Below, in pieces: positions 1 to 36,438 of a stretch of 36,438 nucleotides of DNA; position 1 is the stretch's first letter; every line of letters begins with the position of its first letter. This DNA comes from Lachnospiraceae bacterium. Lineage in GTDB: Bacteria; Bacillota; Clostridia; Lachnospirales; Lachnospiraceae. A program made the position numbers and the translations under genes. Below the pieces are notes generated by a model that saw only the letters and a program-made list of their open reading frames with translations, was not told the origin of the DNA and did not search any database. The stretch lies in contig JAKSPD010000018.1 in assembly GCA_024405115.1 (NCBI GenBank), positions 1 through 36,438 of the forward strand, given 5' to 3'.

Positions 1-139
1 CTTAAGAATCTTCAGGGTCTGTGCATTAACTGTTATTCTCTTTTCAAGGTGCTTTTGCCGCTGTCCCTTGCGGACAGCTTACACATAATACCATAAGGTA
101 TATGCCTTGTCAACAACTTTTTAAAAAGTTTTTGACTAC

Positions 140-226
140 GCAGAAGGAGGGATTTGAACCCTCGCGCCGGTTTCCCAGCCTACACCCTTAGCAGGGGCGC
201 CTCTTCGGCCTCTTGAGTACTTCTGC
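140..226 (-). tRNA. tRNA-Ser (anticodon GCU)
   Basis: Read on the minus strand this folds into a class II tRNA. It has a 7-bp acceptor stem (GCAGAAG with CTTCTGC), a T-loop TTCAAAT, a long variable arm and the anticodon loop CTGCTAA, so it decodes AGC/AGU serine codons. The 3' CCA is not encoded (the next bases read GTAG). A consensus promoter lies just upstream. A small hairpin (60-78) further downstream is not a clear terminator. Confidence 0.95.
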
Positions 227-261
227 ACTTTTATTGCCCTCGCCAAGTGAGTGCAAATGGC

Positions 262-290
262 ATTTTATAATGCTTTTAGGGCTTTGTCAA
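262..290 (-). promoter_or_regulatory. Promoter of tRNA-Ser
   Basis: Minus-strand TTGACA (285-290) and TAAAAT (262-267) are separated by 17 bp. Transcription would start about 30 nt before the tRNA 5' end, as expected for a monocistronic tRNA gene. Confidence 0.7.
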
Positions 291-437
291 TAAGGTTTTG
301 GAAACTTTTTTTTATGCTACAAGATATATATTTATATAGGAAGAAAACCACTAAATATAGACTGGCAGGTTTTAGATATCTTCACCTGATCCAAATCGGC
401 CGCGACCTTAAGATCAACACTTTCAATTTATTATGAT

Positions 438-1237
438 GTGAGTGAATCATCTTATTGTATATGCTATAATTTCCACAAAGCCATACAGGTTCACAGCGGT
501 GACACCCTGACCTTTTCCATGGCTAAAGGCGGCCTTCGTGCCTATGTTGCCTTTTCCGGTGGCGGCATCGACGCTCCGGTCATCATGGGCAGCCGCTCCG
601 TGTGCGTACGCCTTAAGTTTGGTAAAAAGCTCGAAGCCGGAGATGAGCTTAAGCTCATAAAGAGCGTTCCGGAGCTTCCATCCATGCTGTCAAGAACAGT
701 CTCTTATGATTTTTCCCATATGGGAACGGCTTCCGCCGATGGTGTCTCCGTACACCGTGTAATCATGGGTCCGCAGGACCATATGTTTACAGAAGAAGGC
801 TAAACACCTTCCTTTCTTCCATATATAAAGTGACCGGGCAGTGTGACCGCATGGCCTTAAGGCTTGACGGAAGCCCGATAGGGCACGTTGACGGTGCGGA
901 CATAATTTCAGACGGTATCGCAAACGGCGCCATACAGGTTCCCGGAAACGGCCTTCCCATGATAATGGCCTGTGAGCGCCAGACTACCGGAGGATATACC
1001 AAAATAGCAAACGTCATCACCGCTGACATGGGCATACTTGGGCAGCTGAAGCCCGGGGACAGGGTAAGATTTGAAAAGACTTCGGTTGATGCGGCCAGGA
1101 ATCTGCTTTTGACCGGTCATGAAAAGCTTGAAGAACTTAAGAAAAGAATAAAGGCTGATCCCCCATATCCTGAGAAAGCCTTCACGGTTTCTGTAAACGG
1201 AAGGAGCTACGGCGTCAGGATAAGAAGGGAAAGCTGA
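438..1237 (+). pseudogene. Decayed 5-oxoprolinase subunit C / KipA-like gene (pxpC remnant)
   Basis: Two plus-strand reading frames together match the second half of the PxpC/KipA family, the carboxyltransferase-like subunit of prokaryotic 5-oxoprolinase. The first frame has the core GIDAPVIMGSRSV. The second continues with DRMALRLDG, DIISDGIANGAIQVPG and ERQTTGGYTKI. Homology starts near 470, so about 90 N-terminal residues (the GAMDPFALR region of intact relatives) are missing. A one-base shift near 800 ends the first frame at a TAA; reading one base over restores LNTFLSSIYKVT. No PxpA or PxpB gene lies beside it. The truncation and frameshift together make a functional product unlikely. 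Confidence 0.8.
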
Positions 1238-1308
1238 CACCCATAAACTGACCTGAAGTATTCCCAAACAAATGGCCTTATCAGCTCACTATGGTTTATG
1301 ATATAAAA

Positions 1309-1339
1309 GAGGATCCGCGAAACGGATCCTCAGTTTTTT
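1309..1339. terminator. Bidirectional rho-independent terminator
   Basis: A perfect stem GAGGATCCG/CGGATCCTC with a five-base loop is followed by six T on the plus strand, and by CTTTTAT when read on the minus strand. It separates the pxpC remnant from the convergent minus-strand operon that ends with the EamA gene. Confidence 0.85.
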
Positions 1340-1370
1340 ATGTACATTCAGGATGTGGCCATTACCGATC

Positions 1371-2243
1371 TTATGATTCCTTCTTCCCGCCGGTACTGAG
1401 AAGGATGACTGAAAGAAGTATGCATACTATTCCGATGACGTTCCTTACCGTAAGTTCCTCCGAATATACGAGATATCCCACAACCACGCTGGTTAAAGGC
1501 TCAAACGTGGAAAGCATGGCCGTATCCTGTGCTCCCGCAAGCTTTGTGGCCTGCTGGTAAAGAAGGCTTGCGGCCGCGGTCAGCATTCCGAGCATGAGCA
1601 TGAAAATCCAGCCGTTTGCTGTTCCGGGCAGGTCAAACTTTTTAAGACAGAGCGCACATACGCCCACGATAACCATGCTCAGTAAATGTTTCCAGAAGGA
1701 CAGCTTGTAAAGGTCCATTGAAAGAAGGTCTGAAGCTGCAAGGTAAACCCCGTAAACCGCATAAACCGCGCCTGAAGCAAGCGCGATCAGGATGCCCTTT
1801 AAGCTTATCTCCCCGCCGGGGGTATAGAATGACACTATGCCTGCCATGCAGAGCACGCAGCAGAGGGCTTTCTTTTTAGTCAGCTTCTCTATTTTGAAAA
1901 GAATGCTTCCGATTACTACAAATACCGGATACACGAAATGAAGCGTGGTTGCAAGTCCGCTTGCGAGATGGTTGTATGCCGTATACAGAAGTACTGGCGT
2001 AAAGGCATAAGCGGCGGAACATATCAGAAGCTGCCTGAATTCTTTTCCTGAAACTCCCGGCTTTTCTTTTGAGGTAAGTTTAAAAAGAACAAAGAATATG
2101 GCTGCGCCTATCAGCATGCGCAGGAAGACAACCGTAAACGGGTTGGTTCCGCTTGCATAAACAGTTTTTGTAAGTAACGGCATGATACCGTAAAGCGTTC
2201 CTGAGATAATGGCGATCATCACGCCAAGTTTCTTTGCCTTCAT
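1371..2243 (-). CDS. EamA/DMT-family transporter, probable metabolite exporter
   Basis: The 290-residue, very hydrophobic protein has about ten predicted membrane helices in two repeats, the layout of EamA (DUF6) drug/metabolite transporters of the RhaT/YdcZ type. The length is normal. It starts at an ATG preceded by AAGGAAG. Only 48 bp separate it from the 45-residue ORF upstream and the terminator at 1309-1339 follows, so it is probably the last gene of the acyl-CoA operon. A TTATACT in the gap could also give it its own promoter. In that context it may export a product or toxic intermediate of the pathway, but the substrate cannot be read from the sequence. Confidence 0.88.
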   Translation of the reverse strand: MKAKKLGVMIAIISGTLYGIMPLLTKTVYASGTNPFTVVFLRMLIGAAIFFVLFKLTSKEKPGVSGKEFRQLLICSAAYAFTPVLLYTAYNHLASGLATTLHFVYPVFVVIGSILFKIEKLTKKKALCCVLCMAGIVSFYTPGGEISLKGILIALASGAVYAVYGVYLAASDLLSMDLYKLSFWKHLLSMVIVGVCALCLKKFDLPGTANGWIFMLMLGMLTAAASLLYQQATKLAGAQDTAMLSTFEPLTSVVVGYLVYSEELTVRNVIGIVCILLSVILLSTGGKKES

Positions 2244-2291
2244 CTTGTTACTTCCTTATAAGATTCTAACAAGGCAACAGTATAACACACC

Positions 2292-2429
2292 TTACTCATA
2301 AATGGGAATATCTGTAATGTCATATTCAAGATATCTTCCCTGGGTGCCTGTCTTAAAGAGAAGCCTCCCGTAAGGATCAACCGCCACATGGAAACCGTCC
2401 TGGACTGCCTTATCCTGCCCTTTAAACAT
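2292..2429 (-). CDS. Translationally coupled 45-residue hypothetical protein
   Basis: This ORF is too short for many gene callers. Its ATG overlaps the stop of the CoA-transferase gene by one base (TAATG), a classic coupling arrangement, and its stop lies 48 bp before the EamA gene. The product begins MFKGQDKAVQDGFHVAV and ends DITDIPIYE. It is soluble and mixed in charge, with no signal or membrane segment. The region VDPYGRLLFKTGTQGRYLEY has a strand-turn-strand look. I do not recognise the family; it may be the remaining end of a larger enzyme or a true small subunit. The coupling, lack of internal stops and tight operon spacing argue for translation. Confidence 0.55.
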   Translation of the reverse strand: MFKGQDKAVQDGFHVAVDPYGRLLFKTGTQGRYLEYDITDIPIYE

Positions 2430-3613
2430 TAATCCCTCTTTTCAGGCATTTCCATGCCAATGGAACGGAGCACTTCCTCGGTGTCCTGGCCGATTGCATG
2501 TGCCATCTCCGTTTTTTTCTTTTCCATGCAGCCCATGTCAAACACACTTGCAGGAACCACGTCGCTGTGGCCGTTCGGATAGTCGATTTTTTCAAGATAT
2601 CCGTTTGCCCAGGCCTGTTCATCGCCTGAAAGGTCGCTGTAATGGGGCATTATGGTCACCGGGATGTCATACTCGAGTGCCAGTTCGTTCCACTCAGCCG
2701 CATCTTTTTTCAAAAACGCCTCGCGGACGATGCGGTAAACCTCCTCACGACGTTCCGCACGGCCTTTATAACAGTTATATCTTTCGTCATCGCAAAGCTC
2801 TGAAAGTCCCAGCATCCTGAACACCTGAAGGTTCGTGGCGTTTCCGCCGACAAGTGACACCATTACATACCTTCCGTCCTTGCATTTGAAGTGATAGTCC
2901 ATCAGATGGTCGAGCTTTGACTGCGGGAACTTCTTTCCAAACGGCGGCTGGGTTATTGATATCATGTGGCCGAAAAGGTATACGGATTCCTGGAAGAGTC
3001 CGGCCTTTACCACATCTCCTTTTCCGGTCTTCAGCTTATTGATGTATGCCGCCACCATCTCCAGCGCCATCTGTGTACCAACCGCGGTATCTCCCACGCA
3101 CCACGGCGGATAGAAGGGTTCATCAATCTCAATCGGGTTCGAGTCACGCAGATATCCGCTTCTTGCCCAGAACGCGGTTACATCCATGGCCTTCTTGGAG
3201 GCTTCCGGTCCCTTTTCGCCAAATCCGAGGCTCATGCCGTAAATAAGGCCGGGGTACATCGGCGCAAGCTGCTCATAATGAAGCCCTAGACGCCTTAATG
3301 CATCCGGACGGAAGTTTGAAACGAACATGTCTGCCGTGGCTAAAAGCTTGTGGACAGCTTCCTTTCCAAAGTCAGACTTTAGATCGAGCACTATGCATTT
3401 TTTGCCTGTGTTACATATGTCAAAGGAGGGGTTCTCCTCCATGTCAAAGCGGTTGGGGCAGTAGCTCATGCCGGTCTGCCGCCAGGCGTCACCGCTGGGG
3501 CCTTCGATCTTTATGACCTCGGCACCAAGGTCGGAGAGAAGCCTTCCGCACGCCGGACCGGCAATATGAGCCGCCAGTTCAATGACACGTACTCCCTCAA
3601 GTGGTCTTGCCAT
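2429..3613 (-). CDS. CaiB/BaiF family (class III) CoA-transferase
   Basis: The 394-residue protein has the length and motifs of class III CoA-transferases: N-terminal LEGVRVIELAAHIAGP, then LGAEVIKIEGPSGD, then VLDLKS. VGDTAVG contains Asp175, matching the catalytic aspartate that forms the glutamyl/aspartyl-CoA intermediates in Frc and CaiB. Such enzymes move CoA between carboxylic acids (carnitine, bile acids, 2-hydroxy acids, phenyllactate) in the cytosol. It starts 21 bp after the hydroxyacyl-CoA dehydrogenase stop and is the likely activation or product-release step of the operon. The acyl substrate cannot be told from sequence. Confidence 0.92.
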   Translation of the reverse strand: MARPLEGVRVIELAAHIAGPACGRLLSDLGAEVIKIEGPSGDAWRQTGMSYCPNRFDMEENPSFDICNTGKKCIVLDLKSDFGKEAVHKLLATADMFVSNFRPDALRRLGLHYEQLAPMYPGLIYGMSLGFGEKGPEASKKAMDVTAFWARSGYLRDSNPIEIDEPFYPPWCVGDTAVGTQMALEMVAAYINKLKTGKGDVVKAGLFQESVYLFGHMISITQPPFGKKFPQSKLDHLMDYHFKCKDGRYVMVSLVGGNATNLQVFRMLGLSELCDDERYNCYKGRAERREEVYRIVREAFLKKDAAEWNELALEYDIPVTIMPHYSDLSGDEQAWANGYLEKIDYPNGHSDVVPASVFDMGCMEKKKTEMAHAIGQDTEEVLRSIGMEMPEKRD

Positions 3614-3634
3614 TTTTTAATACCTCTGCATTTC

Positions 3635-4498
3635 TCATTTTTTCGGAGGATAGTCGTAAAATCCCTTTCCGGTCTTTACTCCGTAATAACCCTGATCATA
3701 GAGCTTCTTGATGTCATCATATCCAAGCGGTTTTTCACCGGTCCTTTCATATGCTGCCTGCATTATGTCATATGTAAGGTCAAGTCCCGTAAGGTCATTT
3801 AAACGATAGGGCCCCATCGGGTGGTTGAGTCCGTTTTCACATGCCGTGTCAAGATCCTGGTATGTGCAGTAACCGTTGTCAACAAGCCATCTTGACTCCC
3901 TGTAGATGGCACCCAGGATGCGGTTAACGATGAATCCGTCGATCTCCTTTAAAACCTCAACGGGCTTCTTGCCTGTTGACAGGCAGAAATCCTTCATGGC
4001 CTCAACCACCTCATCAGTGGTTTCCGGATTACGGACTATCTCAACAAGCTTCATTACAAGGGCCGGGTTGAAATAGTGGAGGTTGCAGAGACGTCCCGGA
4101 TTTGTTACATCGGGGATAAACGTGGAAGAAACCATACGGCTTGAGTTTGTTGCAATCACGCAGTCCTCACGCACAAGGGCGTTTACCTTCTTAAACACTT
4201 CATGCTTAACAGCTTCCTGCTCAACGACAGCCTCGATCACAAGGTCCGCATCCTCACATGCTTCCTCCATTGTTCCGGAAATGTGGAAACGCTCGCGGAT
4301 ACCTGCCACCTGCTCCTCTGTCATGCGGCCTTTTGCAATACGGCCGGCAAGATAGCTGTCCTCCCAGCTTTTAACTGCCTCCAAAACCTCGGGTTTTGCA
4401 TCGAAAACATAAACCTCATACGGATATATTGCGGTATTTAATGCAATCTGACGGCCCATTGCGCCACCGCCGATTACTGCTGCTTTTTTAATATTCAT
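3635..4498 (-). CDS. 3-hydroxyacyl-CoA dehydrogenase (HBD/FadB type)
   Basis: The start at MNIKKAAVIGGGAMG gives 287 residues, the normal size for stand-alone 3-hydroxybutyryl-CoA dehydrogenases; an upstream extension in the same frame has no homology. The NAD-binding GGGAMG lies at residues 10-15, the catalytic His141 in LHYFNP, NSS at 118-120, and GFIVNRIL before the C-terminal helical domain (NHPMGPYRLNDLTGLD). It interconverts 3-hydroxyacyl-CoA and 3-oxoacyl-CoA with NAD(H). A moderate RBS (AGAAAAGAG) precedes the ATG. The 213-bp leader separating it from the SDR gene holds a large inverted repeat. The operon thus has two possible 3-hydroxy/3-oxo oxidoreductases, this one and the SDR. Confidence 0.92.
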   Translation of the reverse strand: MNIKKAAVIGGGAMGRQIALNTAIYPYEVYVFDAKPEVLEAVKSWEDSYLAGRIAKGRMTEEQVAGIRERFHISGTMEEACEDADLVIEAVVEQEAVKHEVFKKVNALVREDCVIATNSSRMVSSTFIPDVTNPGRLCNLHYFNPALVMKLVEIVRNPETTDEVVEAMKDFCLSTGKKPVEVLKEIDGFIVNRILGAIYRESRWLVDNGYCTYQDLDTACENGLNHPMGPYRLNDLTGLDLTYDIMQAAYERTGEKPLGYDDIKKLYDQGYYGVKTGKGFYDYPPKK

Positions 4499-4592
4499 AG
4501 TTTTCTCTTTTCTGAATTGTATTATTACACCGGCAGCTGTATCTGCTGCTGCTATGTATATGACTGCTGCCATGTCTGCGTATGCTCTGATT

Positions 4593-4700
4593 GCTGCACT
4601 GCGGCTTCTGAGGGTGTGCCCCATACGCAGTGCCTGAATCTTCATTGCCATTTTTCAATAAATTCAGGCACGGAGCGGGGAGAGAAGCCGCAGTTGCAGC
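4593..4700. repeat. Large nested inverted repeat inside the operon
   Basis: The spacer between the SDR and hydroxyacyl-CoA dehydrogenase genes contains a perfect 12-bp outer stem (4598-4609 with 4683-4694), extended by five more pairs past a one-base bulge. Inside it sits a perfect 9-bp stem TGCCTGAAT/ATTCAGGCA (4631-4639 with 4662-4670). No T-run follows on either strand. It could stabilise or process the operon mRNA, or be a small mobile palindromic element. Confidence 0.7.
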
Positions 4701-4711
4701 TAAAGCATTTA

Positions 4712-5458
4712 TTAGTGAATTATCCAGGATCCGCTTGTGATGATGCACTCTCCGGAAACGTAGGATGATTCGTCACTCGATAAGAACATTACAAGGTTTG
4801 CGATCTCATCTACGGATCCAAGCCTTCCCATAGGATGTGCCGCAAGGTTTGCCTGATACTTTTCCTCGGGGATGGCCCTCATCATTTCAGTATCAACACC
4901 GCCCGGAAGTACCGCATTGACCGTGATGTTCTTTCTTCCGCTCTCCTTTGCAAGAGAACGTGTGAAGCCGTTGATGGCGCCCTTTGATGCGGCATAGTTT
5001 ACCTGACCGATGTTTCCGTATGCTGATGTCGAGGAAATGTTCACGATCTTGCCGTAGCAGCGGTCACGCATGCCGTTTATGACAGCGGCACAGCAGTTGT
5101 AAACTCCGAAAAAGTTCACGTTCATTACGTCGTGCATCTGATCATAGCTCATCTTATGGAACATCTTGTCCTTTGTGATGCCGGCGTTGTTTACAAGAAT
5201 GTCAATCCTGCCCCACTTTTCGTTAAGTTCGGCGAACACTCTCTGAACCTCATCATAATCAGCCACGTTACACTTTAATGCCACGACCACGCTGCCACTT
5301 TCATCCAGTTCCGCGGACGTTTTCTTTGCAAGCTCCTCATCATAGTCAAGGATGGCCAGACCTTTGACGCCTTCTTTTACAAATCTTTCCGCAATGGCCC
5401 TGCCAATACCCTTGGCTGCACCCGTTACCACTGCATACTTATCCTGAAAATCATACAT
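4712..5458 (-). CDS. Short-chain dehydrogenase/reductase, FabG/PhaB-like
   Basis: The 248-residue classical SDR has TGAAKGIG at 12-19 for dinucleotide binding, NNAG at 90-93, Asn115, a serine of ISSTSAY (142-145) and the catalytic Tyr155-x3-Lys159 in YAASK. Length and motifs fit 3-oxoacyl-ACP/acetoacetyl-CoA reductases. It lies 24 bp after the thiolase gene, so it may reduce or oxidise the same 3-oxo/3-hydroxyacyl-CoA, possibly with different cofactor or stereochemistry from the downstream hydroxyacyl-CoA dehydrogenase. It lies well away from any fatty-acid synthesis genes, which argues against a housekeeping FabG role. Confidence 0.9.
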   Translation of the reverse strand: MYDFQDKYAVVTGAAKGIGRAIAERFVKEGVKGLAILDYDEELAKKTSAELDESGSVVVALKCNVADYDEVQRVFAELNEKWGRIDILVNNAGITKDKMFHKMSYDQMHDVMNVNFFGVYNCCAAVINGMRDRCYGKIVNISSTSAYGNIGQVNYAASKGAINGFTRSLAKESGRKNITVNAVLPGGVDTEMMRAIPEEKYQANLAAHPMGRLGSVDEIANLVMFLSSDESSYVSGECIITSGSWIIH

Positions 5459-5482
5459 AATTACATCGATCTCCCTTTATGA

Positions 5483-6691
5483 TTATCGTCTTAAGTTTTC
5501 AATGATGGCTGTAACGCCCTGACCGCCGCCGCAGCATGACGTGAAGAGTCCGTATCTTCCGCCGCGCCTCTCGAGCTCCTTCATTGTGAAGATGCCCACT
5601 CTTGCTCCTGATGCTCCGTTCGGATGTCCGAATGCGATGGCGCCGCCGTTAGGATTCCACTTGCTCATGTCAAGTTTCTTTCCTGTCTGCTCCTCGATCT
5701 GTCTGATGACGCCCAGGTTCTGTGCCGCGAAAGCCTCGTTACACTCCCATACGTCGATGTCATCGACCGTAAGGCCGGCCCTCTTTAATGCCTTCAGTGA
5801 AGCCTCAACGGGTCCGAGGCCCATGAGTGCGGGATTAAGTGCCGCATCGCCTGCCATTATGTATCTTGCCATCGGCTCATAGCCGAGCTCCTTTGCTTTT
5901 TCTTCTGTCATAAGAAGCACCATGGCCGCACCGTCATTTAATGTTGATGCGTTTCCGGCCGTCGTGACACCATCGGGATAAACGGGCTTTAATGCCGCAA
6001 GGCCCTCCATTGTGGTTGAGGGTCTTAACTGCTCGTCGGCTGTAAACACGATTTCGGGTGTCTTTCTGGTTGCGGGGATGACTATCGGAACGATCTCATC
6101 CTTAAAATATCCCTTTTCGGTGGCTGCTGCAGCCCTCTGCTGTGATCTGCAGGCAAACTCATCGCATTCCTCCCTCGTGATGCTGCAGAGTCTTGCGATA
6201 TCGTCAGATACCTGGATCATTGATATATTTTCTTCCTTTACAGGTGAAAGCTTCTGGGGAATAAATGCCGGAGGATCGAGCTTGTTGGGGTTAAGACTCA
6301 TCTGTGAGAACTTAACGATCCTTCTTGAATGTGAATCTGCTCCGCCTGCTATCATGATGTCTGCATTTCCCACCATTATCGCAGCTGCCGCATGATTAAT
6401 TGCATCGATTGCAGATCCGCACTGTCTTTCTACGTAGCTTGACCATGTGCTGTAATCAAGGTGCTTTGAAAGAAGGGTTGCATATCTTGCCATCGTATGT
6501 GTCTCTGAATCACAGAACGCTGATCCCATGTAAAGTCCGTCAACATGGCCGCCTCTTTCGATGACCCCCGTCTTTTCAATAAGTCCGTCAATGACTATTG
6601 CGGCAAGGGACGATGAAGGAATGTGCTTTATAGTACTTCCAATTTTTGCAAAACCGGTACGCATACCGTCAACAAGAACAACATTTCTCAT
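5483..6691 (-). CDS. Acetyl-CoA acyltransferase (thiolase)
   Basis: The chosen start MRNVVLVDGMRTGF has AAGGAGA eight bases upstream and gives 402 residues, typical of thiolases; the in-frame extension upstream is not conserved. Catalytic residues are visible: nucleophilic Cys91 in ERQCGSA, NEAFA at 318-322, His356 in FGHPNGAS and the second cysteine in SCCGGGQG (386). It condenses or cleaves 3-oxoacyl-CoA in the cytosol. It is the first gene of the minus-strand operon. The segment SPVKEENISMIQVSDDIARL replaces the more usual MGITAENVA region, as in thiolases outside the housekeeping acetoacetyl-CoA group, so a non-standard acyl chain is possible. Confidence 0.93.
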   Translation of the reverse strand: MRNVVLVDGMRTGFAKIGSTIKHIPSSSLAAIVIDGLIEKTGVIERGGHVDGLYMGSAFCDSETHTMARYATLLSKHLDYSTWSSYVERQCGSAIDAINHAAAAIMVGNADIMIAGGADSHSRRIVKFSQMSLNPNKLDPPAFIPQKLSPVKEENISMIQVSDDIARLCSITREECDEFACRSQQRAAAATEKGYFKDEIVPIVIPATRKTPEIVFTADEQLRPSTTMEGLAALKPVYPDGVTTAGNASTLNDGAAMVLLMTEEKAKELGYEPMARYIMAGDAALNPALMGLGPVEASLKALKRAGLTVDDIDVWECNEAFAAQNLGVIRQIEEQTGKKLDMSKWNPNGGAIAFGHPNGASGARVGIFTMKELERRGGRYGLFTSCCGGGQGVTAIIENLRR

Positions 6692-6830
6692 AGTCGTTCT
6701 CCTTTCAATTAAGATATCGGTATATAAGATATCACCAATGCCCTGGCGAGTCAACTTAAAGTGTCTTTTTTATTGTCTAAAATTTGCTTTTTTATCAAAT
6801 GAACGATTATTGTCTGACGTTTTGTTGAAA

Positions 6831-6859
6831 AATATTTTCTTTTTGCTGAACTCTGTCAA
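6831..6859 (-). promoter_or_regulatory. Candidate promoter of the acyl-CoA operon
   Basis: Minus-strand TTGACA (6854-6859) is followed after 17 bp by AATATT (6831-6836), a weak -10. It lies between the AraC gene's terminator and the thiolase start, leaving a leader of about 130 nt. A weak -10 behind a good -35 would suit an activator-dependent promoter controlled by the neighbouring AraC-type protein. Confidence 0.4.
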
Positions 6860-6875
6860 AATTAAAAAAGCATAA

Positions 6876-6915
6876 TAAAAACGGTGATCCTCCTGATTCA
6901 CAGGAAAAATCACCG
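6876..6915 (-). terminator. Terminator of the AraC-type regulator gene
   Basis: On the minus strand CGGTGAT (6909-6915) pairs with ATCACCG (6882-6888), with a further TCCTG/CAGGA stem inside, followed by TTTTTATT. It separates the regulator from the thiolase operon. Confidence 0.8.
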
Positions 6916-6954
6916 CCTTACATAACAGTTATATCAGAAACAACAGGTTCGGTC

Positions 6955-7872
6955 TCAGAATGTTTTTCCGGCCAGAACGGATCTCATGAAGCGGTCTGGC
7001 TTTGAAGGAACGGGATCACCGCTTTTTTTCCATGGTCCGAACAGCACATCGGCCGGGTAGGCCCTGCGGCACTGTCCGGGAGTGATTCCCACATATTTAT
7101 GAAACACCCTGTTAAAATGACTGACCGTGGCAAAGCCGCACTCTGCCGCCACCTGGGAAAGACTCATGTCAGAGTATGTAATAAGCTCCGCCGCATGACG
7201 GATACGGATCATGTTCAGGGTATCGAGAATGGTCGTTTCCGTATCATTCTTATACGCCTTGCACAGATATGTCTTATTATAGTCAAGCTCCGCTGCAAGA
7301 TCATCAAGGCTGACATTTTCTGAAAAATGTTCCTCAAGCCATTCCACTATCCTTTTTGAAAGGGCAGAGTAACCTGATGTATTGACATGCTTTGAAACGG
7401 TTTCATCATTTCTTCGCATGCTTTCGGTCATCAGGTTCAAAAGCGCCGTCAGATATGAGCAAACTATGTCATCTGACACATCGGCAGTGCCGTTATATTC
7501 AAATACGATTTTTTTAAAAAGTTCTCCGGCAAGACTGTCCTCGCAGAGAATCACGTCATTATTTGAAAACAGGTCCTCAAAGTGTTTTGAGGGAACAAAT
7601 TTAATCTCAAGAAAATTAAACGGCTCTGTCCCATGATTCACATATGTATGTTTAACGTCCTTTGGCACAAGTGCGATCATTCCGGGCTTAAGTATGAGGC
7701 TTTCTTTTCCGGCACAGAAAGAGTCCTCGCCGTCAACAGCATAAATCATGTGACAGAAAGGATGAGAGTGGCTTTTTACTCCGCTTTCAGGCAGGTTATA
7801 AGATTTTGCTACCCAGAGAATGTTTAAATTATCCATCTTTACTTGACCGGATTCTGTTCCTTTTTCACTCAC
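6955..7872 (-). CDS. AraC-family transcriptional regulator with cupin sensor domain
   Basis: Up to 305 residues. The N-terminal half is an AraC-type cupin (SHPFCHMIYAVDGE, PGMIALVPKDVKHTYVNHG) likely to bind a small ligand. The C-terminal hundred residues form the double helix-turn-helix (SLDDLAAELDYNKTYLCKAY, then LSQVAAECGFATVSHFNRVF). A short tail follows the HTH. The longest frame starts at a GTG with no good RBS; the ATG at 7836 (MDNLNILW) is the other option, also with a weak site. It sits just upstream of the thiolase operon in the same orientation but behind its own terminator, so it is the likely regulator of that operon. Confidence 0.88.
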   Translation of the reverse strand: MSEKGTESGQVKMDNLNILWVAKSYNLPESGVKSHSHPFCHMIYAVDGEDSFCAGKESLILKPGMIALVPKDVKHTYVNHGTEPFNFLEIKFVPSKHFEDLFSNNDVILCEDSLAGELFKKIVFEYNGTADVSDDIVCSYLTALLNLMTESMRRNDETVSKHVNTSGYSALSKRIVEWLEEHFSENVSLDDLAAELDYNKTYLCKAYKNDTETTILDTLNMIRIRHAAELITYSDMSLSQVAAECGFATVSHFNRVFHKYVGITPGQCRRAYPADVLFGPWKKSGDPVPSKPDRFMRSVLAGKTF

Positions 7873-8019
7873 ATAATAGTATCACGTCTATTTTCAGTCA
7901 ATATCAAATGTCCATATCATTGATAAACGTCCTGCGTTCAATACTTTTTCTGTTTCAATAATTAAGTGAAAACTGCTGGCGGTTTATGTATATCTGTCGT
8001 GATTTACAACTGATAAAGC

Positions 8020-8199
8020 TCAGTCCATATCAGCCAGACTGAGCTTTGTTTCTTTCTTCTGCTTATTCCTTTTATATGTTCTGACGTCTGAGAAAGTGCA
8101 TGTATATGGTTTTACGCCATTCCAGCCTCTTCTCTGTTTATCATTAAATGCCTTCTGTTCCTTTTTGCTTCGCTTATTCAGCGGAATGAACCGGTCCAT
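8020..8199 (-). CDS. Small basic conserved hypothetical protein (59 aa)
   Basis: The ATG at 8199 has a strong AAGGAGA site seven bases upstream, so I prefer it to longer in-frame starts. The product begins MDRFIPLNKRSKKEQKAF, contains RRGWNGVKPYT, and is rich in Lys and Arg, without membrane segments. Short proteins with a similar FIP-x-KRSKK...W-x-G-x-x-P pattern recur in Lachnospiraceae; this is from memory and no function is known to me. It lies 59 bp downstream of the glucosidase stop and could share its transcript. Its charge suggests contact with RNA or DNA, but that is only a guess. Confidence 0.65.
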   Translation of the reverse strand: MDRFIPLNKRSKKEQKAFNDKQRRGWNGVKPYTCTFSDVRTYKRNKQKKETKLSLADMD

Positions 8200-8258
8200 G
8201 TCATTCTCCTTCAAATCATCTGTTTTCTGAAGAATCATAACACCGGTCTTTATAAAAA

Positions 8259-9968
8259 TCATTTAACCTGTGGTTTAATAATGGAACTGAAAACCAGCAC
8301 CTCGTAAGGCCTTAATGTATATGTCCCGTCTTTTACGTCGTGTGATTCAAAATTGGAGAGTATCTCCTCCTTTGCGAACGGCATAAGTTCAGGACTGATC
8401 GTAAACTTTGCAGGTTTATTTGAGAAGTTACCGAAAACCAGAAGTCCTCCGCCTCCCTCCAATGTCCTGGTAAAGCATACAATCTGACGGTCTTTGGCAT
8501 AATAAAGGGCAGGCTTTCCATATATTGCTGCCTCATTGGTTTTCTTTAAAGAAATCACCTTCTGGTAATATCTGAAAATCGACTTTTCGCCTGTCATGTC
8601 TTTTTGGACGTTGATTTCGGCTACATTATTGTTCATGCACTGCCAGGTCTTTGCGCCTTTATTGAATCCGCCGTTGGTGCTGTCATCCCATTGCATGGGA
8701 ACCCTTGAATGATCCCTCGCTCCATATCGCACAAAGTTCATGGCCAGCTTTTTCGGTACCCCATAGCCGGAGAGCAGATTATAAATGAAGTGGCTGACAG
8801 GGTCCTTGCAGTCATCTATTGTCTCAAACCAGGCATTCGTCATCCCAATTTCCTCACCCATGTAGATAAACGGTGTTCCGAATCCAAGGAATGTGATTGT
8901 CGGAAGGAACGTGGCCGCTTCATAGCGGTATTTCCCTGTGTCTATCCCGAAACGCGAGACGCTTCTTGGGTTATCATGATTTTCCAGCACCAATGTGTTC
9001 CAGCCTTTGCCAAAATTATCTATCTGGGGCTTAAAGAGCCCTTCTTTAAATTTAATCAGACTGAATGGCTTTTTAAAAAATTTTGCATTGGCAATATTGT
9101 CACTGGCCAGATGGTTAAAATCAAATATCGTATCAAGTTCATGATTCTCTTTTGCAACATACGCTTTTGCTTCATCGGAACTTGGACTGAAGGATTCGCC
9201 AACCGTGTAGCAGTCATTACGCGAAAAGGCCCTCTCATTTAACTCCTTAATGAACTCATGCATTCTGGGCCCATCAACATAAAACTCGGAACCCGTTCCG
9301 GCAAGCCGCTTTTTCGCATCCTTTAGCGGATACTTCTTTGAAAACATATTGAAAACGTCTAGCCTGAAGCCGTCCACGCCCATGTCCAGCCAGTAGTTGA
9401 ATATGTCTGCTGCCTCCTTACGAACTTTTTCATTCTCCCAGTTGAGATCCGCCTGCTCCACGCAGAAAAGATGCATATAGTATTCCTCTGTACCGTCAAT
9501 CCTTTCCCATGCGGAACCGGTGAAGGTGGAATCCCAATTTGTAGGAGGATAAAGCTTCCCGTTCTTTTTCTTTCCCTCTCGGATAATATAATAATCCCTG
9601 TAAGGACTGTTTTTATCCTTAAGGGCTTCCCTGAACCACTCATGTTCAATGGAAGTATGATTTATTGCTATGTCCATGATCACACGGAGTTCTCTTTTAT
9701 GGCATTCGTATAGCAGCTCCTTAAAATCCGAAAGCGTCCCGAATCTTGGGTCAATATCCCTGTAGTCAGCAATGTCATAACCATAATCATAATTAGGCGA
9801 CTTATATAACGGCGAGAACCATATGGCTGTTATTCCGAGCTCCTTAAGATAGTCAAGCCTGGATATGATACCCGCAATATCGCCTGTTCCGTCATTGTTG
9901 GCATCCATAAAGCTTAATGGATATATCTGGTAAATGACCGCATTTTTATACCATTCTGTATTTTCCAT
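8259..9968 (-). CDS. GH13 alpha-glucosidase, probable oligo-1,6-glucosidase
   Basis: The ATG at 9968 with a GGGG-type RBS gives 569 residues, the usual size of GH13 subfamily 31 enzymes. The (beta/alpha)8 barrel motifs are present: QIYPLSFMDANNDGTGD, DIAINHTS, DGFRLDVFN with nucleophile Asp204, acid/base Glu258 in YTVGESF, and ENHDNPR with Asp332. The residue after the nucleophile is valine, which in this subfamily is associated with alpha-1,6 rather than alpha-1,4 bonds, so isomaltose or panose-type oligosaccharides are likely substrates. There is no signal peptide, so it acts in the cytosol on imported sugars; no transporter gene is nearby. An extended -10 promoter lies upstream. Confidence 0.92.
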   Translation of the reverse strand: MENTEWYKNAVIYQIYPLSFMDANNDGTGDIAGIISRLDYLKELGITAIWFSPLYKSPNYDYGYDIADYRDIDPRFGTLSDFKELLYECHKRELRVIMDIAINHTSIEHEWFREALKDKNSPYRDYYIIREGKKKNGKLYPPTNWDSTFTGSAWERIDGTEEYYMHLFCVEQADLNWENEKVRKEAADIFNYWLDMGVDGFRLDVFNMFSKKYPLKDAKKRLAGTGSEFYVDGPRMHEFIKELNERAFSRNDCYTVGESFSPSSDEAKAYVAKENHELDTIFDFNHLASDNIANAKFFKKPFSLIKFKEGLFKPQIDNFGKGWNTLVLENHDNPRSVSRFGIDTGKYRYEAATFLPTITFLGFGTPFIYMGEEIGMTNAWFETIDDCKDPVSHFIYNLLSGYGVPKKLAMNFVRYGARDHSRVPMQWDDSTNGGFNKGAKTWQCMNNNVAEINVQKDMTGEKSIFRYYQKVISLKKTNEAAIYGKPALYYAKDRQIVCFTRTLEGGGGLLVFGNFSNKPAKFTISPELMPFAKEEILSNFESHDVKDGTYTLRPYEVLVFSSIIKPQVK

Positions 9969-10034
9969 CTTATCGCCCCTTTTCTTCTGAATTCCCTGAA
10001 AAGCTTCATTCCTTCCATAAGAACCATTGATATT

Positions 10035-10043
10035 ATTATACCA
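10035..10043 (-). promoter_or_regulatory. Extended -10 promoter of the glucosidase gene
   Basis: The minus strand reads TGGTATAAT, an extended -10 (TGnTATAAT) with no good -35. It lies about 70 bp before the chosen glucosidase ATG, which supports the shorter start over the long in-frame extension that would run through it. Confidence 0.5.
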
Positions 10044-10118
10044 GAAAAGCTCGCTTAACTGCGCGTTATTATTCTGTAATTTATCAGACACCTTCCCATT
10101 CAGGTAAAAATGTAATTT

Positions 10119-10329
10119 AACCGCGGGATGCCTTACTGTTGGCTTCTGCGGTTATCTGGAAAATGTGATTTAACCGCCATTACCGCTTTTGTTGGCTCTG
10201 GCGGTTATTTGGTAAATGTGATTTAACCGCCATTATTGCTTTTGGTGGCTCTGGCGGTTATTTGGTAAATGTGATTTAACCGCCATTATTGCTTTTGGTG
10301 GCTCTGGCGGTTATTTGGTAAATGTGATT
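10119..10329. repeat. Four tandem 53-bp repeats, each with an inverted repeat
   Basis: Copies start at 10119, 10172, 10225 and 10278, and a broken fifth start follows at about 10329. The last two are almost identical and the first is the most divergent, a gradient typical of slippage growth. Each good copy carries AACCGCCA and TGGCGGTT about 19 bp apart, so each can form a hairpin. There are no variable spacers, so this is not a CRISPR array. It lies between the glucosidase gene and the tRNA-Arg scar. Confidence 0.85.
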
Positions 10330-10371
10330 AACCGCAGGCGCTAACAAAAACCTTTTTGGCGGTCAATTAAG

Positions 10372-10404
10372 AAAAACCCTGAACCGGCATTACGCTGTTC
10401 AGGG
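10372..10404 (-). terminator. Terminator left behind by the tRNA-Arg gene
   Basis: On the minus strand CCCTGAAC and GTTCAGGG form an 8-bp stem followed by TTTTT. It starts a few bases after the end of the tRNA-Arg fragment, as the original tRNA gene would need, so this side is ancestral chromosome. Confidence 0.8.
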
Positions 10405-10412
10405 CTTTTCAC

Positions 10413-10453
10413 GTTCCCGATGCGATTCGAACGCACGACCTTCCGCTTAGGAG
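10413..10453 (-). other. 3' half of tRNA-Arg(CCU): probable attachment site
   Basis: Read on the minus strand, these bases match the 3' half of a tRNA: anticodon loop CTCCTAA (anticodon CCU), 3' anticodon strand GCGGA, a T-arm with loop TTCGAAT, and the acceptor 3' strand CGGGAAC plus G. The sequence before it (10454 onward) cannot pair with GCGGA and is not tRNA-like, so only the 3' half is present. Site-specific integrases that use tRNA genes duplicate exactly this part. Given the orientation, the inserted DNA should lie to the right and an intact tRNA-Arg beyond this window. Confidence 0.75.
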
Positions 10454-10589
10454 AAAGAGATGTGGCTGTTCCGACGTGATCCTTCGAGTTCCTTCATGAC
10501 CTTCTAAGGCTTGATTTTACTGGATTTCTAAAAAATCTCTGCACCTCGTTAACCTTTCAAAATCTGTCAAAAGCCAGCTAATACCGATG

Positions 10590-10663
10590 CATTCTTAGCT
10601 GCGTATTAGCTGCAGCTAAGAATGGCGGAGGATTGTATTCTCAATGTGGACCATTCTTAGCTG
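10590..10663. repeat. Three copies of CATTCTTAGCTG next to the att scar
   Basis: CATTCTTAGCTG occurs at 10590-10601, inverted at 10613-10624 and direct again at 10652-10663. The first two form a 12-bp stem around a short loop. The gene-free stretch 10454-10808 otherwise holds only the terminator at 10720-10768. Such repeats near a tRNA attachment site could be integrase or excisionase arm sites; this is inference. Confidence 0.6.
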
Positions 10664-10719
10664 AAAATTGTGACTGTAGACGTAACTGCTGTACAGCGCA
10701 AGATACGATTAAGATAAGC

Positions 10720-10768
10720 AAAAGAAACGGACCGTCTCTCTGATCAACTCAAATCGGAGAAGACGGCC
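10720..10768 (-). terminator. Terminator of the NRPS-phosphatase-STAS operon
   Basis: On the minus strand GGCCGTCTTCTCCGA pairs imperfectly with its complement (10754-10768 with 10729-10743) and is followed by GTTTCTTTT. It lies 40 bp after the STAS stop codon. Confidence 0.75.
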
Positions 10769-10808
10769 CGTCTTTGATTATAAAGACAAGGGAAAGCGGT
10801 GTTTGCAA

Positions 10809-11123
10809 TCAGACCGTTTCCCCGGCAGCTTTGATTGTTAGTTTTTTATCCATACTGGTAAGCGTGAAAATATTCATAATCTCGGAATGGACGTTGATCA
10901 GCGTTAATATTGCGCCCTGACTCTTTGCCTTTTTATTGGCGGCGATGATCTGCCTGAGTCCGGAAGAAGACATATACTCGACTTTATCAAAATCAATGAC
11001 GATTTCTTCAATGCCATCAATCTTTTCAATCTCATTTCCGAGCATAGGGGCGGCTTCGGTGTCGAGCCAACCTTCAAGCAGAAGGGTCGCCTTGTTCGCG
11101 TCGTTGATTATTGTAATGTTCAT
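10809..11123 (-). CDS. STAS-domain anti-sigma-factor antagonist (SpoIIAA/RsbV-like)
   Basis: The 104-residue protein is a single STAS domain. The loop VEYMSSSGLRQI aligns with the DSSGL loop of SpoIIAA, with Ser54 at the phosphorylated position; the usual preceding Asp is Ser52 here. In partner switching, the unphosphorylated form binds and sequesters an RsbW-like kinase, freeing that kinase's target. It starts 18 bp after the phosphatase gene behind a GGAGG site and closes the operon. Its likely partners are the PP2C and ATPase domains of the protein encoded directly upstream. No sigma factor gene lies in the window. Confidence 0.93.
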   Translation of the reverse strand: MNITIINDANKATLLLEGWLDTEAAPMLGNEIEKIDGIEEIVIDFDKVEYMSSSGLRQIIAANKKAKSQGAILTLINVHSEIMNIFTLTSMDKKLTIKAAGETV

Positions 11124-11141
11124 ATGCTTTCCTCCGTTATC

Positions 11142-13106
11142 CTATATATATTTAATAAGTGTTAATATATTGCTGCCGTTTTTCCTTTCGTAGCGTACAT
11201 CATCGACACTTCTGAACGCGATAAGTCTCCCGAGACCTCCAATCTGTTCATCGATATCGTAATCCTCCGCGCTGATCATATTCTTTGTCGGATCAAACGG
11301 TATTCCTTTATCGGAAAACTCGATCGTTATCTTTTGGGAGACCCGGACCGATACGCGTATATCGCCTTTTTCGATTTCCTCGTTATACGCGTAGGAACAG
11401 ATGTTAACGAAGATTTCCTCAGCCGCGAGGCAAAGATCTAACAGCTCTTTTCGCGAGAGCGGCAGATAAAGTATCTTCTGTTTTAACTTCGCGAACTCAT
11501 GGATCTGCGGCTGTAAGACGAGCACCTCTGTTTCGCAGGGAAGCAAACAGAGCATGGTCGTATCGTCATGTCGCTCAGCGTTCCCGGTAAACTCCGCCAT
11601 TTTCCGCTCCACATAGTCGACAGGGTCTTCTGTCTTCGAGGTCATCCATTCTTCTAAAGCCGTTTCGAGTCTTTCTGTACCGAAAAACTCGTTCGATTCG
11701 TTTACCGCTTCATTGACACCGTCGGTATAAAGGAAGATCGCGTCTCCAGGTCTCAGTGTGACAAGATCTTCGACAAATTCCTCACCCGGGAAGATACCGA
11801 GCAGGGGATTCCGGGTGCCCGAAAGGGGGATGACCCGGTCTCTCAGGATATACGGCAGGTTATGACCCGCGTTGCAATAAATATACGTCCGTTCTTTGAG
11901 ATCATAAATGCCGATGACCGCCGTCAGGAAAAGCAGAGAGGGATTATTCACCGATAAAGAATCATTGACCCTCTTCAATATTTCTGCGGGAGACTTGTTC
12001 ATTTTTGCGACCTCACGGATCAGCATCAGCGTAACAGCCATAAAGATCGAAGCTGCCACGCCTTTCCCGGAAACATCCGCGATGACGGTCAGGATATGGT
12101 TGTCGTCGATCATCATGTAATCATACAGATCTCCGGCAACATATCTCGCGGGTATCATATCCGCGTGTATGATACAGTGACCGGATTCAAAATGGCCGTT
12201 CTTCAGGAAGCCTCTCTGAATCTGAGATGATATGTCCAGCTGCGCGTTCTGTTTCTCCTGCTCCTTTGTAAGGCTGCTGATGTTGGACAGATAATTCTGA
12301 ATATTATCCGTCATGCTGTTGAATGCTGCGGATATCTTGGCTAATTCATCATTGCCGTCCACCTGAAGCTTCGACTCCGAACAGCTGCCGCTTGCGAGGT
12401 AACCGCTCATGACTTCGCATACTTTTCCCGCGGGGACGGAAATACGTTTTTCCATAACGATAGAAATGAAAAAGAAGATCAAGCAATTCGCGAGGACCGT
12501 CGTGACGGCCAGGATAGAAAATCCACGGATAACCCTTCTGTTCATCTCCTCGTATGACTGATCGACACCGGCCATCATCGGATGGCCGTACGGGTCTGTA
12601 ATCCTCACCATCGTACTGATCTCATGTCCAATCTTGCTCACGGTAACACTGTGCGAGATCTCCTTTTCCCCGTTCCATACCGCTCTTTCATCCGCTGTAA
12701 GCGTATAGCTCGTGACCTTGCCGATATATCTGTCATGCGGATTGATCTCATCGACCTTGCTGTTTTGTGAAACGCAGATATACTTTATTTTGCCGGCCTC
12801 CTGCTCCGGGACGAACAGATAGGCAAACTCGATATTGTTCAGTCTGCATATATAATTTCCCAGCGAAAGAATATTCGCGGCAAAGTTCTCATCAATCGGC
12901 ACGTTCTTTTCAAACGCTTCGGAAAGGACCATATCGGCGAAAATCGTGACCATCGCTTCGTTATTGTTTTTCGCGTTATCCGAAACAATGTGCTGAAGAA
13001 GCAGATAGGAAATGGCAAACAGAAGGAACTGTGAGACGAGGAGCACGATCAGAACCCGTACGGTAACCTTTTTTGCGATCGTATTCGCTACTTTTCTGTT
13101 TTTCAT
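11142..13106 (-). CDS. Membrane SpoIIE/RsbU phosphatase fused to RsbW-like ATPase domain
   Basis: The ATG at 13106 has a perfect AGGAGG and gives 654 residues. Order: membrane helix 16-38, extracytoplasmic sensor region about 40-190, second helix about 194-217, HAMP-like linker 220-280, PP2C phosphatase 310-525, and an RsbW/HATPase_c domain 535-654. PP2C metal-site motifs are present (AGDLYD at 324-329, ADVSGKG at 343-349, YTDG at 460-463, DDTT at 514-517). The ATPase domain has the N-box EEIFVN, FSDKGIPFDP and GGLGR. One protein thus carries both the phosphatase and a potential kinase for the STAS partner, under control of an outside sensor. It begins 27 bp after the NRPS stop, so it is made with the synthetase. 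Confidence 0.93.
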   Translation of the reverse strand: MKNRKVANTIAKKVTVRVLIVLLVSQFLLFAISYLLLQHIVSDNAKNNNEAMVTIFADMVLSEAFEKNVPIDENFAANILSLGNYICRLNNIEFAYLFVPEQEAGKIKYICVSQNSKVDEINPHDRYIGKVTSYTLTADERAVWNGEKEISHSVTVSKIGHEISTMVRITDPYGHPMMAGVDQSYEEMNRRVIRGFSILAVTTVLANCLIFFFISIVMEKRISVPAGKVCEVMSGYLASGSCSESKLQVDGNDELAKISAAFNSMTDNIQNYLSNISSLTKEQEKQNAQLDISSQIQRGFLKNGHFESGHCIIHADMIPARYVAGDLYDYMMIDDNHILTVIADVSGKGVAASIFMAVTLMLIREVAKMNKSPAEILKRVNDSLSVNNPSLLFLTAVIGIYDLKERTYIYCNAGHNLPYILRDRVIPLSGTRNPLLGIFPGEEFVEDLVTLRPGDAIFLYTDGVNEAVNESNEFFGTERLETALEEWMTSKTEDPVDYVERKMAEFTGNAERHDDTTMLCLLPCETEVLVLQPQIHEFAKLKQKILYLPLSRKELLDLCLAAEEIFVNICSYAYNEEIEKGDIRVSVRVSQKITIEFSDKGIPFDPTKNMISAEDYDIDEQIGGLGRLIAFRSVDDVRYERKNGSNILTLIKYI

Positions 13107-13133
13107 GTTTCCTCCTCGCAAACTCAAGCAGGC

Positions 13134-16100
13134 TCACTCATCTTCCATCTCAAAATAATCCAGCGATAAAAGTTTTTCCAGTGCACGTTCAAGATAGGCA
13201 CTGTCCGGAAGCGGCCAGGAAAACCCAAGGCGGTACAGAATATTGGCGGTGAACTTATTCTCTGATTCAACTCCATGGATATCGGGACGGTCGTTGGTCA
13301 TCAATCCGCGCAGTCGTTCGTTGATCTTTGGGTCTCCCAGCATACGGTGATAATCGGCATAATATTCTTCGTCCGGAACGGGCGTGATTTTTACGCCGCA
13401 TTTATTCGCCGCCTCTATCAGCTGCCATTCGTCTATAAGGAATCTGCTGTCGGCGTTGAAAGCGGTGAACTGATCATTGGTGCCTGCCAGCAGCACCACC
13501 GCCTTCGCCGTCATATCAATAGGCGAAAAGCTCATCGGGTCCGTCGCGTGGCTGATCGGGCTTTTGCCGATAACAGCAAATCCCCTGACAGCGTTCAGGA
13601 ATGCGTTGGTCTCGAAATTGATTTGGAATTCTCCGTCCTTTTGCCGCCCCATCAGATTTCCGACGCGAATGATCTTACCGCGCATCCCATTCTTGATGGC
13701 TTCCAGCATCTTCAGCTCGGCATGATACTTTGAGAGCCCGTATTTGTTGCCAAGCGCATCGATTACAAAGAGTTTGTTTTCTGCTGCTTTGATTCCTTTT
13801 CTCCAGGTCTCCTCCGTGTGTACGCCCGGGATCGATACTGTTGATATCTGCACGAGGCGCGCATTCTTTTCTTTTGCTACTTTGATCATGTTTTCCACAC
13901 CGCCCACATTGATGCGCTCAAGAATATCATCCGCCGCATAATGCTTTACACAAGCCGCACAGTTAATGATAGTATCGATGTGGGTATCCGACAATAATCT
14001 GGTACATTCATCCGTGATATCCGCCTCGAGCACGGTAACGCGCTCCCTGATCAGCTCCTCAAACGGCTGATCAAAGTAATACATAAGCATGCTCTTCAGC
14101 CTTTTCTCGGGCGATGAAAAGATTCCGGATCTTAAAAGACATATGATTTTTCCTTCGTTCCGTTCAAGCAGTTCTTTGAGTATATGTATACCCAAAAAGC
14201 CCACGGCTCCCGTAAGAAGAACGTCACCGAGAGGCTCGCGTATCACGTCTTTCGCATACTCGAGCGTATTGTATTTCAACAGCTCCGGATAATCCGATAC
14301 AATATCAGGATCATGCGCTATTTCTTCTGATCCCGAAGCTGGCCGTCTCATCCCTTCAATATGTTCCGCAAGCATTTCCGGACTCGGATTATCGAAAATA
14401 TCCTGGTACTGAACGTTCATTCCCTTTGCCATCAACTGCATAGTGACCTTTGAGGCTGAAAGCGATGTGCCGCCCATTTCAAAGAAGTTATCATCCGCGT
14501 AGTACTCATCCAATGACAGGACTGACGCGAACAGATCGCAAAGCTCCTGCTCCAGTGATTTTTTCGGGATCTTTTTTGCTTTTTTCTTTCTCTCCTTCTT
14601 TACTTCCGGAAGCGCCTTTCTATCGATTTTCCCGTTTTTCGTAAGTGGCATTGCCTCCAGCTGCAAAAGGATATCTGGCACCATATAATAGGTGAGCCTG
14701 CTCTTCAGATACGCGGTCAGACTATCGATATCAATCTCCTCAGAAGACGTAAAGAAGCCCACGAGATAATCCTCCGAGCCGTTATTTCGCACGACGACTT
14801 TACTCTGCCTGATTCCTTCAAAATCCTCTATTGATTTTTCAATCTCGTCCAACTCTATCCTGAAACCGCGCAGCTTCACCTGATTGTCCATACGTCCGCC
14901 AAATTCAATCTCACCCTCCTGATTGAACCTTGCGACATCTCCGCTGTGGTATGCCCGCGTCCCATTGATTTCAAAGAACAAGGCTCTGTTTTTCTCGGGA
15001 AGCCTGACATATCCTCTGCCGACTCCTTCTCCGGCGATGATCAGTTCTCCGACAGCGTACGGCGGAAGAATGCGGGAGAACCGGTCCATGATATACAATT
15101 GATAATTCGCCGCAGGCCCTCCGATTGTGATATTCTCCGAGCCCGTCAAATGTTTTGCGCTGGCGGAAACGGTGCACTCTGTCGGACCGTAAGCATTAAC
15201 GATATATATATCCGGAGATAACGATACAAGTTTTTCGTACAGCCCTGCTGGGAATGCTTCCGCACCGACCATGACGGACCGGATCCCTTTCAGCGCTTTT
15301 TCAAAGCATTCCATCCCCAGCATATTCATGAGGAACGACGGCGTGCACGACATGACATCCACATGATTATCCATGAGCAGATTCGTAAATGCGGCAGGAT
15401 CGTGTACCTCGTTTTCTGTTGCGATCACAACGGTCTTTCCGTTGCAAAGCGGCAGCAGTATTTCAATGATATGGATATCGAAGGAAATGGAGCCGAACGC
15501 CACGCCGACCTCTCCGCCACTCTCCCTTCCGTACATATCCCTAGCAACTGTGAATGTCTGAACAAAGTTGGAAAGGCTGTGATGCTCTATCATCACGCCC
15601 TTCGGTGTGCCAGTAGAACCAGAGGTATAGATGCAATAGGCCAGCGCGTCCGGATCCGGCGTTTCTTCCGGGTCGTCCGTGGCTTCCGAAGCAAGAAGCT
15701 CTTCCACTGTGACCGCTTGATAGTGTTTTTCTTTCGTGAAAAGTGTGCCCTTGCCGTTTTTGATCTCTTCGGTAGTAAGAACGATACGGCTATCCGAATC
15801 CGAGAGGCAGAAATCAATCCTGTCATCCGGATATTCGGGCAGGATCGGCAGGAACGCACCGCCGGCTTTCAATACTGCCAGCTCGCATACCGGAATATCC
15901 GCCGTTCTGTTAAGAAGCACGCCGACGATCGAATCCTTCATTACACCGAGCTTTCTGAGTCCGGCGCATACCTTGTTTGCCTTCCTGTTCAGTTCTTGGT
16001 AAGTAAGCTTTTCACCGTCTGCGACAACGGCTGTCTTTTCCGGTGTTTCTTTTGCTCTCTTCTCAAAAAGCCTTCCCGCAGAAACATTGTCGAACGCGAG

Positions 16101-19100
16101 CTCTGTTTGATTAATAGCTTCCAGTCTCTTTGCCGACTGCTCTGAAAGCACGGTAATCTCTTCAGCTTTTTCCTTCTGTGTAAAACCTGTCAGCACGAGA
16201 TCGAAAACATCGATGAAGCTGTTGATAAACGCTTCGCTATACCGTTCGCACTGGTATTCCGCATGGATCTCGTATTTTCCGTTCTTTAAGAATACGGTTA
16301 TGGTAATAGGTGATTTTGCCGCAATCGGCGCCGCTTCGATCAACTCTGCCTTTTCGCCGCAGAAGGTATCAAACAGGAATTCGCTTCCCTGGTAAGCGAA
16401 AATGATATCCGAACGGATCCCGTAAGCCGAGGATACTTCGGCAAACGAATAAATATCATTTGCCATGCTGCCCATCAGCTGCTCCTGCACTTCCCGGATC
16501 ATAGCAGCCACATTCCGGCTGCCCTCTGTATGAATAAGGACAGGGAGCGTTTTAACAAGCATCGTGACCGCGGAGGCCAGTCGTGAATCACTTCTGCCGT
16601 TATAGATCGTTGTATAGACCGCATCTTCAGAATTGTGGAAAAAGCTGAGTGTATAACCAAATGCCGCATTGAAATATGCGTTTGGTGTGAATTTGTTCTT
16701 TTTCAGATATTCCGTAACTGCTTTGGAAGACGTCCGCGCGATCCGCTTTAGAGAAGCCGCGCCCTTTTTGCCCTTCTCCGGCGCTTTCGAGGGCAGACAG
16801 TCCGCTTCACAGTTCTTGAAAATACTGTCATAGTATTCCTTTGCCGCGGTGTAGCGTTCGGAAGAACGTGCTGTCTCTTCATCCAAGGCGCTTTCAAATC
16901 CGCTATAATGCTCTTTTGCGATCTCGTTTCCGGCGTACGCTTTCCCGATGTCAGCAATCAGGATGTTTTGCGACATACCGTCCGAAGCAATATGATGGAA
17001 ATCCATAAACAGATAGTTACCGTCTTTCGCTTCATAGATCGCTGCTCTGTACAGGGGTTCCCCGATAAGGTTGAACGGTCTTACAAGTTCTTCCGCGGAC
17101 GGAATCTTTTCACAGCGTATCCGCGTGACGATCGGTTCCCGTGAATCGTCTCTCCGTGCCCGGATATTTCCATGCTTATCCGAGAACAAAATCGCCTTCG
17201 TATACGGATGGGCATCCAGCGTTTTTTTGATGGCGGCCGTGAGCACTTCTGTATCCAGCGCCGGACTCAGCTTCATCATCATCGGGATGTTATAAGTCGT
17301 CGTACCGGGATTCGCGCTGCATTCGATATAGATACCCATCTGGGTCTGCGTCAGCGGATAATCCTCAAAGCGCTCATATTCTTCCGTTTTATCGGAGGAA
17401 AGGACGAACTCTTCTATGCTCTGTATCGTCCTATGCTCTCTGATATCCGCCACCTTGAACGGAACATTGAACGTTTTTTCGAGTTCGATGTTTAGACGGA
17501 TAACTCCGATTGAGGTTAATCCGGCAAAGTTGAGATCTGTATCGATACCGAACCCGTTCTGTCCCAGTACTTTAACGCAGATATCGTAAATCGTCCGCTG
17601 CATGTCGCTTTCGGGAAGCCGGATATTTTCAAGCTTTCTTTCCGGTTTCGGAAGCGCGCGGCGATTCACCTTCTGGTTTTGATTCAGCGGTATAGCATCA
17701 ATCTGCATGACGACCGCGGGCACCATGTACGGCGGCTTTTGGGCCGCGATAAAGCTGTTCAAAGCTTCAGTATCCACTTTTTCATCCGCTACTACGTATG
17801 CAGCTATGAATTTTCCGCCCGCTGCGTCATCGAAAGCGGCAACAGTTGCGTCCCGAATACCGTCAAAACGGCGGATCACCTCTTCGATTTCCGGAAGCTC
17901 CACACGGAAACCGCGGATCTTGACCTGCCCATCGTGTCTGCCGATAAAATCGAGCATACCGTTCGGTAAAAACCGAACTACGTCACCGGTGCGGTACGCT
18001 TTTTTATAATTTGAGTCCGATGTGAAAGGATTGTCAATGAACACATCTTCCGTCTTTTCCGGAAGATTCAGATATCCCTTGCCTACCTGGCATCCTGCGA
18101 TAAGGAGTTCGCCGGGCGCGCCTATAGGGAGTCGGTTCATATTCTCATCAACGATGTACCCCTTTGCGTTCCCGTTAAGTTTGCCGATGGGGATCTTACC
18201 GACATTTCCGGAGACTTTGGTGCCCGAAACGTAAAGCGTACATTCGGAGGGCCCGTAAAGGTTGAAGAAATCGAAGGAAAGACTGTCTGCTTTAAAGGGG
18301 ACGAGTGCCTCGCCGCCTACAGCGATACACTTTAAATACGGCGATTTAGTCAGCAACGCGAACTGTCTTCCCACCTGCGTCGTCATTACTACGTAATCGA
18401 TCCTGTTTTCGATAAAATACCTATCAAGCGCCAGAAGATCAAGACGCATCTCTTCGGAGATCACGTGGACGGTACCTCCGCACGCAGGGATAGATGCGAG
18501 ATCGCCAAAGCAGGCGTCGAATCCGTAGGATGCGTAGCACGCAGCTACGGTATCACTGCTTAGATGAAGGATGTTTCTGTTGATCTGTACAAGCGCTCCT
18601 GCATTCCTGTACGTCAGCTGAACGCCCTTGGGGGTGCCTGTTGTTCCGCTCGTATACAGAAGAACGAACGTGTCATTCGGTTGGCTCTTTCTGAGGGTCT
18701 CCGGCGCTGCAGGAAGCCAGGCAATGTCTTCAATGAAGAGCGTAGCTCCTGTATAGTCTTTTATGGAATCGGATAGTTCCTTCGTTGTAATCAGGAGTTT
18801 TGCTCCGGCATTATGGACCATGAAAGTCAGTCTTTCCGGAGGATATGAAGCATCCAACGGTTCATACGCGCATCCGGCTTTCAATACCCCGTAGGTTGCC
18901 AGTACGATCCATTCGCTTCTCGGAATCAGTACGCTTACCGCATCGTTTGGTGCAAGTCCCAGGTTCAGGATATAGCTTGCAATTCTGTCGGTCAGTTCTC
19001 CCGCTTGGCCGTATGTATAATGCCTTCCTTCATAAACCACCAGATCCTTCTCCGGCGTTTTACGGACGTGCTCCATAAAGGATTCTACGACCGTTTTTTC

Positions 19101-22058
19101 TTCCAGTTCAAACTCTTCGCCGCAAAAACTGTCCAAGAGCTTCTCCTGACTTTCTGATACCAATTCCACTTCACGGAGCAGTTCTTTTTCGATAAACTCT
19201 TTTACGGCGCAGGCATACGCGTCCGCGAAGGCACGGATCACTCCTTCGGAATAAAGGTCGGACCTGTAGCGGAAACTTAGCCGGTAAGAGCCCTCCGTAT
19301 AGAATACCATCAACGTCATCCTGTTTATGGCATCCGGATTAAAGAGTCCCGTTACCGGATATCGCTTTCCGTCCAGACTGATCTCGGTAAAGCTGTCTCC
19401 CTGATAAACAAAAGAAAAATCATTAGTCAGACCATATTTTCCCGCAAGCTCGCTGAACGAATAGATGTCGTTCTTCACGCTCTGCCGGAAGGTTTCCTGT
19501 AGCTTTCTGATAAAATCGGCTATATTGCTTTCGCCTTTCAGTTCTGCAGGAAGCGCCAGCGTCTTCACCAGCATACCGGCCGTATTGAACGTCATAGAGG
19601 TGTGTCTTCCGTTCTCGCCAACATAAACAACGGAACTGCCCGTTCCATTATATCTGGCAAGCACGTAGGAGTATGCGGCAAGAAAAAGGGAATTCTCTGT
19701 AAGACCGTTTCCCTTCAGGAATCCGAGAAGTTTCTCTCTGTCAAGAGTCAGACCTGTTTCCAGTACGCCGAGCTTGCCGGCGTTTTTATCCTCGTAATCG
19801 CACGGGAAATCGTTGTTCAGCTCGCGGCCGTCGTACAGCTGCGCGAAAAACGTCTCCGCCTCCGCGTATCTGGGCGTCGATTTCAGGCTTTCCTCATACA
19901 CGGAAAGATCAAACGCCGATGTTTTTTCCTCATAGATGTCGTACCCGTCATAGCATCTTTCGATTTCCCTGAGCAAAATGGAAAGCGTCGTTCCGTCAAA
20001 AACGATATGGTGCGCATCTATGGCAAGAACCTTCTCTGTATCGCTTTCGAATAGGCAGCCACGGATCGTTTCGCCGTTTTTCAGATCAAACGGTCTCACA
20101 AATTCGCGAAGGGACCTCTCCATATCCTTCGTTTTGATCCGTTCGGCATGGAACGTCCCGTCCTTCGGAACCATGCACGGCTGGCCGTTTCTTTCTTCAA
20201 TACTGCACTGGTACGCTTTATGGTTGTTTACTGCCTGTTCAACCGCTGCGAGCAGCTTTTCAGTATCGGTATTTTCATCGAAACATATCTTGACAGGATT
20301 GTTATACATCAGTGTATCCGGATTTTCAGCCATCGCGAAATAAACGCCCAGCTGCGACGCTGTAAGCGGATATACATCTTTCTCCATTCTTTCGAACGGA
20401 GGTTCATTTTTTCCTCCGCTGATGATCATATCCGCAATTTTTTTCGGGGTCCTTCCCTCAAAAAACGTTTCCGTATCCAGCGGGATATCGTCTAAAACGT
20501 TGATCGTCTCGATAGCCTTCACAGAGTCTCCGCCAAGCAGAAAGAAATCGTCGTTCCGCCCGATCCGTCCGCACTTTAATACCGACTCCATCGCCTTGCA
20601 GATCGCTTCTTCGATTTTACTTTCCGGCGCAGAGTACTCCCTTTTGAATGCGGAAATATCCGGTTCCGGCAGATGAATCCTGTCCAGCTTCCCGTTCGGG
20701 TTCAGCGGAAGCTTATCCATCTTTATATAGAACGACGGCACCATATAGGAGGTCAGGTTGGCTTTGCAGAACTCCCTGATCCGGTCTTCGGCCAGTGTGT
20801 CTTCGCTTACGTAGTATGCGGCAAGATAAGTAACGCCGTTTTTTGCCGTAAAATCTTTGACCGTTACTTCCTTTATCCCCGGGATACGCCGGATTGTGTT
20901 TTCGACCTCAAGCGGTTCCACACGCTGACCATTGATCTTGATCATCCAGTCCTTGCGTTCAATGAACACAAGATTGCCATCCGAGAGCTTCTGCACAATG
21001 TCGCCGGTCCGGAACATCCGGTCGAATCCATCGACGTTTTTGAAGGGGTTTTTGATGAACGCCTTTTTTGTTTCTTTTTCGCGATTCAGGTATCCCTTTG
21101 CGATATAGCCAGATATACACAGCTCGCCGGTTTCCACTTCGTTGTTATTATCATCCAAAACATAGGCTTTCTCGCTCCCGACCGGTTTTCCGATTGGTGT
21201 GTTCTCATATTCCTTATCGATTTTGAACGACAGCAATCCGCCAAAGAGTTCCGTCGCGCCATAGCCGTTAAAGACGACCGGCTTATCATTGAAATAAAGA
21301 TTGGTGATTCTTTCGGAGCCGACAGAAATCATTTTTAAGGATTTGTTGTGCTCCAGCATGAAATGAACCAGTCTCGGGGGAACATAGGATGATTCAATGT
21401 CATTGTCATCATAATACTTCGCGAGCTTAAACGGATCACGCCGTATCTCATCCGGAACGATCACGAGGTGCTTCGCGCAGGCTATTGCCGAAATGAAATG
21501 CGATACGCCAACGATAAATGTGAACGGCGCGATGAGCCCCGCGATCCTGTTCTTTTCCATATTGTCTTTTTTCTCATGCAGGATATTCCTGTCCGCTACT
21601 GCCGAGATGGAATAAAAATCATGTATGACACCCTTCGGATTTCCTGTAGAGCCTGATGTATAAATGACCACGCCCTCGTCTTCAAAACAGAAAGGCGCGG
21701 GCTTCGTCTTCAGTTCCGGATCCATGCTACTGATAAAATCTTCGTCTATGCTGAGCTCATACCGAGAATCTTTTTTGATATAGGCAAGCCTCTTTTCCGG
21801 ATAGTCATCCGAAAGAGGAATCGCCACCGCGCCGGCCAGCCAGCATCCGAGCAGGCAGGCCGCGTATTCCTTACGCCTTGTGATTTCAACAATCACCCTG
21901 CTTCCATGCTTGATTCCTCGGGCTTTGAGGTTCGCGGCTACGCAAATACCGTAGCTATACAGTTCCTCATACGTAAACGTGCCAAACTCATCCGAAACAG
22001 CCGGCTCGTTTCTGTTCTCTTCTACCACGTCCAGAAAAAGATCAAGAAAATGTTTCAT
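13134..22058 (-). CDS. Three-module non-ribosomal peptide synthetase with terminal reductase
   Basis: This 2974-residue protein starts at an ATG behind TAGGAG. Domain order: A1 1-470 (TSGSTG 134, RTGD 350, Lys457); carrier T1 with LGGDS (Ser512); condensation C1 560-975 with HHIVFDG 683-689; A2 985-1470 (TSGTTG 1136, FDAC 1180, Lys1463); T2 with AGLTS (Ser1516); C2 1560-1970 with HHIASDG 1688-1694; A3 1985-2485 (TSGSTG 2145, FDIH 2193, Lys2477); T3 with MGGTS (Ser2532); thioester reductase 2605-2974 with TGAVGFLG 2616-2623 and Tyr2773/Lys2777. All catalytic motifs look intact. There is no epimerase or thioesterase, so an L-configured three-unit product should leave as aldehyde or alcohol. A1 lacks the amino-binding Asp (FTFIVGV). 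No phosphopantetheinyl transferase or exporter gene lies in the operon. Confidence 0.96.
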   Translation of the reverse strand: MKHFLDLFLDVVEENRNEPAVSDEFGTFTYEELYSYGICVAANLKARGIKHGSRVIVEITRRKEYAACLLGCWLAGAVAIPLSDDYPEKRLAYIKKDSRYELSIDEDFISSMDPELKTKPAPFCFEDEGVVIYTSGSTGNPKGVIHDFYSISAVADRNILHEKKDNMEKNRIAGLIAPFTFIVGVSHFISAIACAKHLVIVPDEIRRDPFKLAKYYDDNDIESSYVPPRLVHFMLEHNKSLKMISVGSERITNLYFNDKPVVFNGYGATELFGGLLSFKIDKEYENTPIGKPVGSEKAYVLDDNNNEVETGELCISGYIAKGYLNREKETKKAFIKNPFKNVDGFDRMFRTGDIVQKLSDGNLVFIERKDWMIKINGQRVEPLEVENTIRRIPGIKEVTVKDFTAKNGVTYLAAYYVSEDTLAEDRIREFCKANLTSYMVPSFYIKMDKLPLNPNGKLDRIHLPEPDISAFKREYSAPESKIEEAICKAMESVLKCGRIGRNDDFFLLGGDSVKAIETINVLDDIPLDTETFFEGRTPKKIADMIISGGKNEPPFERMEKDVYPLTASQLGVYFAMAENPDTLMYNNPVKICFDENTDTEKLLAAVEQAVNNHKAYQCSIEERNGQPCMVPKDGTFHAERIKTKDMERSLREFVRPFDLKNGETIRGCLFESDTEKVLAIDAHHIVFDGTTLSILLREIERCYDGYDIYEEKTSAFDLSVYEESLKSTPRYAEAETFFAQLYDGRELNNDFPCDYEDKNAGKLGVLETGLTLDREKLLGFLKGNGLTENSLFLAAYSYVLARYNGTGSSVVYVGENGRHTSMTFNTAGMLVKTLALPAELKGESNIADFIRKLQETFRQSVKNDIYSFSELAGKYGLTNDFSFVYQGDSFTEISLDGKRYPVTGLFNPDAINRMTLMVFYTEGSYRLSFRYRSDLYSEGVIRAFADAYACAVKEFIEKELLREVELVSESQEKLLDSFCGEEFELEEKTVVESFMEHVRKTPEKDLVVYEGRHYTYGQAGELTDRIASYILNLGLAPNDAVSVLIPRSEWIVLATYGVLKAGCAYEPLDASYPPERLTFMVHNAGAKLLITTKELSDSIKDYTGATLFIEDIAWLPAAPETLRKSQPNDTFVLLYTSGTTGTPKGVQLTYRNAGALVQINRNILHLSSDTVAACYASYGFDACFGDLASIPACGGTVHVISEEMRLDLLALDRYFIENRIDYVVMTTQVGRQFALLTKSPYLKCIAVGGEALVPFKADSLSFDFFNLYGPSECTLYVSGTKVSGNVGKIPIGKLNGNAKGYIVDENMNRLPIGAPGELLIAGCQVGKGYLNLPEKTEDVFIDNPFTSDSNYKKAYRTGDVVRFLPNGMLDFIGRHDGQVKIRGFRVELPEIEEVIRRFDGIRDATVAAFDDAAGGKFIAAYVVADEKVDTEALNSFIAAQKPPYMVPAVVMQIDAIPLNQNQKVNRRALPKPERKLENIRLPESDMQRTIYDICVKVLGQNGFGIDTDLNFAGLTSIGVIRLNIELEKTFNVPFKVADIREHRTIQSIEEFVLSSDKTEEYERFEDYPLTQTQMGIYIECSANPGTTTYNIPMMMKLSPALDTEVLTAAIKKTLDAHPYTKAILFSDKHGNIRARRDDSREPIVTRIRCEKIPSAEELVRPFNLIGEPLYRAAIYEAKDGNYLFMDFHHIASDGMSQNILIADIGKAYAGNEIAKEHYSGFESALDEETARSSERYTAAKEYYDSIFKNCEADCLPSKAPEKGKKGAASLKRIARTSSKAVTEYLKKNKFTPNAYFNAAFGYTLSFFHNSEDAVYTTIYNGRSDSRLASAVTMLVKTLPVLIHTEGSRNVAAMIREVQEQLMGSMANDIYSFAEVSSAYGIRSDIIFAYQGSEFLFDTFCGEKAELIEAAPIAAKSPITITVFLKNGKYEIHAEYQCERYSEAFINSFIDVFDLVLTGFTQKEKAEEITVLSEQSAKRLEAINQTELAFDNVSAGRLFEKRAKETPEKTAVVADGEKLTYQELNRKANKVCAGLRKLGVMKDSIVGVLLNRTADIPVCELAVLKAGGAFLPILPEYPDDRIDFCLSDSDSRIVLTTEEIKNGKGTLFTKEKHYQAVTVEELLASEATDDPEETPDPDALAYCIYTSGSTGTPKGVMIEHHSLSNFVQTFTVARDMYGRESGGEVGVAFGSISFDIHIIEILLPLCNGKTVVIATENEVHDPAAFTNLLMDNHVDVMSCTPSFLMNMLGMECFEKALKGIRSVMVGAEAFPAGLYEKLVSLSPDIYIVNAYGPTECTVSASAKHLTGSENITIGGPAANYQLYIMDRFSRILPPYAVGELIIAGEGVGRGYVRLPEKNRALFFEINGTRAYHSGDVARFNQEGEIEFGGRMDNQVKLRGFRIELDEIEKSIEDFEGIRQSKVVVRNNGSEDYLVGFFTSSEEIDIDSLTAYLKSRLTYYMVPDILLQLEAMPLTKNGKIDRKALPEVKKERKKKAKKIPKKSLEQELCDLFASVLSLDEYYADDNFFEMGGTSLSASKVTMQLMAKGMNVQYQDIFDNPSPEMLAEHIEGMRRPASGSEEIAHDPDIVSDYPELLKYNTLEYAKDVIREPLGDVLLTGAVGFLGIHILKELLERNEGKIICLLRSGIFSSPEKRLKSMLMYYFDQPFEELIRERVTVLEADITDECTRLLSDTHIDTIINCAACVKHYAADDILERINVGGVENMIKVAKEKNARLVQISTVSIPGVHTEETWRKGIKAAENKLFVIDALGNKYGLSKYHAELKMLEAIKNGMRGKIIRVGNLMGRQKDGEFQINFETNAFLNAVRGFAVIGKSPISHATDPMSFSPIDMTAKAVVLLAGTNDQFTAFNADSRFLIDEWQLIEAANKCGVKITPVPDEEYYADYHRMLGDPKINERLRGLMTNDRPDIHGVESENKFTANILYRLGFSWPLPDSAYLERALEKLLSLDYFEMEDE

Positions 22059-22176
22059 ATGATGCTCCTATAGCCGCACAATTATTGACGTGCAAGAAAA
22101 TCGCTCGCTGCATAATGTTTAAGCTCCGTCTCGGCGAAACGGCAAACGAGACAGGTCCTGCCTCTCCGGCGCACGT

Positions 22177-22428
22177 CTATGGTAGGCAGGCATTCATGCT
22201 TTGGAGAGTTATTCCATAAACAGTTAGTATTTCATAATATTTTGCCGCATCACAGGACTCGAGGTTGATATTGCAAATTCTTGAAATGGAACGGATGATC
22301 CCGCTTGCTTGTGCTTGACCTCCAGGATAAACCATTCCTACCATATCTGGTTTATAACATCTGTAAGCAAGAGCAACTTTCTCATCATGTGTAGGAGCTT
22401 TTTTCTTGAAAATATTGAACAGTCCCAT
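22177..22428 (-). CDS. Small hypothetical protein (83 aa) at the head of the NRPS operon
   Basis: The ATG at 22428 has GAGGAGG seven bases upstream. The protein begins MGLFNIFKKKAPTHDEKVA, a short amphipathic, basic N-terminus, and continues as a soluble domain with YRCYKPDMVGMVYPGG and four cysteines. I do not recognise the family. A consensus promoter with a palindromic operator sits just upstream. The NRPS starts 118 bp downstream without an obvious terminator between them, so both may share a transcript. It might be an accessory protein for the synthetase or an unrelated cargo gene. Confidence 0.65.
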   Translation of the reverse strand: MGLFNIFKKKAPTHDEKVALAYRCYKPDMVGMVYPGGQAQASGIIRSISRICNINLESCDAAKYYEILTVYGITLQSMNACLP

Positions 22429-22496
22429 ACTTGCCCTCCTCAAAGATCATGTGATATATAATTAACAACAGGTGAATCAGATAAAAAACGATTTGG

Positions 22497-22559
22497 AAGT
22501 GTAAATAATCATTACACTTAACCATAATATATACTACCATGTAATGTTACGAAAGTCAA
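22497..22559 (-). promoter_or_regulatory. Promoter with palindromic operator ahead of the NRPS operon
   Basis: Minus-strand TTGACT (22554-22559) and TAGTAT (22531-22536) are 17 bp apart. Downstream, over the expected start site, AAGTGTAA and TTACACTT (22512-22519, 22497-22504) form a perfect 8-bp inverted repeat with a 7-bp centre, placed like a repressor operator. It would control the 83-residue gene and probably the NRPS, phosphatase and STAS genes. Confidence 0.65.
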
Positions 22560-22654
22560 TTAAATCAACGGGTTCAGAGCAATTTTTTGCATGGCATTTA
22601 GGAAAATACCAACTTTTGAGATGAAGTTATAATTCCAATAAAAGGAACTCAATA

Positions 22655-22740
22655 TTCTTTGCAAGCAATGCCTCCGTAGGCACGATTTGCTTGTTGGTGG
22701 CAACGCCCCCAATCCCCTTTGAGCAGAGCAAGCTCTGCGG
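22655..22740. other. Structured intergenic region, possible oriT
   Basis: Two inverted repeats flank a C-rich tract: CAAGCAA/TTGCTTG with GCCTccgtAGGC nested inside (about 22661-22694), then GCAGAGCaaGCTCTGC (22723-22738), with AACGCCCCCAATCCCC between them. It lies about 120 bp past the relaxase stop. Inverted repeats beside such a tract recall transfer origins of mobilizable elements, but I cannot identify a nick site. Short reading frames across it look non-coding. Confidence 0.35.
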
Positions 22741-22795
22741 CTGTAGGAAAACATGAATGACTTTTGCGTGAAGCGCAGGAACTGAATCACCCAAA

Positions 22796-22845
22796 ACGAA
22801 AAAATGGTCTCGTACCAAGATGGTATTTCATCGAGATACGAGACC
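22796..22845 (-). terminator. Terminator downstream of the relaxase gene
   Basis: On the minus strand GGTCTCGTA and TACGAGACC form a 9-bp stem around a 22-base loop, followed by ATTTTTTC. It lies 17 bp after the relaxase stop. Confidence 0.8.
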
Positions 22846-22861
22846 GTTTGCTTATGTGAAA

Positions 22862-24253
22862 TTATCGGGTTTGGGTTGTACGGGTCTTGTCTGTACGCTG
22901 ATCATCGTCACGCAGGACAGAGTGAATGTTCGCTTTGACAGTCGCCAATTCTCTGGCAGATGCCTTTGCTTCTTTGTATTCGGCGTAGTCTTTTTGTCTT
23001 TGCAAGATTAGTTGACGCTCTTCAGTGTTCAGTTCAGCGATTGAGGGAAACTTATCAGGATAAGAATCAAACACTTTCTTTGCTGCTTTATGGATCAGAA
23101 TGTCCTGTTCATGCTCAGCATAAAAGCGAGATGACCATCCGGATTCGCGGTATTGAGCGTATATTGCCTTGGTTCGCTTGTAGTCGATAGATGCTTTTTT
23201 CTGTTCGCCAATAACCTTCAATCGAACCTCAGCCTGTCGAATCCGATCATGAATTTCTTCCTGATGTGATTCAGCATCGGCAGTCAAACGGGAAAGATCA
23301 TCATAAGTTTCGATGTTGTGCTCGCGGATATAAGCCACAGACTTGGCCAGCATCTTCAAGTTGAAATCTTTTGCCCAGGTTTCAAAGCCGCGGCCTTTAC
23401 CGGATTTCAGTTTCTCCTCAACATCAATAACGAGCTTGATACCTTTTCTCTTCGCCCATCTGTAGGGAATATGCGTACGCTTGCCGGCTAATACTTCACG
23501 CAATGCCTCTTCAGAATATTCCGGTCCGAGCGTGTCAAGCCGCATATACCGTTTGCCATCTGGTGCAAGAAAGCTCAGCTGCTTACCGCGCTTGATTGTC
23601 CATCCGGTTTCTTCCAACCATTTCATCAACGCATCAAAGCCATCAGGATTTGTGTTGAGTGCGTCATCTATGGCAACACGCAACATGTCACGACCACTGG
23701 GTTTTGCTTTGTCGCCAAGCCACTTGTTGTATGATTGTGAACTGTACCGCTTCGGATCCGCGATAACTGAGAGCCGATGCTCCTCTGAAATTTGATCACT
23801 AAGCGTGGCAACCGCTTTATATGAATTGAAGAAGTTGCGGAATTTCCGGGTGCAGCTTAAGTCAGTCGCAGCAAAAATAATATGGTTATGCACAACTCCT
23901 GTATTGTTGTGGGTGGCTACAATGAAAGCGTGATTTCCTTTCAGTAATCTCATTGCAAGTTCATAGCCGCAATGATTCGCTTCTTCCGGTGTGACTTCCC
24001 CTGGCTTGAATGATTGGCGAATCTGATAAGCAATCACTTCATGATCGTAGTGCCGTCCAGTATTTGCAAGATAAGCGTTTCGAGCAAGAAGGAATTCGTG
24101 ATCGACTGTTGCCGGATCACAAGCATACGAAGAAATGTATTCTCCACCGTTTGTTTTTTCTCTATTCATCGCGTATTCTGTTCGCTCTTTTAGACATTGC
24201 GCGATTGATTTGCCTTTGTTGATATGCATTGGAATGATACGGGTTGTAGCCAT
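22862..24253 (-). CDS. Relaxase/mobilization nuclease (MOBP-type)
   Basis: The 463-residue protein matches the relaxase/mobilization nuclease family (PF03432). The metal-binding histidines lie in VVHNHIIF (His122, His124), preceded by IVATHNNTG, and the region HYDHEVIAYQIRQSF near residue 70 is typical. The candidate nicking tyrosine lies in the first 45 residues. The C-terminal half is charged and helical, as in Firmicutes mobilization proteins. It would nick oriT and pilot DNA through a conjugation channel supplied by another element. A GGAGATG site precedes the ATG. No MobC-like accessory gene is next to it; the upstream neighbours are a defence pair, so the gene appears to be the core of a decayed or minimal mobilizable element. 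Confidence 0.88.
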   Translation of the reverse strand: MATTRIIPMHINKGKSIAQCLKERTEYAMNREKTNGGEYISSYACDPATVDHEFLLARNAYLANTGRHYDHEVIAYQIRQSFKPGEVTPEEANHCGYELAMRLLKGNHAFIVATHNNTGVVHNHIIFAATDLSCTRKFRNFFNSYKAVATLSDQISEEHRLSVIADPKRYSSQSYNKWLGDKAKPSGRDMLRVAIDDALNTNPDGFDALMKWLEETGWTIKRGKQLSFLAPDGKRYMRLDTLGPEYSEEALREVLAGKRTHIPYRWAKRKGIKLVIDVEEKLKSGKGRGFETWAKDFNLKMLAKSVAYIREHNIETYDDLSRLTADAESHQEEIHDRIRQAEVRLKVIGEQKKASIDYKRTKAIYAQYRESGWSSRFYAEHEQDILIHKAAKKVFDSYPDKFPSIAELNTEERQLILQRQKDYAEYKEAKASARELATVKANIHSVLRDDDQRTDKTRTTQTR

Positions 24254-24273
24254 TGATTTTTACATCTCCACAT

Positions 24274-24305
24274 AAAAATGTGCTCCCCGAGTTAAGGAAG
24301 CACAT
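24274..24305 (-). terminator. Terminator between the defence pair and the relaxase
   Basis: On the minus strand ATGTGCT and AGCACAT pair around a 14-base loop, followed by TTTTTATG. It ends the RloB/ATPase transcript; the relaxase RBS follows almost directly. Confidence 0.7.
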
Positions 24306-24319
24306 TGACTCTTTGTTGA

Positions 24320-24958
24320 TTATTCAGGCTTTGACAAGTAATTGCTAAGCGCTTGCAGCCATTTAGGATCACTAGACTCGAACTTGACGAGATACTCGAT
24401 AAAGTTAGTGCTGGCAGGTACTGTGTCCGGATTGTTCATTGATGATACCCTTGCTTTCATTTCCGGATAAGTGCGTTGGTAGATCTTGGCACATATCGCT
24501 GCAATCTGTTCTGCATGAGCATCGTAATTCGCTATTCCTGTCAATTTTTCAATGATGCCGGCATTTGTTTTCTTGCCTTGATTGTTGAGTTGAACATCAC
24601 CGAAGTGAGACAGGACGATCTGCATAGTGCAAGGATTAGCAAAGATAATAACTTTTCCAGGCACAGCTGCTCTGTTACCATGGAATTGGCTTATCTTCTT
24701 TTTGACCAATGAGTATTCCCGAAATGGCGCTTTGTCCGTATCACAGAACACAAGTACTGCTTCATACGAGTTATTCTGAAAAATGTTGGTGTACATTGCG
24801 GGAATATTCGATGCGCTTTTTGCGTTTTTCAAATCAAATTTATATGAACTGTCCCACACGCCAAGTTCCGTGAGACGTTTGAAATACGCAAAATCTTCTT
24901 CACCTTCACAGACAACACAGATTCTGTGCTTGACCGTTATCTGAGGTAATTTAGACAT
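24320..24958 (-). CDS. RloB/TOPRIM-like putative effector of an abortive-infection pair
   Basis: The start MSKLPQITVKHR at 24958 gives 212 residues; its ATG overlaps the ATPase stop by 8 bp (ATGTCTAA), so translation is coupled. The N-terminus RICVVCEGEEDFAYFKRL carries a TOPRIM-type glutamate (Glu18), and VFCDTDKAP gives the DxD pair (Asp73, Asp75). FANPCTMQIVLSHFGD resembles the SNPCFE...LLLHF segment of RloB (PF13707). RloB-like proteins paired with an AAA ATPase are found in AbiL, and TOPRIM partners also in PARIS and OLD-like defence, where the ATPase senses infection and the TOPRIM nuclease acts. That role is inferred here from the pairing and motifs. Confidence 0.75.
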   Translation of the reverse strand: MSKLPQITVKHRICVVCEGEEDFAYFKRLTELGVWDSSYKFDLKNAKSASNIPAMYTNIFQNNSYEAVLVFCDTDKAPFREYSLVKKKISQFHGNRAAVPGKVIIFANPCTMQIVLSHFGDVQLNNQGKKTNAGIIEKLTGIANYDAHAEQIAAICAKIYQRTYPEMKARVSSMNNPDTVPASTNFIEYLVKFESSDPKWLQALSNYLSKPE

Positions 24959-26210
24959 TGCTGCGTACCTCCAGAAGTGAATTGAACAGATCCGGCTCAG
25001 GCAATGCACCGAATACACCACGCCTGTATTGCTCAATCAGATCAGTTGTACTGCGGATTCCATTCTTATCCGACTTGAATTCAGCCAGCGAATAGAGATA
25101 TGCGTTGTCACGATCTTTATGAGCAAACCATATCTGTTCCTTTCTGAAAAGAGTTTTGCAGTCTAACAGTGATACATCGTGTACGGTCGCAACAAGTTGA
25201 GCATCAGCATTCAGTTCGTTATTAAACAGTGCGATAATCGCTCTGGTAAGCTTAAAATGAAGACTGTTGTCCAGTTCATCAACAATCAGAATACGGTTTT
25301 GCTCCAAAGCATTAATAACATAGCTTGCGAGTGCAGCCATCTTTTTCGTTCCGGTAGAATCGAACAGCATACTTGGTACGGTAACACCTTTGTACACAGA
25401 GGCAAGATGCATCATTTCAACCAGAGAATTCTGAACTGCCAGAACGGCCTCCTGTGGTTTGCTATCTTTGTCCCACTTGAGATCAAGTTTAATCTCATCA
25501 TCTGAAAGGTAACGGTAGTCATCCAGAGAAAGATCCGCATTCAGAATAAAGCTGGCGATTTTTTTCTGTGCTTCATCGGAAAGCTTCAGCATGTCAATTG
25601 TTTTGCTGATGGGGATGTTGTTCATATCAATGATGTCGATTCTTGAAGCAAACCTGAGCATTGCATTTTTGATCGTGTTCAGAACAGGAAAGCGTTCTGT
25701 ACTGATCAAGTGAATAAGTATGTTATTCCTGGAAGCGACCTGCATTACAGAAATCAGATTTTCATCTGCGGAGACATAGCGATCATTTAACACATCACGT
25801 TCAAGAAAATTGTTTTCTTTCACGTTGCCATAGGTATCACGGATGATTTCTGCAAACCGTTCGTAGATATATTCGCGCTTTGCTGTATCGTATCGTACTT
25901 CAAACAGGTACTCATGGTCAGATTCAAGAAAAGAAACCGAAAGTTCGCAAACCGGATCTTCCGTAAAGAGGTTCTTTTGAATCACTGGACTTGCATTGAG
26001 CATGATATCACGCATTGTCGCGATAGCCCGAACAAAATTTGTTTTGCCGGAGTTATTGGGTCCAATCAGAATAGCTGTCTTGAGTACATTGATATTCGTA
26101 TGCTCAGAGCAGTTGCTTCTGAAATTCTTATAATGCATATTGGCACGCAAACTAAATTCTACTTCTGAATTGTAGATGCGATAATTATTTGCTTTCAAAG
26201 AAATAAGCAT
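24951..26210 (-). CDS. ABC-like AAA ATPase of an AbiL/PARIS-like defence pair
   Basis: The ATG at 26210 has GAGGTGA upstream and gives 419 residues. The Walker A motif LIGPNNSGKT (48-57) follows an N-terminus MLISLKANNYRIY typical of SMC/RecF-like ATPases of the COG1106/AAA_15 group. A signature-like DSTGTKKM lies at 284-291, and Walker B ILIVDELDNSLH has Asp311/Glu312, followed by a switch histidine in VATVHDVSLLD. Such ATPases are the sensor halves of AbiL, PARIS and related systems. It is co-transcribed with the RloB-like partner from a consensus promoter under a palindrome. Which system it belongs to needs structure-level comparison. Confidence 0.85.
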   Translation of the reverse strand: MLISLKANNYRIYNSEVEFSLRANMHYKNFRSNCSEHTNINVLKTAILIGPNNSGKTNFVRAIATMRDIMLNASPVIQKNLFTEDPVCELSVSFLESDHEYLFEVRYDTAKREYIYERFAEIIRDTYGNVKENNFLERDVLNDRYVSADENLISVMQVASRNNILIHLISTERFPVLNTIKNAMLRFASRIDIIDMNNIPISKTIDMLKLSDEAQKKIASFILNADLSLDDYRYLSDDEIKLDLKWDKDSKPQEAVLAVQNSLVEMMHLASVYKGVTVPSMLFDSTGTKKMAALASYVINALEQNRILIVDELDNSLHFKLTRAIIALFNNELNADAQLVATVHDVSLLDCKTLFRKEQIWFAHKDRDNAYLYSLAEFKSDKNGIRSTTDLIEQYRRGVFGALPEPDLFNSLLEVRSNV

Positions 26211-26264
26211 TGCATTCACCTCTGCTTGTGATATCTGACAAGATACAGCTTTCACTGCGTCTAC

Positions 26265-26303
26265 AGTATAACACAATATAATTTTTAGTGCAATATTATT
26301 GCA
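26265..26303 (-). promoter_or_regulatory. Promoter and palindromic operator of the defence pair
   Basis: Minus-strand TTGCAC (26288-26293) and TATACT (26265-26270) are exactly 17 bp apart. The -35 is overlapped by the perfect palindrome TGCAATATTATTGCA (26289-26303), and a third half-site TGCAATA lies at 26319-26325. This is a strong promoter positioned for repression, but no repressor gene is adjacent. Confidence 0.75.
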
Positions 26304-26335
26304 TCAAAAATATAATCCTGCAATATGCTTATTCA

Positions 26336-26380
26336 TGAAAAACAAGAAAGACTGGGAGTATATAAGTCCCAGTCCTTCTT
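26336..26380 (-). terminator. Terminator of the 66-residue gene
   Basis: On the minus strand AAGAAGGACTGGGA pairs with TCCCAGTCTTTCTT (one mismatch), followed by GTTTTTC. It lies 10 bp after the small gene's stop and upstream of the defence promoter, supporting a real transcript. Confidence 0.8.
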
Positions 26381-26389
26381 TGTAATCAA

Positions 26390-26590
26390 TTACAGCCCGT
26401 GTTCAGAGAGGCTTTCTCTGCATTCACTCAAGCTGCTGAATAAACCAACATAGATTGGGTATTCACCATAGAAGCCGCACTCTTCAGGATCTTCATCCAT
26501 CTGCCAGTTGAGTTCTCCGAACCGTACTTCTTCAGACTCTTCAAAGGGACAGCCGTATTCGTCCATGTTCTCAGATTGGCATGCGTCCAT
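26390..26590 (-). CDS. Small acidic hypothetical protein (66 aa)
   Basis: The ATG has GAGGAG seven bases upstream and a good terminator follows the stop. The protein is strongly acidic (MDEDPEECGFYGEYPIYVG), with four cysteines and no membrane segment. Small acidic proteins next to defence genes can be antirestriction or DNA-mimic factors, but I see no family match and this is a guess. It could also be the intact C-terminal end of a larger gene cut at the junction with the permease remnant, because its RBS lies at that boundary and no clear promoter is visible beyond. Confidence 0.5.
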   Translation of the reverse strand: MDACQSENMDEYGCPFEESEEVRFGELNWQMDEDPEECGFYGEYPIYVGLFSSLSECRESLSEHGL

Positions 26591-26599
26591 TGAACGACT

Positions 26600-27483
26600 C
26601 CTCGATAGCCTTCCTTTACGATAAGGAAGTGAACTACGATTATGCGCTGCACTATTACAGCTATGCTCCGCGTGAAAACAATGGTGACAATACCTATCGG
26701 GAATTCTATGCGGAGATAAACGGAAAATACAGCAAGCTGTATGCGATGAACAATACCGATTATGTACGCATCTATGACGAAACGAACCGGCCTCTTGAAC
26801 TTGGAAAGGGAATCATTCTGTACTCGAAGCTTGCGGAGGAGCTTGGGGTCAAGGCAGGGGACAGTGTGACGGTCGATGGGAAAAAAGTGACCGTGGATGC
26901 TGTTTGCAAGGCAGTAACCGACTACAAATGCTATCTGTCCTGCGAAGCTTACGAGGAGCTATACGGCGACAGCGGCTGCAATGCTTTGTTCGTAAAGGGA
27001 GAACTTCCGGAGTACGACGACGGTCCGGACAGCGGTTTTTTCTATGTCGGAAGTGTGAGATCCCTGCAGCATGACCTTGAAAGCAAATTTGCGTATATCA
27101 GCAGCTATATTCTTATTATTATCGGCATTTCCTGCCTGATATGCGTTATTGTGATCTATAATCTGTCGGTCATATTCTACCGCAGACGAATCCGTGATCA
27201 TATGATCCTGCGCACACTTGGAAACAGCTACAGCAAAGTACTGGCGGGGTCACTGATTGAAATAATCCTGCAAGCGATTCTTGCCCTTGCGATCGGTATC
27301 CCGCTGGGATATGGGTTGGCAGCGTATACGGTGCATGCCATAAGCAACGACGCCATCACCATGTATATCTCCTTTGGCGATATTCCGGTCGTTACCATTT
27401 CCGCTTTCATACTGATCACCGCCATAGTCGGCAGAATAGTCGCAGCACCGGGACAGATAAGGCTGCTGCCCAAGGAAAACTGA
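26600..27483 (+). pseudogene. C-terminal remnant of an FtsX/MacB-type ABC permease
   Basis: About 295 codons remain, reading from near 26600 to a TGA at 27483. The extracytoplasmic part (ALHYYSYAPRE, EFYAEINGKYSKLYAM, LGVKAGDSVTVDGKKVTV) is followed by three membrane helices (SYILIIIGISCLICVIVIYN, IILQAILALAIGIPLGYGLA and VVTISAFILITAIVGRIV). This is the layout of the last transmembrane block of FtsX-like permeases. The N-terminal helices, start codon and partner ATPase are absent; upstream sequence is the accessory island. The first in-frame ATG (26581) lacks an RBS. A large permease gene was therefore cut here by insertion or deletion. Confidence 0.75.
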
Positions 27484-27546
27484 ACGGATTCCATCTGCAG
27501 TTCCGGTGTATTGACCGCGGGAATTGCAGCGCAATCCTTGAAGTGA

Positions 27547-27608
27547 TATGCTCCCTCTGTGAGAGACAGTGAAATAAACGAAGCACTGTCAAACATGGAG
27601 GGAGCATA
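27547..27608. repeat. Long palindromic hairpin between two gene remnants
   Basis: A perfect 11-bp stem TATGCTCCCTC/GAGGGAGCATA encloses a second perfect stem GACAGTG/CACTGTC. There is no T-run on either side. It sits between the permease remnant and the truncated phosphatase, so it could be an old terminator or the end of a deleted element. Confidence 0.65.
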
Positions 27609-27644
27609 GGGAAACAAGGGAACAGATGAAGTCTCAACTTCCTT

Positions 27645-28306
27645 ATCTTATAGAAGCTGTGTGATGCAAACGCAAGATCATAGACCTCCTGCTCCGTCAT
27701 TCCCGTGAACCAGTAAAGCACCCACGGATATGCAACAGATGCCGATTCCGCATCGTATACGAGATCATACATTGCACGCATCTTTGTTGCAAACCCCTGC
27801 CACTGCGGATCCGCCTGGATCTCCTTCTGTGCCTTTGCATCAAGTCCGTTTGCGGTGAAGGGGCCGTAGGTCTTATAAAGATACTTATACGCCTTTGTGA
27901 TATCATCTACCCAGTCTGCATAGGAGCCCTTGCCGTAGCCAAGGTCTGTTCTGTCCTCTTTGTGATCGCCGATCTCTGTAAACAGAACGTCTGCCAGCGC
28001 ATCCGGCTCTATGGCAAAGGTCATGGTCTGCATCTGATATACCGCAAGCTGTTCCTCTACGTCAAAAATAGAGCAGGTGTTATCAAAATCAAACACCGCA
28101 TACTCTGTCCCGTAATACTTTTCCCCGCCTTTTCCGTAAAGCTCAAGGAAGCTGTTTACGTTGTCCTTAACATCCGGCGCCCAGTCTTCGTGTGTCAGAA
28201 GCGTTCGCTCCGATGCCTTTGTCTCCTTAGTTTCGGCAGCCATTGCTGAAAAAGCAAACCCAATGACCATTACGAAAGTGAGGAGAATAGATACAGTTTT
28301 CTTCAT
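27645..28306 (-). pseudogene. Truncated secreted HAD-family phosphatase
   Basis: The start MKKTVSILLTFVMVIGFAFS at 28306, behind AAGGAGG, encodes a clear signal peptide with a predicted cut after AMA. The mature part carries the HAD nucleophile motif VFDFDNT and resembles phosphorylcholine-phosphatase-like hydrolases of about 350-400 residues. Family-like sequence stops after about 220 residues at AFASHSFYK; the frame then runs on into unrelated sequence antisense to the permease remnant. The HAD lysine and second acidic motif are lost, so an active enzyme is unlikely. The ends of this gene and the convergent permease meet near 27,500-27,650, consistent with a deletion joining two loci. Confidence 0.75.
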
Positions 28307-28464
28307 TTGTGCCCTCCTTACAAGTGTTATCATGTTGCCGAAGTCAAAAGTCTGTCATTTTTTTGACTATTGTCACTTTAAACTAAAACGATTTGATCAG
28401 TCTATGAATTTTAATTGATTCAGTACAAATTTTCGTAATGTTTTTTACTATATCGGATATGACA

Positions 28465-28536
28465 GATCTTTCCGGTTTCGCACATCTTTCCGGATCCGCA
28501 CATCTTTCCGGTTTCGCACATCTTTCCGGATCCGCA
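28465..28536. repeat. Four 18-bp tandem repeats, alternating two types
   Basis: Exactly four units follow each other: CATCTTTCCGGTTTCGCA-like units alternate with CATCTTTCCGGATCCGCA, giving a 36-bp super-repeat. The reverse strand could encode an alternating six-residue repeat (CAKPER/CADPER), but no RBS or family supports a protein. It lies in the gene-free stretch between the phosphatase remnant and the thiamine genes. Confidence 0.8.
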
Positions 28537-28563
28537 CATCTCTGCTTGATCAGATAAGAAGCT

Positions 28564-28598
28564 AAGGCCCGGAAATGCACTGCGCATTTTCGGGCCTT
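28564..28598. repeat. Long inverted repeat, terminator-like
   Basis: AAGGCCCG/CGGGCCTT with inner AAATGC/GCATTT forms a 15-bp stem with one mismatch and a 5-base loop. Neither side has a real T-run. It directly follows the 18-bp tandem repeats. Confidence 0.6.
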
Positions 28599-28631
28599 TC
28601 ATACTTCTGATCTGCGGAAGCGCTGTATTAT

Positions 28632-28668
28632 AAAAGGAGACTTCTTTCCGATGAAGTCCCCTTTCCTT
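28632..28668 (-). terminator. Terminator of the thiT-thiN operon
   Basis: On the minus strand GGGGACTTC pairs with GAAGTCTCC around a short loop and is followed by TTTTATA. It lies 25 bp after the thiamine pyrophosphokinase stop. Confidence 0.75.
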
Positions 28669-28693
28669 ATACTTATGTTAAAACTCCGTACTT

Positions 28694-29335
28694 TCAGATA
28701 TGCTCACCTTTTTTAAGTTCTGAGCACATCACCATGAGAATGCCGTCTTTAAGGGTTATCTCCGCCTTTCCGGAGGCCCAGACATTGCTCACCCCGATAG
28801 GAAAGGTGTTCTCCACCCGAACATCTTCCGCCTCAAACTTTGTCCCCTTTATGCTCACTCCCTCTGTCACATCAGATATTGAGAAAACCGACAGTGACCA
28901 GCCCTCACGGCGCGGAAGAATAAGACTTTCATCATGCCCTCCAAAAAACCGGGCTTCCGTACCGTTTCCGAAGAACGCGGCGCGTCCTCCGTTTCTGACT
29001 ATGAATGCACCTGTCTGGATGTTTGCAAACGCATGGTCCATTCTGCCGCCGAATGCGCACACAACATCGATATCCCGATACCCTTCGGAAAGGGCATATT
29101 TTACGGCGAGCATGGTATCCGTATCATCCTTATTCACGGGATAACGCAGTACCTTTTCCGCAGAAGCATCCGTAACAGGTGAGGAATCAAAATCACCTAT
29201 TATCACATCAGGCAGCAGGCCGTATCTTCCGGCATACTCATAGCCGCGGTCGCAGGCTATGCATAGATCATAACACCCCTTATTTATATTCAGTTCGCAG
29301 AAATCTCCGCCGGATATTATCAGGCATTTCTTCAA
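28694..29335 (-). CDS. thiN: Thiamine pyrophosphokinase
   Basis: The 213-residue protein has the family motifs ACDRGYEYA near residue 28, DVIIGDFDSS near 43, NKDDTDT near 68 (Asp residues binding MgATP) and FGGRMDH near 95, plus a C-terminal beta domain with VWASGKAEITLKDG. Length is normal. It transfers pyrophosphate from ATP to thiamine, giving thiamine diphosphate in the cytosol. Its start lies four bases after the thiT stop, so the pair forms a salvage operon controlled by the TPP riboswitch upstream: thiT imports thiamine and this enzyme activates it. Confidence 0.95.
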   Translation of the reverse strand: MKKCLIISGGDFCELNINKGCYDLCIACDRGYEYAGRYGLLPDVIIGDFDSSPVTDASAEKVLRYPVNKDDTDTMLAVKYALSEGYRDIDVVCAFGGRMDHAFANIQTGAFIVRNGGRAAFFGNGTEARFFGGHDESLILPRREGWSLSVFSISDVTEGVSIKGTKFEAEDVRVENTFPIGVSNVWASGKAEITLKDGILMVMCSELKKGEHI

Positions 29336-29339
29336 TGAA

Positions 29340-29873
29340 TCAGTCTCCCGTTGTCTTTTTTATTCTCTCAAGGGCATTTTTTACCGGAGGAAGAAGGAGA
29401 AGCAGTACCGTGATAAAGGCCTCCGCAAAAATGTATGCTGCGTTATAAGCCATTGAATACGGAAGCGGTGACCAGCCTTCCCAGGCCGTCATTCCAAGTG
29501 AGAACCAGATGAGACCCGCAATCGTAGCCATTATCCATCTGCCGATAACCGCAATCAGGTATCCCTTGATCAGACCGTTTTTTGTATTCCTTACGATTCC
29601 GCCCAGTCCCATGATGCCGAATGCAAAAATGTAATCAAACAGGAACTGCGGAACAGTCATGAAATACGGTGAGATGGTAAAATTCAACAGTCCGAATATC
29701 ACTCCGCATAATACCCCGATGCGTACGCCGTAAAACCATGCCGGAAGCATCATGAACAGCATGCTGCATAAGGTGATGCTTCCGCCGAACGGAAACTTGT
29801 ACACGGAAATTAAATTTGTTACCACTGACAGCGCCACACACATGGCGCAATTTGCAATTTTCTTTGCTGACAT
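29340..29873 (-). CDS. thiT: Energy-coupled thiamine transporter, S component
   Basis: The 177-residue, six-helix protein fits the ThiT substrate-binding component of group II ECF transporters. PFGGSITLCSMLF near residue 28 and GWSPLPYSMAYNAAY near 133 match regions that line the thiamine site in this family. The shared ECF energising module is encoded elsewhere. The ATG is seven bases after AGGAGG, which is itself the 3' arm of the riboswitch hairpin. Expression is therefore expected only when TPP is low. Confidence 0.95.
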   Translation of the reverse strand: MSAKKIANCAMCVALSVVTNLISVYKFPFGGSITLCSMLFMMLPAWFYGVRIGVLCGVIFGLLNFTISPYFMTVPQFLFDYIFAFGIMGLGGIVRNTKNGLIKGYLIAVIGRWIMATIAGLIWFSLGMTAWEGWSPLPYSMAYNAAYIFAEAFITVLLLLLPPVKNALERIKKTTGD

Positions 29874-29899
29874 AAAAAAACCTCCTGTATTTAAGGAGG
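29874..29899 (-). terminator. Riboswitch expression platform: terminator containing the thiT RBS
   Basis: On the minus strand CCTCCT and AGGAGG pair around TAAATAC, followed by seven T and then the thiT ATG. The hairpin is a rho-independent terminator and at the same time hides the only Shine-Dalgarno sequence of thiT. Confidence 0.8.
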
Positions 29900-29908
29900 G
29901 CTCAAATA

Positions 29909-30004
29909 TGCTTCCCTACGCAGGTGTTGACCTGATCAGGTAGTAAGGGACTGAAGAAGCCTTCCGGCAGCTTCGATCTCAGCATTAAGCGCCCCCAGCA
30001 GGAG
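29909..30004 (-). promoter_or_regulatory. TPP riboswitch (THI element)
   Basis: The minus strand carries the conserved blocks of the TPP aptamer: GGGGGCGC, GCTGAGATCG, ACCTGATCAGGTCAACACC and GCGTAGGGAAGC, in the right order and spacing. It lies directly upstream of thiT and begins about where transcription should start. TPP binding should favour the terminator at 29874-29899. Confidence 0.95.
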
Positions 30005-30006
30005 AA

Positions 30007-30035
30007 AGTATATCATTCATTATTCACAGTGTCAA
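30007..30035 (-). promoter_or_regulatory. Promoter of the thiamine operon
   Basis: Minus-strand TTGACA (30030-30035) and TATACT (30007-30012) are 17 bp apart, a near-perfect sigma-A promoter whose start point falls at the first base of the riboswitch. The rest of the 30036-30290 spacer shows only the hairpin at 30210-30247. Confidence 0.85.
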
Positions 30036-30209
30036 ACGTATTTATTTACCGGTTTACTGTCGCGCAATGCATGCCTTATGGCTCCTCTTTTTCATTCAGC
30101 ACCGCTTTTTTATTCAGTTCCGCACGACATCTGTTTCCTCTATCTTTCCGTCTTTCGCACGATACACAACATCGCATCGCTCGATCGTTTTCAATCGATG
30201 TGCTATGGT

Positions 30210-30247
30210 ACTAAATAGGCCGGTCACTTTTTACGGTGATCGACCTA
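30210..30247 (-). terminator. Probable terminator after the GNAT gene
   Basis: On the minus strand TAGGTCGATCAC pairs with GTGACCGGCCTA using two wobble pairs, then TATTTAG follows. The U-run is weak. It lies 43 bp after the acetyltransferase stop. Confidence 0.4.
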
Positions 30248-30290
30248 TGTAATACGTTATTTAATTGTTGATGCAAAAGAAAACTTAAAT

Positions 30291-30797
30291 TTATAGCTTT
30301 AACTCATAATACTGACTTACTATTCCATTTTTGTAGTTGTCGTTTTCAGCAACCAAAATGCCACCGCATTTTATTATGGTCGCTGCAGATGCTATATTGC
30401 TTTTATAACAACCGAGAATCGCTTTTTCCATCCCATTTTCTTTGCAAACTGTCAAAGCATATCTCAGCATCTGGGTGGCATATCCTTTTTTCCTTTCAGA
30501 CGGTCTGACACCATACCCGATATCGCCGTATTTTTCAGAAAGAGCCTTGGGTAGTTCATAACGAATACTCAATAATCCGATAAAATTTCCATCATCAAAA
30601 CATAGGTACAGCAGCGATTTTCCCCACTCATCATCCCCGGTTAGGGCATTCGTTTTAATCTTCTCAACCCATTGGGCATAGTCGGATGATGACAAACCAA
30701 GACTGGCGCTTATACTACTCTCGTTGTTGTCGAAATGCTCTTGAACATATTGCTGTAAGATATCTTTATCCTGAAGCTCTGGAAGTCTATAAATCAT
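30291..30797 (-). CDS. GNAT-family N-acetyltransferase
   Basis: The ATG at 30797 behind GAGGTAG gives 168 residues. The acetyl-CoA binding motif is clear in IGYGVRPSERKKGYATQML (motif A, R-x-x-G-Y-A pattern), preceded by the beta strand FIGLLSIRYEL and followed by LGCYKSNIASAATIIKCGG, the usual motif B helix in which an Asn starts the last part. The family transfers an acetyl group to amines or protein N-termini; substrate unknown. It stands alone, with a hairpin after it and no operon partner. Confidence 0.88.
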   Translation of the reverse strand: MIYRLPELQDKDILQQYVQEHFDNNESSISASLGLSSSDYAQWVEKIKTNALTGDDEWGKSLLYLCFDDGNFIGLLSIRYELPKALSEKYGDIGYGVRPSERKKGYATQMLRYALTVCKENGMEKAILGCYKSNIASAATIIKCGGILVAENDNYKNGIVSQYYELKL

Positions 30798-30863
30798 GCA
30801 GCTACCTCGCAAATACTTTTTCTTGCTCTAATTATGGCGAATGCCGATACAGAAGTGACATAC

Positions 30864-30926
30864 TCCCACCACTTAATGCTTCGCATTTGAAGTGGGGGCT
30901 TCTCACTCGATGACGCTCATGCGTCA
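30864..30926. mobile_element. IS200/IS605-like end with stem-loops, no transposase
   Basis: The sequence CTCCCACCACTTAATGC, short loop, then GCATTTGAAGTGGGGGCTTCTC forms an imperfect hairpin of the kind found at the right end of IS200/IS605 and TnpB elements, where it is also the 3' end of the omega RNA. A second stem TGACGC/GCGTCA (30911-30926) follows. No tnpA or tnpB lies to the left: the GNAT gene starts within 70 bp. It is therefore either a remnant or a solo end. The call rests on remembered similarity. Confidence 0.5.
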
Positions 30927-30971
30927 AGCATTAAGAATGGCGGCAGCTGCTTGTGACAACTATCGACAAAA

Positions 30972-32387
30972 TCAGATAAATTCACCTGACTGATCCGGCA
31001 CAATAAGCTGCCCGTAATCGACCGTCGGAATGATCTGATTCACCTTCTCTTTTTTCAGAAATCCAAGTGCGTACAACGGATATGTATCAAACCCTTCACC
31101 ACCTCCGACATTTGTGTCGGCAATTTTTACTGCTTTATGAACACCATATTTTTCCGGATGAGCAATCACATATTTCATGCTTGTAGCACGGTTGTTCGTA
31201 GATTTGCATTCCGCAATCACTGCTTCTCCGGCCTTTTCAAACAGAAAATCCAGCTCCGGAGATCCGCTGGGCGCATGATAATAATAAAGAGGAAGATCAC
31301 ATACTGCAAATGCCGATGCGACCATATTTTCTGCAATCGCCCCTTTATATGCACTGATGTTTCCCGATAAGATCTGCATCGGTACATCATCTCCAAGCTG
31401 AGAAATCAGAAGGCCTGTATCTACATAAAAAACCTTAAACTCATTAGGGATCTTCACGCCTTCCAACGGGTAGGATACTTCTTTTGTGTTATAAGAGCGA
31501 ACCACCAGCCCGACATCTTCCAGGTACTGAAGCCCGTCTGCCTTTTCCGGGGAATGTCCCTTCACGTCCACAAGACTGTACTGAAACTTCTTGTATTCCT
31601 TCGCGAGCTGCGCCGGAAGTGAATTCAGGCAGGCCTCTGCGCGCAGTTTCAATACTTCATTGACCTTGTTATTGCCTTCCGCATCCTTAAAGCGTCCGAA
31701 ATCATCTCTGATAGAAGCAAGAATTCTTCTTTGGATCCTGCGTACCTCATTCAGATCATGTGTTTCAAAAAAGGCTTTAACTGCTTCTGGCATTCCGCCG
31801 ACGATCAGATATTGATAATACAATGATCGGAGCGATTCATGAATTGTTTTTTCAATCGCCTGATTATTCTCCAATGAAGAACTGACATAGGAAAGAACAC
31901 TCTCATTCAATCCGGCATTTCGCAGAAATTCATGAAAAGAAAGCGGATACATTGTCATATGATCCTCATATCCCACAGGAATTCCTCTGGGATAAGGTTC
32001 TCTGAAGCCTTTGACTCCCAGAAAGCTTCCGGTGGCGATCACATCATACCTTCCGTCCAGATCCCAGTATTTGAGAGAGCTTCTGGCGTTCGGGCAATCC
32101 TGTATCTCATCAAGGATAATCAGTGTATGATAAGGGATAAACCGGGCATCTCTAACGACGGCAGAAATAGCCATTACCATCATATCAACGTCAAAATTGC
32201 CGCTGAAAGCACTATGCACCTGTATATTAGCCCTGAGATCCAGATATACTGTGCTCTGATAATTCGCTTCTCCGAATTTCCTGACTATATAGGTTTTTCC
32301 CGTCTGCCGCAGGCCTTTTATTACAAGAGGGTGATGTTCTTTTTCTTTCCAGGCAATCAGCCGGTCCCAAATATCCCGTTTCAGCAT
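30972..32387 (-). CDS. AAA ATPase with DUF4143 C-terminal nuclease-like domain
   Basis: The 471-residue protein starts behind GGAGGAG. The Walker A motif GLRQTGKT lies at 25-32 and Walker B LIILDEIQD at 89-97; an arginine-finger region and winged helix follow. The C-terminal DUF4143 part (PF13635) ends with a PD-(D/E)XK-like core: SPELDFLF, then VIAECKS. Proteins of this AAA_14/DUF4143 type are very common in gut Clostridia and Bacteroidetes, often in several copies; their role is unproven. A consensus promoter and a 440-bp motif-rich upstream region precede it. The length is complete and no disruption is seen. Confidence 0.9.
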   Translation of the reverse strand: MLKRDIWDRLIAWKEKEHHPLVIKGLRQTGKTYIVRKFGEANYQSTVYLDLRANIQVHSAFSGNFDVDMMVMAISAVVRDARFIPYHTLIILDEIQDCPNARSSLKYWDLDGRYDVIATGSFLGVKGFREPYPRGIPVGYEDHMTMYPLSFHEFLRNAGLNESVLSYVSSSLENNQAIEKTIHESLRSLYYQYLIVGGMPEAVKAFFETHDLNEVRRIQRRILASIRDDFGRFKDAEGNNKVNEVLKLRAEACLNSLPAQLAKEYKKFQYSLVDVKGHSPEKADGLQYLEDVGLVVRSYNTKEVSYPLEGVKIPNEFKVFYVDTGLLISQLGDDVPMQILSGNISAYKGAIAENMVASAFAVCDLPLYYYHAPSGSPELDFLFEKAGEAVIAECKSTNNRATSMKYVIAHPEKYGVHKAVKIADTNVGGGEGFDTYPLYALGFLKKEKVNQIIPTVDYGQLIVPDQSGEFI

Positions 32388-32409
32388 AAAATACTCCTCC
32401 CTGCATCAA

Positions 32410-32438
32410 AGGATACCATTTGTTTCGACATTTTTCAA
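32410..32438 (-). promoter_or_regulatory. Candidate promoter of the DUF4143 ATPase gene
   Basis: Minus-strand TTGAAA (32433-32438) and TATCCT (32410-32415) with a 17-bp spacer lie about 25 bp before the ATG. Confidence 0.5.
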
Positions 32439-32581
32439 CGGATTTCTGCAGTCCTCTTTGTCATTTTTAAAAAGATATATCCTGCCTGTTCTACCATTTT
32501 TCAATCACTCAAGTTCCATCGTTTTTTGTCAAGAAAAGCAGGTTTGTCAGAATAATACTTTGCACCGGAAGTCAACAATTA

Positions 32582-32802
32582 AGTGCAAAATATGCACTCC
32601 AGACTTGTGAACGAATGCATTATTTGCAATTTGAAAAGAAAATCACGATGACCATCTTCCTAACATTGCACAACAACATTACTCAACATTACAAACACAT
32701 TGCAAACCCTTATATTTAAAAGGATTTTACACTTTGATTAACCATGAAAAAGACACTGACATTGCATCACATTATCTTAACATTACTATTTTTTAGCAAT
32801 GT
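32582..32802. repeat. Cluster of ACATTRC motifs and a palindrome upstream of the ATPase gene
   Basis: The gene-free stretch 32439-32802 holds the palindrome AGTGCAaaataTGCACT split over 32582-32597. It also has many copies of ACATTRC: at 32663, 32676, 32686, 32697, 32759 and 32780, a near copy at 32769, and an inverted one at 32796. The first four are spaced 13, 10 and 11 bp, close to one helical turn. This looks like a multi-site protein binding region rather than coding DNA. Confidence 0.5.
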
Positions 32803-32856
32803 AAAAAGAGCATTGCCTTCCGGACCGTAATCTGAAACACAACACTCTCTATGTAA
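32803..32856 (-). terminator. Long terminator after the HTH-AAA nuclease gene (copy 1)
   Basis: On the minus strand the long stem AGAGAGTGTTG...CAATGCTCTTTTT encloses a second stem, TTTCAGATTACGGTCCGGAA. The sequence closely matches the terminator at 34925-34983. It lies 22 bp after the stop of the gene ending at 32879. Confidence 0.7.
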
Positions 32857-32878
32857 TGTTTGCTTAAGCAGAAAAAGT

Positions 32879-34732
32879 TCACTCTGCCCTTATACACAAT
32901 TCTTTTCCGGAAAAAGCAATGCCCAGCTTAAGGACTTCTGCAATACCATTTTCTTTCATTTCAGCGTCATACCGTTTCCCGTTGATCTGGTTTACCGCTT
33001 CCAATGCCAGCTTTTCAAGACCTATCCGATCCATATGACTTTCCCATTTCAGTTCCATAATGATTCCGGGATATCTTTTCTCTCTGGGAAACAGACTGAT
33101 GTCATATCTTCCTGCACCCGATTCACGGTTTGACCGAATGATATACTGGTTGTCCATTAAGGCAATCATTCCCAATACCAGACCATGGTAGAATCCTTCC
33201 GACCCTGCGTCATAAAAACTGATGGTCTTCTGCATATACTCTGCGATAGCAGCCTGAAGACCTTTCAGGTCATTTGAATAAAGGCTCTCTGCAATTCTGT
33301 TGGCTGTTGTCCTGCTTACAGAACCTGTCCGCAGCAAATGGGACAGGATCTCATTCTTGTATACTGCTGCGATCTCACGGTTCGGAATTGAGACTTCACA
33401 GAGATATGTACCATCTGCCTGCAGCTCTTTTTTCTGTATCCGCAGATAACCGGCAACAAGCAACAGACTATATACATTCGCAGGATCTTCCGCGAGGGAA
33501 CGATATACTACATTCTGATCAATTCTGGCAACTACGGTCTCACCTTCCAGAAGAGAAGACAGGCGGCACATCACTTCATCCGTAGCATTCTGCATGACAT
33601 CCTCAAGGATCTCATTTTTCCCTGTATTCACCCAGTAAGCCTGCGGGACACAGCCCTTTGCCACATAATTGATCACGGACCAGGGATTGTATATTTCCGT
33701 ATTTCCGAACAGATAGCCGTCATACCATTCCCGAAGCTCCGGCTCTTTATCGGCACAGCCGTACTCCATAAGAAGCTCCACGACTTCCTCTTTTGTAAAG
33801 CCGAAGAACCGGTCGTATTCTTCATCCATCAGAGAATTGACCGTCAGATTGTTAAGACCGCTGAATATGCTTTCCTGAGCGATCCGGAGAATTCCGGTAA
33901 GGAATCCGAACGACAGGTTCCGGTTGTCCTTGAAGCCGCCCGAGAAAAAGTTTCTCATGAAGCCAATGATCTCATCATAATAGTTCTGTGAGTATCCCTC
34001 CTGAATCGGCGTATCATATTCGTCGATAATAATGACCGGCGCTTTTTTATAATGCTCAGTAAGCATTGCAGACAACTGCTCCAGTGCAGATGCCAGATCC
34101 ACTTCCGTCGCAGTCTTATTCAGAACCTTTTCAAAGTAATCCTTCTCATAATCGGCAATTCTGTCACTGTTTAAAAGCTCTCTGTGACGCCCGAATTCAG
34201 TCTGAAGGAGGCTGCTTATTTTATCAAGAGCAGCCTCCCAGGAATCAAATTTCACATCCTTAAAGGTCAAAAAAATCACCGGGTACTGTCCCTGATGCTC
34301 CCGGTATCTTTCCCCGCACTGCCAGATCTTCTTGTCTGTAAAATACTTTGAAGTATCTTCATCCGAGATCTCAAAAAATACCCTGAGCATATCCATATTC
34401 AGGGTCTTGCCGAAACGTCTGGGTCTGGTAAAGAGTGATACCAGCGGTCTGCGATCCAAAAACTCCTTGATCAGCAGCGTTTTATCTACATAATAATACT
34501 CTGCCTGTGCTCGTACGAAATCTGAAATGCCAATCGGCAGGGACTTGGGCGCTTTTGCCTGTGACCGTTTTCCGCCTTCTTTCCTTGCATCCGGCGGCAT
34601 TTTCGCATCATCCGGAATCTGCCATGACTTACCGACTTTCACAGCGCCGCTGATTTTTCCGGTATTGCACATATAGTTTACGGTACGCTCCGGAATACCC
34701 CAGGAAAGAGCCGCTTCTTTGCATGTTTTCAT
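32879..34732 (-). CDS. HTH-AAA-ATPase-like protein with PD-(D/E)XK nuclease domain
   Basis: The ATG at 34732 behind AAGGAGA gives 617 residues. Residues 1-45 form a MerR/excisionase-like helix-turn-helix (EAALSWGIPERTVNYMC, VGKSWQIP). A basic linker follows, then the AAA-ATPase-like domain (PF09820) with IGISDF, YYVDKTLLIKEFL, Walker A-like TRPRRFGKT (102-110) and PVIIIDEYDTPI. The C-terminus is the PF08011 nuclease-like domain (YDISLFP, GIIMELKW). The family is widespread in gut anaerobes and poorly understood. The added HTH is unusual enough to suggest self-regulation, as tandem 21-bp repeats lie upstream of the gene. Nearly the same terminator occurs on both sides of it. Confidence 0.88.
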   Translation of the reverse strand: MKTCKEAALSWGIPERTVNYMCNTGKISGAVKVGKSWQIPDDAKMPPDARKEGGKRSQAKAPKSLPIGISDFVRAQAEYYYVDKTLLIKEFLDRRPLVSLFTRPRRFGKTLNMDMLRVFFEISDEDTSKYFTDKKIWQCGERYREHQGQYPVIFLTFKDVKFDSWEAALDKISSLLQTEFGRHRELLNSDRIADYEKDYFEKVLNKTATEVDLASALEQLSAMLTEHYKKAPVIIIDEYDTPIQEGYSQNYYDEIIGFMRNFFSGGFKDNRNLSFGFLTGILRIAQESIFSGLNNLTVNSLMDEEYDRFFGFTKEEVVELLMEYGCADKEPELREWYDGYLFGNTEIYNPWSVINYVAKGCVPQAYWVNTGKNEILEDVMQNATDEVMCRLSSLLEGETVVARIDQNVVYRSLAEDPANVYSLLLVAGYLRIQKKELQADGTYLCEVSIPNREIAAVYKNEILSHLLRTGSVSRTTANRIAESLYSNDLKGLQAAIAEYMQKTISFYDAGSEGFYHGLVLGMIALMDNQYIIRSNRESGAGRYDISLFPREKRYPGIIMELKWESHMDRIGLEKLALEAVNQINGKRYDAEMKENGIAEVLKLGIAFSGKELCIRAE

Positions 34733-34830
34733 AACCAGGTCTCCTTGATTTATGGAAGTCTTTCTATCGTCAATCATAGTACCGGTTCAGCAAAAAATCA
34801 ACCGTATGTTTGCTAAATATGAAATATATT

Positions 34831-34924
34831 GCCGTATCAGCACCAAATATTGCCGAATCAGCACTAAATATTGCCGAATCAACTTCATATCTTGCCGAAT
34901 CCGTCTCGAGCTTGCTGAATCAAC
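34831..34924. repeat. 21-bp tandem repeats upstream of the HTH-AAA nuclease gene
   Basis: Units begin at 34831, 34852, 34873 and 34894 (last one 20 bp), plus a partial unit at 34914. Each starts GCCGAATCA or similar and ends in TATT or CTT. The 21-bp period equals two helical turns, so the same face of DNA is presented each time. A -10-like TACTAT (34776-34781) lies just downstream, so these look like stacked operator sites. Confidence 0.75.
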
Positions 34925-34983
34925 AAAAAAGAGAATGCTGCCTTCCGGACTGTAATCCGGAAATCGCAACACTCTCTATGTAA
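34925..34983 (-). terminator. Long terminator after the conjugation remnant (copy 2)
   Basis: On the minus strand AGAGAGTGTTGC pairs with GCAGCATTCTCT (two wobbles) around a perfect inner stem TTCCGGA/TCCGGAA, followed by TTTTTT. It is nearly the same sequence as the terminator at 32803-32856. Confidence 0.8.
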
Positions 34984-35005
34984 AGCTTCTCATCTTATGA
35001 TGAGC

Positions 35006-35182
35006 CTATTTCAGATTCTGCGCCAGCGTTTTAAGCAGGGCGGCCATCTTCAGATCTGTCAGGAGCTTTATCAGAAGTTCCGGATCAATGCCTTCAGCGG
35101 TGGGAGAGGTCGCTTCCGTCTTCCCGCCCGGTTCATCGGAAGCCTTACGTCCCTTTTTTCCCGCTTTTTCAGTGAAAACAAT
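35006..35182 (-). CDS. Possible 58-residue protein following PrgI, non-ATG start
   Basis: Directly after the prgI stop, which is part of GGAGGTAA, an open frame runs to a TAG at 35006. With GGAGG eight bases upstream the best-placed start is an ATT codon (35180-35182); no ATG, GTG or TTG is in frame near it. The product has a Lys/Gly-rich start (TEKAGKKGRKASDEPGG) and an amphipathic helix ending ELLIKLLTDLKMAALLKTL. In Tn1549-like elements a VirB4 gene normally follows prgI, and nothing here resembles VirB4. It is either a small real gene with a rare start or a remnant of one. Confidence 0.35.
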   Translation of the reverse strand: MVFTEKAGKKGRKASDEPGGKTEATSPTAEGIDPELLIKLLTDLKMAALLKTLAQNLK

Positions 35183-35187
35183 CGCGT

Positions 35188-35535
35188 TTACCTCCTTTTC
35201 CGCTTCTTCCTGCGCATCAGGAGAGCGTAATAGTTGTTGGTCTTATAGGGCCTTTCGCGGGGCCTAACGAATTTTGCCCGGATGAAATGTCCGGCGATCT
35301 TTTCAAGGGGCTGCCCGTCCTTTTCATACATGCCGAGGAAAAACATCGGCAGCATGATCACCATCATGCAGATGGCTGCCAGGCTGGTGTTTCCCTGGCT
35401 CTTCAGAAGAAAGAAGGACGGAACCCCGAGAACCGCACCGGCTCCGAAGCAGATGAGCTGACGTTTCGTCAGGTTGAAAAATACCTTTGACTTGACCCGC
35501 GAAAAATCCCGCGGGACAGGGATATAAGCTGCCAT
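35188..35535 (-). CDS. prgI: PrgI-family conjugation protein (VirB3-like)
   Basis: The ATG at 35535 has GGAGG eight bases upstream and gives 115 residues, normal for PrgI (PF12666). It begins MAAYIPVPRDFSRVKSKVFF, has two membrane helices (LICFGAGAVLGVPSFFLL and LAAICMMVIMLPMFFLGMY) and a strongly basic tail. PrgI is a small inner-membrane part of Gram-positive type IV secretion systems, usually encoded between TrbL/VirB6 and VirB4. Here its TrbL neighbour is broken and VirB4 is absent downstream, so the intact gene sits in a decayed conjugation module. Confidence 0.9.
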   Translation of the reverse strand: MAAYIPVPRDFSRVKSKVFFNLTKRQLICFGAGAVLGVPSFFLLKSQGNTSLAAICMMVIMLPMFFLGMYEKDGQPLEKIAGHFIRAKFVRPRERPYKTNNYYALLMRRKKRKRR

Positions 35536-35554
35536 TTTGAAACCTCCGTATATT

Positions 35555-35573
35555 TGCCAGACACTGTCTGGCA
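35555..35573. repeat. Perfect palindrome between trbL remnant and prgI
   Basis: TGCCAGACA and TGTCTGGCA flank a single base, giving a 9-bp perfect inverted repeat. On the plus strand TTTT follows, but no plus-strand gene ends here. It lies 20 bp before the prgI start and may limit or tune its translation. Confidence 0.6.
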
Positions 35574-35578
35574 TTTTG

Positions 35579-36206
35579 TCAGTGTGCCGAGAATACGCTC
35601 TTTGCAAGGCCTCCGGTCTTGAACAGGGTAAAACACAGAAGGACCGTATAGCCCATGACGCCCCATATGGATGCGATGACATCATCTGAGAACGAGATGC
35701 CCTGCACAAGTACTGCCTAGATGCCGACGCAGATCATGATGAGGAACCCCTGGAACCCGAGCGCGAAGAGCGACCTCAGATAGTTCTGTCCGAGCATGCT
35801 CTGTTCTCTGTTTCCGAAGGTCGCAAACGGGATCGGCGCAAGGCTCGTCATCAGGTAGATCTCGATCATTCGTCCATAGACGATCACAAAGATAAGGATG
35901 CCAAGCGCCTTCATGGTGATCTGCACGATGAGTGACTGAAGAAGAAGGCCGAAGAGTCCGGAAAGCAGCGGTACCAGAGTGATACCGATGAGTGCAACGC
36001 CGCCGCCCGCCATGAGCTGCTTCATACCCTGGGACTTTGCGCCGGGGTTATCGTTGCCGGTCTACGCTCCGGTCGGCGCTGAACGCAAGTCCACCGGACC
36101 TGCAGCGCCCTTCCAGAAGGTTGATCGCACCCCAGATGCCAAGACCTGCACCGAGTGCTACTACGAGAGTCTGCAGTACGCTGATCGCGCTGTTAAAAAA
36201 TGCCAT
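35579..36206 (-). pseudogene. Maff2-TrbL/VirB6 fusion pseudogene
   Basis: The start MAFFNSAISVLQTLVVALG at 36206, behind AGGAGG, is a typical Maff2 protein. After INLLEG (36108), 49 bases of unrelated sequence intervene before GNDNPGAKSQGMKQLMAG resumes in another frame, so the gene is frameshifted. After the Maff2 C-terminus (LVPLLSGLFG) the sequence runs directly into the middle of a TrbL/VirB6-like protein (CD1112 type: EIYLMTSLAPIPFATFGNRE). This shows that the Maff2 stop and roughly half of trbL were deleted. A TAG at 35717-35719 interrupts TrbL after CVGI, and its frame then continues normally (WGVMGYTVLLCFTLFKTGG) to a TGA at 35579. None of this is likely to make a working channel protein. 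Confidence 0.85.
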
Positions 36207-36257
36207 TGATAAATCCTCCTTTAGATTTCCTGCCACAATGGGTCAGGTTGATGAGAT

Positions 36258-36303
36258 GAAAAATGCCCCTCTTTCCGCATGTGCACCTGCCTGCGGAAGG
36301 GCA
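36258..36303 (-). terminator. Terminator upstream of the Maff2 remnant
   Basis: On the minus strand TGCCCTTCCGCA pairs with TGCGGAAAGAGGGGCA (small bulge) and is followed by TTTTTC. It must end a minus-strand transcript entering from beyond the window, perhaps the next conjugation gene. Confidence 0.7.
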
Positions 36304-36308
36304 TAATA

Positions 36309-36343
36309 ATAGCCGGAGCTGATGGTTGGTCAGTTCCGGCTAT
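36309..36343. repeat. Second hairpin beside the terminator
   Basis: ATAGCCGGAGCTGA pairs with TCAGTTCCGGCTAT with one mismatch, directly beside the terminator at 36258-36303. The remaining bases to 36438 show no gene that I can support. Confidence 0.65.
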
Positions 36344-36438
36344 GTAATATTCTATATTTGATTATGAGATAAACTTGATTTAAACGACTAACGAGCCATG
36401 CGAGGATTTGTGGGAATTGGTCGATGGGAGCTCGCTCA

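What the first reader, a model, noticed from the sequence alone, without database searches (positions are those of the whole stretch)
10809..22428. NRPS co-transcribed with a complete partner-switching signalling pair
Seen: the 2974-residue synthetase, a membrane SpoIIE/RsbU phosphatase carrying its own RsbW-like ATPase domain, and a STAS antagonist are consecutive with gaps of 27 and 18 bp and one terminator. Known: these modules normally release a sigma factor after stress. Inference: no sigma factor gene is present, so an outside signal may control peptide production through a distant sigma factor, or the ATPase/STAS pair may act on something else, even the synthetase. A sensor-controlled small-molecule operon on a mobile island would be a new kind of NRPS regulation.
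Basis: partly seen in the sequence, partly recalled or inferred. Interest (0 to 1): 0.8.

Follow-up and report, generated by a model that had tools for sequence, protein, structure and literature searches.

The report
Peptide synthetase with its own switch
A bacterium carries a peptide-making enzyme in one apparent operon with a sensor, kinase and switch protein normally used to release a gene-control factor; related clusters suggest that the switch instead works directly on making or exporting the peptide.

Summary
NRPS (13134-22058, minus, A-T-C-A-T-C-A-T-R), membrane SpoIIE:HATPase (11142-13106) and STAS (10809-11123) lie on one strand with gaps of 27 and 18 bp and a hairpin after STAS. The linkage recurs. 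Among family-sample NRPSs whose reductase domain groups with the window's, 9 of 16 (window included) have SpoIIE and/or STAS in the fetched flanks, against 1 of 12 other reductase NRPSs, 0 of 15 other NRPSs and 0 of 20 stand-alone C-domain loci. The window's STAS falls in a six-row clade found only beside such NRPSs. Related operons add a MATE exporter fused to an RsbW-like HATPase: G400 has NRPS, MATE:HATPase, STAS and SpoIIE:HATPase in a row. Elsewhere STAS or HATPase is fused to acyl-AMP ligases. No sigma gene was found within 20 kb on the same contig in 12 genomes with such clusters. I infer a dedicated partner switch acting on export or synthesis rather than on a sigma factor. The window lacks a MATE:HATPase, so its effector is unproven. 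A similar archaeal cluster was reported in 2010 (PMC2812497), so the bare linkage is not new.

The parts
13134..22058 (-). NRPS, 2974 aa, A-T-C-A-T-C-A-T-R, reductive release; best NCBIfam match is aureusimine synthetase AusA, below its cut-off
11142..13106 (-). Membrane SpoIIE (PP2C) phosphatase with extracytoplasmic stretch, weak HAMP-like match and C-terminal RsbW-like HATPase with intact-looking N, D and GGLG boxes (boxes named from recall)
10809..11123 (-). STAS antagonist (RsbV/SpoIIAA-like), serine-bearing SSSGLR site, GWLDT variant seen only in NRPS-linked STAS rows of this study
10720..10787 (-). Hairpin with T-rich tail behind STAS, probable terminator of the operon
22177..22428 (-). 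Small ORF with a good ribosome-binding site upstream of the NRPS; no family; membership of the operon uncertain
22531..22559 (-). Promoter-like site TTGACT-17-TAGTAT with TG before the second hexamer; the number of such sites equals chance

Best explanation
A dedicated partner-switching module serves a reductase-terminated NRPS. The membrane SpoIIE:HATPase senses an outside signal and, through opposed phosphatase and kinase activities on one chain, sets the phosphorylation of STAS at its conserved serine (inferred from domains). STAS is the messenger. In many relatives its receptor is probably the HATPase fused to the MATE exporter, so the switch opens or closes export of the peptide after translation; in some related loci the receptor or messenger is fused to an acyl-activating enzyme instead. 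No sigma factor is needed. In this window the MATE gene is missing from the contig, so STAS must act on the NRPS, on another exporter, or on an unassembled MATE:HATPase. Shown: gene content, linkage, fusions, clades and absence of a sigma gene near the clusters on their contigs. Inferred: every biochemical step.
For: (1) Linkage: 9 of 16 R-clade NRPS loci of the family sample against 1 of 12, 0 of 15 and 0 of 20 comparison loci (pooled Fisher 4e-6; 2e-5 without the window; counts). In a second, class-wide sample 8 of 14 close R loci carry a partner-switch part against 0 of 12 distant R loci (P 0.002); 5 of the 14 had already been met through a MATE:HATPase search. (2) Dedicated lineage: 6 of 6 rows of the window's STAS clade (99/90) and 5 of 5 of its SpoIIE clade (94/97) are beside NRPSs; G-W is in 6 of 6 of these STAS rows and 0 of 25 others. 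(3) Effector fusions: 7 of 8 tested NRPS neighbours of about 600 aa match MatE plus HATPase_c_2, 6 of them over the HATPase cut-off. Each of 14 fetched MATE:HATPase loci has an NRPS, SpoIIE or STAS in the fetched stretch. In G168 the only HATPase domain found in the NRPS/STAS/SpoIIE flanks is the exporter's. (4) STAS:AMP-ligase in 4 of 299 genomes among listed rows, the own one included, and AMP-ligase:HATPase beside STAS and SpoIIE:HATPase in 2 loci. (5) 127 sigma-70 region 2 hits in 12 genomes, none within 20 kb of the cluster on its contig. The own assembly shows three such hits, of 407, 448 and 179 aa: two of primary type and one ECF by my reading.
Against: The window has no MATE, and its genome, 78.5% complete, shows seven ordinary MATE matches but no MATE:HATPase. 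7 of 16 family-sample clade members and 11 of 14 class-sample members have no SpoIIE or STAS in the fetched flanks; the class-sample figure for SpoIIE/STAS alone, 3 of 14 against 0 of 12, is not significant (P 0.22). MATE-borne HATPases mostly lack the GGLG box and several look degenerate, so they may not be kinases. One AMP-ligase cluster (G041, L157) holds an ECF-like sigma gene between its STAS genes. Sigma genes may act from a distance, and several of the 12 contigs searched are short (13.8 kb for G506). No binding or phosphorylation was tested, and no structure could be predicted.
Confidence: 0.5

Rival explanations
1. Canonical partner switch: STAS competes for the HATPase, which otherwise holds a distant sigma factor; the signal raises transcription of the NRPS operon or other genes.
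For: All three canonical domains are present with conserved motifs; STAS-only proteins are best known for acting on anti-sigma factors (PMC8256260, abstract and section 6 read); Leahy et al. proposed regulation of expression; one related AMP-ligase cluster holds an ECF-like sigma gene.
Against: No sigma gene of SigB/SigF size (my yardstick, from recall) among the three hits in the own assembly and none within 20 kb on the same contig in 12 relatives; HATPase is fused to exporters and ligases. The own assembly is only 78.5% complete, so absence is weak.
Confidence: 0.25
2. The switch acts on the NRPS protein itself: unphosphorylated STAS binds an adenylation or carrier domain and gates synthesis.
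For: No exporter in the window; another locus has STAS, SpoIIE:HATPase and NRPS without a MATE in the fetched flanks (G506, on a 13.8 kb contig); STAS is fused to AMP-ligases, relatives of adenylation domains, in 4 genomes.
Against: No fetched reading frame joins a C domain to STAS or HATPase; the STAS:AMP-ligase rows form their own STAS clade away from the window's; many relatives have the MATE fusion instead.
Confidence: 0.15
3. Chance passengers: the switch genes merely share a mobile island and an operon with the NRPS.
For: No ortholog-like phosphatase in 24 congeners and a relaxase gene next door; SpoIIE-like genes are common in the family (201 of 299 genomes with a match).
Against: Repeated linkage with different gene orders, and STAS and SpoIIE clades confined to NRPS loci.
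Confidence: 0.06

Closest known systems
Methanobrevibacter ruminantium mru0066-mru0071 NRPS cluster (PMC2812497, passages read)
   Same: NRPS beside serine phosphatases, an anti-sigma antagonist and MatE; sensing, regulation and export were already proposed. Its release domain is called thioesterase in the text and thioester reductase in the legend of Fig. S8
   Different: Archaeal, two modules, separate genes; the passages report no HATPase fused to MatE. The window fuses HATPase to SpoIIE and has no MatE
RsbU-RsbV-RsbW / SpoIIE-SpoIIAA-SpoIIAB partner switching
   Same: PP2C phosphatase, STAS with serine site, ATPase of RsbW type
   Different: Kinase and phosphatase domains on one chain; no sigma gene in the window; co-encoded with an NRPS
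Non-canonical partner switches SypA/SypE, BtrU/V/W, HmpU/V/W (PMC8256260, section 6 read)
   Same: STAS output not known to be a sigma factor; SypE is a dual kinase/phosphatase
   Different: Outputs there are biofilm, type III secretion or hormogonium motility and polysaccharide, with targets largely unknown; here fusions point to exporter and ligases
Gut NRPSs making dipeptide aldehydes/pyrazinones (ruminopeptin; PMC12327764 passages read) and AusA (NF047350)
   Same: Reductase release in the window, so an aldehyde-type product is plausible
   Different: Below the AusA cut-off (1300 of 2500 bits); three A-T units in the window; product unknown

Membership tests
Partner-switching module (RsbU/V/W type) | SpoIIE-type PP2C phosphatase | tested here: met
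   PF07228 1.3e-45
Partner-switching module (RsbU/V/W type) | STAS antagonist with phosphorylatable serine | tested here: met
   PF01740 1.5e-12; SSSGLR site; phosphorylation itself not tested
Partner-switching module (RsbU/V/W type) | RsbW-like serine kinase domain with ATP-binding boxes | tested here: met
   PF13581 2.6e-14; N, D and GGLG boxes present in the alignment; activity not tested; NCBIfam RsbW models match below their cut-offs
Partner-switching module (RsbU/V/W type) | Cognate sigma factor | tested here: inconclusive
   None in the 26 scanned window ORFs; three hits in the 78.5% complete own assembly, of 407, 448 and 179 aa; 0 of 127 sigma hits within 20 kb of the cluster on its contig in 12 relatives
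Partner-switching module (RsbU/V/W type) | Reversible STAS phosphorylation and partner exchange | not testable with these tools
   needs biochemistry
M. ruminantium-type NRPS/phosphatase/STAS/MatE cluster | MatE exporter in the cluster | tested here: not met
   no MatE in the 36 kb contig; 14 of 16 R-clade family-sample loci have one
Aureusimine/pyrazinone synthetase AusA | score over the NF047350 equivalog cut-off | tested here: not met
   1300 of 2500 bits
Reductively releasing NRPS | C-terminal thioester reductase domain | tested here: met
   NAD_binding_4 1e-29 at 2615-2854

The most novel reading that the evidence does not exclude
A family of sigma-free partner switches in which the RsbW-type domain has become part of a transporter (MATE:HATPase) or of an acyl-activating enzyme, so that an outside signal gates export and synthesis of an NRPS-made, probably aldehyde, peptide after translation; the window is a streamlined form in which STAS acts on the synthetase.
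Probability: 0.4. Interest if true: 0.8.

Novelty: new variant of a known kind. Interest (0 to 1): 0.6.

Why it matters
If the inference holds, partner switching, known mainly for freeing sigma factors, also controls metabolite export and synthesis directly. That gives concrete candidate effectors (MATE:HATPase, STAS:AMP-ligase, AMP-ligase:HATPase, STAS:APH:HATPase) to an open question: what STAS proteins without a known sigma factor act on (named as unknown for several systems in PMC8256260, section 6). It might also help to explain why such NRPS products are hard to find in culture: without the signal the product may not be made or let out. The fusions make the idea testable with purified domains.

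Tried and rejected
Rejected: the phosphatase start at TTG 13127 (a better ATG with AGGAGG lies at 13106). Rejected: the RsbW-like 148-aa HATPase on G000:C12 as partner, because it sits with DRTGG and Fe-hydrogenase genes. Rejected: the 594- and 600-aa own-genome HATPase hits as MATE fusions; they read as sensor histidine kinases by eye and do not match the MATE profile. A third hit, the 604-aa frame on C34, was not fetched, but a MATE:HATPase query does not find it. Rejected as evidence: the promoter-like site upstream of the operon (2 found, 2.1 expected).

Led nowhere: the search for related loci gave three Treponema SpoIIE loci without an NRPS. Plasmid searches gave no record covering 80% of the phosphatase; for the MATE:HATPase one record covered 80%, at 24% identity and in the MATE part. 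Weak, sub-cut-off sCache_3 hints appeared in two relatives' sensors (L159, L188) but not in the window's. The M. ruminantium MatE was not at hand to look for a fused HATPase.

Searches for prior reports of a MATE:HATPase or of an NRPS under partner switching: (open-access library only). Only PMC2812497 bore directly on it; PMC5467289 (passages) mentions a methanogen NRPS and PPTase. The Fischbach and Schneider papers on pyrazinones and ruminopeptin were not read; they are known here through passages of PMC12327764.

Rows dropped and limits: G269 (contig cut inside the NRPS; STAS and SpoIIE:HATPase present) was left out of the R-clade count. The NRPS loci were taken from its listed rows, and not all were fetched: 44 loci counted, window and G269 included. 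score at most 5 and 4 candidates a genome in most genomes and cut their lists. In one search, 14 of 15 non-own rows at 39% identity or more and 12 of the other 25 rows were examined; the partial G478 row (48% over 194 residues) was not fetched. 14 of 20 listed rows that reach query residue 585 were fetched. The R clade was read off the tree with the labels visible, and the window, the ascertainment case, is among the 9 of 16 (8 of 15 without it). In the 15 NRPS loci without a visible reductase one frame (L095) has a weak kinase-like HATPase match (1e-4); in the 20 controls one frame (L129) has a weak match to the sensor profile only (4e-4). Absent flanking genes may lie beyond contig ends.

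Full report
What is there. On the minus strand, 22058 to 10809, lie a 2974-aa NRPS, a membrane SpoIIE phosphatase with a C-terminal RsbW-like HATPase, and a STAS protein, 27 and 18 bp apart, followed by a hairpin. Profile order in the NRPS is A-T-C-A-T-C-A-T-R. The first A domain seems to lack the Asp usual for alpha-amino-acid binding (my reading by eye of the sequence against a motif I recall), so the starter may be an acyl or aryl acid; with reductase release I expect an aldehyde, but the product is unknown. The best NCBIfam match is aureusimine synthetase, well below its cut-off. The window HATPase keeps N, D and GGLG boxes (named from recall); STAS keeps the serine site.

Is the linkage real? 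I took Condensation-domain matches in 299 family genomes (111 with a match) and fetched flanks of 43 NRPS loci besides the window, plus 20 stand-alone C-domain loci as controls. A reductase-domain tree of 33 rows puts the window in a 21-row clade (100/99). Five of those rows came from the later MATE-led search and are left out of the counts. Of the 16 others, 9 have SpoIIE and/or STAS in the fetched flanks (G000, G121, G168, G298, G056, G007, G225, G057, G252); 12 have at least one of SpoIIE, STAS or HATPase; 14 have a MATE gene, recognisably fused to HATPase by the local profile in 10. The window and G121 have no MATE. Outside the clade 1 of 12 reductase rows (G146) has SpoIIE and HATPase, and 2 of 12 have an ordinary MATE (G148, G214). 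NRPSs without a visible reductase: 0 of 15 with SpoIIE or STAS. Stand-alone controls: 0 of 20 with SpoIIE, STAS or HATPase. G269, cut by a contig end, has STAS and SpoIIE:HATPase beside its NRPS and is not counted. Fisher on SpoIIE/STAS, pooled comparison: 4e-6, 2e-5 without the window. The rows are related species and the clade was read off with labels in view, so this P is only a guide.

Second sample. With the window's reductase domain as query, 391 genomes of the class gave 41 rows. Of 15 non-own rows at 39% identity or more I examined 14, five of them already fetched through the MATE search. SpoIIE/STAS: 3 of 14 (G400, G506, G654). Any partner-switch part, MATE:HATPase included: 8 of 14. 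Any MATE: 11 of 14. Nothing: 2 of 14 (G386, G587). Of 12 examined among the 25 rows at lower identity none has SpoIIE, STAS, HATPase or MATE. 8 of 14 against 0 of 12 gives P 0.002; 3 of 14 against 0 of 12 is not significant, P 0.22.

A dedicated lineage. Among 31 STAS rows, 12 of them NRPS-linked, the window's falls in a six-row clade (99/90; the bootstrap had not settled), all six beside NRPSs in genomes of three families, all with G-W where the other 25 have another residue; a rough hypergeometric estimate gives 0.001. Among 30 SpoIIE rows, 14 of them NRPS-linked, its five-row clade (94/97, just under the mark for a firm branch) is likewise all NRPS-linked, estimate 0.014. Other NRPS-linked STAS and SpoIIE rows lie elsewhere in the trees, so such modules seem to have joined NRPSs more than once.

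What the switch may act on. The recurrent neighbour of about 600 aa is a MATE exporter fused to HATPase_c_2. G400, of another family, has NRPS, MATE:HATPase, STAS and SpoIIE:HATPase in that order, the reading frames abutting or overlapping. In G168 the exporter carries the only HATPase domain found in the fetched flanks. Of 14 MATE:HATPase loci fetched after a class search, 5 have an NRPS next to it and 10 have SpoIIE and/or STAS in the fetched 14-20 kb, 14 of 14 one or the other. STAS is fused to an AMP-ligase in 4 of 299 genomes among the listed rows, including the window's own at G000:C57. HATPase is fused to an AMP-ligase beside STAS and SpoIIE:HATPase in G229 and G081 (the Pfam match for G229 is below cut-off). 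STAS:APH:HATPase and STAS:APH fusions also occur. Fused domains usually share a task, so I read exporter and ligases as effectors. The MATE-borne HATPases mostly lack the GGLG box, and several look degenerate, which suits a receptor better than a kinase.

The sigma alternative. The own assembly, 78.5% complete, shows three sigma-70 region 2 hits, of 407, 448 and 179 aa, two of primary type and one ECF by my reading. In 12 relatives with linked clusters 127 hits were found and none is within 20 kb of the cluster on its contig; the nearest, in G056, is a 405-aa frame about 20 kb away. Some of these contigs are short. A primary-sigma profile and an ECF query over all 9018 fetched reading frames found, apart from the own sigma genes, one frame in a comparison locus (L190) and one ECF-like gene inside the G041 AMP-ligase cluster; the last is a counter-case. 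A distant sigma factor remains possible.

The window's own effector. The own genome has seven ordinary MATE matches and no MATE:HATPase, so in this species the exporter fusion is absent or unassembled. G506 has the same set, STAS, SpoIIE:HATPase and NRPS, without a MATE on its short contig.

Mobility. None of 24 congeners has an ortholog-like match to the phosphatase (best-scoring row 33%, highest 40% over part of it); relaxase and conjugation-type genes lie to the right.

Known and new. Leahy et al. 2010 reported an archaeal NRPS with serine phosphatases, an anti-sigma antagonist and MatE and proposed sensing, regulation and export (passages read). STAS systems without a known sigma output are reviewed in PMC8256260 (abstract and section 6 read). 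I found no report of MATE:HATPase fusions or of a partner-switch lineage dedicated to NRPSs in searches of an open-access library, which is not proof of absence. Verdict: new variant of a known kind, well-supported linkage, inferred mechanism.

Noticed in passing
L137 (G000:C57) 161-2029 and 2013-2924: Own genome encodes a STAS domain fused to an acyl-AMP ligase, overlapping an APH-type kinase gene (TIGR02172-like, below cut-off); STAS:APH and STAS:APH:HATPase fusions exist in relatives.
   Followed up: partly
L138 (G000:C23) 5077-8200: A second SpoIIE:HATPase (936 aa) plus STAS pair in the same genome, of the GRLDT type; no NRPS or MATE profile match in the 19 kb fetched.
   Followed up: partly
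window 438-1237: Two adjacent ORFs match successive parts of one carboxyltransferase A/B domain (CT_A_B), so the gene looks broken, near the tRNA-Ser at 138-227.
   Followed up: no
window 10140-10335: Tandem array of 3.7 copies of a 53-bp unit between the STAS gene and the amylase gene.
   Followed up: no
window 28694-30006: TPP riboswitch in front of a thiamine transporter and a thiamin pyrophosphokinase gene, between the relaxase and the conjugation-type genes.
   Followed up: no
window 24320-26276: AAA_21 ATPase gene and RloB-like gene (below Pfam's cut-off) next to the relaxase, a possible defence pair.
   Followed up: no
L040 2134-3840, L066, L068, L076, L072: MATE proteins of about 570-600 aa with an unassigned C-terminal tail of about 130 residues beside NRPSs; perhaps decayed HATPase domains.
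   Followed up: partly
L157 (G041:C46) 10940-11443: ECF-like sigma gene inside a cluster of HATPase, SpoIIE, two STAS genes and a STAS:AMP-ligase.
   Followed up: no
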